A stretch of 64,000 nucleotides of DNA from the NCBI GenBank assembly GCA_033439255.1, contig CM065885.1:124001-188000 (forward strand), given 5' to 3'. This document shows positions 1 to 64,000 of the stretch, in pieces. This DNA is from Hericium rajendrae. Taxonomy: Eukaryota > Basidiomycota > Agaricomycetes > Russulales > Hericiaceae. Within the stretch, counting starts at the first letter, position 1; every line of letters begins with the position of its first letter. The position numbers and the translations under genes are program-made. The notes beneath the pieces are model-generated. The model did not search any database. It saw nothing but the letters and a program-made list of their open reading frames with translations, and was not told where the DNA came from.

Positions 1-2485
1 GGACGGGTCAGGCATGATAAGGACTGGGGACGAGGTGAACGCAGCTTTAAGAGCCTCAAAGGCATGTTGACATTCAGCAGACCAGGCCCAAGGATGGTCT
101 TTCTTGGTAAGGTCAAACATGGGACGAGCGACTTTGGAGAAGTCCTGGATAAAGCGCCGATAGAAGTTGCCGAAGCCAACAAAGGACTGGACGTCCTTGA
201 CGTTACGAGGGGCAGGCCATTCAGCAATGCCTGCAACCTTGACGGGGTCCATGGCGAGTGTGTTATGGGAGACAATGAGACCAAGGAACTCAACTGAGGG
301 CTGCTCGAACGAGCACTTCTCTGGTTTGAGGAAGAGGTCATTGTCCTGGAGGCGTTGGAGGACCTTGCGCACAAGGTCGCGATGTTCTTCGAGGGTTTCG
401 GTGAAAATGAGGATATCGTCCATGTAAATGACGACTTTGCCCGTATCGATGAGATCCTTGAAAAGTTCATTCATCATTCCTTGGAACGTGGCAGGGGAGT
501 TGGTAAGACCAAAAAACATCACCAGGGGTTCAAAGAGACCGCGGTTGGTTTTGAAGGCGGCTTTCCATTCGTCGCCCTCCTTGATGCAAACGTTGTTGTA
601 ACCCCAACGAACGTCCATCTTGGAGAAGACTTTGGCACCCTTGAGCTTGTCAACGAGTTCAGAGATGAGGGGCAGGGGATATTCATTCTTGATGGTGCCT
701 TTGTTGAGGGTGCGATAGTCCTGGACGGGGCGTAGTTTTTCATCCTTTTTCTTGATAAAGAAGAAGGGACTCGCCATAGGGGATTTGGAAGGACGGATGT
801 AGCCTTTCTTGACCTGGTCATCAAGGAATGAATCGAGGTCCTCCTGCTCGGTAGGAGCCATGGGATAGACCTTGCATGAACGGGGTTCAAAACCATCTTT
901 CAGGTCAATGGCGTGATCCCAAGGGCGACGTTCGGGGAGGCGATGGGAGGATTCCTCGTCGAAGACAGGTTGGAAGTCCTGATACTGAGGGGGAACCATC
1001 TCAGCAAAGGACTTTTCGGCAACACGAGTGGCCACACGCTCCGCCAGTTTCTGAGCATTGGTGAAAGAGCGACGGATACGGATGGTGTGTTGATAGTCAG
1101 GGTCGTCGTCTGGTGGGGGTGGTGTGTCCCAGTCAGGGAGAACACCAGCTAGACGAAGGCCCTCTTCAACCCAGTCATCATCGACATTAGGTCGGGGGTC
1201 ATCGTCCTCAGTGAATAGACGTGCAGGGACTTTGGACAGGTGGATGCGGCGAAGGCGGACACCTTGGACTCGGCGAGCGGGGATCACATATTTGGGAAGT
1301 GGAGCAGCGACAAATGGCGGGGGCAGTGGGAGCAATGGAGGGGGGCAAGGTGGGGGGAGCAGTACTGCAGCAGTGCTGAGGACTGGTGGACAAGGGGCTG
1401 AGTGGCGGCGTTCAGTGCGAGTGGACAGGTTCTTGACTGGGGGTCTATTCAGAGTGCAAGAGGGAGGGCAGCGAGTCATGTCGACACGACGAGAGACCCA
1501 ATCAATTTCAGGGTTGTGTTCCTGTAACCAATCGGTCCCAAGGATAATGTCGTAGTCGCCAATGTCAACGAGATAGAACTCAGCTGTCTCCTCATGGAAG
1601 GACGTCGAGTCCTTGGCGTAAATGCGGATGTTCTGGTTGACGGAATAGCGAACCCAGCCCATGATGTTTTCGGAGTTGTCCACATTGCGAACGGGAAAGG
1701 GTTTAGGGAGTTTCTTGAGGGGGAACTGGTGTTTCTTGGCAAACTCGGGGTGCATAATGATGCCTTCTGCACCACTATCGAGAAGTGCCTCAGCGTCGAT
1801 TTGTTTCTTGATCGGGGCAGTGATAATCTTGGCCTGGAGCGTAATGGACGGTGTCTGATGGTTGGGCGTGATAGCGGACATGCGCAAAGACGATGGATAC
1901 GATTGCTCACAGGGGTCAGATAGTACAGAGAAGCAATTCGACGGATCAAAGAAATGTTTCTTGCCACCCACGGACGACGTGACCGGGGGGCGCTTTAAAA
2001 ACCCTCAACCATATCCTTTAATGCAGCCTTTGCCTCTTCCCTCTCTTCCTCGCTCAAGTCCTTCAACTGCGACGATAAGTCGGCGATGGACCTGTTGATG
2101 GCGGGGACAGCGAGGGCGGCGGCTGCATCTTCTGGAGCTACTCCCGGGGCAGAGCCGGTTTCTAGCGCTCGGACACGAGGGATTGGGGCACGGGGGTTGG
2201 AGTCGGCATTGAGGGGGCAGTCGCGGAAGCCATGGCCCTTCTGGCGGCAGCGGAAGCAACCGCCCTCACGCCTGAGACGCTCACGGTCAGGCTCCGAGAG
2301 TTTGGGCAGTGGGGCACCTGTAGCAGCAACTGTGCGGGATCGGCCAGTAGATGTGGACTGAGGGGAGCGAGTGCTCACCGGGGTGCGCCCAGTTGTAGGG
2401 CGGGGACTCTGGAACCGGGTGCGCATGAGGTAGGCAGCATTCCTGTCATGGGCCCTCGCCTTCCACTCATCCAGGGTGGTGGGCG
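1..2485 (-). mobile_element. Ty3/gypsy fossil, pol and 3' gag part
   Basis: Remains of a Ty3/gypsy LTR retrotransposon read on the minus strand and running off the left edge of the window. From right to left it shows the end of gag with a CCHC zinc knuckle (CFRCRQKGHGFRDC, about 2215-2260), a retropepsin-like protease signature (DSGAEG, about 1770-1800), a long linker, and a reverse transcriptase with the YMDD catalytic motif (about 410-430) flanked by typical Ty3 blocks. RNase H and integrase would lie outside the window. The element is interrupted at 2485 by KDZ-1; its other half resumes at 26081. It looks broken, with several breaks, and is older than KDZ-1. Confidence 0.9.
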
Positions 2486-2620
2486 CAGGCGTAAGTGTAG
2501 ACCTTTAGCTTAGTGTACCGGCACCTGCCACCCGACACAATCACTAATCACCGGCCACCTACCATCAGCCACTTACCATGAATTTAGCTAAATGTCGCCT
2601 TTGTGCGTTTAGCTAAATGC
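2486..2620 (+). repeat. left terminal inverted repeat of KDZ-1
   Basis: Pairs with 25938-26070 on the other strand at roughly 80-85% by eye. Shared blocks include GTAGACCTTTA, GACACAATCAC, CGGCCACCTACCA and two copies of the palindrome ATTTAGCTAAAT near the inner end, a possible transposase or protein-binding site. The divergence suggests an older insertion than KDZ-2. Confidence 0.85.
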
Positions 2621-3034
2621 TCCATCCTGATAAACATACAATCTTATCTTCTCATATTAAGTCACTTGTGACATCTTTCGCTTACAAGCAAGCAAATCGG
2701 GAGAGGAACAAGATATTCATTGCATACGGAAATAATGGTATTATGTAAACATCAATTTTGTGCTCTACAAACAGATCACTTTCCGATAAGATAACAGTAC
2801 AGGGGGAGCAGGCAGGAGGCGGGGCGATTGCAGCCCAGTTCTAGATGGGACAGAGGGGCAAGGAAAGGCATTGCAAGTTGTTAAGAAGCAGGAATGATAA
2901 TGGCCATGAAGGGGGCAATGAAAACAGTCGATACAAGAGAGGAATGCAAGGGAGCCAGACGCAGCGAGATGGGCTTGAGAAAATGGACACGAACGTCAGC
3001 GCTTTCCTGGCAGCCAAGAGACACCACGCACCTG
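2621..3034. other. subterminal non-coding part of KDZ-1
   Basis: Between the left inverted repeat and the transposase stop codon. The first ~170 bases are AT-rich, then purine-rich. No ORF or RNA gene is supported; it probably contains the transposase 3' UTR and terminator. Confidence 0.5.
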
Positions 3035-6000
3035 CTAATAATCCTCCTCATCTATCCCATTCTCAAGCTCAACCCTCATAACAGGTGGCCCCTCAGGTGC
3101 AGCATCTGCATCATCTTCTAAGTACGCGCTGCCGTCTAGAACAGGCCTAGCCTTAACTCGCACCGCAGCCCAGCAGTTGCTGAACTTGGTAGCAAGGCTG
3201 CGATACATGGCAGCTTGCTCTGCTGCATAGGCATGGACGCCCTCCTTCAGTGCTTGGTCTAGAAGACTGTCTTCGTCGATGGAGGCGTCCCGTCTTGCAG
3301 ATCGGTCTTCCCACAAGGAGGCCTCTGTGGCAAAGGTTTCGAGAACACGTCGCATCTCCTCCTCGACGTGCTCAACTTCCTCATGCCATCGAGCAGCACG
3401 GACCTTTGCTTTGGCCCACTCAACACGAAGCGCTGAATAAAGACTTTAACAATAGCAAAGAAAGCAAGGCAGCTCGACTACTCACCTTCCTGCAAAGCGG
3501 GATCATTTTCGTCCGCTGCTGAGGGCACAGCATGCCATATCCAGGAGACGGTCGGGTTCGGGTTCCTCTTGCCTTTGCTCTGCAGTTGACTGTGCTTGCC
3601 TTGCCGTTTGCTGGAAATCAACTCGCTGCCACGGCTCGGCCTTCCCAAGTCTTGAACAGAAGCAGCACCTTCACCAGCGTTCCCACCCCCCGGTAGCTCT
3701 ACGACATCAAGCAGGTTTTCACGTAGCATGCGAACATCTGCGTCTTTGAGCTCGCAGAGGGTGTTGGTCCAGCTACCGCCTCCAGTCAGACTCAGCAACG
3801 CGGAGTATGCATGCTGGTAGCGAAGCTTCAATAGCTTCACACGTTCATCGATCCGTGTCTGCGTGTGTCGAGCACGCGTCTGTCGACGCTGGCCTTCAAT
3901 GTTGTTGATCTTGAAGTTGTTGAAGTACGATTGCATTTGGAGGTGACGCCGCAAGTCGTCCAGAGCGTCCTCCGCCTCTGCAGTCCGAAGTCTGGTTTCC
4001 ACGTCTGCGAGAGCGACAGAACAGGCAGCCTGCCGCGACTCTGGCCCCTCAAGATCCGACGGCATTCGCAGCTCGAGATCTTCGGCTGCGACTTGGTCAA
4101 TTGCTGGTCGGTCGCCATCGTTGCCATCGTCACCGCGGTTCGCTTGCAAGCCAGGCATGTGGATAGCCTGCTTTCTTCGAAAGCGCCGAACTCTGCGCAT
4201 GAATGCCCGACGACGATCCTCGAAGTCAGAGATCTGCAGAGTGGTGGGCGACTTCGTCGATTGTAAATCGTGACGAAGCAGGCGTCTACACAGTTTTGTT
4301 GAGCTACAAAATCTAAGACAAATGCAAAGAGAACTTACTGTGTTTGTTCCAGCTCGAGGCCAAGCAGCAGGAAAGACGACGTGCTAGCATCGCTCTCCTC
4401 ATCCACAGCTTGCCCATCAGGAAAATGTAGAGGTACTATATAGTCCTATCAGAGTTATATAGAGTTCCTAGGGCCATAGCATTGCCCTTTACTCCATAGC
4501 CTATATAGCTAAGGAGAGATGCTATATAGTGCTATAGAGCTCAAGAGGGATGCTATGAAGTGCTATCATAGTTATCATAGCTTACTATGCAACTATCATA
4601 AGACATATAGCTATGAATGCTATGAATGCTATATCACTGATACAAACTATGTCTATAAGATAGACTTGACATATTTATATAAGCTATGTTCATAAGGTAG
4701 ACTTGACAGATCTATAAAAGCAATGAAAGCTATTTATATTATCTAATCTACAATCAGACTACAAACAAATTTTCACAAGTTTCAAATTAACAAAAACTTG
4801 GGGGAAGAGGGCCAATGCTGTGCATGGCAAAACGATTCCTTTTTTTATTATTAATGAAGGTATATAAATAAATTACCTCACACATAGATCAGACACACCA
4901 TGTCCTGCCTCTGATGTCTCATGCATGGGCTCAGATGCTACATATGCTAGCATATGTATGGTTGATAAATGGTCATAGTCATGCACAAGCACATCAATTA
5001 GCACACCTGTATAGGCATGTCATGTATGGCCATACACAGGTACACTACATCTTGCATGCAGGCCTGTACCTCATGCCTTATACTTGGCATGTAGCATTGT
5101 GCTGGGGCCAGTGCCTCATGCATGCCTGCTACACCTCATGCCAGCCCACTGTGCCTCATGTTCACTGGCCACACCCTATGCTGGTCCACCACATCTCGAT
5201 GTACCTTGTGGATGGGCCAGTGACAGCTCAGAGATGGCTACAGCTGAATGTGAGCATGTCAGTCAGCACAACCATATACACACATTGTGTGTTGCCATGT
5301 GCAGATGTGTCACCTGCCTGTACCTTTGTTGAGATCAGGGCAAACGCCCATTACTAAAGCACACTAAGTGTGATTTTCATCTTATCTCGTTCCTTACCTT
5401 TAGATTAGATGTTTTGGGCCTGGAGCCCAGATCGATTATGTACACTACTGTACAGTTGCTTTCAGCCCCTCGCACCATTGATGTAGGCACAAGTTTGCAG
5501 GATGTTTACCTCAGTGAATTCTTCTATCACTGAGGTATGTGATCTACACTTCTTTTATTGATTATTAATGTACTTACTCCATGGGCAGTCCTGACTGCTT
5601 GGTATTATTCTAGGTACATAATCAATGCAGTGAATTCTTCTATCACTGAGTCCTGACTGCTCAGTATCATTTTAGATACCTCCCATAAGTTGCCAGACAT
5701 TGGTATGCTATGACATTATTGGATGATGCAACCTATGAGGTCCTCATCTCATTTCTCCAGCACAAGAGTGAAGCTTTCAACAAATATGTGAACTACGAGA
5801 AATTTGTCCAAGTTTATCGGGGGGTCTCTGTAATACAGACTTTCTGTTCTGACCGGGGTGGTGAGTACACCAGCCTCACATTCGAAGGTCATCTTGCGAA
5901 GCAAGGCACACATCATGAAAAGACAGTCCATGACTCGTCTTCACAGAATGGCACCACAAAACATTTTTTTCCACATGAGTGTCACATGTGCACTTGCGAT

Positions 6001-9000
6001 ACTATTGGCTGTGAGACTCTCTAAATTCCTCTGGGCCACTGTGATGCAACATGCCATGTGGCTTTGAAACTGCACCAGAGGAAAGATCACTGGCAACCAA
6101 ACCTGGTATGAATGGGCATTCAGCGAGAAACCAGACCTGTTGGACCTGCATGAATTGGAATGCCTCATCTGGGTCTGCATTGAGAACTGACAGAAGCTTG
6201 ATGAATGTGCTGACAAAGGGAAGTTCATCAGCTACAGCAGCAAGAGCAAAGGAATATTAGTATGTTGGCCCTGCAAGCATCAGGAAAAACCAGAGTTTCT
6301 CTAAATTGGATGATGTGCCTATAGAAGCACTGATGTGGCTACAGAAGCCTGATGGTAACTACCGGAGTTTTCTGGCTGATCCTGTAGCTCTTCTATTACA
6401 TACTATATGACTGCATTTAGGTCTTGTAGTACATCTTGTTCTACTGTAGTCTCTTGTAGTTCCTTGTAGCTACACTGTCTTTTTAATTCACTATAATGCT
6501 TAGAGTCTTTCAAAAATGATGTGAGGCTTGTGTTTCATCATATAATTTGACTGATTTGATGTCTAATGTGATGTCACCACTAGTGACATGTCACATGCAC
6601 ATACGATGTGCCTCTAGTGCAGTTCTCACTCTGTATCTGTGTCCCAAAGTAAACATAACATGGCAAGTCAGACCAAAGGTGAGTGTATTCAAGTATTCTT
6701 GATCAACACTTTCTAGGAAGTTCAGGATAGCACCTGCACATGAGCAACATTGATTTACAAAAGGTACGTGTGGCAGACACTCTGATTGACTCTATCATAT
6801 CCTAGATTTCAATGTTGTGCACCAAGCAGTGCACCGATTGGCATGCGTATATATGCATTCAAAAGGTACAAATCACCGCTTTCTGACATATCAAAAACAT
6901 CACCAGTGCATTCCCTCATCATAAAGATGCCCTCAAAAACATATTTTTGCTAACAGTTTCAGAGATTTTGTTCTGGTGGCTCGAGTTTTGCAGCTACCAG
7001 GGTGCATGGTGGCTTATTTGAAAGGTCTTGATGAGCTCATTCCAATGCACTAAAAATGTCTGTGGTATGCCCATTTCTCATTATGCTACAGCATTTTTGC
7101 TTAGGAGGGGTGATTTTTAGATCTTCTCAGATCATGTCATGTATGGCACCATTCGAAAGCTACAAGTGACTGCTTCTAGGAACAGTTAAAATGCCAGCAG
7201 TATGTACTTTCCTTGCAAAGATATTCACAAATTACTGTTTGACCTCCATTTTCAGAGATTTTAGCCCTAGAGGACGAGTTCTGTGCCTATCATGGCACAC
7301 GAGGGCTCTTCGAAAAGCTATGGATAAGTGCTTTCAGACAATCCAAATAGATTTGGGGTGCATGCAGTATTCAAGGCACTATGCCACTTTTTGTATCTAC
7401 TAAAGGTCACCCATGGTGTTTGCACTGTAGTGTCTTCAATATTCAATATATCACATTGTACAGGGTGCCGTTTGAAAGCTACGAAATACATGGTTTGAAC
7501 GGTACTAGGTACATGCTAATCAGATAAGAATTGGTGTTTTTAGAAGAGAAACAGAGATCTATCCAGGGGCCCAGAACACTCTCCCATGCCCCTTGCAGCT
7601 GCGTGACACACAACTAAGAAAGACAAATTGCCAAATATGGCAATCTAATTTTTACCAGTACAAGGTAAACATAAGTTGGTGTAGAACTAACACTACTAGA
7701 TGTTCTAAAAAAACTTGTAAGTAGTGTAACTTACGATGTATTCTGCAAGGGGGCAGAAATCAGATTGCCAAATATGGCAATCTAATTTCTGCCTTTGGTG
7801 TTGTTTGGCCTCAGGACTTGCCAGCAACGTGTGTTGTCCTCACCACTCTTCCTCACTCTCTCCTCACTCTCTTCCCTGACTCGCTTTCTTTTTTCTCTTT
7901 CTTTTTCTCTTATTTTATTGTAAGTCTTTTTTTCTTGGCTTCTCATTTCTTTTCAAGCCAGTTGGGTGCAAGAGGCTGCAACAAGAATGTAACAGGTAAG
8001 TAAGCTTGTTTTTATCTTATAAGTTTCAGTGCTGATGTGCACACCTACCTGCCTACTCACACACTCACCTACTTGTCTACTCACACACTTGCCCACCCAC
8101 CCCCGCTCGCTCGCCCACCCACCTCTGCTCACTCGTCCACCCACCTCTGCTCACTCGCCCATCTGCCTACCCACATGCTCACCCACCCACCCCCGCTTGC
8201 TTGCTCATCTGCTCACCTGCTTGCTCACTTATCCACATGCCTGTCGCCCACATGCTTGCCTGCTCACCTACATGCCTGCCTACCTGCATGTCTGCCCACC
8301 CACATGCTCACCTGCACATCCATATGCCTGTACCCTACACCCCTGCATGCTCCCCTTATATACATAGATGAGTTGGAATAGTATAGATTAGAGTACTTAG
8401 TTTTTTTGTCATTAGTACAAAAATGAGATATTGAATGTTTTGATTTATTAACATTGTGTGAAATAAACTGCTAACATTAGTAGTCTATGCTTAAGATTGT
8501 AGAACTACTATAACAAGTTTGGTTACTACAGTAGAAAGATCCTCACTACAGGTTACTACAGATGCCACCGTAGAAGGGGGAGTTTCTACGAGTACTATGG
8601 GTACTATAGGAGCTACAGGTAGCTATGGTAGACTACAGATTGCTACTATAGCTAATGGTAGCAACTTCTGTTTTTTCAGATGAAACACTTGATCATCATC
8701 GAGTGCAACGTTGTTTGGAACAATGCTGCACTGCTGCCGCTGACATGCTCGCAGATGATTGGCTAATTGAACTTTTTGACACTCATGCTCCAGAGGGGTG
8801 GGTCGCCATTGATGGGGACAATGCTGCACTGAGAGATACCCCTGCGATGGACTGTACTGTCTCTGAGGCTGACCAACTGCCTCCAGACCACGTGTCGCCA
8901 ACCACTACAGAGCAAGCCCTGCATGATGTGCTAGCTGACACTCTGCCTGATGTGATGAATGTACCTGCAACTCGCCAGAGCAAGTCCTTGTCCACAACAC

Positions 9001-12000
9001 AACGTGCCGCCGCACTACAGACCCCATTGCCAGTACATACGCACAGTGAACCACCAACCATGCTGGATGCATCTCGAGCACAGTGCATATCATGCCTTTC
9101 TGCTATGTCTGTCTACTTCAAGCTAGTACTATGATAGGACATATAGATCAACACTCATCAGGAACCTTGACAACTTTCTGATTGACCTGCAGCCATCTGA
9201 TAGCATCTGTCAGAACTCGTGCAAGTGAAATCAGATGAATCAGATGGTATAAGCCAGCATCAGACACTATCAGACACTATCAGTTTGTTGGACCTCAAGC
9301 TGAGCTCAGAAATTTCTCAGAATGCTCTCAGTTTTATGTAAATTTTGGATATCAGAAATTATGCTATAGTGGATAGTTAGAGATGGATAACTACTATAGC
9401 TAACAATAGATGTTAACTCTTAAATATATAAGCTGAATCAGATATTGTCATTTGAAAAGTAATCTCAGACAGATTAGATCCTACAGTAGGGTTAGAAACT
9501 GTCAGACTCATCAGAAAATTGTCAACCTTCCTGATGCTGGGCTATGTAAAATTTTAATTTTTCAGATGATATACGCTACACCAACTCATATATGCACTTT
9601 TGGCTCACATTTTTTGACCTATGTATACCTTTGTTGATCTACTTACACGTGTATCAACCCATGAGCATCACAGCAAACTTATGTATGCTCCTACTACCTC
9701 ATACATAAGCCTGTGCACCTTCTATTGATTTGTATGCATTGCTGCTAGCACCAAAGACAGAATTTAATTTCTATATTTGGATTTCTTTTTCTGACTTTTA
9801 CAAAAAATAACATAACTCATACTAGTTTTTTTAATAGAGCTTATATCTCTTCAATGTATAATCTAGTTAGTATTTTTCTATTTTACATGCATTAAATACT
9901 ATTAAAATTGAATTTTCACTTTCAAATCATATTTTATATACTGACAGAAATTAGTGACCAAATATGGCAACTACTTTCTGATAAAATTACCTGTCGACTA
10001 GCATGAAGGTCCAGAGTAACAAAAAACTCATACAAATGCATGAGAGCATCAATTGTGCAAACATCACTTTAAGCATATAAAAAAACACTATTTAATCTAA
10101 TCTAATCATGAGTAGTTCAGCTCCTACCTCTGATAACTCTACATTTTCTGCTATGTTATATATCTTAGCACCTTATTTTATATATAATCTTGTGTGTTAT
10201 ATAGTACACACTTGTTATACCTTATTCTACTTAGCCCGATATATGATATACACTATTATATATGCTTATACTATAGATACTTGTAATATCTACAATTATA
10301 ATAGTAGTCTAGTTGTATGTCTAATCAAACAAGATTCAAGATTGAATATATGATCAATGTCAAACATTGTATTGTTGAACAAAGCTAATGGTCAATCACG
10401 TGATCAATAGCAGACCTTGTTCGGCCGCACAAGGTCTGGTGGCTGTGCTTAGCTTATGTCAGCAGTAGTTGATGTTGCGCTCTCTGCTCTTGGTTCTTTT
10501 CTTCAGATAGCTTTGAAGTCAGTGTGATACTACCAGTAGTGCACACTGACTACAAGGCTTGGACACGCCCAGTCCCCATCTACAGCGAGTTGCGGCTGAG
10601 GTGTCCAATGATGGTGTAGGGCCATCACCAACTTTCTGGATCTCTTCTGATGATGTGGCATAGAGATTGCACCATGGCCCTCTCAATACCACATGAATCA
10701 GAATGAGTGAAAGCTTGTTGGAATCAGATTTAGAATAGCTTTAGAATAGTGCCATAAACAGCAAGATAGCATGGCAAAATGCTGATCTATTGGACTATAT
10801 GTCTGTGATGATGTGGCAGACTAATTGCTTTATAGCTCTGCTGATACTGCATCAATCATGATGTATAAGAGCTTATTGAAATCAGATTTACAGTAGCTTT
10901 CTAACAGTATAGTTTACAACATTATAGCACCATTGGTTGTTGAGATAGGAGACAATACTGTTTTGTTGATGTGGCACATAAATCAAGAAATATCTCTGCT
11001 TGGAGTGATCCGATTTTTATATTCTAAATTGGGTTGGGAAGATGTAATCCAAAGTTTGAACACAATTTACCGTTTGTCGATTGATTGCTTCATTGCAGAG
11101 CTATAAAGCAATCACTGTATATAGTGTATTGGCTCTCTAGGCGATTTATGCTTATGTAAGCGGGCGCTAAGACCTTGTTCGGCCGCACAAGGTCTTGTAG
11201 GATCACATGACCGAGTCTCAGGACCCACTGCTACCGATAAATTGCATTTTTTGTTCATTTTATCAATAAACAGTATGTACATTTGTTTGCTATGTATCAT
11301 TTTAGTGGCTGTGTCTTTCTGTGAGCAGTTAATTGTGTTGGAGACCAGCTTTCTGATATATTAGGACGCATTTGAGAACAAGTGAATCGGTTGAGTATTG
11401 ATTAAGTTAGCTGGAGTTCAAGCATTCTAGGGGGAAAATGCAGAAACAATTCGCATTCTGCGAGTTTTGCACCGATCCTGATGCATGAGGTACCGTCAGA
11501 AAGCTATCAATAAGTAGATTCTGATGCACGTTAGAACGAGTAAATCGGTTGGGAATTGACCTAGTTAGCTAGGGTTCAAGCATTTTAGAAGAGGAAAAAA
11601 AGAAACACTTTGCATTCTGCAAGTTTTTAACCGATTTGGATGCATAAAATATGGTAGCAAAGCTATAAGTGAGTAGATTTAGAGGCATTTAAGAACAAGT
11701 AAATCGGTGGAGAATGGACTAAGTTAGCTCAAGTTCAAGTATCATAGAGGGGAAATATAGAAATTCATTGCATTCTATGTGTTCTGCACAGATCAGGATG
11801 CAAAAAATACTGTCAGAAAGCAATAAATGAGCAGATCCAGATGCATTTGAGAACAGGTGAATTGGTCAAGAACTGATCAAGTTACATTAAATCAACAAAG
11901 TTTGACCAGAGCTGGAGTTGAACCTGCAAACTCGTCAGATTGAAGATGTGTGATTATATAAGCCAACTGCCTAATGGGGATGGTCATCGTTTGCATGTCG

Positions 12001-15000
12001 TTTTCACTATGAAAAGGCGGTATAGAGTAAACGATTCTAAGGAATCGTAACATCGAAATTTTAGAAAACATCATTATTCATCAGATAGACTAATACATGA
12101 AAGAGTATTACATTGTACTAAAAAGTAAACAAGCCTATATATATTTACAAGTGTTAAGTTAAACTATATAAAATAAAATAAAACATAACAAAACATAAAA
12201 CTTATCTCAAAGACAATAAAAAGCGAAAATGAAACCTTAAAGTCAACAACTTATTGTAAGTAAACAATAAAAAGAAAGAGCACAAAAGACAAGTCTTACC
12301 AAAGAGAAGAAAAAGCGAAAATATTCATGTCTACAAAGATAATATATGAGCATAAAGATTAGTTAACAATGTAACAACATAAGAACTTACCGAACAAAGA
12401 AAGTTGAAGAGAGAAAGAGAAGCGAACGATGGAAGACGGGAGATGGTAGTGGTAGGGAAGAGAGAGAGGACGCGCGTCACGCGAGCCTTATATAGCTGAG
12501 CCCGGACGTGCCCGGTCGGAGCCACAAACGTGGCTGCCGGGCGCTGCCGGGCGCCGCGCCAGAGGCTAAGTGATAGATTTTGTTAACTTCTGTTTGATGC
12601 TCAGTAGCGTACAGTATGTTAGTTAGACAAATAGCTCATACGATCGAATGGTATGAGAAATTTATACATGCCGTCTTTTTTCCTGAATTGTAACGATTTG
12701 ATTCGATTAATGAAGTTCGAAACGTTTGAACGCGCGCTTATGATCGCTCAAGCAGTGAGGCGCGTCGTTCGACTTGTCCTTGTTCTCACTCACTGTCAGT
12801 TCCTCGACAGCTCCCCCTTGTCTCTGCATCCCATTCTCCTCCTCGTTGCCCTTATTTTTTATTAACGCGAAGGTCGGCAGGGTCGGTTGGAGGTTTAGAG
12901 GGCCCAAGGTAAGTGAAGAAACACTTCTTTTCGTGCTTCTCGTACTAATTCCGAGAGTATCGCTCGGATAACGAGCGATATTCTCGTTCTTTCGTGCCTC
13001 CGCCCCCTCCGTCGCCCTCTCCTCCCCTTCGCCGTCCTCTTCGCATCCTCGCCGCGTCAATATCGCTGCCACGTCGCACACGCGACATCCTCTGCGCGTG
13101 GTTCTGATGCCCCGTCGCATACGGTTTCAGTAGCCCGTGCGTGCCGTCGCGCCTGCCATCCAGGTCGTGCACGCCCCGCCCACCTCAACATCCTCATACG
13201 GCCACGACCACGACACAAGCACGACTATTGGGTCTCGTTGCCACGGCAACGAGACTCGATATCTCGTACTGCGCCCCTGCGTTCGCTTCCTGCACCCCCG
13301 ACTGCGCGCACATGACCTCAACAGCACGTTCCCGGGCATGTACGCCCACGACAGCGTGTGCGTGGGCCCACGTTTGGCCCCGGCTGCGCGCGCCTGTGCC
13401 CAACCGCCCACTCCCCCCCGGACGGTGCGCCTGCATGCCCCAGACTGCGCGCGGTCGACCGTGCGCGGTCGTGACAGTGCAAGCATGAGTGCGAGGGCGC
13501 GAGCAGGCCTCCACGCCCTTTGTGCCCTCTGCACGGCCCGCCGCCCTCTGTGCCACGTCCGCCACCTCAAAACCGAGTCCAGGCCCTCAGCGCCGCGTCA
13601 ACGCCCTCAGCAGCCTACCTGCGCCCTCCGCGTCGAGCCTGCGCACTTCGCGCCGTGTCTCACCCTCCGCGTCGTGCCTGCGCCCTCTGCGCTGTCATGT
13701 CGCCCTCTTCGCCACCTCCCAGCTCTCCGCGCCGTGTCAGCGCCCTCTGCACCTCACCTGCATACTCCCCGCCATCTCCGCGCCATCCGCACCACCTCCA
13801 CGCCATCCGCGCCACCTCCGTGCCATCCACGCCACCTCTCTGCCCTCCGCGCCGTCTCCCCGCCTTTCGCACCGCCTCCCTGCCTTTCGCGCCACCTCCC
13901 CGCCTTTCGCGCCGCCTCCATGCCCTCCGCATCGCTTCCGCACCATCCGGGCTGTCGCCCCGCCCTATTCGCCACCTCTCACTCTGCGCCGCGTCCACAC
14001 GCTCCGCGCCCCATCCGCGCTGTCCGTGCCGCCGCTCCGCACTCCGCATACCTCGCGTGACATCAACATCCCCGCACGACATAATCCCATGCGCACGGAC
14101 CCCCGACATCTGCGGGCTGTTCGCAATGCTGCCCGAGTAGTATCTATAATTACAACTAGTTTTGTAGCTATGTTCCTTATAGCAATGAAAAAAAAATTTG
14201 AAGTCAGAAGTTCTTCATATAATAAAATCAGAAAATCTGACTTGTGATTATGGAGTCTACCATACCTGACATAGGGCTTATAGAATCCATAGCAAGGCTA
14301 TGATGGTACATAGCTCTGATAGTAATGGCTTACAGGTACATAGACCTACATACCTTCTGCCTGCTGCTATGAAGACTATCATAATGTTCATAGCTCTACA
14401 TAGGTGCAAGGGTGGCTATATAGACCTCATAGCACTATGCTAGGACACATACTTTAATACTGAGCTATATAGATTTCTAATTTTTCAGATGCCCCAGTGC
14501 AGCATGCTCCTCCTCCTTCAGCTCCTGCCTTATCTCTGTCAGCGTCTTTTCTGCATCAAACAGATCAGCAATGTACTCCTCAATGCACAGGACAGGTACT
14601 GACTTGCACGAGGTGCAGTGAATGGGCTGGGGTTGTGCTTCTTATCCTCGTTCCAGGCGGCGAACATGATCTCCCAGGCCTCAACCTGTTCTGGGCACTT
14701 TTCGCGGAGGCCATCCTCCATGTCGTCAAATGCATGGTAAAAACTGATCGCATTGGGGATGGCAAGGAGCATCTTTCGAAGAAGAGCAGAGCCTAACAAT
14801 GGAGGTTAGCAAACAGCCGTTACAGAGCTGTAATGGCCACGCACCCATGTCGACTACGCGCCTCCAGTTCGCGAAGCCACAGAAATCATCCAGGGTATCT
14901 CGGCGGGACCCAGGACCCATCTCCTTAGTACTAGCTGCCGCGCCATTGAGCCAAGCCCAATTTCTCTCAGGGCCCTCCAGTTCTGAGCGTCCCATCCCAA

Positions 15001-16952
15001 CAGTCCGACGGGAGGAATACAGACTGTGACACTTCTCCTTGTGGGCTTGAAGATGGAACTCGGGGACAAGGAAGATGACTTCTGCATCAGTGAGCGACTC
15101 CTGCATATCGCTGGGGAAATCGTCAACGCGCAGCCAGAATTTCTTCTCCCACTGGCACGTGAGGTCATAAGAAGACACGAGGGTCTTGACGATCTCGCCT
15201 GCCAATGTGGACAGAAAAATGTAGTCCATGTTAAGATAACTATATAGGAATCAGACAGCAGACAGGAGAAGGCTGCTGGTACGACGAACCGTTCCCCTTT
15301 CTGCAGGTCGCCGAGGCCATTTGCCCTCCAGAACTGGTGGCGGCCACAGGTTACTGCACCAACACCAGTTGATGCCAGGCCCTTTGTTTGTTTCAGGCTT
15401 GCTGTAGCCAGCGCAGCGAAAGAGACGCAAGTACTGATCTATATAGAGGCAATGCGTAAGAATGGAATAAGAACGATGCCTCGCGGACATACCTCCTCTT
15501 CGCTTGTATGCTCTATGACGTACTTCCCGTAGGCCTTGCTCTCTACAAAGTATGCGAAGCCGCTGCCCAGCGGCGGGTCCAAGTCCTCGCTGGTGCGGAG
15601 GCGACTCTTCAAGCGAAAATTGGCATCCATAGCTAGCACTAACCAGTAGAGAAACCTAAGAAGTATCAGCCAGAGTCAGAAGCACCTTGATGGCAGACAT
15701 ACGCTTTTTCAGCAGGCGCATCCATCCAGTTTGACGGCAGGTTCACCCCAGGCCGCGGGCAAGCAGGACATTTCACAGCCAGCTCGCCCGGCTTCGTGCC
15801 CTGGATCCCAGTGGGATCTAAACCCCTACCAGCGCGCTTCAGCAGCTTGGTAAAACGCCACTCGTGAATCATCAACATAAACATCGGCAGTCGATCCTAC
15901 AGAAGGAGAGACTGTCAGCACCAGGAAGCCAGCAGTGCAACCAGAATGTATTCTCACCGGTAGCTTCTGAAGGCCTGCCCCGTTGGTTTGCAGCTCTAAC
16001 GCCTTGTAGCAATCGTACGCTGATAGCTTGCCTTGAAGATTCAAGGTGTGGAATTGTCGAAGGAGGGACATTGTGGCGCAGGTTTGCGGTTGAAGCGGCG
16101 TGGCTGGCCACCATGAGGCACGAAGGAGTTGAGCACGGTGCGACAAGCTTGGCGAGCAACCACAGAAGTCTACTGCGATGCAGTGTATTCCGTTGGTATG
16201 AAGAACGACAAAGTCGGTGCGGCCTGGAACACGGGACGGGCAGAGGCCGCCAGCGGCGTGACCGATTTGCACCCTGAGGCCAATTTCGCGCAGTGAGACG
16301 GGCTCAAACCGATTGCCGATCCATTTCTACGGCATATTAGTGATAATGACGCGGCAGAAGGGAAACAACAGGCGTACCTCGACCATGTGGAGCGGGACTG
16401 CACCATGCGCCGCTTTCAGACAGCGTTTGCAGACCAGAGCTGCCCCATGGCACTCCCGGCAACGAAACTCAGCAGCCTCGACCCCGCATGAATGACACGC
16501 GCTGTCACTTTGCGACGTGTCCAAGGCGTCGCCGTCTCCTGCCAAGCCTCTTCCTTCCAGCCGCATAAGTTCGTCGAGATATTCTGACGCATGCTCTCTC
16601 CACGTAAAGAGCGGACGGTCCTGCGCGAACACATGTCAGAGCCATTGAAACGAAGGGGAGGACCATGACTCACCGAGTTGCTGTATCGCTTCGCCGCCAC
16701 CACCTGTACACCCTGCAAGCCGGGTTCTTGAGCGGCCGCTACAGGCTCAGCGTCGTCGAAGAACGCCTGCTCTTCGCCTTGCTCCTCCAGAGGCGTTAAA
16801 TCGTTGGAGTTCGAGGTGGTTTTGAGAAGGGCGGGCTGAACCACGGTGGACCGAGCGTGGATGCGACGACTCGTGACCGTCACCACCTCCGAAACAACTT
16901 GAGGCGCCTGATGGTCGTAGGCCTCGTAGGTACGTTTCTTCGCTTTTGTCAT
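3035..16952 (-). CDS. KDZ transposase, CxC2 type, split by element F
   Basis: Transposase of KDZ-1 in many exons on the minus strand. I start it at the ATG at 16952 (MTKAKKRTYEAY). Exons seen: about 16952-16674, 16620-16378, 16326-15958, 15896-15703, then several more down to 14492. Domains in order: a CxC2-like cysteine cluster (CHSCGVEAAEFRC, then CHGAALVCKRC, about 16390-16500); the N-terminal KDZ region (VLHTNGIHCIAVDFCGC); the linker LKRAGRGLDPTGIQG with GELAVKCPACP; the signature SYDLTCQW; EFHLQAHKEKC; and GPERNWAWLNGAAAS followed by EMGPGSRRDTLDD. Element F lies within the codons for ...EEEHAALG | QAVDEESD. Reading resumes in frame at 4412 once one copy of the CC duplication is removed. 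The C-terminus holds VSWIWHAV and ends with a coiled-coil-like segment to 3035. Apart from F the frame looks open, so the gene was probably functional when F inserted. Confidence 0.92.
7752..7793 (+). other. 18-bp hairpin of element A1
   Basis: Stem GGCAGAAATCAGATTGCC pairs with GGCAATCTAATTTCTGCC around the loop AAATAT, with one mismatch. In A2 the equivalent positions read ...AACC and GGTT..., so the pairing is kept with different bases. A weaker copy of the core (ATTGCCAAATATGGCAAT) lies near 7628-7650. Confidence 0.75.
8040..8335 (+). repeat. CTCACCCACC minisatellite of A1
   Basis: Degenerate C-rich repeats built on CTCACCCACC, CTGCTCAC and CATGCCTGCC. Long ORFs run through it in two frames only because the repeat lacks stop codons; the composition is not that of a protein gene. 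The same block in A2 is split by an hAT element. Confidence 0.7.
9156..9568. mobile_element. possible 413-bp CATC-type MITE
   Basis: Starts CATCAGGAACC and ends TTAATTTTTCAGATG, matching the ends of the A and F families, and is rich in ATCAGA words internally. Flanking dinucleotides (CT and AT) do not match, so this is a tentative call. Confidence 0.4.
9569..10410. other. AT-rich sequence without a gene
   Basis: Inside the composite insert of F. AT-rich, with a CCAAATATGGCAAC word near 9959-9973 that recalls the A-family hairpin core. A plus-strand 81-aa ORF at 10108-10353 has extreme Tyr/Ile content from AT-rich sequence and is not supported as a gene. Confidence 0.5.
10411..10438. repeat. 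palindrome copy 1, CAGACCTTGT...ACAAGGTCTG
   Basis: Ten-base perfect stem around the 8-base loop TCGGCCGC. An equivalent palindrome lies at 11169-11196 with the outer C-G pair replaced by A-T. The ~730 bp between them have no ORF. They may be the ends of a small non-autonomous element or its duplication products. Confidence 0.65.
11169..11196. repeat. palindrome copy 2, AAGACCTTGT...ACAAGGTCTT
   Basis: Same core and loop as 10411-10438; the outermost pair differs on both sides in a compensating way. Confidence 0.65.
11340..11890 (+). repeat. tandem array of degenerate ~158-bp units
   Basis: Three and a half units, recognised by GCATTTGAGAACAAGTGAATCGG at about 11368, 11526, 11694 and 11843 with changes in each copy (first 20 bases of the unit quoted loosely). 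Units also share GTTCAAGCATT, TTGCATTCTG and GAAAGCTAT. The layout resembles the degenerate units inside A1 and A2, so this may be the remains of a related element. Confidence 0.65.
11904..11985 (-). other. tRNA-like sequence, possible tRNA relic or SINE head
   Basis: On the minus strand GACCATC at the 5' side can pair with TCTGGTC at the 3' side except for two positions. A box-B-like GGTTCAACTCC and a box-A-like TAGGCAGTTGG are spaced as in a tRNA. The T stem has a mismatch and the anticodon arm does not fold cleanly, so I do not assign an amino acid. Confidence 0.35.
12300..12330 (-). other. microexon with ATTTTCGCTTTT, element F
   Basis: On the minus strand a short segment containing ATTTTCGCTTTTTCTTC is followed directly by GGTAAGAC, a good splice donor, and preceded by TAG. 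A further copy of the ATTTTCGCTTTT word is near 12200-12232. Equivalent segments occur in C, D and E. Confidence 0.5.
12400..12560. promoter_or_regulatory. TATA region of element F
   Basis: Holds TATATAAGGCTCGCG on the minus strand (TATA at about 12488-12495) next to GCCCGGACGTGCCCGG and GTGGCTGCCGGGCGCTGCC. The block is conserved in C (about 48660-48740), E (about 52680-52750) and, inverted, D (about 46390-46480). A pyrimidine-rich leader and a GTAAGTTC donor (near 12390) follow on the minus strand, so transcription towards the left arm is likely; the hairpin unit would be read the other way. Confidence 0.55.
12909..12957 (+). other. predicted 49-nt intron of F ending in hairpin 1
   Basis: Donor GTAAGT, branch site TACTAAT, acceptor GAG. 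In C, D and E the corresponding intron is 46 nt, with the same TTCGTACTAA and the same acceptor inside the hairpin stem. Confidence 0.6.
12953..12985 (+). other. hairpin 1 of element F
   Basis: Stem GAGAGTATCGCTCG with CGAGCGATATTCTC, loop GATAA, one G-T type position. The 3' splice site lies in the 5' arm. The stem differs in sequence but not in pairing from those at 49122-49155, 45983-46010 and 53106-53133. Confidence 0.75.
13232..13255 (+). other. hairpin 2 of element F
   Basis: Perfect stem GTCTCGTTGCC / GGCAACGAGAC with only AC between the arms. Conserved core GTTGCC..GGCAAC in all four elements, with varying but pairing flanks. Confidence 0.75.
13256..14110 (+). repeat. C- and G-rich tail of element F
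   Basis: Degenerate repeats of the type CGCGCCACCTCC / GCCCTCCGCGCC with many CpGs. ORFs of up to 307 aa overlap in several frames on both strands; they come from low stop density and I do not call them genes. Confidence 0.6.
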
Positions 16953-17237
16953 TTCAGCACAGCTCGAGCATGAGCAGAGGAGGACAGGAAGATGTGGGCG
17001 ACGGAATGGCTGGGGACGAGGAAGAATAGCAGCTGGGAGAAAGTACAAGTTAGCCGGAGCCAGCAAACAATGCACGTGCCTGTGACATAATCATGTCATC
17101 ACATGATGATTTGCACCGTATAGCATTCTGGGCCCTGGTACGAGAAAAATGCTCAGTAGGTCGATGTTACTATTACTACGATAAGTACATTAGAGCCTTC
17201 GAGGGCATTCAAGATCTTGTTGACTAGCAGAGAAAAC
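16953..17237. promoter_or_regulatory. spacer between transposase and dioxygenase genes
   Basis: 285 bases between the transposase start and the stop of the upstream TET/JBP gene, both on the minus strand. It must contain the dioxygenase 3' end and the transposase promoter. No clear TATA box is seen. Confidence 0.4.
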
Positions 17238-19026
17238 TTAAGGCCGCTCTCCAAATACGGACAGACGATCGGCAAGCAAAGAGGATAGTGTTGAAAACAA
17301 AGATAAGGCCCAACGCCAGCGCTCTTCCGGCGTCCCGTCCATTGCGACGTGCTCCTTGTGAGAGAGTGTCCCCGCAGGACGGAAGCCATGGCGCGTATAG
17401 GAAAGCAGCTCTCCCGGACAGTATTGGGTAAAAGAGAACCTCGTTTCTCCCTTCTGGATTTGCGTGTTTCCATGGCGAACGGAGGCGGATAGGATGGCGG
17501 CCGTCGAGCCCGAGCGGATATTGATGATGACACCAAACTCCCATAAGATAAGCTGTCCTCCCTTGGTGTGGTCAAAACGCCCGAAAGGCGTGATGACGCA
17601 CCAGCCATGGGGCACGTTGGTGCAATCCAAGTGGTCATTGCACACCGTGGCGGGGCCGAGGTTGAAAGTACAGGTGGGGAATATGCTATTGGCAAAGGGC
17701 CGCTTGAGAGAGGGGAAATGCTCCGCGAGAACGTCGAGGGTGGACTGGTAGTAGTGGTATATTTTAGGTGCATACAGAGCAAAAACGCCTGCAAACTCCA
17801 GTCAGACACTTCCTAACATCTTCAAAAATCACGTACTGCTACCGAAGCCAGCCACTCGCTTGAGCGCAGGATTCACTAAGAGTTTGTTGAGAATGCGTTG
17901 CATGGGGCCACTATGACAAAGATTTCCCGGAGCCTTTGAAAGGACAAGTCTCAGCGGTCGGGGTCACAGCCTTAAAAAAGCACGACTCACCTTGGGCCCA
18001 CCGCCGTACCACACCCCCGTGTTCAAAGCCAAGAAAGCACCCCACCGACCATCAACCAGACCTGTTGTGGACCACCTCCGACTCTCCTTCTCCGCTCCCT
18101 CCAGCGCGACGGTGACCTCCTCCGTAACGGACTCCCACTCCAGGTCTTGTGGTCTTCCCGGAAGGACGCCAATGATGCGGCCTTTCCCATCGCAGAGCAT
18201 GTGGGGCATGCTGCAGCCCAAAGGCGATCAGCATTGGAGGCTGAGAAGACAGCCACAACGTCGCGTACCTGTCGTCCCAATCCAAGACCCGGAACCCAGC
18301 CCTCAGGAGCTCTGGCACAGTCCACGGCTTCATGCGAAGGGGGGGCGTGCAGACGCCGACGAACACCCACTGGGCCCTTCGTAGCCGGGCCGAATCAAAC
18401 TTCGTTTGGACTAAGATAGGCTTCAGCAGATGCCTTGATAGCGATGAGCGAATCTTAGGCGGTTTGGCAGCCGCGCTGTTTGCCGCTCGACCCCTGGCCC
18501 TTTTGCGATTCCTTCTCTTCGACTTTGCTTTGATCTTGTGCAGCTGCGCGGCAGTGCAGGAGGTCTGGCCAGGTCCGCCCTCATCGCAGGAGAAGGACCG
18601 GCGGCGGCGGCCGGGGGCGTCGTCAAGCTGGTCCCGAGTGGGAGAGGATGGAGAACGCGAGGGCCCAGCAATCGAGGTAGGCGATGGTGGGGGAGAAGAG
18701 GAATGGCTGACGTCTGAGAGGGGCGAAGGGGTGCGCGAAATGCCAGAAGGCCACGTCAGTCCGTTCAAAGGAGAGGAGAACACACGAGGTACTATTCCCT
18801 CCCCTCCAGCCCTCAGCCCTCCCTCCTTGCCCCCAGGGACCACCTGCTGCCCTCCATCCTCAGCCTGAAATGCCCTCAGCAGCCCGGGGCCTACATCGAA
18901 CGTTTCGTCGACGACGCTGATGGGGACAGCGCGTAGCTGTTGGTAGAAAGGCGTGTAGTCGCGCCCTGACCGCGTGCGCCCGACGACGCAAGGATTTTGC
19001 ATAGAGGTTGGCGCGCGTTGCTGCAA
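17238..19026 (-). CDS. TET/JBP-family 2-oxoglutarate/Fe(II) dioxygenase
   Basis: Minus-strand gene with at least four exons. The N-terminus (MQQRAPTSMQNPCVVGRTRS from 19026, or an upstream exon) is disordered and serine/proline-rich with a basic segment (KAKSKRRNRKRARGR). The catalytic half contains DGKGRIIGVLPGRPQDLEW, then NTGVWYGGGPK, APGNLCHSGPMQRIL, VFALYAPKIYHYY, and the double-stranded beta-helix with the iron ligands HLD (in CNDHLDCTNVPHGW) and the distal H in SVRHGNTQIQ. The 2-oxoglutarate-binding arginine is in GETRFSFTQY. All four key residues are present and I see no interruption. Introns: one before SMPHMLCDG (about 18190-18235), one after YGGGPK (about 17935-17990), one after AGFGS (about 17790-17840). 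Family members oxidise 5-methylcytosine or thymine in DNA; activity here is inferred. Its location inside KDZ-1 fits the known KDZ-TET/JBP association. Confidence 0.9.
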
Positions 19027-19129
19027 CTGAGCTGTCGTCAGCGGCAGGGAGGGACTTGTTTGTAAACCTCACCTTGTGACGCGATAAACGCGATACCCCT
19101 CCCCGACGCCCGTCAACAAAGCGCGCCCT

Positions 19130-19690
19130 GCGTGAAGCCACGAAAAAAAAACACGTCAGAAAGCGAGAACAACGCGACAGCAGAGCCGTGTGCCCTCGCC
19201 GTCACGCTTGTCCAGCTGCTGGGCCTTAGCGAGACCCAACTAGAAGGACTAACGCGACTGCGAGGGGCAGGGCAAGGGCAACACTCACTTAGTATAACTC
19301 TATCCAAGAGGCCTGGAAGAGGAGGTAAGAGCGAGGAGATGCGTACTGCCGGGGGCCCGTCAGAAAGAGTCGCGCCAGCGAAATCATCAGATGAACTCAC
19401 ATTGGCTAGCGAAAATGCGCTTTCGACCCTCAATCTCTTCAATCAAACCAAGTCCGGGATGAACTCGTATGAAAAACACGTCAGAACGCGTGAATATAGA
19501 AAGAGAAGGGAAGAAAAGTCCTCGCGGTCGCGCTCGTCCAGCTGCTGGGCCTGGGCGAGACCCAACTGGAAGGAGTCGCGCGAACACGAGGAATGTGGCA
19601 AGAGTGACACTCACCACGACGAAGAAAGGGGGTACAGGTTGGAACAGGAGGCAGGGAGAGGAGGACTGGGTTAGTCGCACTTGAAGGACA
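19130..19690. repeat. imperfect direct duplication upstream of the dioxygenase gene
   Basis: Two copies of about 330 bp share AACACGTCAGAA, CTTGTCCAGCTGCTGGGCC and GAGACCCAACT (about 19147-19250 and 19475-19570). ORFs on either strand differ between the copies, so it is probably not coding; it may be promoter or 5' leader of the TET/JBP gene. Confidence 0.6.
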
Positions 19691-20004
19691 GAATGAAGAG
19701 GCCGCGTTCTTAACAGACCTGGTAAGCGCTTTCAATTCAAGCTCCGCCAGCTCTGAGTTTCAATCACTTGGGCTGAGTCACCAGGGCCATTGCGACGGGC
19801 AAGCCGACGCCGGGCATGGATTAAGGTTCGAAAGGCACGCAATATAGTCCTCGGAAGAAAACATGTTATAGCATAGGCGGCGACAGCAAACGTAGAGCAA
19901 TGACAAAATAGGCTATGGTACAAATATGCAAGATATAAAATGATAGCATGCAGGACTGGTACTCGGAGAACGACGCGATGCGCAGGCACAGGTTAAGCAC
20001 AAAA

Positions 20005-21240
20005 CTACTCGCGTACAACCACCACGCCATGGCGAAGGGCGTCTGCAAATGCACCGTGCCCCTCATGTAAATTTGCGTACTTGGAGTAGTTATTCAGTGA
20101 CACCCCGGATACCTGTCGCGTTGCTGCATCCAATGACGAATATATGCCAGGGGTTCTGCCCTGGAAGACAACCCATACGGGCCCAGAGTGCTCGTCAGGC
20201 ACGTCATGGTATTGTGGGGAAAGCGTAGGGCCAGCCGGATTGCGGTCCGCGTCGTCGCCGTGTGGACCAGAATACCAAGGCGCAATATGCGGGTGACAGT
20301 CCGGTGAATCGTCCTCGCAAAAATGTACGAGGCCCTTCTTCAAACAAGCGCGAAATGCTGCCCACGTGTCGTCACGCGTATGGAATCCAGTGCATAACTT
20401 GTGCGCGCAGCCATCCACTTGCTCCTCCGCACGGGCCCTCTCCCACCGTAATTAGTGTTAGATTGGATAATTCAACACATGCAGCATACCGTTGATAATA
20501 TACGCCAGGGCAATATCCCCGCAAGACCACCCAAGCCGTCAGCCATGCATCATCGTCATCCGAGTCAGACGAGCTTTCACTAGCCGCATCACCGGTCGGC
20601 GCAGTGGGTAGCTCGTGCGATGTATACCAGCTAGCCGGGGCAGTGCGACGACCCTGCCCCCGACCACGAAATGCATAAACCAGCCCGCGCGGCACACCTT
20701 GGGTTAGTGGACCAGCCTGCCACCTGCGCGGCAGTAACGTGACGACAATCCCGGGGCACAAGCTTATAAGACTCACCAGTGCCGAAAGACCCCCGTACGT
20801 CTCCCGGATACGACGTCGTAGCTGTGTTTGTTCATAGCCTGTGCACCTGCGACTCGGTTGGTGCAGCACATGGACGACACACGATAAGATGATAACTCAC
20901 TTTCATTTCCGTCGCTACCGATGGCTGACCCATCGCGACCATCGTTGCTTGAGGGCCCCGCGGGAGACGGTGCATCGGGACCCCCCAACGACGGCTGGTG
21001 AAGAGGAATGTCTGCCGACAAAGTCAGTGAACCGCCGCATATCACACAACTATAACAATACTCACAAGCGCGGCCTGACGGCGAAATCTGAACCTCCCCG
21101 ATAATCCTATTCAAATCCGCGTCCGTGCCGTACGACGACAACGACAACGACAACGACATGGGGACGGCAGACAGGGGTGTAGCGTAATCGCTATGGCTAT
21201 CGACCGACGTGGACTCGGGTGAGACGAACGAGGAGGACAT
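20005..21240 (-). CDS. protein with two viroplasmin / RNase H1 N-terminal-like modules
   Basis: Minus-strand gene with several short introns. I start it at 21240 (MSSSFVSPESTS). A serine-rich N-terminal region with a CxxC-type patch (CEYCYSCVICGG) leads to an acidic stretch (SESSSDSDDDD). Two viroplasmin-like modules follow: WVVLRGYCPGVYYQ (about 20480-20540, continued after an intron as TWAAFRACLKKG) and WVVFQGRTPGIYSSLDAATR with YANLHEGHGAFADAL (about 20010-20130). Stop at 20005. This fold is known from caulimovirus protein P6 and from the N-terminus of eukaryotic RNase H1, where it binds RNA/DNA hybrid; there is no RNase H catalytic domain here. One exon junction near 20440-20500 is not settled. 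It shares a 357-bp divergent spacer with the next gene. Confidence 0.75.
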
Positions 21241-21597
21241 GTTGGACTGGGAAGTTAAGAGGAGCAGGGAGAAAAGGGAAAGCGAGATGCCCTTTTCAGC
21301 TCCAAGTCGAGAGGGTTTATATACCCTCTCGCACATGCTTCAGCCACATCGCGTGAAGTGATAAACTTCAACCACGAACTCTGTTCGAACCTGCTCGAAC
21401 ACGAAAACGATTCTTTTCCATGCTACTTAGCCCTACGCGAGAGGGAAAGTAGAACGCGGTTCATTCCGAACAATCACGTGCGTCTGCTTGCGCTTCTGCT
21501 GACCGGCCGGAATAAGCCAAAGTTCAACATCGAACATTCCGGATCGAATCGTCGCTACCCTATTCAGCGATCTCCTTTCCACGTTCAGCCGGATTCG
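21241..21597. promoter_or_regulatory. divergent promoter region
   Basis: Between the starts of the viroplasmin-like gene (minus) and the proline-rich gene (plus). A TATATAAA box on the minus strand at about 21319-21326 lies about 80 bases before the minus-strand ATG, a normal distance with a leader. No clear TATA on the plus side. Confidence 0.6.
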
Positions 21598-24500
21598 ATG
21601 CCCAAGGTCAAGGCGACGAAGCTTAAACCTAAGGCGACCAAAGCAGGCAAGACTCGTGCAGCTCGACGTGCAAGTAAAGGCAAACCTCGCGGCCGCATTC
21701 CTTTCCTCCTTGACGACAAAATCGACTTCTGCGTGGAACTCCGGTCTACGTGGCAAGACGCTGTCAAGGATGAGACAGTGGGGTCCTTTTACGACAAATC
21801 CACCAACGACTTCCTCCTCCAATTTGGTTATCCCTCAAGGCCGACGGACTGGAAGCCTGACGGTTGGGATAAAGATGACGCGAGTGGATCGGACGAGGAT
21901 GACGGGGAGGATGACGGGCCGGATGAAGACGACGCTCAGGAAGCGGGACCGTCGACTAGACCGTCGCGGCGCCATCCTGCTGACACGGAGGAGGAACTCG
22001 ACGCTGCGTGGAAGAGTAAGCACCGCGTCTTTGTCCGCGATGTACGCCTGTTTCTCGCTGTCTTTTTTGGGTCAGGGCTGATCGATTCGTAGAAATTATC
22101 GACGTGGTTTCGAAACAACGGGAATAGCGCCGGCGCCGGCACCGGCAGAGTGAAGACTGCGAGCGCTCTCAGCAAGCAATTCGACTCCATCGTCGACATG
22201 GTCCCAGTGAAGCCTCGCCGTCAGCACGAGGATCAGTACTTCTCGACGAAATATTACGAACCCATGGTCAAGGCCCTGTTCGACTCCCATTTCGAGGTCA
22301 TCTCGTCCACGTGGCAAGCTTCACAATGCAATTCCGATCCCCCAGATTCGACAGCCCTGCCGTCAGAAGATGACATCCATGCTCTCGCGTCCATCATATT
22401 CGAAGATGATCCCCTTTTTGCGAAGATCTACGAAGATTGGCTGCAAGATTATCGCACGCGAGGAGTCCGACTGTGCGAAGTGAAGCTGCGCGCTGCATAC
22501 ACGCGCTCTGTGTATCGCGCTCAGCCTGCCGAGTTCCAGCGCAGGCTGAAGGAGGAGGTAGACGACGCGTACGACAAGGACATGGAGCAGTATCGCAAGC
22601 TGGTGGAGGCAGCCGATGAAGAGAAAACGCCCGAGTACTACGACCGGTAAGCATGCATCTTTATCTTGCCCAAACGGCGCCTTTTAATGCGTGTTCGTAG
22701 GATGTGGTCCCAGGCTGCATATTTCCTTTATCCTTTTGCGAAACACCTGCAAAAGAAGCTGGGGGCGTGCGTGTCCATCCTCCTGACCGCGCCGGTTGGG
22801 GCGAACCGCGGAGCGATAGGAATGAAAAGGTGCGCCTGCCAAGCTTTTGTCACAAACAGCATGCTTACGCTGCGTCTAGCGTTCACGCTGGCACCACGAG
22901 CGATGTGAGAAGTTTGAAGTGGAATGATGCTGATTGGGATGGCTTCAAGGCCATGGAGGCGTCGTTTTGTCGATTCGGAGGCCAGTGCTACAGTGCGTAT
23001 TACGTTGTCATTCTAGAGCTTCCCTAACTGACCGTGTTTCTACGCGCAGCTCAGGAGCAGCGTGCAGCATGCGTTATCCAGACCGCGGCCACTACGCCGG
23101 AGCTCGATGTGGCGAGCGAACAGCAATCGCTTTCACCAGGCTTGGCGAGGATAGACGCTCTGCCTCCGGGTTCGCCTGAAGGGTCCATGCGATCGAATCG
23201 CACCGTGTCGTCTGCGAGGCGTTTGGGCGCAACACGGCAGGCCCCAGCCTCGTCGCCCTCATCGCCCCCTCTCCATCAGACGTTGGGGCCTTCTAGCCCG
23301 TACCCTCGACCGTCGAATTCACCCCCTTCGCGCCAGCTCCGTACCCCGGCTACGGTTCATACGCCACAGCGCCCAAACTTATCCCCCCCTCTTGAACGCA
23401 CTGCCGCACCCACGCAGCCTCAAGGTCCTGTCCGTCGGACCCCCTTGTTTCTTCCGGGTTCGAGTTCAGCCTCAACGCACTTGGCGAGCGGTGCGACGAA
23501 TAATGAACGTCGCCGAATTTTGACGATGCGTACGACGCCTACTGGCCCATTGCCTTCGGGCTCGCAGCCCGCTACGCAGCCTTCACGTGCTGTTTCACAG
23601 CCCTCCGCACGGGGCGCGCCTTCTCATCCGGCGGGTTCGAAGCATGTAGTTTCGACTCCTGCTGCTGGGTCCCTCGCAGAGCAAAGCCGCCACCAATCAA
23701 ATCGTCCTGTGCCGATTGACCCTGTGCTCATACAGGCTGGCTCATCTTCGCGTTATCGCCAGCGCGAGTCACCCCAGGCCCCTCGCACTCCACCGCTGTC
23801 ACCACTGATACCTGGGGATGAGCCTTTGGTTGCTCGGAGGTTTTCGCCGCCTGGCTTCGCTCTGGGGCCGAATGGCGAAATGCAGTCCCTGCGGCCGCCA
23901 TACATCAGGAGGCCTTACCCTTCGAATGGGAATGATGCAGCGGGGGAACTTGAGGAGCTGGTGTGGAACATGGTAGAGGATAAACGGCAGAGGGAATGGG
24001 ATGGTGTGGAGGACTCGCCGTCACGGTGGGCAAGAAGTGCAGGCCAGAGCCAACGTAATCACAGGCTCACCAGCCCCGACTCAGACAACCCTTTTGCAAC
24101 GATGCCACTCGCTCCGAAGACTCCGTCTCATTCAAGCGGCCCAGTGATGCTGCTGCGTCCTAGGTCGCCTCTTGCCTCTCTCTTTACCCAACACTTTCAA
24201 GATGCGTCTTCTTCCCCGGCGCCTTCCCCAGCACAGAAGCGACGGTCCATTCAGCCACCTCCATCGGATTCCTGGCCTCCATCGCAACCCCCTCCCAATG
24301 CTCACCAAATGATGCTTGAGGCAGGACGTCGTGTTTGGCCCACACCACATGCAGCATCGCAGCCTGTGAGTACAAGCCTACCCAGTGCTCCCCGAGCTTC
24401 TGGCCATCAAGACGACGTCGGATCCTGGCCAGAGAAAATGCAGGAGCTGTACGGCCTATTGACTGGCGGCAAGGAGTGGGGTGCGGGATGGACCGCATGT

Positions 24501-25130
24501 GTTCACGAGTGGGTCGAGGTGCAGCGTATGGATCAGTTCCAGGTGAGTTTATGTTATTTAATGATGATTTCGCATCGCTTACGGTTGCTGAAGGTGGACA
24601 CAAAGACGAGGCGCAAAGTCGGCGAGTTCTCGTCAACTGAGCGGCCGGAGCTGGTAACGACCTGGATCCAATACAAGAGGCTCCCTAAAGATCGGGAGGT
24701 CACAGACCTTGTCGCCTATTTGGTCAAATGGTGGGCTTGGTGGGGGCTTTGCCAGCCTGAAGAGCGCAGCATGGATGCGAATGGCAGGCCAGGCCCGTTG
24801 GTGGCAGGTCTGGACTGGACCTGTATGGATGTGACCTCAAGCTGTGGACTCGTGCTAATTATGGTCAGCTTGTCATTCTGGGGTGCTCGAATTTTCAAAC
24901 CGGGAGGTTCATCTTCACGACAAACGAAGGACTGGCAGGACGCAGTGTCTCAGGTGACGGAAGCTTTGGCGGCCCTCCGGGGGTGGAAGGCTGCCACGGC
25001 GGGAGAGTCTGGAAAGCGAAAAAGGTATGTTGCCTTTACCATCTATCTTCCTCCGCTAAACGCAATGAATGTTGTCAGCGCTATGCAGCCCTCCGGCTCC
25101 TCAAGGTCGACTAAACGACGAAAGGCTTAG
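21598..25130 (+). CDS. large proline/serine-rich protein of KDZ-1
   Basis: Multi-exon plus-strand gene; start chosen at 21598 (MPKVKATKLKPKATKAGKTR), which gives a very basic N-terminus. It is followed by an acidic stretch (GSDEDDGEDDGPDEDD, about 21890-21945), a charged central part (22150-22650), and a long exon from about 23050 with a ~330-residue proline/serine-rich disordered region. A folded C-terminal part has many tryptophans (LTGGKEWGAGWTACVHEWVE, LVKWWAWWGLCQPEER, about 24450-24780). The tail is basic (SGSSRSTKRRKA) after a last small intron near 25025-25080. From memory, similar tryptophan-rich C-termini occur in many agaricomycete proteins near KDZ elements; I know no function. 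Frames between 22080 and 23050 need transcript support. Confidence 0.75.
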
Positions 25131-25937
25131 CATGCATCCTGTCTCTTCAACGCCATTCCATTTATACCACCGCCCCCTTCCTCACCGTTGCTTTATGCCT
25201 CTGCCGTTATGCTCTGCTTTTTATATTTCCTCCTAATCATATCTCGCTATGCCAGCATCTTCATTGCCCTCTCCTCACGCATCAAGAACCCCTGCATCCA
25301 CTGTATCTTATCTCTCACGAAGGCATGCGTACTGCTGTCATCTTCGCCATGGACATACTCTTCATTTTTTCCTGCACATTTTTTTTTTTTCCTTTCTCTC
25401 TCATTGCAAATAGGTTCTTTCGCATTGTTCTCAAAGCTTTCCACAGTCGTCTTCACATCAACATATTTTTATTACATCATCAATACTGTAGCATCTCTCT
25501 CCCCGTCTCGTCCATACCACCTTGTTTCATATCCCCGCTCTGGAGTATACTGACTTTTATGCTTTAGATCATGCATAACGACTCATCACAACAACATCAT
25601 CCCCCCCACGACTATGCCCCTTGTCCCACGAATATCCTCCTTCATACGATTCAACTCGTACTGCTTAATTTGAAAGTCAGCCAGCCGTCGTACTTTATTC
25701 CCCTTGCGTGATCTGCCTTTCACCATGCAACTATTCCTTACTTTCTGAACATACTTACATCGTATTTTATGCAGAGATCTTGAATCACTATAATGTCAGC
25801 CAGTCTTTGCCCGATTTATAATGCTCAACTGTGATGAAGTCAACATGACATAACAGGTATGTTTTTCCCACATCAATGATGGATTTGTGGGTTCTGCGAT
25901 TTGAGAGATTAGATATGATGCAGGCCTCAGATAAGAA
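25131..25937. other. 3' flank of the proline-rich gene inside KDZ-1
   Basis: T-rich on the plus strand, with a poly-T run near 25378-25390. ORFs here (for example 25188-25553) have leucine/serine-rich composition from pyrimidine bias. I see no gene. Confidence 0.5.
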
Positions 25938-26070
25938 GTGCATTTAGCTAAATGCACAAAGGCAGCATTTAGCTAAATTCACAGTAAGTGGCTGTTGGTA
26001 GGTGGCCGATGATTTGTGATTGTGTCAGGTGACAGGTACTGTACATTTAGTTAAAGGTCTACATTTAGTG
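25938..26070 (-). repeat. right terminal inverted repeat of KDZ-1
   Basis: Inverted partner of 2486-2620. Carries the same doubled ATTTAGCTAAAT palindrome and the GGTCTACATTTAG terminus. The 10-11-bp duplication GGTGGTGGGCG follows directly. Confidence 0.85.
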
Positions 26071-26080
26071 GTGGTGGGCG

Positions 26081-28231
26081 TGGGGTAGCTGCGCTGGCAA
26101 TCATCCCGCAAGGCACTGTTGAGGCCATGCAGGAACCAATCGATCAGGGCCACATCGTTATAGCCGGTGCGAGGAGTGAAGGACTCGAACTCGGTGATGT
26201 AGTCGACTACCGGGCGCGTACCCATCTGGAGGGTCTGGATGGCATGGGAGGCATCCTTGGAGTCGTCAAGGGGGGAGAAGTCCAAATTGAAGCGAGTTCG
26301 AAGGGCAGCGAGGTTGGCGTAGCGAGGGACATGGGCTGGAGATGTGTTTGCAGCCACAAGATCGTCATCCTCAAGGATCTCCTCGACACGCTGGGTGGCC
26401 CACTGGCCGGCAATAGGGCCCTGGCAGAGGTCGAGGAAGAGGGAGATCTGGGCGGTATCATCTTTATACCGGGTAGAGTTGGCGCGAAGGAATAAGCGAA
26501 TACGCAACTGGAACTCCTTGGACTTGGAACGATCTCCCTCAAAGGGAGCAGGTTTGATGCCAATTTCGGGGTTGGACATGTCGTCGGGCGGCTGAACAGG
26601 GGGAGCTGGGGCGATGATCGGTTTGACGTTGACGGTGGATGTGGATGTAACGGTGGTAACAGGTGGAGCGGGTGAGGGGATTGGTATCGGGGTTGGGATG
26701 CGAGGGGGTAGCGGTGAGCGGAGGACTGCGAGCCGGGTAACTCGCTCTTGCTCGCGGGCTTCTAGGACTTGGTGAGAGAGAGCGAGTTCAGGTTCAGTGA
26801 TGAAAACGCTACTGGCCTGCCAAAACCACTGATCTCTTCCTTCTACTAGGTTTGGTCTCCAGCCAACGACTAGGCGTCGAGAGTTGGAACGGTATGCGTA
26901 GTACTTCCTGGTAACGGCGTTGAAGATGATACCTGTTGGTACAAAGAGGGGTTCGGTGCGTGCAGGAGGGGAGTCGATACTAGGAAGGGCGACGGTGGGG
27001 AGCGGTGGAGTGGCTGGGTGTAGGCGGTGGTGTTCTTCTCTGGCAACGTCGAAGTCAACGAGTTTGAGGTAAGGGAAGTCTTCGCGCTCAGCGAAGTACC
27101 ACTGGCAGGTGGCAGGGTCTTGGTGAGAAAAGTGGATCTGGGCGATGCCAGCAAGGGTGTAAACGTGGTAGTCCCCAAGGGACTCGAAGATCCCAAGTGG
27201 GAAGGGTGCAGTGGTCTGGAAGCGGGGGTCGGTGGAATCAATGGTGACAACCTACAGGAAGTCTGCCGCAACTGGACGATGTCCAAGGGCACGAGGGTAC
27301 AAGGTGGTGGAGTACGGGGTTCTGAGGAATCGGTGGCCGAGGCGTTCTCTGGCCCACACAGGCTCAGGCGAGGGTTCTGGGGTGAAGAAACCTAGTGTGC
27401 AAAAGGGAAATGAGGTCGATGGCAGGATGCTCGCAGGGGATCCTCGGTTGGGTTGGCGACAGTGGTAGGCAATGTCCGAGGCACCGAACGTGAATTCTTG
27501 CAAGTCGACGTCAAAAGCAACTTGAATTCGAATGTATAAGGCAATGGAGATAGCACCTGCGCGTGGTTTCCACGATCTCAATCGAAACCAAACTCCTTCG
27601 GCTTCCCAACGCTTCACAGCACAATAGCGGAGGAGGAGAATGAGTGCACTGCCCTCGATGGTGTTGGCGATGGGGAAGGGGAGATGAGGTTGATGGAATG
27701 GATGTCGAGATACGGTGAAGATGTCGGCGGTGAAGGGTTCAAAGAAGAGAGGTATGATGGGTGATAGTAGGGAGGTGAGGCGGGTGTATGAGAGATTGTC
27801 CAGGTGTCAAGACTCGGTCGTAGACAGCAGAGAACCACCCAAGTCACCAGCGATGATGGGAGCGAGAGAGCAGAGAGCAACTAGCAGCGCAGTGACCTGT
27901 ATTGGAGGTACAGTACGGTACAGACGAAATGGACAATCTAGGGAAATAGGCGAGCGACAGGGAGCCTATAAGTACTGGGACGACAATGGGAAAAGAACAA
28001 TGGACACCATAATGGGTCGAACAATAGAGTGAGAACAATGGTGGCCAAAAGGAGAACAATGGGAGGGAGAACAATAGGATGTCCTAAAGGGGAACAAGGG
28101 CATGGGTGAAGGATAGCCCCAGGTCATGTGAGGAAGTGAACATGTGATGGGGCTGCTGGAGCACATGACCAATGCGATGCCTTGATGGCAGAGAAGAAGG
28201 CGGAGAGAAATGGAGCGATCCGTGACACTGT
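26081..28231 (-). mobile_element. Ty3/gypsy fossil, 5' gag, leader and LTR part
   Basis: Second half of the same gypsy fossil, separated from 1-2485 by KDZ-1. The stretch 26081-26580 on the minus strand encodes a typical retrotransposon gag core (KPAPFEGDRSKSKEF near its start, then a tryptophan- and leucine-rich capsid-like region). Upstream, to about 27600, lies further open but interrupted sequence that may be an extended gag N-terminus or leader. A probable LTR follows at 27857-28231. The piece is broken in several places. The right border is chosen where a TGTCACGGATC-type LTR start is seen on the minus strand. Confidence 0.75.
27857..28231 (-). repeat. probable 5' LTR of the gypsy fossil
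   Basis: On the minus strand this segment starts with TGTCACGGATCG, a common Ty3-type LTR beginning. It holds a TATA-like TACTTATAGG stretch and is followed by TGGTGACTTGGG, which could be a primer-binding site because it starts with TGG. The partner LTR is outside the window, so length and end are not proven. Confidence 0.4.
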
Positions 28232-29416
28232 TCAAGGTGCATACACTTAGTCAAAGAGGTGAATTCACTTCGTGACCTCCTCTTTGGACTTGATATAAAC
28301 AGGCTCTGGTTGCTTCAGACCGAGAGCTTTCCGATCGCACGATTTTTAAAATGCATGGTGCTCGCCAATCCTGTTGGTTGTCACGACGAAAGGGAGTGAT
28401 TTTGGCTTGTCGCCAATACAAGACCATGGGAACGTGTCGTTAAAGTTCCCGAGGTCATCCGGCCAATGTACCTCAATGCCTGGACACTCGTCGAGCAATA
28501 CCGTTGCAACGAAGGCCGATTCGACGGGTTCGCTTGAGGACCGCTGTCGCCTCATATGAGAATAGGTGCTACACGGTCACGATTAGTACCTGTACAGAGA
28601 AATATATTAAGACTACTCCAGCTTACCTTTCGTGTAAGAGGTCTTGTTCCCCAGTTTGATTACTCATCACGAGCTCTTTGGGATGTGCGTTTTCGGGAAA
28701 GGGAAATGTAGGGAACATGTGCGCAGTAATTGATTACTGTTGCGCGGTGCTCGCCAAGTTCGCAGTGAACTATTCGTGCTGTGCATGGTGATATGAGTCA
28801 AAGAGCACCGTTTGCAACTGTTCTGATGGCTCTCCAGGATGTTGAAATGACCGGGAGTTGAGCCAAAGATATTGGTGGCCTTGATTCCTGATAAGATCCA
28901 TTATTTGCAGTCCAGGCATTGGACCTCCCAAGATCCCGAGTCAGCTCTGGCAATGAGTAATCTGAGACTGAATGCTTCGTAGAGTGTGACCATAGAGTTC
29001 TCTATGAGAAGACGCACGCGGTGGATGTCTGGCGAGTTGTTGCGAGTTGGAAAGAACAACTGAGATGCCGTCGACGGCGAGGGTGTGGGAAATAGAAAGG
29101 ACAGGGAAAGCGCCAGTCCTAGCGCTAAAACGAGCAGATCATTTGCTTGACGCGTGAGATTTGTCGTTATGGAGTTGATATTAAGTCGAGAAAATGGTTC
29201 AGATGCTCTTCGAGAAAGTGGAAAGAGAGACTGCAAAGGAAAATCGTAAGGAAGGAGCTCTGGTATGAGACTAGAGTCAAGGGTTGGAGTATCATGCATA
29301 GAACTAGGAAAAGGGTTGGGAAAAGGATAATTATGATTGAATTGATTGCCTGGTGAGGCCATGATGTGATTATAAGTGTTTCAAGGATTGTGTGTGCTGA
29401 TTACACGAAGAGATTA
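28232..29416. other. sequence with two unassigned minus-strand ORFs
   Basis: Right of the gypsy LTR. 28346-28555 (69 aa, minus; GIEVHWPDDLGNFNDTFPWS) and 28901-29362 (153 aa, minus; starts MASPGNQFNHNYPFPN and has one hydrophobic stretch LLVLALGLALSLSFLF) are open but show no domain I recognise. They could be remnants of host genes. Confidence applies to the description, not to a gene. Confidence 0.35.
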
Positions 29417-30280
29417 AGGCTCCAACCATTTTATTTACATTTACTGAAAATTCTAAGAAAAATGGTAAATAGTATGTAGATAGTAAATAGATAGTAAATA
29501 AACAGTATAAATGGTTGGAGAAGTGTTCAAATTATTTGAGTCTAAGCAAGGCTATATCTTAGTCTTTGCAGATACTAATGAGCTCATTTATTACTCAGAA
29601 TTTAACAATTGAATTTCAATAGATTCTGAAGCATGCAAAATAGCAAGAGATTTGTATGCAAGATAAGCAATGACTAAAAAGTCTTGATGGTTGTTCTGCT
29701 TTGTGTATTAGAGGAGACTGCTTGTCATCTTTCTAGTAACTAAGAAACCATCAATATGATAGATATGAGAATGTTTATATATTAAGAATATATGTAGACT
29801 ATAAGGAATAAAATTGAACAGAACAATATAAACACATTGATAGCAAGCAGATATCACATGTCATAATCAGCAAGAATATAGTGACTCAGAAAATCTTGCT
29901 ACATTTTGAAATTGGAGCTCTTACAGTCACTTTGCTTCTTCTAGTGACAAGCATGAGAATGTCTATTAGATTGATTTTACTGCTGAATGTGTCCTGCAAT
30001 CCAGGCTATTAGTGCTCTTCAGAGTGTTTTTTATGTTCTTGAAATAAATGTGCTTAACAAAACACTAGACCACTCTATATAAACACTGAAATTACAGAAT
30101 ATAGATGACTTACATGTTGATTTCTGACCATCCTAGCATCTCTTAAGCACTAATAACCAATATCATTTACTCTTTACTTTACTATATATTTTATGTTTTC
30201 AAGGCACCCTGTAAATAAATAGTAAAAAGAAATAGTAAAAACCATTTATACACAGTAAATAAACAAAATAGTTGGAGCCT
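29417..30280. mobile_element. 864-bp MITE with TA duplication
   Basis: Ends AGGCTCCAAC... and ...GTTGGAGCCT, with about 28 bp of imperfect inverted repeat, flanked by TA on both sides (29415-29416 and 30281-30282). The interior is AT-rich, has GTAAATAGTA-type words near both ends and no ORF. A Tc1/mariner-type non-autonomous element is the simplest reading. Confidence 0.75.
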
Positions 30281-30514
30281 TAGAAGGGATGTATGCGACA
30301 AAATGAGGACCGCGAACGCAACACGTTGAACGCGCCTACGACGCGTCTTTCGAATGGATCACGAGATCCAGAGCCAGAAATCCATGAGTAAATGACACTT
30401 TTATTCGTCTACACGAAATACACTTTGTTACCCATCAATTTAACCACCTAGAATAGATCTTATATGTTACTTTTGGGGGTGTATAGTTGGTCACTTCAAC
30501 GATACACTGAAGCG

Positions 30515-31012
30515 TTAAGTTGTGTTCACGGTTTTTCGATTTTGAGTGCAGAGATTCACCTCTGAGGACCCCGGACAGTAATTAGAAGGGGGGTTGTCAT
30601 CGGGCCGAAGGGTACCTCGTGTCGGTCGCTTTCCATCCGCCCACCTCTTGACCATTAGCGTGCCGCTCATGTTCAACTCAGCTTCGGCTTCCTCCGCATC
30701 CATTTGGCTCCTGAATCGCAGTCGCAGCACGTTGACTGGAAAACACAGTCCATGCTGAGTGCACGACAAATCAATAGTAAATGCTTGTATATTGTTACTA
30801 TCAAATGGTCCGGGAAGCCATCTTCAGAGCAGAGTCCACCACGCGGCACCTGAGGCCAATATCTGAGCAAGCAAGGGTTCTGCCGACGCGACAGAGGCGG
30901 TGCTTCCAAGTTCCCAGTCGGGTTCAAGAAATAAGTAGTAATCTGATGTTACATGACAACGGAAAACCACACAGCAAGAAGGGATAGTACGAGTCCGACA
31001 GCTATACCACAA
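30515..31012 (-). CDS. hypothetical protein or remnant
   Basis: Two overlapping minus-strand ORFs: 30673-30927 (MNPTGNLEAPPLSRRQNP) and 30515-30769 (with RFRSQMDAEEAEAELNMSG). They could be adjacent exons of a small gene. No domain recognised. The rest of 30282-31130 shows no other feature. Confidence 0.25.
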
Positions 31013-31130
31013 GCGGCATGAGGAAAGAACTTCATCTCAGAAGATGTAGCTAGAGCGTTGACTTTCGGTTCGGCAAGAAACACGCCACCTAACGTAGATG
31101 AAATTCAGCAACGACGAGACAGCAGGAGAT

Positions 31131-33463
31131 TCAAGTGCATGCACCAATTTGACCCTGCATCTTCAAAAAATCAATGATGCTGATGATATCTGCAGCTTTC
31201 ACACCGCGGTGCAGACTCAGATGCATGGCCGATGTCTTAGCCATCTTGACGGCGTTCTTGATCTCGCGGCCGTTGAGACACAGATTGCGCACATCTGCCA
31301 TATATCGCTCATTGAAGACCTGTTGTTCCTCCTTTGACATGTTTGTCCGCTTCACGAACATACCCCACAGTTGCTCTCGCGCTTCTGTGGTGGGCTGGTA
31401 ATAAAAGAGTGACAGGTCGATCCGCGATCGAATGCCGCCTTCAAAACCCGTGTCACGATTCGTCGTCAAGAATACGACACCGGGGTAGTACCTAGAAGAC
31501 ATGTGAGCTTTCGCGATATAACTTGACAGGGTGAGCATGTACTCCAGCTTTTGCATAAAGACGGATTCGATGGCGTTACACTCCGCGTCTCGAATGTTGG
31601 GACTCTCCAGGTATACATCAGCCCCGTGGATGAGGACGATTGCACTCCACCGGATAGCAAGCTTGAAAATGTTTGACAATCTTTTCTCGATCTCACCCGC
31701 TTCGACACCCAGGTCGCCACAGCCTACCACGTAAAGCACCTTCTTCTTCGCGTCGCTGAGCGCTTCGATTGTCAACGCCTTTCCAACGCCAGGAGGCCCT
31801 GAGCCAGCGTGATCAAGATCGACAAGCCATCATGATTGGAAATGAGTATACCATGTAGGTTGCATATGAACCCCTTGCCTTTGCCCAACAGGAAGTCATC
31901 AAACTTGGCTCCTGTCTCTTTGATTGCCGGAAAACATGCGTCCACCATCACTTTCAAGAGCATTTTGTGCTCTTTGTCCAGATTGAGCGCATCGAAAATA
32001 TTTGCATTCCATATGATATCCTCGATATCATCCACGCAAAACTGGTCTATGAGTTTTGTCAGTGCTTCTCATTCCCATTATGATATGACGTAGATCGAAA
32101 CGCACACCAATTTTTTTGCTCAAGCTCAAACCCGTAGACCCTGGGAGCCATTAATGCGTATTCATCATCAGTGAGTATTGTCCTCGACTCGAGGCTGATC
32201 GTCTCATGATCTAAATCGTGCGCAAGGTTCGGCGTCGAGTGACCTGGTTGCTGGTCATACATATCTGTCCGTGGATTCATGAGATAGTGGAGATGATTTT
32301 CATAGACGACACCACTTGCCGTGGTCAATCACTATACGTGATTGAACCTGCACAGAGGGAAGTCAATGGAAAGATGCAACGATGAATTTCGACAAGTTAC
32401 ACACCGGACGTTTGCGATAAGCATTGTCAGCCTTGTAGAAACCATCGCCGTCGTACCACATACAAGACCGCTCCTTTATCTTTGAGCGTCTACGACCCCG
32501 ATCTACCAACTCGGCCTTGACTATTTTGTAATTGTCGATGAGAGCCTTTTCATTGCCGATGGCCTCCTCGAAAGGATACGCAACTAGTTCCAATATGGGC
32601 TTATCACCGAAAAACTTCTCCTGAATCAACTCCTCTTCTACAAGGCCAATCCGGCCGGAGACCATATCGACGTATTCGACCAGAAGGGCCCACTCTTCTG
32701 GAGAATCTGGCTGCGCTTTTCGTTGACTCATTGTTATGAGGCGGACAAGGCGCTGGGCCCCAGTGACCGTGCATGTCGTCTTGAGGATCATTCCGGGAAG
32801 TAAGAGGGCCCACAATGAGTCGAAGGCGATATATCTTGTTGCGCGGAGGGAGATGAAGGTCTTGACGTGGTCGCTGTACTCGTTTTGCAGAAAGTTGATA
32901 AAATATTCAAGATGGTGGACGACGTTATTGTGCTCTCCAATATCTGGACCTTCCTTGATGGGTTTGCTTCGACGCTCCTCCAGTTCTTTGACGAATTGTG
33001 GAAGGAATGCAAGGAGCTCATATTCATCAAACTTAAATTCAGAGTTCAATACTACTGAAGTCAAGACATAATGCTGCGACATCACCTTCACAGGAATGGT
33101 TTGCCAAATAACATTCCGTTTTCCGGCCATAACACGCTGAGCTGCAGCGATGAAGTGTCGACTCCGGACATGAATCGCCACATAGGTTGTAAAGGTTCCG
33201 GGAATGAGCGTGCGGACAACCGAGAACGCATAACCAACGTCAAAGGCCGGTATGTACTTCTCTTCGACTTCGACGTCGTCGACGTCGTCGTACTTGCCGC
33301 GCACCTTATTCCATTGCTTCTTCATGCGCTTGAGCTCGATATCGAGGACGGCTCCGTTGACCTCTGACAATTTGTCGTTATTGGCATCTTCGCTAGCTTC
33401 CAAACCCGACAGCGTCTCCACGTGTGTGATGGGGAGAGGGGTATCGATGTGAGCTGTAGACAT
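31131..33463 (-). CDS. AAA-family protein with altered Walker motifs
   Basis: Host-type gene on the minus strand, four exons: 33463-32405, 32347-32106, 32046-31852, 31798-31131, with introns of 51-59 bp whose GT..AG borders restore family motifs (K-N-W-Y-Q-F-C-V-D-D-I across intron 2; NLHGPPGVGKALT across intron 3). The long N-terminal half (366 residues) resembles the DUF7025-type region found in fungal AAA proteins. The AAA domain (exon 4) has sensor-1-like FLTTNRD and an arginine-finger-like GIRSRIDLS. Two catalytic spots are off consensus: Walker A ends GKA instead of GKT/S, and the Walker B acidic pair is His-Gly (VLIHGADVYLE where VLLLDEADVFLE is usual). Exon 2 also appears to need a one-base shift after SRIVID (about 32310-32325). 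The product is therefore probably an inactive paralogue or an early pseudogene. Confidence 0.8.
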
Positions 33464-34146
33464 CCTAGAAAATTGTCGTTGTCTTGTAAGCTCAGTCGAC
33501 TTCCTGCATAGTCAGGGTTTGATATAGGGCAAACCGCTGCATTGCCTTTATTTGTTACCGTGAACATGCACACGCCACTCTGATTGACATTGGATGCGCT
33601 CGAATATGCAAATATGTCAGGCCATCGGGCTGGCAAGGGTCTGTAGGCGGAACCTTTCGATGAGTCTATGGAAGTTAGAAGCACAGTATCTCGGAAAGAA
33701 AGCGGAATAAGGATAGCGCACGCATGGAAGAGGGTTCCAAGGGACCGGGGTATTATTGGCCGGCTAGGACGTATACAGATAAGAAATTTGTCTAGGGCTC
33801 ATCGATATGAAGCTTGAAGCTTTGAAGCTTGAAGCCTTAAGGCCTCACGAATCACGATGGTGGTTCAACGTGAGACGCGGCCAGCTATAGTGGCATCGTC
33901 ACTTCCATGGTCCAGGGGGCTGCTTAGTCTCCGTTGCGACCTACACAGAAGATAGTCGTTTTGTGTTAAGGGGGCTGCTCAATTCTGGGATGGACACTAG
34001 CCGATGGATAGAGACGTATACGTAATTGCCACCATTTGATGATCCGTGCTTGGTGGAGGCGTTAACATTGTCAATAACAACATCGAGCCAACTCAGTCAC
34101 ATTCAGCAGCTTGGATACAACATAGAGGCAGACATGCTGTCGATGT
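33464..34146. other. intergenic, no gene seen
   Basis: Probable promoter of the AAA gene on the minus side. A short GAAGCTT/GAAGCCTT cluster lies near 33808-33842. A small plus ORF at 34026-34214 is not supported. Confidence 0.4.
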
Positions 34147-34920
34147 TTGAAACGGACTTCGCGCGACCATCCCGACAGATTCAGCGCCAAGCAGGTGAAA
34201 TCGATCGCTATTGAGCTCTTCATTTCTATAAGACTATATCTCAGTTTGAACTCGTCTCAGGCAATGAAGGAGGGCAATTCCTTGCAGAACAAGATGATTG
34301 CGGGCGAATACAAGCCACTCCACAGCTTCGAACTCCGTAGGTCGCCGAGATGCTTGCCACCCACTTCAAGAACGCCTTCAAGTTGCTTTCAAGTTCCCGA
34401 ATCCCACAAAACCTGCCACACCCCATTCTCGTACTCGGACGTTTGCCGCCGATTGCGTGCATCTGTTCACAATTTCGGGCCCCCGCGACCGGAGAACGCA
34501 GTGCTGCTGCAGCCAATCAAGGATGGCTGCGGCATTGTACGTGCGGCAGGCCGTGCAGCAGGTTTGTCAACATCGGCCCGGCGTTCAACCTCCTCAATGC
34601 GGAGGTGCCCGGATTCACGCTGCGGTCCATTAATGAAAGGATTCTGTGGTATCTCATGTACCACCCGGTCGTTGTCGCCGTCGACGCGCCGGGGCGCAAG
34701 CTCGAGACGTCGAAGGATTACAAGAAGATCCTGATTGACAAGCTGCCCGTCGCGAATTCCTGGAACCAGACGAAGAAGCTCGTCCACGAGCGGCTGCTCA
34801 TTAGCTAGAGGTCGAAGGCGATGAAACGCGAAGTGGCGCATTGGAATTATGTACGCCGTAGGGTCTTCTCCCTAGAGGTATCGATGCTCGAGCTGATCCG
34901 TTTTCTGCAGACACGGAAGT
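34147..34920 (+). pseudogene. unrecognised gene remnant with good coding bias
   Basis: The plus-strand frame 34560-34808 reads FVNIGPAFNLLNAEVPGFTL, then INERILWYLMYHPVVVAVDA and charged helices to LVHERLLIS; after an in-frame stop at about 34807 the frame goes on as KREVAHWNYVRRRVFSLEVS to 34920. Third-position GC is high in this part, which argues for real coding. Upstream frames to 34147 are less certain. I do not recognise the family. Confidence 0.45.
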
Positions 34921-35639
34921 AGGTGCGTTTCAGTTTAATCATGCCTATGCTAACTTTTGACTGACAGAATCAACGGGTAGATGGGAGTGATATCCGCTAA
35001 TTTTACAACTTCCTGTATAGTATGAGACCGAATCCTTGTTCCTTGGTCAAGAAGCCTTGACGGTGGATTCCCTTATCGCATCGCAGTGGTTGGCGATAAC
35101 ACGCTCCGCAGGCGATAACACGCTCCGCAGGCGATGTATCGGACTGTATAGATGCCGTAACCTGACGTCTTGTCCGTCCTCTCCGGTAAGTCATTGAACT
35201 TGTGGAAGTTGGCGGTAGTTCTTTGAACCTGTCTTCCGGCCAGCGATGCTATGTTGTAGGGGTGGCAGAGGTGCATATGCACACGCGACCAACCTGCAGG
35301 CAGGCGTCTGCGATGCAGCTGTACACCTGCAACAAGGTCTCCTCCCATACCAAGGACTTATTATCCCAGGCGCCCGCCATACAGGACTCCGGAAAGCATA
35401 TGGAGCGCCCTATGAGGGCCGATCTCCCTGGAAGGAGCTGGAGCGTGCGGTCCTTCGGCTTTTCGGGGGACGTTTGGCTTTATATAAGAGACCCAAAGAT
35501 CGTGGATTGCATTTTCTGTGCAGTCTGAACTACCTAGAATCGGATATCCCATTTCCGAAGCAGACGCGATGTCGCGACACGCAGATACAAGCAGCCGGTT
35601 GTACTCCGATCTCATCTGGGAAGTATGCACACAATACGG

Positions 35640-36566
35640 CAACTGGCATCCCAACCAGCGTATGAAGGTCGGTTGGGATAGTCCCTGATTATTGTGCGCC
35701 CCGGATTAATGTGCGGCACACAGGTTGGTGACTACGGGAAACTGAATTGCGAGACCGCCGAGTTCGAGAAGGACGGGAGCATCTATGATGATGGCTTCAT
35801 GCCCGACCTTAAGATCAAGGAGAACCACGGAGTCCAGGACCAGCAGCCGGAGGACACAATCACTGTCGTTTCTAGAGAAGGAAAGAACCAGAGTTTTGAT
35901 GGCAAATTCAAGGAGTACGTAGTGTGTATCATTTCAGTGGCATGTTTACCCTGACGGAGGAATCAGCGACTGGCCAAACATTGCGAATGGCCACATCAAG
36001 GGACGATGGACGTTTAGCCGCCGCAGAGGTGCCGTCGTAATGCTTTACAAGCCTGTTGAGAAGATTATCAAGGAAAAAACCTGCTACTGCCAAAGCTAAC
36101 AGATACGCTGAAGGACTACGCTCTTGTGACAAGTGTGTACGAGTGTCGGATGTATGCCCTCAGTAAGTTCTGCAGCCAATCAATTATGGGCTTCCATACT
36201 TACTAGGTTGCTCGTTCGCCAGTTCTCACCCAGAAGGAAAAGCGGTCGAGTGAGGTCGCGGTTGGCTTAAAGCTGCCGGGGAATATGGGTGGCGGCCTCC
36301 ATGGCACATGGGAATACTGTTCCACAAGTGGCGTGTGGAGATGCGGCGGCGAAGAAGATGAATCCGTATTCTATCCCCTGTTCTCCCTGCGCAAGCCCAA
36401 AGACCAACCGGTGCCATTGTGGAAGCGGGTGCTCCATTTCAGGGAAGGCTCCGAGGTTTGCGACGAGGACGACGGTTTTGAAGTCTATCAGCCACCGTGG
36501 AAAGCCCTAAATGAGGATGGTGACGAAGATTCGACGTCAGATGAGGAATCTCAGGAGGTACGTTGA
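35640..36566 (+). CDS. uncharacterised fungal protein, possibly decayed
   Basis: Exon-like plus-strand segments: IIVRPGLMCGTQVGDYGKLN with EFEKDGSIYDD (about 35686-35930), a middle part with YALVTSVYEC-like sequence near 36110-36160 only in pieces, and 36240-36566 with GNMGGGLHGTWEYCSTSGVW, FYPLFSLRKPKDQPVPLW and an acidic C-terminus (DEDSTSDEESQEVR). The order (PGxxxGxxxGDYGxx... then a short lectin-like or barrel-like region and an acidic tail) resembles uncharacterised basidiomycete proteins I have seen without a named domain. 34921-35639 holds only unlinked ORF pieces. Confidence 0.45.
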
Positions 36567-36853
36567 TATATATATGTGTGTTTATCTTTCAGCATATCTC
36601 GAGCCCGAGATGTAGGTTGAGGATCATGGGGATGCTTCCCGCGAGCGAAACTGAAGAGGATGGATGGCGGGTCTTTGACATGATTTAAAGGGGTTTTTTT
36701 TTAATATTGCCCAGGATATCCTTGCGCTTATGAATCTATGGAGCCGCTATGAATACCTGTACGATACCTCTTTGTATGCACACAAGATGAATGCGGCGGA
36801 GGCCTTAAGAATATCATATTTTCTTCCCTGTCTCTGCCCGAAGCGCTCAGCGT

Positions 36854-37342
36854 CACCTGTGTGACATGATATGTAAGCCCAACTAGCCTCGCCATCTTAC
36901 CTGTTGATGGAGGCTAATCGGCCTTGGATCTGTCTAAATCGCGTACTAAGCTGAAGACTACGCAGAGCGACCTCTTGTACGCTTTGTCCTCTTGCTCCTC
37001 GGAGGGCGTCGGGGTTGCTCGGCCCGTGTTCCTCGTCGTCAGGCACGGATCGCTATCGGGCTCGGCATCGGCTCGGCAACGCTCGGCAACGTCTCCCGTC
37101 CCGTCCCCCCATCATCCGCCCCCCGCCGGCGCTTATCGCGGGCGGCTGATGCCCGCCGCTGTCCCGCCCATCAAGCGCCCGCCGTCGTCGCCGTCGCCGA
37201 CGACGACGGCGATATCTCCCCTTCCCCGTACCGTATGTAGACGAATGTATACGTTTTCCGAACCGCTTTCACGCGTAGATCACGATTCCGAGCTCTGTTT
37301 CTCGCTCCGCTCCCTGGATAGACGGATATCTCACAATCTTTG
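36854..37342 (+). repeat. left 489-bp inverted repeat of KDZ-2
   Basis: Nearly identical to 61176-61664 on the opposite strand. GC-rich, with GGCTCGGCAACGCTCGGCAA and GTCGCCGTCGCCGACGACG-like short repeats. A 147-aa ORF in it appears in both copies only because the DNA is identical. Confidence 0.92.
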
Positions 37343-37844
37343 TACCCTTATCACCCTGGAGAAGTGACACGAAAATTGTACTCTTTGCACCTAAATAGCA
37401 GAGTCTATACTCCTTTATAGTTGTAATGCTCAATGAGACCTCAATTGATGTCTGATTCTCGAGCAAAAAGCATTGGTATTCAGGGACAAACAGCTAAACT
37501 AATGTAGTGCCAACTGAGGCTTCGAAATAGAGATAAGTGGATCTTCTAATACCGCGGACATGGTGAAAGATGGGCCTGGTGATGAAACACTTGATGAAGG
37601 GCATCTGTCGAGGTATAAACTTTGTCAGAGAGCGAAGGATGGCATGGCAGAGGGCGGCGGCAAACATGACAAAGGGCGACGGCAAATACAATGAAAGGGT
37701 GGAAGACGCGGCGAAACGTGGAAGACGTGGCAAAAAGGTAAAAGGTGAATACGAAGGATGGGAGTTTCGAGTTATAGGAAGGTACGAGGGACACGGGTGC
37801 ATGGGGCGCAGCAGACAGGAGGTAGGGAGTGGGGGCGCAATGAA
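37343..37844. other. KDZ-2 sequence between left repeat and A2
   Basis: No supported gene. A 124-aa minus ORF (37494-37868) crosses into A2, so it is not a real gene as it stands. Confidence 0.5.
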
Positions 37845-39280
37845 CATCAGGAAAAACCGGAGTTTCATTAAATCAGGTGATGTGCCTACAGAAGCACTGA
37901 TGTGCCTATAGAAGCACTGATGGTAACTACCGGTGTTCTTCGGCAGATACTGTAGCTCATATCATTCTACGGTAGCCTTCTGTAGCTCTCTATAGTTATA
38001 CTATGTTTTCAATTCATAATATTTCTTGAATGTTTCTGAAAAATAAGCTTGTGCTTGTGTTTTTCATATAGTTTGACTTCTTTGATGACTCATGTACTGT
38101 CACCACAAGTGACATGTCACATACACATGTAGCGCGTCTCTTGCAGCTCCTCACTCTGCATTTGTGTCCTAGGGCAAGCAAAGCACAAGTCAAAAAAAAT
38201 GTGAGTGTATTCAAATAATTCTGATTAACATCTTCTAGGAAGTTCAACAGCACATCAGCAATTTTAGTTATCAAAAGGTACGTGTGATTGATGCTCTAAC
38301 TGACTATTTTATATTCTAGATTTCGATGTTGTGTACCAAGAAGTGCACCGACTTGCATGTATGTACATGCGTTCGAAAGGTACAGATCACCGCTTTCTGG
38401 AACACTAAACACGTCTCCGGTGCGTTTCCTCGTTGTAACGATATTCCAGAAACATGTTTTTGCTGACAGTTTTAGGGATTTCATTCTAGTGGCTCCAGTT
38501 TTGCAGCTACCAGGTCGCATGATGGCGCGTTTGAAAGCTCTTGATGAGCTCTTTCCAACACGCCAAAAACGTCTGCGGTATGTCCATTATTTGCTATGAT
38601 ACAGCCCATTCTTGTTTAGAGGGGCGATTTTTAGAAGTTCTCATATCGGGTCATGCATGACACCATTCGAAAGCTATGATAAACCGCTTTCCAGAACAGT
38701 TGAAACGTTAGCGGTGCGTTCTCTCGTTGTTGAGATAGGCCTGAAACAATATTTGACCTCCATTTTTAGAGATTTTGCCCCTATGGGACGAGTTCTGCCC
38801 CTATCATGGGGCATGATGGCTTATCAGAAAGCTCTTGATTAGAGCTTTCAGAAGGTCCAATCAGATTTGTGGTGCGTGCAGTATTCAAGGCACTATGCCA
38901 CTTTTTGTATCTACTAAAGGTCACCCATAGTGTTCAGGCTATAGTGCCTTCAATAGTCAACCTATCACATCGTATAGGGCACCGTTCGAAAGAGACGAAC
39001 CACACGGTTCGAACGGTACTAGGTACGTGCTAATCGGATAAGAATTGATCTTTGTAGAAGAGAAAGGGAGATCTGTCAGGGGGACCCGGACACTCTCCCA
39101 CGCCCCTTTCAGCTGCGACACATGCAACTAAGGAAGACAGATTGCCAAATATAGCAATTTTATTTTTGCCAGTACAAGGTAAACATAAGTTGGTGTAGAA
39201 CTAGCATTACTAGATGTTTAAAAAAAACTTGTAAATAGTGTAACTTACGACGGTGTAACTTACGACGTATTCTGCAAGGG

Positions 39281-39322
39281 GGCAGAAACCAGATTGCCAA
39301 ATATGGCAATCTGGTTTCTGCC
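39281..39322 (+). other. perfect 18-bp hairpin of element A2
   Basis: GGCAGAAACCAGATTGCC pairs perfectly with GGCAATCTGGTTTCTGCC, loop AAATAT. The same place in A1 has ATC...AAT instead of ACC...GGT, so most changed bases are matched by a change in the other arm. Confidence 0.8.
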
Positions 39323-39710
39323 TTTGGTGTTGTTTGGCCTCAGGACTTGCCAGCAACGCGCGTCGTCTTTACCACTCGTCCTCACTCTCTCCTTACTCTC
39401 TCTTCTCATCCCTTTTTTTCTTCTCCTTCTTTTTCTCTTATATTATTGTAAGTCTTTTTTTCTTGGCTTCTCATTTCTTTTCAAGCCAGTTGGGTGCAAG
39501 AGGTGGCAACAAGAACGTAAAAGGTAAGTAAATTTGTTTGTATCTTAGAAGCTTCAGTACTGATGTATACGTCCACCTGCCCACCCACATGCTTGCCCAC
39601 CACCTATCTACTCACTTGCTCATCTGTCCACCTGCTCACCCACCCACCTGCCCGCTTGCTCACCCACCTGCCCGCTTGCTTGCTCACCCACCTGCTCACT
39701 TACTCACCCA

Positions 39711-42700
39711 TAGTGGTGTGCAGGCCGGGCTTGAAGCCCCCGGCCGAGCCAAGCCAGGCCTGATTGGGCCGGGCCAAGCCGGGCCTGAGTCGCCTTGGGC
39801 CAGGAAGGGCCGGCCGGGCTTCCACTTCTGTAAGCCGAAGCCAGGCCGCCGAGCCGTGGCTTTCTGAGTTGGGAAGACAACGTGTCGCTCGACGCTCGAT
39901 CGCGCCCCATCGCTGCCCGTCTCTCGTCTCCTTTCGAACGTACAGTAGCCAGTATCTACGTCATGAACAGTATCCATGTTCGGATTTCTGCGCTCATCTG
40001 TGCATGCTGGTGGGAAGGGATGCTTCAAGAACTTTCTGTCTTGCCCGCAATTCCGTTCGTCTTTCATACATTCTCTTCCTCCTCTCACTACCCCATCCTA
40101 GCAATGGAGCGACCACGACGCTCTATTCAGGCACCAGCTCGAGTAGCCGATCCCTCGAATGCAGCAGCACCAGCTTCCGCCTCGAACCGACAGGCCATAG
40201 AGCGCACTCGAGAACTAGAGCGCACTCGAGAAGCAGAGCGGAATCGCGAGCTAGAGCGTGCTCGAGAGCGCCTCATCCCGGTCTCTTCACCTTCCACATC
40301 TTCAAACTCACCTACCCTATCGTCTGCTAGCGGCACTAGTGCAGCACTGTCTCCGTTGCTAGTGGATCATCAGGAGTCCGAATTATCGTGCGGATCACAG
40401 CGTACCCAAGGTTCGACGGCCACAACAGCAACCCTTGGTGCAGAGAAGCGCACTGCCTCTGCAGCTGGTCTGGAAGCTGACGACTCCTCTGATATCATAG
40501 AGGTAGACCCTCCAAGAACATGTACGTATCTATCTGACCTATCTGGATAGATATATTGACCATTGATGATACGTTTGTTAGCGAGAAAGCGCCCGAGGAT
40601 CCAGACACCTCCATGCGATGAACTGGATGGCGACGGACTCCTCAAGGACATCGAGTTACTGGACACCGATGTCAAATCGTCGCGCATCTCGAATGAAGCG
40701 CGCTCTTGCGACATCACCGAGTTTTTTGACCCGCCGTTTGAGAAGGAGAAGGTAGCTGATAATAAGAAGATCAAGAAGTTTCGATCGTGTAAAATATGCC
40801 GGTGAGTACATTAATTATTTCCAGTGCACTCAGTTTCATCAATGCTTTGTGATCAGCCGCAAGAAACAGCCACAGATACTAGTCAACGAAGCGACAACAC
40901 TGCGTCGCCATCTTGAAGCAAAACATGCCGTAAGATTTGTTCGTTTATTATATGCTTGATCTCATATTTTTTATATACAGGGTGAATACCGTACATGGGC
41001 CACGAAGAACAAGTTCGAATCGAGGCTCCCTGGAGATACCAGGGAACGGAAAGCCGGAATTGCGCAAACGCAGACGCAGCTTGATCCTCACTTGCAGAAG
41101 GTACCACCCACGGAGCGCATCACTCCATACTCCGATAAGCTCTTTCGTGAAGCTGCCATCGAGTGGCTCATTGCGACAGATCAAGTACGCCATGCCTTTG
41201 ACGTGTTTTCGAGCTGAAACCTAATTTTTGTTAGCCACTTTCTGCACTCGAACATCCAGCATTCATCAACATGGTCAACATTGCTGCATGAGCTACAAAC
41301 GGCGTCAAAGTTCCTGGCCGTAAAGTCACTCGTGATGAGATTATCAGGCTTTTCAAGGTCCAAATGGACAGCCTTCGACAGAAACTTCTGGTCAGTGTTG
41401 TCTGTTGATTTTTGTAGTATCCTTCATTGAATACGTTCAAGAGCGACGCCGTTAAAGGACGTGTCAACCTGACATGTGACGCATATCAGGCCGACAACGT
41501 TGATGCTTACTTTGCGACGACGGGCCACTGGATCAGCGAAGAGGTTCTCGGTCAATGGAAGCTCGAGCAGGCCCTGCTGGGTTTTGCGCGCATCAATAAT
41601 GCTCATCATGGACAACGTCTCGGGCAGGCGCTGTTCAAGATAACTGAGCGGCTTGATGTCACGGCAAAGGTATGCATCTTCTCTTCATACTGAGAGTGTT
41701 TGTACTCATGCACAACTGAAATTAGGTTGGCTTTGTCACCTGCAACAATGCCAGTAACAATGGAACAATGTTGCAAGAGTTTGGCAAGCATTATACGAAG
41801 AAGACAGCAAAGCCGTTTGATGCGAAGACTCGGCGAGTTCGGTATGTAATGTCAGTTCGAAGCTCTGCGGTACATTCTACTTACATCCAAGCAAGCTGTC
41901 TTGCACATATCGTCAACCTTTCTACGCAAGCTCTTATCTCAACCCATAGTAAAGCAAAGCACTTCAATCCACATGATCCAGATGCTCATGTTCCGAACAC
42001 CGTTGCGGAGGTTCGTGATGAAATTGGCTTAATTCATGCGATTGCTGTCAAGGTAAGAGTCTTTCTTTTTTGTTTGTATGTTATCCATCTCACCTGGATA
42101 TTTGTTTCTCAGGAGCGCTCGTCTTCGAAGAGAAAGGAGCTTTTTCGGCAGGTGCAAGAGCGCGAAGGTGTTGCACATCCGCAGCAACTATTGATCGATA
42201 TGCCAGTACGTTGGTCGTCCACATATGCAATGCTTAATCGTGCAGAGAAGAACAAAGATGTATGTGCTTCAATCTGCTATCGGAAACTTTCGAACACTTA
42301 CTTCACATAAATTAGCATGTTGAGACTTTTGTTTACGAAATGGGCCGCGAAGAGAAGAACATCCGTAAGCGTCAAAAAATCGATGAGCTACAGCTATCTA
42401 GCGAAGAATGGAATCGTGCCACAGTTTTCTTGGATTTACTTGCTGTACGTTGTTCTCTCGCTATCTATCTGTCACTTTCCTAATGTCATATCGGTTGTCA
42501 GCATGCGGATCGAGCACAGCAAGCCTTCTCGTCTGATAAGAATCCCACACTACACCTCGCCCTCCCAGCCCTCGAAGCACTTCACAAGGCGTGGACAACT
42601 CGATTTGGAAAAGCGAAGTATGCCGACTTCCAGCCTGCGCTCGAAGCGGCCATTGCAAAGGTGTCGGAGTACTACGACCTAATGCATAACCATGATGCAT

Positions 42701-43833
42701 TTATCATTGCTATGCGTAAGTCCCTAATACCATGACCTAGTCTCACGATCATTGATGATCATGCCATTGTTTCAGTTCTTGATCCTGTACAAAAAGCAAA
42801 GCACTTCAAGCATCATTGGTCGAAAGCTCATCACAATAAGGCGCTGAACCGCGCTGAACAACTGGTATTTTTTCTAATCCTAGTTTCATCGGATGAACTC
42901 AAAGTTTGTACGATAGTTCAAGGAGCGCTACGAGGAACTCTATGGCGATTCCGCTCGCCCACCTCCTGTCAAGAAGGCAAAAGGCAGCAAGATTAAGACA
43001 CTGCTTCGTGAGCTCTCCAGTGATGACGAGGATGACGAGCACATAGAGACGGTATGCAGCAATGACTCAGCGTTGAAGGCCGATCCAGCTAAGCCATGGC
43101 TGGTTGAGTTTCGGCGCTACCTCGAGACAAGAGAGAGTGTGGCCGATGATATATCATTGGTCGCATGGTGGGGTGTGAGTTTGGCACTTCTGTATCATTT
43201 TTTGTGGAGGAGCTAATATTGTCTCGACGTAGCAAAATGCTCATCGCTATCCTGTTTGGGCGTCATTGGCGCGCGACTACCTGTCTGTCATGGCAGCATC
43301 AGTCTCTAGTGAATCCGCGTTTTCGCAAGCGGGAATTACTATCAGCAAGCGCCGAAGTCGTCTGAAGGCTGACATTGTCGAAGCCCTCCAATTTCTCAAG
43401 TGCCTCTTGCGTCGTGAGCTCTTCTTTCGCTGCGCACCTTCGTCCATAGACGAGGTTGATATTGTTGATGTTGGTGAAGGCCAAGATGTCACAGAGGTTG
43501 ACGAGGATGAAGAAGCCTGGGATGATGTCTTGGCCGACTTCGAGGATGACAATGAGAACACAGACTATGATACCTTGTAGGCATTTGGCTGACATATTAG
43601 CAAGCTAGACTCTTTTTTTTTGCATGTCTTGATCACTGTAGAATCATTGTTTTGTATATACAAGACTCGTTTATGACTTTTTCGTAGACTAAAGCCACGG
43701 CCTAAGCCGGGCCGGGCCGGGCCAAGCCACCGGCCGGAAGACATGGCCCGTCTTGACTTTCTGATAAGCCTGAGCCCCCACGAGCTGGGCCAAAGCCGGG
43801 GCTTTCAGGCCAAGCCGGGCCTGCACACCACTA
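39711..43833 (+). mobile_element. hAT transposon in the minisatellite of A2
   Basis: Ends TAGTGGTGTGCAGGCC and its complement; the 8-bp target duplication CTCACCCA is perfect (39703-39710 and 43834-43841), the hallmark length for hAT. Subterminal regions are rich in GGCC-type words (GGGCCGGGCC, AAGCCGGGCC). It holds one multi-exon transposase gene. Confidence 0.95.
40104..43580 (+). CDS. hAT transposase, probably inactive
   Basis: Plus-strand gene with about a dozen exons and ~50-60-bp introns, start MERPRRSIQAPAR at 40104. An arginine/glutamate-rich coiled segment (about 40180-40270) is followed by a BED-type zinc finger (CKIC split by an intron from LRRHLEAKH, about 40780-40930). The RNase H core has LTCDAYQADNVDAYF (first aspartate), the block TCNNASNNGTM where hAT enzymes usually have DNASNN, CLAHIVNLSTQAL, MPVRWSSTYAML and, near the end, the dimerisation motif ARDYLSVMAASVSSESAFSQ. 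The C-terminus is acidic. Two defects: Asn replaces the second catalytic aspartate, and a TGA at 41289-41291 sits in NIAA-TNGVKVPGRK; both fit C-to-T or G-to-A change. The ends may still be mobilisable in trans. Confidence 0.9.
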
Positions 43834-44759
43834 CTCACCCACTCACCTGCTTGCCTGCTCATCTGCACTTGCTTGCCCGCTTGCCTGCTCACCCGCTTGC
43901 CTGCTCACTCACTCACCTGCTCGCCTGCCCACCCACATGTCTGCCTGCCCACATGCTCACCTGCACATCTACATGCCTGTACCCTGCACCTTTGCATGCC
44001 TCTCTTATATACATAGATGGGTTGTAATAGTATAGATTAGAGTACTTAGTTTTTTTGTAGTTAATACAACAATGAGAATATTGAATGATCTGATTTATTA
44101 ATATTGTGTGAAATAAATTGCTAACATTAGTAGTCTATGCTTAAGTTTGTGGAACTACTATAACATGTTTGGTTTCTACAGTAGAAAGATCCTCACTACA
44201 GGTCACTACAGAAGCCACCGTAGAAGGGGGGGTTCCTACGAGTACTACGAGTACTATAGGATCTACAGGTAGCTACCGTAGACTACAGATTGCTACTGTA
44301 GCCAATGGTAGCAACTTCGGTTTTTCCAGATGAACGAGGGCTACGAGTGACAGACGACAGTCAGTACATCTGAAAAATCCCAAATTTATATAGCCACCAG
44401 TCACAATTATCTATGCTATATGTAGCTATATATATGACTTATACAGATATATAGGTCTATAGCAGCTATATAGACTATATAGCCCTGTATGTTATCTATG
44501 TAGGCCTACATAGCTAGTTAGCACAGCTATGAAAGCTATAGACATGTCTCTACTTGCTATAGAGCCTATGTAGCCTATGTCACCTATATCACCTGGTAAG
44601 TGTAAGCTATATGCTGTGGCATCTATGACATATACAGGCATTATACTCATTATCCAAAACATAGAGATTATATAAGTCATTCAGCAGCATGGATCAAGTC
44701 AAATCAAATTATTTTCGGTCCTTACTAACTACAGAAGTAATAAATAATCTAAGTTTTCG

Positions 44760-45640
44760 AGTGCTGGCGTGGGCACTGACGCCGTTACGTGTCATCAAGC
44801 GCCGGCGCCTGTTGAGCCCGCAGGCGCAGAGGGCGCAGGCATGGGCGAGGCATCGCGCGCACGTGTGGGGGGTAGGCACGAGGTTTTGCATACAGACGCG
44901 GGGCATTCTGCACGCGCGGCGAACGTGGTGCGCGTGCACGTGGAGGCACATAGCGGGTATGCAGTTGTGTGCAGGGTGTTGAGCGGGCGTGGTGCGCGCA
45001 TGTCGGGCGTGGCGCACGCGTGCACGCGAGCGCGGGGTGTTGGCGCGGATGCGGGGTGTTGGCGCGGATGCGGGGCGTTGGCGCGGATGCGGGGCGTCGT
45101 CGCGTGCGCGCCAGTTGTTCTGCGCGTGCGGCGTGTTCTGTGCGCGCGGGACGTTCTGCGCGTGCGGGGCTGATTGTGCGGGGGTGCGGGGCGTTGTGGT
45201 GTACGCGCAGGGGATTTGTACATGCGCGAGGGATTCTGCATGCGGGGGAGGAGTTCTGCACGCGCGCAAGGCGTTGAGCAGGCGGGCGGGACATTGAGGG
45301 CGCGTGCTGGACATGGAGCGTGCGCGAGGGTTGTTGCGCGCGCAGGCTGGCCGTGGCGCGTGTCCGAGACGTGTCGTGCGCGAGCTGGCCGTGGCATGTG
45401 AGTGGGGATGTTGCACGGGCAGCCGGAGCGTTGTATGCATGTCCGGGGCGTTGCGTGCATGTTTGAGGCGATGCGTGCATGTTTGAGGCGATGCGCGCGC
45501 GTGCAAAGTGCGGACTGCCAGCGCAGAACGTTGCGAAGCGTCGGCGAGCGCCCGGGCCATGGGTCCTGTGCGTTGGAGCCATTCGCGAAGCTAGTGGCAT
45601 GGCAGGGGGGTTGCTTAAGGGCTGGGAGCGCGAACGAACG
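44760..45640 (-). repeat. GC-rich tail of element D
   Basis: Degenerate CpG-rich repeats (GCGCGCATGTCGGGCG-like words). Several ORFs up to 404 aa overlap on both strands; residue composition is extreme (Ala, Arg, Pro, His, Thr) and differs by frame, so none is called as a gene. Confidence 0.6.
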
Positions 45641-45646
45641 ATATTC

Positions 45647-45674
45647 GAGTCCCGTTGCCGTGGCAACGGGACTC
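45647..45674 (-). other. hairpin 2 of element D
   Basis: Perfect 13-bp stem GAGTCCCGTTGCC / GGCAACGGGACTC with two bases between. Pairing equals that in C and F although three stem positions differ. Confidence 0.78.
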
Positions 45675-45982
45675 TACGGCACGCAAACGTCGGGGGCACG
45701 GGCGGTGATGTGGCACATGCCCCCACACCGATGACTGCGCGCAGACAGCACGGAACGACGCAGCACGACGGGCATGCGTGGTCAGTGGCCGTGCGCGCGA
45801 AAGGGGAGTCGGGGGCGTGCACGTCGTTCGGACCGTGTGTGTCGTGATGCGTTGGGTGTCGTGTGGGTGCTGCGACTGGACGCGTCGGCAAGATCGTGCA
45901 GCGGTGGTGGGAGCAACGAGGGCGTGAGGAGGGTGTTGGGGACATGGAACCGGCGATGGGGAGAGGGCGGGGCCGAAAGAAC

Positions 45983-46010
45983 GAGCGTCGCTCGAACACG
46001 AGCGACGCTC
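45983..46010 (-). other. hairpin 1 of element D
   Basis: Perfect 12-bp stem GAGCGTCGCTCG / CGAGCGACGCTC, four-base loop. On the minus strand a 46-nt intron (46053 to 46008; donor GTAAGT, branch TACTAAT) ends after the first three stem bases. Confidence 0.8.
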
Positions 46011-46389
46011 ATGATTAGTACGAAAAGAGATAAAAGATATTGCTTTTACTTACCTTGAGGTCCTCAACACAGTTCCTAGTCCCGCTAACGCATTCGAGTC
46101 GTCGATTGAAGGAACGGAAGACGGAGGAAAATGGGGTGGAGGATGAGGAAAGATGGGGAGATGGCTGGAGGGACGACAAAGATAGTCGAACTTCGACGCG
46201 CATTCAGTGCTTCAGCCACCGAACGCGCGGTGCGAAGTTGTCCAAGCCTCCGTAAATCAAATAAAATGGTAAAAATTGAGACAAAAACACTACTGCTACG
46301 GAATGTATGGTAAATCAAACTGAATGAGACTACTAGGTATGCACAGTGGGATGTATCCCTGGGCAGCAAGCTCGACTTATCAAAATCTA

Positions 46390-46480
46390 CCAGCCCAGTC
46401 CCTGACGCGCCGCACGGCAGTCCCCGGCAGCCACGATTCCCGGCTTCGTCCGGGACTCGTATATAAGGCTCGCGCGACGC
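46390..46480 (+). promoter_or_regulatory. TATA region of element D
   Basis: TATATAAGGCTCGCGCGACG at 46460-46479 on the plus strand, preceded by CCCGGCAGCCACGATTCCCGG; same block as in C, E and F. A pyrimidine-rich leader with repeated CTCGTCGTTGCT follows, then an AAGGTAAGTTT donor near 46611-46616. Confidence 0.6.
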
Positions 46481-46709
46481 GCGTTGCCTCTTGCTCTTTA
46501 ATCCCCACCATCTCTTGCCACGTCGATGCTTCGTCGTCGTTGCTTGTTCACTCGTCGTCATTGCTCGCTCGCTCATCATCGCACTCGCTCGTCGTTGCTA
46601 TATTTATTAAGGTAAGTTTATATTCCTAATCTCTTATGTCTTGTGCTAATGTCTTCATACTTGTAAGCTTTGTCTTGTCTTATACTAATGTCTTCAAATT
46701 GTCTTGTAG

Positions 46710-46730
46710 ATTTTCGCTTTTGTGTGTTAG
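46710..46730 (+). other. microexon with ATTTTCGCTTTT, element D
   Basis: Preceded by a ~47-nt intron-like segment (GTAAGC...TACTAATG...TTGTAG, about 46663-46709) and followed by GGTTAGTAAG. Another AAATTTTCGCATTTT segment after CCTTAG lies at about 46791-46806, again preceded by TACTAATG. Confidence 0.55.
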
Positions 46731-47459
46731 GTTAGTAAGCTTTTATATGTTATCTTTGTTATCTTTTAATACTAATGTCTTTTTCCTTAGAAATTTTCGC
46801 ATTTTGTAGTTCTGACAAGTCTTATAATGTTTTATATTAATCTTCACTAATGCTATATTATCTTAGATGTTCCTAATATTTATTATCTTGTATTATATAA
46901 TATAATGTTGTACTATATTGTTATGTTGTAGTTAGTCAATAAAATATCTTGCTATTCTTTATCTTTTGTGTGATCTTCATGAATTGTCTACTTAATCAAT
47001 ATGTAGATATGTGTAGAATTTTATTAAGTCTAGTATGACTATAAATTCATATTATAACATTGTAATCTATTATGAATATGTAGAGTACTCAGCTAATTGT
47101 AACCACCAGAGCATCTATAGTATCTGTAGTGAATATAATCTATATAGCTATTCTCATAACTCTATAGCTATGTCTTGTAGCTCTATAGTTATCATAGCTA
47201 TCTCTTATAGCTCTATAGCTATCATAGCACTCTATAGCTATCCTAAGTAGCTCTATAGCACTCTATAGATGACCCCCTTCTATGGCCATCTATAGAATAG
47301 GTGGCATAGCTATGGCCCTATGACATTTATATAATCTATATAGAGCTCTATAGCCATGTGGATTTTCTCAGATGTATTTATTGATTGCCCAGAGTAAAGT
47401 CTAGAAACGTACCATGAAAATATACCATGGTGACTGCCTTGCCACGATCCCAAACGTCC

Positions 47460-50400
47460 TCACTCAGTGTCATGCTCGTCGCTCGAAGACGAGGACACAT
47501 CGGAGTCCGAGATGATTGCCCTGCTCTTCGGCCTCTTTCCCCTTCGAGAACGGTCTTTGCCCTTTCGAGTCGTCCCTTTGTCCTTGCGCGTGGCTCTCGG
47601 CTTCACATGGCCAGACTCGACCTTCTCCTTGTACGCGAGCTTGCGTGCATTCCAGTCCTCGTTGGAGAGGATCTCCCACCGGCACTCCCGGTCGCGCAAA
47701 GCCTTCAGCATGCGCGAGAGGCGAAAACTGGAGTTGATGTCGGTGATGGGACCCACTTTCGCCTTGGGCCATCCAACGAGCTCCACACCAGTCTCGACGA
47801 CGAGTTTATCGTAGTGCACGTACTGCATACATCAGGAAAATGTAGAGGTGCTACATAGCTCTATCAGAGTTATATAGAGTTCCTAGAGCCATAGCATTGC
47901 CCTTTACTCCATAGCCTATATAGCCAAGGAGGGATGCTATATAGTGCTATAGAGATCAAGAGAGATACTATAAAGTGCTATCATAGCTATCATAGCTGAC
48001 TATACAGCTATGATAGGATACATAGCTATAGAAGCTATAAAAGCTATATCATTGATGTAAGCTATATTCACAAGATAGACTTGACACATCTATACAAGCA
48101 ATAGACTCTATTTACACTATTCAATCTACAATTAGATAACAAACAAAATTCTATATATTTAATAAAAGATCACATCAATAGCTTAAAGTCAATCATATTA
48201 TTGATCAAAACATAATTTTATTTATTTACTCTATTTAACTACAACATAATAGAACTAATAAACATTACATAAAGCTATGGAATTTTAAATACAAACACTA
48301 CAAAAAGATAAGCATTAGCTAAAGTCAATACAAAAGATCACAAACAAACTTACCTTAAGTAACAAAAAAGCGAAAATCTAATAAGTATACACATACTAGT
48401 GAGTGACACAACAACCGAAGACTAAAGGTGAACTTACCAAAGCATTAGAAAAGCAAAAATCTATTAAGATAATACTTAGTATTAGTATAAGAATAAGAAA
48501 GAAAATAATAGCAACTGTACCTTAAAAATGACGAGCAGAGATAACAACGAGCAGATGACGATGAGCAAACGACGACAAGCAGACAACGACGAGCAGACAA
48601 CGACGAGCAGAGATGACGACGTGGCAGAAGAGATTGTTGTGGTTGAGAGGAAAGAGACGACGCGTCGCGCGTGCCTTATAAGGCTGAGCCCGGACGTGCC
48701 CGGTCGGAGCCGCAAATGTGGCTGCCGGGCGCTGCCGAGAGCCGCGAGAAAGGCTAGGAATTAGACTTGGTTAAGTTGACTTCCCGGGTCACGAGCGTAC
48801 TGTCCGTTAGATATCTAGTTAGCTCATTGATTCTGGTCTTACGAATAATATGTAGAAGCTCCCTTTTTTCTAGATTTATCACGATTTTATTCGACTTTCT
48901 GATGTCGAAGAAAGCTGGGCTCGCGTCAAGTGCTCTGTGGCTGAACTTCGGCACGACTTCCTCACTTTCCTCTCTCCACTCTCACCTTCCTTCACTCAAC
49001 CTCGCTCAAGAGTCAATACACGACGCAAGGCGTCGTTCGACACTCCGATGGGCTAGTAGATGCGGGGAGGGTTGTGTTAGGTAAGTAATTACAATATTCT
49101 TTATCTTTTCGTACTAACAAAGCGAGTATCGCTCGTTTACACGAGCGATACTCGCGCGTTTGTATCTTCGTATCCCGCACCGCCCCATTCCCCTCGACTA
49201 CGACCCCGCCGCGCCCGCTACCACATCTCCCCGACGACGCCACCGACTCAACGCCGCCCACCTCGTCGAGCCTCGTTGCCGTGGCAACGAGGCTCGAGCA
49301 AGTGCAACGCGACACGCGTGACGGCCCCAGCAGTCCGTGCACGCCCGCGCACGGCCTCACAGTGCACGCACAACCCCGCGCCGCCAACAGTGCTTCAGCG
49401 CACAGCGTTGACAGCACAGGCAAGCCCGCGACTGCGCCTCCGCCTGCCTGCTCACGCCTCCGCCTCCGCTTGCCTGCCCACCTCTCCGCCTCCACCTGCC
49501 TGCCCACGGGTTCCGGCACTCCGCCCGCGCCCGCGCGTGTGCATGCCCGCGCCTGCCTCCGGCTGCGCGCGTACGGCCTCGGATGACCCCCGACAGGCAC
49601 GCCCGTGCCCACGCACACCCCCGAGTGCCCAAAGGCACCCATGTACACACCCATGGCCACGCTTGTGACCCCATCGCCGCGTACATGCCCTACCGTCGCG
49701 CGCGCGACCCCACCGTCGCATGCGTGGTCCCGCTGTCGCGCGCACGTCACGCGCGACTCGTGCGTGGCCCGGCTGACTGCGCACGCCCTCGCGCTGCTCG
49801 CACGCCCTCCGTGCTTCGCGCACGTCCCCCGCAACGCGCGGGAGGCTTTGTTGCGTCGCGACGGCCCTTATGTTTCGCGCGTGATGCCGCCTTGCTTCGT
49901 GCATGGCTCCCGCACCTCGCATGTACCCCCGCCGACTCGCGTCTGGCCCCACTGCCCTCACGATGCGCGCGGAGCTTTGCAGCATCGCGCGTGGCCCTCT
50001 CGTTTCGCATGTGTCGCCACCGTGTCGCGCATGGCCGCCATGCTTTGTACACGGCTCCCGCGCCTCGCACGTACCCCCACCGACTCCGCGTGATCCCGCT
50101 GTCCTGACATGGCCCTCGCGACGCGTGCGGGGCTTTGCTGCGTCGCTCACGGCCCTTGCATTTCGCACGTGTGCACAGCTGCCTCGCCTTGCGCATGGCT
50201 GTGCCGTGTCGTGCAAGAGTCTGTGCGCCTCGTGCACATATAGCATTCACTACTGTATTTACTTCTGTGTTGTAGCTACAATGTCATTTAGTAGGAGTTA
50301 ATAAATATATAATTTTTGCCATGCTTTCGAGTGTGCAATATGAAAATTTTGACTGGATGGTTATGGAGTCTAGCTCACTAAATGTAGGGGCCATAGGAGC

Positions 50401-53400
50401 TATAGGGACCATAGCAAGCTGACAAGTTTATATAGCAATCATATCTGCCCCTCAGAAGTATATAGCACTATATAGCTTCCACCTACTGCTATGGAAGATA
50501 TGATAGGTCTCATAGCCCTATATAGCTAAGAAGGGTAGCTACATAGACCTCATAGCACTCTGATAGGGCACATAACCCAACACTGGGCTATGTAGAATTC
50601 CAATTTCCCTGATGTAGACTTCGGCCAAAGATCCTCTGGTGTTCCTTTCTGACTGAGCGCCTCGTCTGGAGTGGGATATCAGAGTAACGAACAGAAGGGA
50701 TACATGGAACACTCACGAAGCCCCTTCGTGATCAACTCTCGGATCGAGCCTTGGGAATCCTCCCGGTTGTGATGCTCGAGATTCCGGATAGTACCTTTCA
50801 GAAGCACGATATGATGCGGCATGTCGACAGTGTGTCAGTTGCTTCTGATCAATGTCACGATGACTGTGAGAACTTACCGGCCAACCCGGACGTGCAGAAG
50901 TTCTCGATCTTCAATGCTAGTTCCTCTGGAGTCTGAGCGAAGAGTGACCCGCATGCCTCAGTAACTTTCGGTGATGCAACAATATGAGTTTCATATGGGC
51001 TCCTCGTCTTTCCCTTCAGAAATAAGACTAAGTACTCCGAGCCCGTACGTTGACCGAGGCTTTTGAGCTGCGGCCGAGTAAAGTCAATGTGGGTCCATGT
51101 ATGCCATTGTAGTGGCTTCCATTTGACGTAGTACGTACCTCAGGCTCGAGCTTCGCGAGCGTCCGATTGAAGTCCCTCGTAATAATCCCTGCTGACACCA
51201 TGTGAGATTGCTCGGTTTCCTTCTCCTGTCGGTCTTGCTCGAGCTCATCCATGAGGGCCTTCTGCTGCTCTTCAGGCAAGTTGCGCCAGTCTATCTGTGC
51301 GACGTGGTGGGAGATGTTTGGTAATGTCTCTCTTCCATCAGTATTGCCGCTGCCCTCCGCGGCTAGTAGATTTAATTAGTTAGCGCAAGCGAAGATAGCA
51401 TGCTGTCATACCAAGCTTCTTCGCTTCATGATGGATGACTGCGTTGTATAGAGTCGGAGCGCGTCGCGTTATCAGAGCACTAGCACCGGCATAGACTTGT
51501 GTTGCAATATCTTTCTTGTCTCTGCGGGAAGGTAATTAAGTACATGGAAACGAGAAGTGAGGGATAGAATAACTTGTCGTGTTCAGCGGCTATTTTTTCT
51601 ACGACGTCGCTCACGGCATGACGACCGGCATGGACATCATGGAATAAAGCTTCTTTGCGGACATGTGTTGCCTGTCTCTGCTGCCGAGCCTTCGTGGCTT
51701 TTTTGAGGTCGATACATCTGAGAAATTTACTACTGGTATATAACACTATGTAGGCTATATAGCTTTCCTAGGTCCATAGCTGTCCTCTTTTCTACATAGC
51801 AGTCTCATAGCAGTCAAGTGACCTATGCATAGCTATCATAGCTTGCCATAGCTACTATAGTATAGAGTCTAAGCTATATAGCTGCTATAGCATAGAGTAC
51901 AAGATATCATAGCTGTCATAGCTATTATAGTATAAAGTAGCTATAGAAGCTATATTATCTATATACTATATCACTATTGTTATATTATCTCTAGCTAGTA
52001 AGATTACTATGCACTCTATGTCACTTCTGTCAAATATGTAGTTCTAACACATATATATATATATATATATATATATTAAATTATTAGCTCAATAGCTTTA
52101 TACATTTTAATCCCAAATATTAAAGACTAAAAAACCATCATATTTTTCACAGAATTTTATTACAAAATATTACAAATATTATACAACCACTACATAACTA
52201 CAAAAGATGACAGGAAAAGCAAAAATATAATCAAAAAAAGATATTAGTATTAGAAGATAATAAAGATAACATCGAGGTTTACCAGACCAACAAAAACGCG
52301 AAACCCTACGAAAGTGTGAAGACATGATACTACTTACCTGATAAGCATACAAAAGTACTATATAACAAGTATGAAATCATTAGCATTAGGCATAAGAGAC
52401 TAAGAATAGAAACTTACCTGAAGAAAGAGATTGACGACGAGGAGCAAGGTAACAACGATAACGAGCAAGGTAGCGGTGACAACGAGCGAGGTAGCGGCGA
52501 CGACGAGCGAGGTAGCGGTGATGATGGTAGTGGCGACGACAAGCGAGGAAGTGATGACAACGAGCGAGGGAGTGACGATGACGAGCGAGCTGAGAACGAT
52601 GAGGAGCTAAGGACGACGACGAAGACGTCGACGTGGCAAGAGATAGTGGGGTTAAAGAGCAAGAGGCAACGCGCGTCGCGCGAGCCTTATATACGAATCC
52701 CGGGCGAAGCCGAGAATCGTGGCTGCCGGGCGCTGCCGAGTGCCGCGTCAGAGGCTAAGTATTAGATTTGGCTAAGTTAACCCTGCTGCCTAGTAATATA
52801 CGGTACTCTTGTTACCAAAGTAGCTCATGTATTCTACTGAGATGAATATTATATAGTTCCCGTTCTTTTTTTGTATTTTTATCTGTTTTATTTGATTTGT
52901 TATGTCTCTTCGCGCGTTTGGTGGCCGAAGCCCCGAGTTGACGCGTTGAGACTTGCCTCTTTTCACCACTCTCCTTCGCGTTACCACCCTCCTTCCCTAT
53001 CTTCGTCCTCTATCGAGCATCAATGCGGCTGGAGTGGGTTTGCAGCAGGCAGAGGACTGTTGGTGAGTAAATAAGTTGTTTTTATCACTACTTCGTACTA
53101 ATATAGAGTGTCGCTCGAAAACGAGCGACACTCGTTCTTTCGACGCCCCCACAACTCCCATCTCCTGTCCCACTTCCCCGTCGTCCCCTTCGCCTTCAAC
53201 CACCCTCACCGCGCTCCCAACGACGTCACCCACGCTCTCTGCTCCCGCAACCCCAACACCCCGCGCCCAAACCATCACTCACCCTCACCCCGATCCCCCT
53301 TTCTGCGCGCACGGCCACGGACGACGCACGGACGACGTTCCGCACCGTCTGTGTGCCGTCAACGACGCACTTACCATATCACTGCCCACCGCGCGCCGTA

Positions 53401-54893
53401 GAGTCCTGTTGCCGTGGCAACGAGACTCTCGGCCTCCCTTCGCTCTCGCCACGCCTCAAGACCCGCCGTGTCACCAGCGCGTCAAACGGCTGCAACGCCC
53501 AAGACTCACGTCCCACGCTCATACCCCACGCCCCAGGACCCACGTTCAACATCCTGGCACGCCGCACCCCGACGCCTCGCACGCGGGCCTTGCACGTCAA
53601 CGCGTTGCTCGTGACCGCGCCGTGGTGCGTGCGCACGGCCAGCGGATGGCCACAGCCCCGCGCGGACGTCGACGCGAGCGATGTGCGTGCGATCGGGGGG
53701 TAGAACGCCAGCGCAGCACGACGTGGGACCTGCATGCAGGCGCGCACGTCGCGCGTGGCCGTGCGCAGGCCCACCGCAGCCCGACGCCTCGCACGCAGGT
53801 TCCGCACATCGCGCCCTATCCCGCCCTCCCACGTGCGGCCATTGTGCCTCGCGCGCGGGCTTTCCGCATCGTGCACGGCTCGCGGCAACGCAATGACGGC
53901 CTCCGCGCCTCGTGCCTCTGGCACGCAGGCCTGCTGCGCCTCGCATATGGGCCCGATGCCTCGCGCACTCCCGCCACGCATCGCGCACATCACTCAACGC
54001 ATCGTGCATGGGCCCGGTGCCCGGTGCCGCCTCCTGCACCCTCCGCGCCCCCGCACACGCCTCCTGCGCTCCGCGCGCCTTGCCCACACGCCCGCGCCTC
54101 GCATACGCGTCCGCAGCAGCACATGCCCTGCGCGCGAGCCTCTGCGTCTCGCACATGCACCTCACACGTCGCGCATTGGCCCACGGCAGCCCAATGCCTC
54201 ACGCACGGGCCCCCGCACCTCGCATATGCCCCATCGCCTCGTGCACGGACCCTGCGGCCCCGTATGAGCCCGAGGCAGTCCAGCGCCCCGCGCACGGCCC
54301 CGTGTCCTGCGTTTCCCGCGCGCAGCCCGCGCTATTGCGCACGGGCCTCGCCAGCATGCGCACTCTCGCGCATGGACCCGGCGCTTCGCACACGGCCATT
54401 GCGTCTCGCGCGCAGAACTGCCGCGTCGCGCACACCAGCCGCGCCCTCGTGCGCGTGCGCGCCTTGTCGCGCCCCGCGAGCGCGCGTGCCGGCCCTGCCT
54501 GTGCACGCCGCGCGTAACTTAGTATACTTATCTGTATTAGTTATAACATTGAATATAATTGATTTTGACCAGGCATCTTTGGTACCTACCTGACTTGATG
54601 TAGCACTAATAGTAATCATAGCTCATCTGATTAAGTATGATAATGCTATATATGTCAAACTGCTAACTATGAAAGCTATGATAACATTATATAGCTATCA
54701 TTATCAGCTATGGAAGCTATGGTAACATTATATAGCTGGCACTACCAGCTATGAAAGCTATGGAAGCTCTCATAGCTCTACATAGCTAGATAAGCAAACT
54801 ATATAGCCCTGATAGCTCAGTCATAGCACTCATAATATAACCTGCAGCTATATATAATTCAGTTTTCTCAGATGTAAAGCGTTCGGGGGGCAT
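47460..54893 (-). CDS. KDZ-2 cargo gene split by elements C and E
   Basis: Minus-strand multi-exon gene. It starts MPPERF at 54893; element E (51715-54874) follows six codons in, and reading resumes as IDLKKATKARQQRQATHVRK at 51712 when one TA is removed. Further exons: KKDIATQVYAGASALITRRA, LPEEQQKALMDELEQDRQEK, LGQRTGSEYLVLFLKGKTR, ALKIENFCTSGLAG. Element C (47830-50614) then intervenes and the last exon reads YVHYDKLVVETGVELVGWPK to a basic/serine-rich C-terminus (SRAIISDSDVSSSSSDEHD). Without C and E the frame looks open. From memory, similar proteins (an HMG-like helical part, a middle domain, a VELVGWP motif and a basic tail) are frequent in agaricomycetes near transposons; the function is unknown to me. 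Confidence 0.78.
48354..48460 (-). other. two microexons of element C
   Basis: 48354-48377 (24 nt) and 48438-48460 (23 nt), both with ATTTT[C/T]GCTTTT at the 5' end, each preceded by TAG and followed by GTAAG on the minus strand. The intron between them would be about 60 nt. Confidence 0.55.
49122..49155 (+). other. hairpin 1 of element C
   Basis: Perfect 15-bp stem GCGAGTATCGCTCGT / ACGAGCGATACTCGC, loop TTAC. Intron 49081-49126 (GTAAGT, TACTAAC, GAG) ends in its 5' arm. Confidence 0.82.
49267..49296 (+). other. hairpin 2 of element C
   Basis: Perfect 14-bp stem CGAGCCTCGTTGCC / GGCAACGAGGCTCG, GT between the arms. Confidence 0.82.
52283..52305 (-). other. microexon of element E
   Basis: 23 nt, GGTTTCGCGTTTTTGTTGG..., exactly bounded by TAG before and GTAAAC after on the minus strand. 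The upstream leader contains tandem GACAACGAGCGAGG-type repeats (about 52430-52570). Confidence 0.5.
53106..53133 (+). other. hairpin 1 of element E
   Basis: Perfect 12-bp stem GAGTGTCGCTCG / CGAGCGACACTC, loop AAAA. The 46-nt intron 53063-53108 (GTGAGT, TACTAAT, GAG) ends in it. Confidence 0.82.
53401..53428 (+). other. hairpin 2 of element E
   Basis: GAGTCCTGTTGCC / GGCAACGAGACTC, GT between; two positions do not pair, so this copy is slightly decayed. Confidence 0.68.
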
Positions 54894-55077
54894 TTTAGCA
54901 TGGACAGGGAGGGGAAAAAAGAGTCCTAAGCCGGGTGGGTGCGGAGGTTGCCTGTTTTCACTTCAGACTCAGAGGTACTAAACAAATGCACGTGATGAAT
55001 AAATCGACCCTTGGCAGCACACCTGGAGATCTCATTACATTTATAAAGTACTGGTTCAAAGTATCGTGCAGTATCTA

Positions 55078-56863
55078 ATCCTCAGGGCCAATGTCGAGGG
55101 AAGCCAGAATATACTCCCAGTCACCATTTTCCTCTTGCAAAGCCACTTGTAAGACCTCGCGCAGGTCATCAGACATATCACGCTCAATGATCGCGCGAAG
55201 CTCCCAAGCCAGTTGGCGCACCAATCCAACCTCCTGGAATAAGCGCACGCAGTGCTGCGGTTCAAAATGCAACGCGTCGTGTATACCCCAACAGGCCTCA
55301 AGGCTGATTCCTCGGTCCGACAAAAAGTGCGCAACGGCCGGGGCAAATCCAAGCTCCTCGAGGCCGCTTTGACTCGGCGGCAGGTATTCATATGGTGGCG
55401 GGGGCAGACAGTCCCCAGCGCGACCGCGTGGATGACTAGAAGTGGGTTCGGGAATGGAGGGTCGTTGTGATGCAGCTGGCGCGGTCTCGGATCCTGCTGC
55501 AATGAGTGGGAATATGGGACATGAACATCATGCCACATACCAGAGCAGGCTTGATGTTGTGGTTGCACGGGCTCAGCGGTAGTGAACGAGGTGTGAGCCT
55601 AGATGGATGGCACGTCAGATGGTGCGCCGGCCTATTTCATGATAAAAATAACTTACTGTGTTCGAAGGCGATGCTGCAACATGGACGCGCAATGTCGGCG
55701 GGCTCTCTTGTCGGCGTCCCGCACGTATAGCGGTGATGTCATCATCTGTGAAAGGCTGGTCTGGGTAAAGAGATAGTGATGGTGATACCTGTCCCAAAAT
55801 CGTGAGTGCATCGTCATTTCAGTTGAAAGCGAGACATACCGAGGGAGCCGCAGAGCGTGTTGCACTCTCTGATGCAGCAGATCCTCCATCATTAGAAGGA
55901 TCACGGTCTTGCTGCGCTCTCTCGACATTTGATGCTCCCGATGCTGGCGCCGGTGTCCTTTGGGCAGTAGTCGCAGGAGCCCGGGCTGGTGATAGAAATG
56001 CACCTGCACTTTGTTTAAGTAGGCATGAAAGTAATAGGAAAACAAAACATACCTCGTTGCTGCTGAATAGCTGTAGACTCTGGTACTAGTGGTATCGGAG
56101 CATCTCCGTCGTCTGCGAGCGCTGTTCCGGAAGCAGGCCCGAAGTTTGGAAATGAACCTTGAGATCGTCGAAGTTCAAAAGGAGGGGGAAGAAATGCCGG
56201 TATAGATGGAGCGCGTGTATTATCGGCCATTGTAAGATGGGGCTCGATGATACGTCTCGTAATTGGCGAGAGCAGATATCCGCGCCCCGGATCGACAGTG
56301 TGAACTCTTGCAGGAAATCCAAAGACGTGAGGACCAGCCAGCTTATCTTGAATGATTTTCTGGAGCTTTGCAACCGTGTGTCGTAGGGCGGGATACTGGA
56401 AAAACTGTCGGGAGAGGACTGGTCGGACTTCGACTTGACTGGGCTCGAAGGGCTGGGATTGATTCCATTCTGGAGAGACCACAAAGCTAATTACCATCGC
56501 GTCGGCCAGGCGATCCATCCCCACAACCTGTTGATACAAAATCAGTAGATAAATTGACAGGTGGTGCAGGCAAAACGGACTCACAACATCTTTGAGATCG
56601 CCGAGGGAGTCTTGAAAAGCGAGTTCCCGATCTCTCTTCTTCAAACAGAAGTGCCGATGCAGCTCATTTTCGAGCTGCGCATTGTCGTCCTTGTGAACGT
56701 CTAACCGACGATAGAGTCTTTCTCGTGCAATGTCCTGCCGGAGAGGAGGTGGTTGGGTGTTGCTCGCAAACTCAGCCAGAGCTTGCGGGCTGTACGACGC
56801 CCTGTTGATAGTCGAACGGGGGCCCTGAGAAGCAGGCATATCTCGAAGAGAGAAATGAAGCAA
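55078..56863 (-). CDS. unrecognised KDZ-2 cargo gene
   Basis: Minus-strand gene with about five exons, start at 56863 or the internal ATG at 56839 (MPASQGPRSTINRASYSPQA). Recognisable parts: a charged helical segment (LENELHRHFCLKKRDRELAF), FPARVHTVDPGRGYLLSPIT, a proline/serine-rich middle, and a C-terminal helical block (FLSDRGISLEACWGIHDALH, LVRQLAWELRAIIERDMSDD, ending LASLDIGPED at 55078). I know no domain; conservation of open frame inside KDZ-2 suggests it belongs to the element. Confidence 0.65.
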
Positions 56864-57304
56864 CGACGAGATGAATGGAAGGTGGAGGACAGGAATTCGT
56901 CGAGCTGCAAGTTGACGATAGCACTATCAGTGGTTAGGCGCTCAGTACGAGCAATGCATCGACACGCGACTATGAAACTCCAAGTTATCTGTGCGTTTTA
57001 CTGTCCTTCTTGCATGTTTTGTGAATGCTGCTCGAGCACTAGTAAAATAAAAATATCTGAAACTGCCAGCACGAACTGAGTTCGTTCGAGAAGTGATTTA
57101 TGACAGCGAACATTTATTGTAAAGGCCTGCGTTTGAAGTATCGAGTTAACTTAGTTGCGTTATGATGCACCGAGCCGTGCCGTGACTAAAATCTTGTACA
57201 GACATTCTCGCTCTTGGTGTCCCACAGGCCTCTCCTCTGAAGAAGAAATATATGCTATGAGACTCTACTAGATGCATTGAAGATAATGTATGAGACAGAA
57301 CTAA

Positions 57305-60300
57305 TTATACATGGAATTTCGAAAGCATATTTAACGGCACTCCTTGCCGACTGCGCGGTATGGCTACATCGTCCTCCGCATCATCTGCGACGTCCTCGAC
57401 TGCAAGACTCTCCATGAACTCCCCTAAACTATTTAACATGTCCTTCGTGCTATCATCAAGTTCCAGGTAATCTTGATCCTCATCAGCAGATGTCATACCA
57501 TCGAAAACACCCGCCTCTGGTGGCAGGATTTGCTCCTCAACGGCGTCAGACATATCAGCCTCGGAATCCTCACCACTACCCGCACGTCGACCGTGCTCTC
57601 GAGGACCTTCATAGCCTGGCAGATCCCAGGTCTCGCCGATGCGCTGGCGATGCACTGAGTTGACGCGACATCTAGATTTGAGGATCATGCGGATCTCCGC
57701 CGCGAGAGTGGCATCGCCTATGTGCTCCTCACTTCTGGCTTCGACCCACTGTGCTGTCTTCTCCAGCAGTAGTTCTTCGTCGTCCAGAGAGGTATGGAGT
57801 CGCTGAAGTTCAACGTTGAGCCTCGTAATCTCTTCCCGAGCGCACAGGACCTTGAAGTAACGACTGGTGACTTCACGGTTGCCTTGGAGAGCCCATGGAC
57901 GTGCTGTAATGTCCGATCGAGAGTACGAGTGGTGAAGGATATCGAACTCAGAAACAAACGCGTAGTTCACGATGTCTTTCCATTCGAGAACAGGCGCAGG
58001 CGGATTGAGCTGTTGAGCGAGGATATTGTATCATTTGAGGGCGTTGCGAATGGCCGTGCCATGCTTCTTGAGAGCCTTCCATATGGAAGTGCGCATTTTA
58101 TAGCCTTTATCACAGAATCAGTGCGAGTCGGAATTAGAGATATTGTACACTTACCCATACCCGCAATGTTAGCTTTGGATAATTCAAATAACCTCTGCAC
58201 AACTAGATGTTCGACTCGATCAAGCGCGCGATGGAATTCACGGCGCCGAAGGTACTGCAAAGTTTCTTGATACTTCTTATCGGAAGGGCTCCACGCCCTG
58301 TCGCCAATATCGAGTTTCACTTCTAGATCACCGACTGTGCGAATTGCCACCAGAAGTTCTTCCGTTGCGGCGCTACGCCGCGCTTCAATGCGACGTGTTG
58401 CGCTCGCGTCCTCGGCATAAGATCTCTGGCTGGCCTGGGATGTATTCATGAATGTTCCACTGATCGAATTGCACTTGTCGCTGTTGTCGGGAATTAATAT
58501 GAAGGTGTAGATACAATGTTACATGAATAACTCACTGTGCCTTCGCTCGTGTCTCGAGCGCCTGTACATATGCACACTCGAGCACCTGTTCTTCGGGCTC
58601 GTCCTTGAGATTATGGAGGAATTCACGCTCCTCCTTGATCCAGCGCTCGAAGTCATCGTTTACAAGATTGTTCGCCGCTTTGAGCTTGTTAATCTCGTAC
58701 TCATTTTCGGTGATGATATCGAGACATTGCCGATAGTTATTGAAAAGGAACTTGCCTTTGCACACCCTATTAGAGATGCATCATAGATCAAGATTAAGAA
58801 AAGACGTACTTAGCTCTGCATACTTGTCATCATCCCATTGTTTGAAGTGTAGGTCAAGCGCCTGGAGATAATGATACCGGGTCGCATATCGAATGGTGCA
58901 CGCGACCGCGTTCGACGCAGAGAAGACCCGTTCCATGCCTTCAAGGTCCTCGATTCCCCAGCCGGTGAGGTAGAGTGGGTGATTGTCGAGCTGGCAGGTC
59001 CTCGAGTGCGCGTAGCCATGAAATGAATTGACAGACATGCGGAAGTGATGTTCCTGAGCCTTAGGCCCGAGGAGTGTGCTCTTCTTTATAGTAGACTTGA
59101 GTGAGCATCCATTGTCGAGGCCCGCAGCCACGTCATCGCCACAATTATCAATTATATGATTGCAGACGGCCAACGGGTACTTAGCCCTGGTGGAACGGAT
59201 GAGATAGAATAATGCTCAGAGGACATGGCACTTACAACTCACCGCTCCGGACCATTTCGCATACGACAAGGATGAAACCGTGGCAGCACGCGCTGGCGAA
59301 CATCCCGGTCGCGTCGTAGATGTCGAGTGCACGTTTATGGTGCTCGGCGGCGCTGGCTTTCCAACGTTCCGTACACTTGCTATGGTCGCGTCCGTTGTCT
59401 TCTGTGTCTTCTGTGTCGCTGGCCCGGGGCCGTGCATCTGGAACCCAGGGAGCATCTTCTTCGCTTTCCTGGGAGGTGAGAACATGAGAACACACATAAG
59501 CTATTGAGGAGATGTAGTATGTACATCACCACTGCCGTCCGTCGCGGGTCGGGCTCGTGGACGATGTTTGACCTCATCTTTGAATATGTCGACTGTATCT
59601 CGGGTCATGAAATACGTACTCTCCAATGTGCGCTCGTCTTCGCGCCCTGCATTTTTGATACGCTTCACGGAGTTATTGCCGTCCATAGCGACCAACTTTG
59701 CAGGTGACAGGGAAGGCTCGTTCTCTAACTAGAAAAAGTATAAATGGACTTCAAGTATGATCAGGGAGTGCTGGACATTACCTTGTAGTTGCAGCACATG
59801 CAAATATTTTGTATTCGCCAATTGGCCGCGCCACGACCCAGCGCATCGTTCACCCTGGCTTCCACGGTGCGCAATATTTCGAGATATGTATCGAATGCGT
59901 CAGAAATTTGCTCTCTGAAGGCTGTACGGTAGTTCACCTAGCATTGCAAGCATTTGGTTAAGTCAGGCGCAATGTAAAAAGTCGATTGCATGCAGTGCTT
60001 ACATCCTGCATATCACATATCGCCCTCGCAAAGGCTTGGATACTAAGACGCGGGTGTCATCGTCGCAGGCGATGGTACAGCTCCAGGGTGCGGAGGCTAA
60101 TAGTGATCGACGGGTGAACGGGTGCTGTTCCAAGTAACCCGCATCGAATGAGAGCGACATTTGCGAGCTCGCTATCATACTGATGTACAACCTTGGTCTG
60201 AAATTCTGTTAGAAAGAAGACATTAGCAGAAAGAGTGTAAAAATAGAAGATAAATGAACCGTGTGCATCTATGGAAAGCACCCGCATCTCATGTCGGTCG

Positions 60301-60893
60301 TCAGATTCAGGCGTCGAGGCCATCTTGTGCTTCCATTGTAGATAGGCTGATGCCAATGCCGGGATCTGTTCAGCCCAGTTGCGATATAAATTGCGCAGCC
60401 GGTTCCGCCTGTTTTGAGAAGCTGCGCTTGCACCGGCAGTACCTCTAGATGATAAGGCATGGTTAATACGAGTCTGCACTGACAAGAGAGGAAAAAACTT
60501 TCGGGATGATAATATGTTCATGGGCTGCCCGCACGGCATCATCTCGTTCACCTCCACCTGCAGAGATCCCAACATCGTCATCATCCACCCAGTCCATAGC
60601 ATCCACGGTCGGATCATATGGGTAGTTGTTGCGGTCTTCCTCGAGATCTGCCCCATGCTCGCGAGCCAAGTTGTTGACAGCGGACCGGGTTTCAGAGGGA
60701 AGTGCTACGATGTAGTCAGTACTCGGAGGCTTTCTCCAGTGCAGATTCACCTACCTTGCATGAGCACACGGCGAAGAGCAAGCATCTTCTCATGGTCCTT
60801 GGAAAGCTGAGCGAGCGACTTGCGCTTTGTGATGCCGCCAGCCCCCTCGGTATTGCTGTAGATGACCTTGCACTTCCGTTTGCTCTTGTTCAT
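57305..60893 (-). CDS. KDZ transposase, Kyakuja/CxC1-like
   Basis: Minus-strand gene with about ten exons and short introns, start MNKSKRKCKVIYSNTEGAGG at 60893. Blocks in order: N-terminal RNRLRNLYRNWAEQIPALAS; ALIRCGLLGTAPVHPSITIS (about 60070-60160); VNYRTAFREQISDAFDTYLE; ICMCCNYK; KLVAMDGNNSVKRIK (about 59650-59700), the KDZ block with the first acidic residue; CTERWKASAAEHHKRALDIY; GMFASACCHGFILVVCEMVR; FHGYAHSRTCQLDNHPLYLT and GWGIEDLEGMERVFSASNAV (about 58900-59060), the most conserved KDZ signature; then helical C-terminal parts with ITRLNVELQRLHTSLDDEE and an acidic tail to 57305. No disabling change is evident, so KDZ-2 could be autonomous. It is a different lineage from the KDZ-1 enzyme. 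Confidence 0.9.
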
Positions 60894-61175
60894 GGTGGCG
60901 ATAGTGCGCTGATGGTTGTAGGCACAGGAACGGCGGCGTCTAGAGTCCTGGTCAGGCGCGTCCGTTGATCAACGCGTCAAAGTCACGTGTACCACGGCGA
61001 ACGCATCGCCCTCATCTCCAGGAGTCCTTCTGCCTCACCGACAGCAGTCTACCGGGCTGCCCATGCCGCGAATATCGTATGATTCAAATATCCTTGCACA
61101 TATTATTGTACCTTACTCCGAGTAACTCGCATCGTAATCCCAATATATTGTTCAGAGATATCAGTCATGTTAACG
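60894..61175. promoter_or_regulatory. upstream region of the KDZ-2 transposase
   Basis: 282 bases between the start codon and the right inverted repeat; likely promoter. No clear TATA element seen. Confidence 0.4.
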
Positions 61176-61664
61176 CAAAGATTGTGAGATATCTGTCTAT
61201 CCAGGGAGCGGAGCGAGAAACAGAGCTCGGAATCGTGATCTACGCGTGAAAGCGGTTCGGAAAACGTATACATTCGTCTACATACGGTACGGGGAAGGGG
61301 AGATATCGCCGTCGTCGTCGGCGACGGCGACGACGGCGGGCGCTTGATGGGCGGGACAGCGGCGGGCATCAGCCGCCCGCGATAAGCGCCGGCGGGGGGC
61401 GGATGATGGGGGGACGGGACGGGAGATGTTGCCGAGCGTTGCCGAGCCGATGCCGAGCCCGATAGCGATCCGTGCCTGACGACGAGGAACACGGGCCGAG
61501 CAACCCCGACGCCCTCCGAGGAGCAAGAGGACAAAGCGTACAAGAGGTCGCTCTGCGTAGTCTTCAGCTTAGTACGCGATTTAGACAGATCCAAGGCCGA
61601 TTAGCCTCCATCAACAGGTAAGATGGCGAGGCTAGTTGGGCTTACATATCATGTCACACAGGTG
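61176..61664 (-). repeat. right 489-bp inverted repeat of KDZ-2
   Basis: Mirror of 36854-37342; visible differences are one base in GGCAACATCTCCC and one in GATAGACAGATATC. Followed by TCAGCGT. Confidence 0.92.
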
Positions 61665-63170
61665 TCAGCGTTCGGTGTCCGTCCGCATCGGGGATAGGAG
61701 CTGGCCCAAAGGGTCCTTCGTTCGTAACGACTCTAATCGGCCACCTCACTTTTAGAAGGCTCCAGCAAGAGAGCTTCAGACGAGGGAGATAGGGCAAAAC
61801 GGCACCCGCCGAAGGAGGCACCCAGACGACGAGACTGGAATTGACATGCGCATGACGAGAGACCGGAACGGAGTACAAACGACGAAGGCGACAATCGAGG
61901 AGCGAGAGAATACAGCAGAGGCATTAGAGAAAGCAGCGCGGGAGGGAAATTATTAGCGAATAAGTGAATTAAAAGATGTCCTCGCTGGGTCAATGTTCAC
62001 GAAGCGTGCGTGCGGGCGTCGAAGCGTCGTGTAAATAATAAGAGTCGGGACCGGTCGAGAAGCGATAAGCTGGAAGCGAGAATCGACAACATTCGAAACA
62101 AGGGTGGGCGAGGTGGGAGCTCGAAAAAGCTCTAGACTACTCTGTGGAATAGAGAGTCAGGTCAGCACGCGGTGCGGGGCTCCTCAGGCGTGAGGATACA
62201 AACCTGGAAGGAATAGGGAGAGGCTAGGGAACATGCAGTTTCGCTGCGCTCAGCTCTTATACCTCCCACATCGAGGCAGGAGGATCCGAGACAGCACTGA
62301 CCAACGACACGGCGGACAACCGCGGTCAGTGCGTCACTCCCGACCAAGGTTCCGCGTCGTCTGCGAGACTGAACTCGCGCGGCGAGCGTAACTTACTCTA
62401 TGAGTCGGGGACCCAAACGAGGTCAGGACGCGGCCTGACAATTGCGAAGCGTCGCAAGAGGCGATCGTGGTCGATTAGCCTCGTCCGATCGACGCGTACC
62501 TCTTAGGGTGTGCTCGAGACCAATGTTTAGGGCAGAACGGCACCTTGCGGCGCCACCGAAACTCCTGGATTGCGCATGTGACTTGGACCCGGTAGAAATA
62601 CAAACGGCAGCAGAAATACAAAGCAGAGACATGAATGGCAGAGAAATACAAGCAGGTTACAAGCAGACAGCACAGAAATGAAGAACGAGGGGTTGAACCC
62701 ATACAAATACAGGGCTGAAACAATGAGGCCATGGAAGAGAAGAGAAGAGAAAAGGCAGAAAACAACATAAGTGAGGGAACGAGAATGGATAGCGACAGAC
62801 TTCAGGGTGGTGAAGAGAGTTGGGGGTGGAAGAGGGTGGGTAGCGCGTAAAGACTACCTATCGGTAAGAGAGCAAAATCTGCGTGAGCGAGACAGCGCGG
62901 CTGTCGAGATAGCGCACGTACCTGGCGGTAAGAGAGCAAGAGCTGGGGAGGCTCCTATTCACAACGGATGAAGCGCCTGGATTACATAAGCTGCTCCGGC
63001 ACGCAACCGGCGCGGATGAGCGCGCAGTGCGGGGGGCGGCGGCGAGCTACGCAGCGCAGAGGCGGCCGCGCGCAGGGTGCACAGGCGAGGCGAGGCAGAG
63101 TGGCGACGGGGCGGAGGGGGTACGGGCAATGCAGCGACGCAGCACACGGAGAGAGAAGACACAGCGTGGG

Positions 63171-63310
63171 CACCGAGCCACACGGCAGCCGGCATGCGTG
63201 CGATGAAAGACGAAGCTGGTACACCGAGCCACACGGCATCCAACGTGCACACAGCGAGAGGCGAGCAGCGGGCAGACCAGTCGACCAGTGCACCGAGCCA
63301 CACGGCATCC
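63171..63310 (+). repeat. CACCGAGCCACACGGCA repeats
   Basis: Three copies at 63171, 63222 and 63291, spaced 51 and 69 bases, each followed by a CGGC.TGC or similar word. Confidence 0.6.
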
Positions 63311-63420
63311 GGCGTGCAGCGTCAGGGCGTCGTCGAGCCGGACTGCGACTCGAGCAGACGACATAGCGACGACGCACCAGTAGACCCCTTTTCGAGGTGA
63401 CCTTCGACCTTCGAGTTCAC

Positions 63421-63516
63421 CTTCGGCAGGCTTGAACTCTGCTAGTTTTCTGCGCCGAAGGTCACCTTCGAGTCGACCTTCGCCTTCAACCTTCGGCAGG
63501 TTTGAACTGAGCTAAT
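63421..63516 (+). repeat. CTTCGGCAGG[C/T]TTGAACT duplication
   Basis: Copies at 63421-63445 and 63491-63516 with related ACCTTCGA words between them and a short palindrome CGAAGGTCACCTTCG at about 63456-63470. Confidence 0.55.
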
Positions 63517-64000
63517 CGCCCATCGCGCCACGACACGACGCTATACGACACAACGTTCCCTTTTGGTCGCGGTCCTGCGTGACGCGAAAGCGGATCTGGG
63601 ACTCGAGGGGATTGTGTTTGACGTGGTGCGTAAGGGTGCGTAATGATCGCGCGTTGGGAGCGTGGGCTCTGTTCGCCGGAATGGGCCAAGGGCCATCGTT
63701 CGAAGTTCCGACGCGCTTGACCCTGCTTGACCCCAGACTCCTTATCATCTGGCAGATGGCAGGGAAGCACTCCGGAATTGACGATCATCTATCTCATGAA
63801 ACCTAGCAGGCTGCACCGTGGGTAGACCCCTCGAAGTCGGGACATCCCTAGCAGCTCTATCTACCCGATCCGAATCGGAGCCTCTGCTGTCTAGACCTCC
63901 TTCTCCTCCAGTGTTGCGTCAACTGAAGACCCCTTTCAATATTATCCTATGATATCGGTGGCTGCATCGACGAAGATATGAGTGAGTGAAACACTCTTCT

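Follow-up and report, generated by a model that had tools for sequence, protein, structure and literature searches.

A hairpin with paired changes in PlavakaB-like elements of Hericium rajendrae may be a stem-loop of their leader intron

Introduction

In a 64-kb window (the whole stretch of Hericium rajendrae DNA analysed here), hairpin 1 occurs four times, once in each of the related DNA elements C, D, E and F, and its two arms change in step. What would maintain such pairing in mobile elements? An earlier note on this DNA attributed it to selection on structure, either RNA or a DNA cruciform, in elements without proteins. Working from sequence, we give a probability of about one half to the reading that hairpin 1 forms a stem-loop in pre-mRNA, within a leader intron of PlavakaB-like DNA transposons that are non-autonomous.

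Hairpin 1 and its paired changes

The four copies lie, to within 1 nt, where the earlier note had placed them, and they share the 12-bp core that it had described, GAG(T/C)(A/G)TCGCTCG, matched by the opposite arm (transcript strand, which is the minus strand for D). The loop, as also claimed there, differs in every copy (Table 1). Folding z-scores on the transcript strand ranged from -4.9 to -6.8 across all four. Perfect hairpins with arms of at least 11 bp and loops of at most 10 numbered 13 in the window, against 0-1 per shuffle in ten shuffles. Three of the four copies were among them; that of F was absent because its G-U pair leaves only nine consecutive perfect pairs. A fuzzy search of the window for the branch motif described below followed by the 5' arm matched exactly at four places and, allowing up to 1 plus 2 mismatches, yielded no fifth copy. 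The 7-bp core alone matched imperfectly at three more positions (2165, 49736 and 58543), with the branch motif beside none of them. Rfam 15 gave no match in the window at the gathering score.

We scored covariation over 14 stem pairs in these four copies, all from the window, a set that the two outer pairs joined only after the folds had been seen. Nine pairs were invariant, four had changed on both sides and one had become G-U, in F, with 54 of 56 cells paired. The covariation score of 0.310 was reached by 4 of 500 shuffles, and the best slid register scored 0.153. Two of the changes had been reported before and were found again: C-G in D is T-A in F, C and E, and G-C in D and E is A-T in F and C. 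In the two outer pairs, both partners differ among F, C and D, and pairing is lost in E. Apart from these changes, the arms are conserved. Wobble cells in hairpins 1 and 2 taken together were of the G-U type on the transcript-strand sense in five cases and of the opposite type in one (binomial P about 0.11).

Between the promoter block and the intron, elements C, D, E and F are only 46-56% identical, so the copies are old; by promoter-block identity, the closer pairs are D-E (0.88) and F-C (0.85). Paired change in old copies is real, and selection on structure is its likeliest cause, as the earlier note had held, although not the sole candidate, since template switching could also produce it.

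Table 1 Features of the six elements (positions in the window)
Feature	Element	Positions	Strand	Details
Element	A	6278..8682	+	ends and intron layout like those of C-F; lacks hairpin 1; no clear target duplication
Element	B	37845..44332	+	ends and intron layout like those of C-F; target duplication AA; lacks hairpin 1; interrupted by nested insert with hAT domain
Element	C	47830..50614	+	CATCAGG...CCTGATG; target duplication TA; within apparent exon
Element	D	44367..47374	-	CATCTGA...CAGATG; target duplication TA
Element	E	51715..54874	+	CATCTGA...CAGATG; target duplication TA; within apparent exon
Element	F	4415..14491	+	CATCAGG...CAGATG; target duplication CC; nested insertion inside, including element A
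5' splice site to branch-point motif (motif matches)	C	49080..49118	+	GGTAAGT to CGTACTAAC
5' splice site to branch-point motif (motif matches)	D	46014..46054	-	GGTAAGT to CGTACTAAT
5' splice site to branch-point motif (motif matches)	E	53062..53102	+	GGTGAGT to CGTACTAAT
5' splice site to branch-point motif (motif matches)	F	12908..12949	+	GGTAAGT to CGTACTAAT
Hairpin 1	C	49122..49155	+	15 bp, loop TTAC
Hairpin 1	D	45983..46010	-	12-bp core
Hairpin 1	E	53106..53133	+	12 bp, loop AAAA
Hairpin 1	F	12952..12986	+	15 bp, one G-U, loop GATAA
C-rich tract between hairpins 1 and 2	C	49154..49267	+	AG-free (0 AG); first YAG past hairpin 2
C-rich tract between hairpins 1 and 2	D	45675..45982	-	AG-poor (3 AG); first YAG (GTCCAG) within
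C-rich tract between hairpins 1 and 2	E	53134..53400	+	AG-free (0 AG); first YAG (CGTAG) across its edge
C-rich tract between hairpins 1 and 2	F	12984..13229	+	AG-poor (4 AG); first YAG (TTTCAG) within
Palindrome (hairpin) 2	C	49268..49295	+	core GTTGCCGTGGCAAC
Palindrome (hairpin) 2	D	45647..45674	-	
Palindrome (hairpin) 2	E	53401..53428	+	one C-A mismatch
Palindrome (hairpin) 2	F	13230..13257	+	core GTTGCCACGGCAAC

The host elements resemble PlavakaB transposons

PlavakaB elements are DNA transposons of Agaricomycotina in the CMCT group, with termini 5'-CATCA..TGATG-3' and a target duplication of 2 or 3 bp, according to the PlavakaB passages of PMC12730594. The six elements of the window share with them CATC...GATG termini, mostly 2-bp target duplications and KDZ/CxC2 neighbours. 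A duplication of this size flanks five of the six (TA at C, D and E, CC at F, AA at B), and A has no clear one. The left end reads CATCA in A, B, C and F and CATCT in D and E; the right end reads TGATG in C only and CAGATG in the other five, so C alone has the full PlavakaB sequence at both ends. A further difference is that no transposase was found in the scanned frames, and a non-coding palindromic interior is not among the PlavakaB features in those passages. Genes of the KDZ/CxC2 kind (KDZ transposase) lie near the elements, and the neighbours are of agaricomycete type.

The Pfam library includes a Plavaka model. No Plavaka transposase was found at E 0.01 or laxer in six frames of 14.5-44.3, 54.9-64.0 and 8.7-12.4 kb, in three of the six frames of 4.7-6.3 kb, or in selected ORFs elsewhere; this all-frame coverage leaves aside 1-4.7, 6.3-8.7, 12.4-14.5 and 44.3-54.9 kb, which hold most of the element sequence. 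We call the elements PlavakaB-like because the transposase was not found in the scanned frames. Long frames do occur in the GC-rich half, of 505 aa in E and 404 aa in D. On the following evidence we rejected a protein there: by eye, the translations look of low complexity and unlike one another, and four ORFs, one per element, had no Pfam match, nor did a fifth, in D. The description of the elements as protein-less therefore seems to hold for the five ORFs and the frames read by eye, with only part of the frames scanned.

Joining the flanks of C and of E leaves a frame open across the insertion site; at F the joined flanks stay open only briefly, and other frames are open in that part as well. 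Introners are reportedly mobile elements with splice signals that are inserted in genes, and the elements here likewise carry putative splice signals and sit in apparent genes. They differ in that no 5' splice site was seen by eye at their edges, which leaves an introner-like precise removal from the host gene unsupported.

Hairpin 1 follows a branch-point-like motif

All four elements with hairpin 1 have the same order of signals: a GGTRAGT 5' splice site, then after 36-39 nt a branch-point-like TCGTACTAAY motif, then the GAG core of the stem, which starts 5-7 nt past the branch A. The stems thus comprise 12-15 bp downstream of a branch point assigned by motif match, above the 6 bp used to define downstream stems in introns. 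Across the window, GGTRAGT and CTRAY occur together in this arrangement 12 times, and eight of these are YAG-free for at least 100 nt; the introns of elements A-F make up six of the eight. A and B have the same intron layout without hairpin 1.

The tract between hairpins 1 and 2 is depleted in AG. We counted 7 AG against 27.5 expected and 27 GA, and none of 20,000 mononucleotide shuffles had so few; AG is the lowest against expectation of all 16 dinucleotides. Because GG and TA likewise fall short (0.42 and 0.50 of expectation), composition may account for some of the effect. Beyond hairpin 2, up to 400 nt short of the element end, AG and GA are nearly equal (79 and 80; Fisher P for the contrast with the tract 0.002). 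In fixed windows from the end of hairpin 1, AG:GA was 0:9 (100 nt), 8:16 (150 nt) and 16:31 (250 nt). In all four copies, AGs sit in the arms of hairpin 1 and none falls in the next 100 nt. The tract of element A cannot serve as a control, because GA is missing there too.

The first YAG, searched for from 6 nt past the branch A onwards, lies 139-300 nt past that A and 105-266 nt past hairpin 1; E also has a TAG whose end is 5 nt past the A, which was excluded as too close. The AG depletion fits a path to a distant 3' splice site. We rejected a near 3' splice site in the arm of hairpin 1 (GAG, a few nt past the branch A): GAG is a poor acceptor, and here it is paired. Between the two structures named in the earlier note, the branch motif, the 5' splice site and the AG depletion favour RNA, and a cruciform is unsupported for hairpin 1. 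These features suggest that hairpin 1 helps the splicing of its element's own transcript.

Alternative explanations

Hairpin 1 might instead be a palindrome acting at the DNA level, as the site of a dimeric protein (a transposase or a host regulator) or as a cruciform used by the element, with paired changes preserving symmetry. No sequence change occurs in its inner 7 bp (TCGCTCG/CGAGCGA), which suggests recognition of sequence beyond pairing. The same elements carry palindrome 2 (GTTGCC..GGCAAC), reminiscent of RFX X-box sites, with a centre fixed at 2 nt and both partners altered in three of its 15 pairs (a score reached by 36 of 500 shuffles), and A and B carry a different palindrome, upstream. 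However, the gap between the arms of hairpin 1 (CTCG to CGAG) varies (4, 4, 5 and 6 nt), a variation that would be unusual for a rigid dimer site, and the near-fixed distance to the branch motif and the AG depletion are left unexplained. We consider this explanation somewhat unlikely for hairpin 1; palindrome 2, with its fixed centre, looks more like a DNA palindrome than hairpin 1 does.

Paired changes could also arise without selection on structure if template switching during replication copied one arm onto the other. Such switching is described as able to create and maintain stems and to write compensatory changes into hairpins (PMC8794818, in its sections on this process). The other strong palindromes of these elements are perfect or nearly so, as such upkeep would have it, and a study on yeast quasi-palindromes reportedly bears on it. 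Mutation alone, however, would not have conserved the arms amid the divergence seen between promoter block and intron, and the G-U of F and the broken outer pairs of E have been left unrepaired; we regard this origin as unlikely. Common descent and chance, with a few real events each counted several times, would be a concern with four sequences that include two closer pairs. The double changes nevertheless separate D from E (one pair), F from C (one outer pair) and the two groups from each other, so at least three events look independent, and we disfavour this account as highly improbable.

Proposed role in splicing

Under the splicing reading, we infer the following course, and a benefit to the element from it. 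A rightward transcript would start from the promoter region at the element's centre, and its first exon would end at GGTRAGT. The branch A of TCGTACTAAY would be used, and the stem just behind it would bury the AGs nearest to it, those of GAG (5' arm) and CGAG (3' arm). This would let the spliceosome cross the C-rich, AG-poor tract and reach a 3' splice site far downstream. Shortening of the distance cannot be the whole function, since 105 nt or more remain from hairpin 1 to the first YAG. Against a role in splicing, A and B manage without hairpin 1, the first YAG of C is not reached until after hairpin 2, and nothing conserved, exon or protein, was found downstream.

In Saccharomyces cerevisiae, intron stems can cover cryptic 3' splice sites, and one stem has been shown to do so (PMC12350175, in the part concerned with such stems). 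The present case differs from the stems described there in that the putative splicing concerns a transposon leader, with the stem a few nt past the branch motif and the first YAG still far off. In human exons with a distant branch point and an AG exclusion zone, as portrayed in the relevant part of PMC1431707, a branch motif is similarly followed by a long AG-poor tract; here, in a fungus, AGs lie inside the hairpin, the 3' splice site is only a candidate and no known exon is linked to it.

We also searched collections that are viral and bacterial/archaeal by description. The hairpin 1 pattern matched 13 stretches in viral contigs, none with TACTAA in the preceding 45 bases, and the branch motif with the 5' arm matched eight times there, never with the other arm at most 20 bases away. 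The branch motif with hairpin 1 had no match in bacterial/archaeal genome contigs, and a 26-mer of the A/B leader had none in either collection. These searches are weak evidence that relatives of hairpin 1 are absent elsewhere.

Five of the six right ends read YCAGATG. It is conceivable, if quite improbable, that the elements are portable splicing devices, in which a leader exon, a hairpin-guarded branch point and an AG-poor tract lead to a skip to the terminal CAG/ATG. Transcripts driven by the element would then be joined by splicing to the gene that follows the insertion and offer it a start codon.

Should the splicing model be correct, non-coding DNA transposons have preserved a selected intron structure for a long time. 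This would be unexpected, as the copies should need only their ends for movement. It would point to element-made RNA, or splicing, as contributing to how PlavakaB-like elements live, or are tolerated, in mushrooms.

Host elements and their termini

Self-comparison and reading of boundaries recognized six related transposon-like elements, A–F, whose left termini read CATC(A/T)G and right termini C(A/T)GATG, the C being the base that precedes AG or TG. According to an excerpt of PMC12730594, PlavakaB elements end in 5'-CATCA..TGATG-3' and produce duplications of 2 or 3 bp; our elements match this in five of six duplications and partly in the termini. The frames scanned, a set that omitted most of the elements' own, yielded no Plavaka transposase, and for this reason we label the elements PlavakaB-like and seemingly non-autonomous. 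Scripted joining of the flanks gave an open frame through the insertion site at C and E, which apparently sit in exons of one minus-strand gene with no Pfam match; at F, too, the joined frame was open, over a short span that is also open in other frames.

In five of six elements the right end is YCAGATG after a T-rich run, resembling a 3' splice site plus ATG. Read outward, four of six left ends (A, B, C, F) carry CTGAT inside, a possible branch point. Pfam also matched fungal DUF7025 and AAA-lid in the window; AAA-lid did not exceed its cut-off. We take the window to be DNA of an agaricomycete.

Elements, genes and repeats in the window
Feature	Position	Strand	Remarks
Element A	6278-8682		no clear duplication
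Element B	37845-44332		2-bp duplication AA
Element C	47830-50614		2-bp duplication TA
Element D	44367-47374	minus	2-bp duplication TA
Element E	51715-54874		2-bp duplication TA
Element F	4415-14491		2-bp duplication CC
Hairpin 2	45647-45674, 49268-49295, 53401-53428, 13230-13257		in all four of D, C, E, F
Central promoter-like block	46400-46500, 48650-48780, 52650-52790, 12458-12604		TATA-like motif (TATATAAGG or TATAAGG)
KDZ transposase + CxC2	~14.9-16.3 kb		Pfam; adjoins F
KDZ	~58.8-59.7 kb		Pfam
Nested insert	39711-43830		in B; hAT dimerisation domain at ~43.2 kb
60-bp stretch	9509-9568		CATC...GATG ends; perhaps an element without its former middle
A/B palindrome	39281-39322, 7762-7783		centred on CCAAATATGG; perfect arms 19 bp in B, 9 bp in A
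Inverted repeat, 489 bp	36854-37342, 61176-61664		99.6% identical, 24 kb apart
Palindrome pair	10411-10438, 11169-11196		near-identical; 10-bp arms, 8-nt loop
Tandem array	11368-11884		158-bp unit; near palindrome pair

Other long repeats found in the window reach at most 92% identity, far below the 489-bp inverted repeat.

Paired changes in hairpin 1

An earlier note had described hairpin 1, a stem-loop in four elements with compensating changes in its stem. All four copies are present (plus strand in C, E and F, minus in D), and fuzzy matching across the window located the branch motif with the 5' arm at these sites only. In transcript sense the layout is GAG[T/C][A/G]TCGCTCG, loop and matching arm. 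The paired changes also held: in arms-only sequences, 54 of 56 cells (14 pairs, four copies) are paired, with nine pairs invariant, four altered on both sides and one changed to G-U. Two of the four doubly changed pairs are outer pairs, unformed in E and included only after the folds had been seen. With this small sample of four sequences, the covariation score was matched by 4 of 500 shuffles. Slid registers paired 19-52% of cells, and when the 3' arms were re-dealt among the elements, the true assignment alone reached the observed pairing (1/24). Since the double changes separate D from E, F from C, and the two groups from each other, they look like several independent events. The copies are old, because identity from promoter block to 5' splice site is just 46-56% in all six pairwise comparisons.

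Intron-like layout and AG depletion

C, D, E and F share GGTRAGT, the branch A of TCGTACTAAY 36-39 nt on, and a GAG core whose first G comes 5-7 nt past that A; the full stem opens 3 nt before the core in F and 2 nt before it in C. A and B, which are without hairpin 1, have GGTAAGT 39 nt from a CTGAT branch motif, then a C-rich repeat tract, interrupted in B by the nested insert. They also share a palindrome that is centred on the CArG box-like CCAAATATGG and precedes the 5' splice site of the leader. Across both strands there are 12 GGTRAGT+CTRAY arrangements, eight with at least 100 nt to the first YAG; six of these are element introns, and the remaining two are minus-strand sites elsewhere. 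On the opposite, leftward side of C, D and E, three arrangements meet their first YAG after 9-52 nt.

The elements seem to be transcribed divergently: the TATA-like motif of the central block is directed away from hairpin 1, and on that far side C, D and E carry an intron-like GGTAAGT with a YAG close by.

The tract that separates hairpins 1 and 2 holds 7 AG (none in C or E, 3 in D, 4 in F), where 27.5 would be expected, and 27 GA; past hairpin 2, up to a point 400 nt short of the element end, the counts are 79 AG and 80 GA (Fisher P 0.002). Relative to expectation, no other dinucleotide of the 16 is as rare as AG (0.26); GG (0.42) and TA (0.50) come next. Counted over fixed lengths beyond the hairpin, AG:GA comes to 0:9 (100 nt), 8:16 (150 nt) and 16:31 (250 nt). 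Element A has no AG in 329 nt and is uninformative on AG alone, because GA is equally absent. Sought from 6 nt past the branch A, which omits as too close a TAG of E ending at 5 nt, the first YAG lies at 139 nt (D), 182 nt (F), 213 nt (C, past hairpin 2) and 300 nt (E).

Alternative explanations and hairpin 2

Folding z-scores for hairpin 1 are low on both the transcript strand (-4.9 to -6.8) and the opposite strand (-3.6 to -5.5), so its strand is undecidable from folding by itself. Wobbles over both hairpins number 5 on the transcript-strand side versus 1, a lean that is suggestive only. A DNA palindrome would account for the invariant inner 7 bp of hairpin 1 and fits hairpin 2 better, a second palindrome 114-308 nt farther on with a fixed centre, three of 15 pairs altered on both sides and a score matched by 36 of 500 shuffles. 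Its core, GTTGCC(GT/AC)GGCAAC, has partly covarying outer arms and resembles an RFX X-box. The paired changes could also have arisen by template switching, which can produce compensated stems (excerpt of PMC8794818); arm sequence would not, however, then stay constant while the flanks diverge.

Proposed role in splicing

Judged from sequence, a role in splicing is the most likely working of hairpin 1: its stem would conceal the AGs adjoining the branch point; from there the AG-poor tract would carry on to a distant acceptor. In yeast, stems at this position occur in 21 of 88 introns, with path shortening proposed, and one was shown to cover a cryptic acceptor (excerpt of PMC12350175); long AG-free tracts are known from human alternative exons with distant branch points (excerpt of PMC1431707). 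Distance shortening could not be the whole role here, because the stem takes out just 28-35 of 139-300 nt. No such hairpin was described in the titles and abstract openings of the literature matches listed, a scope outside which most subscription papers fall. We regard the case as a putative structured intron within an already known transposon type.
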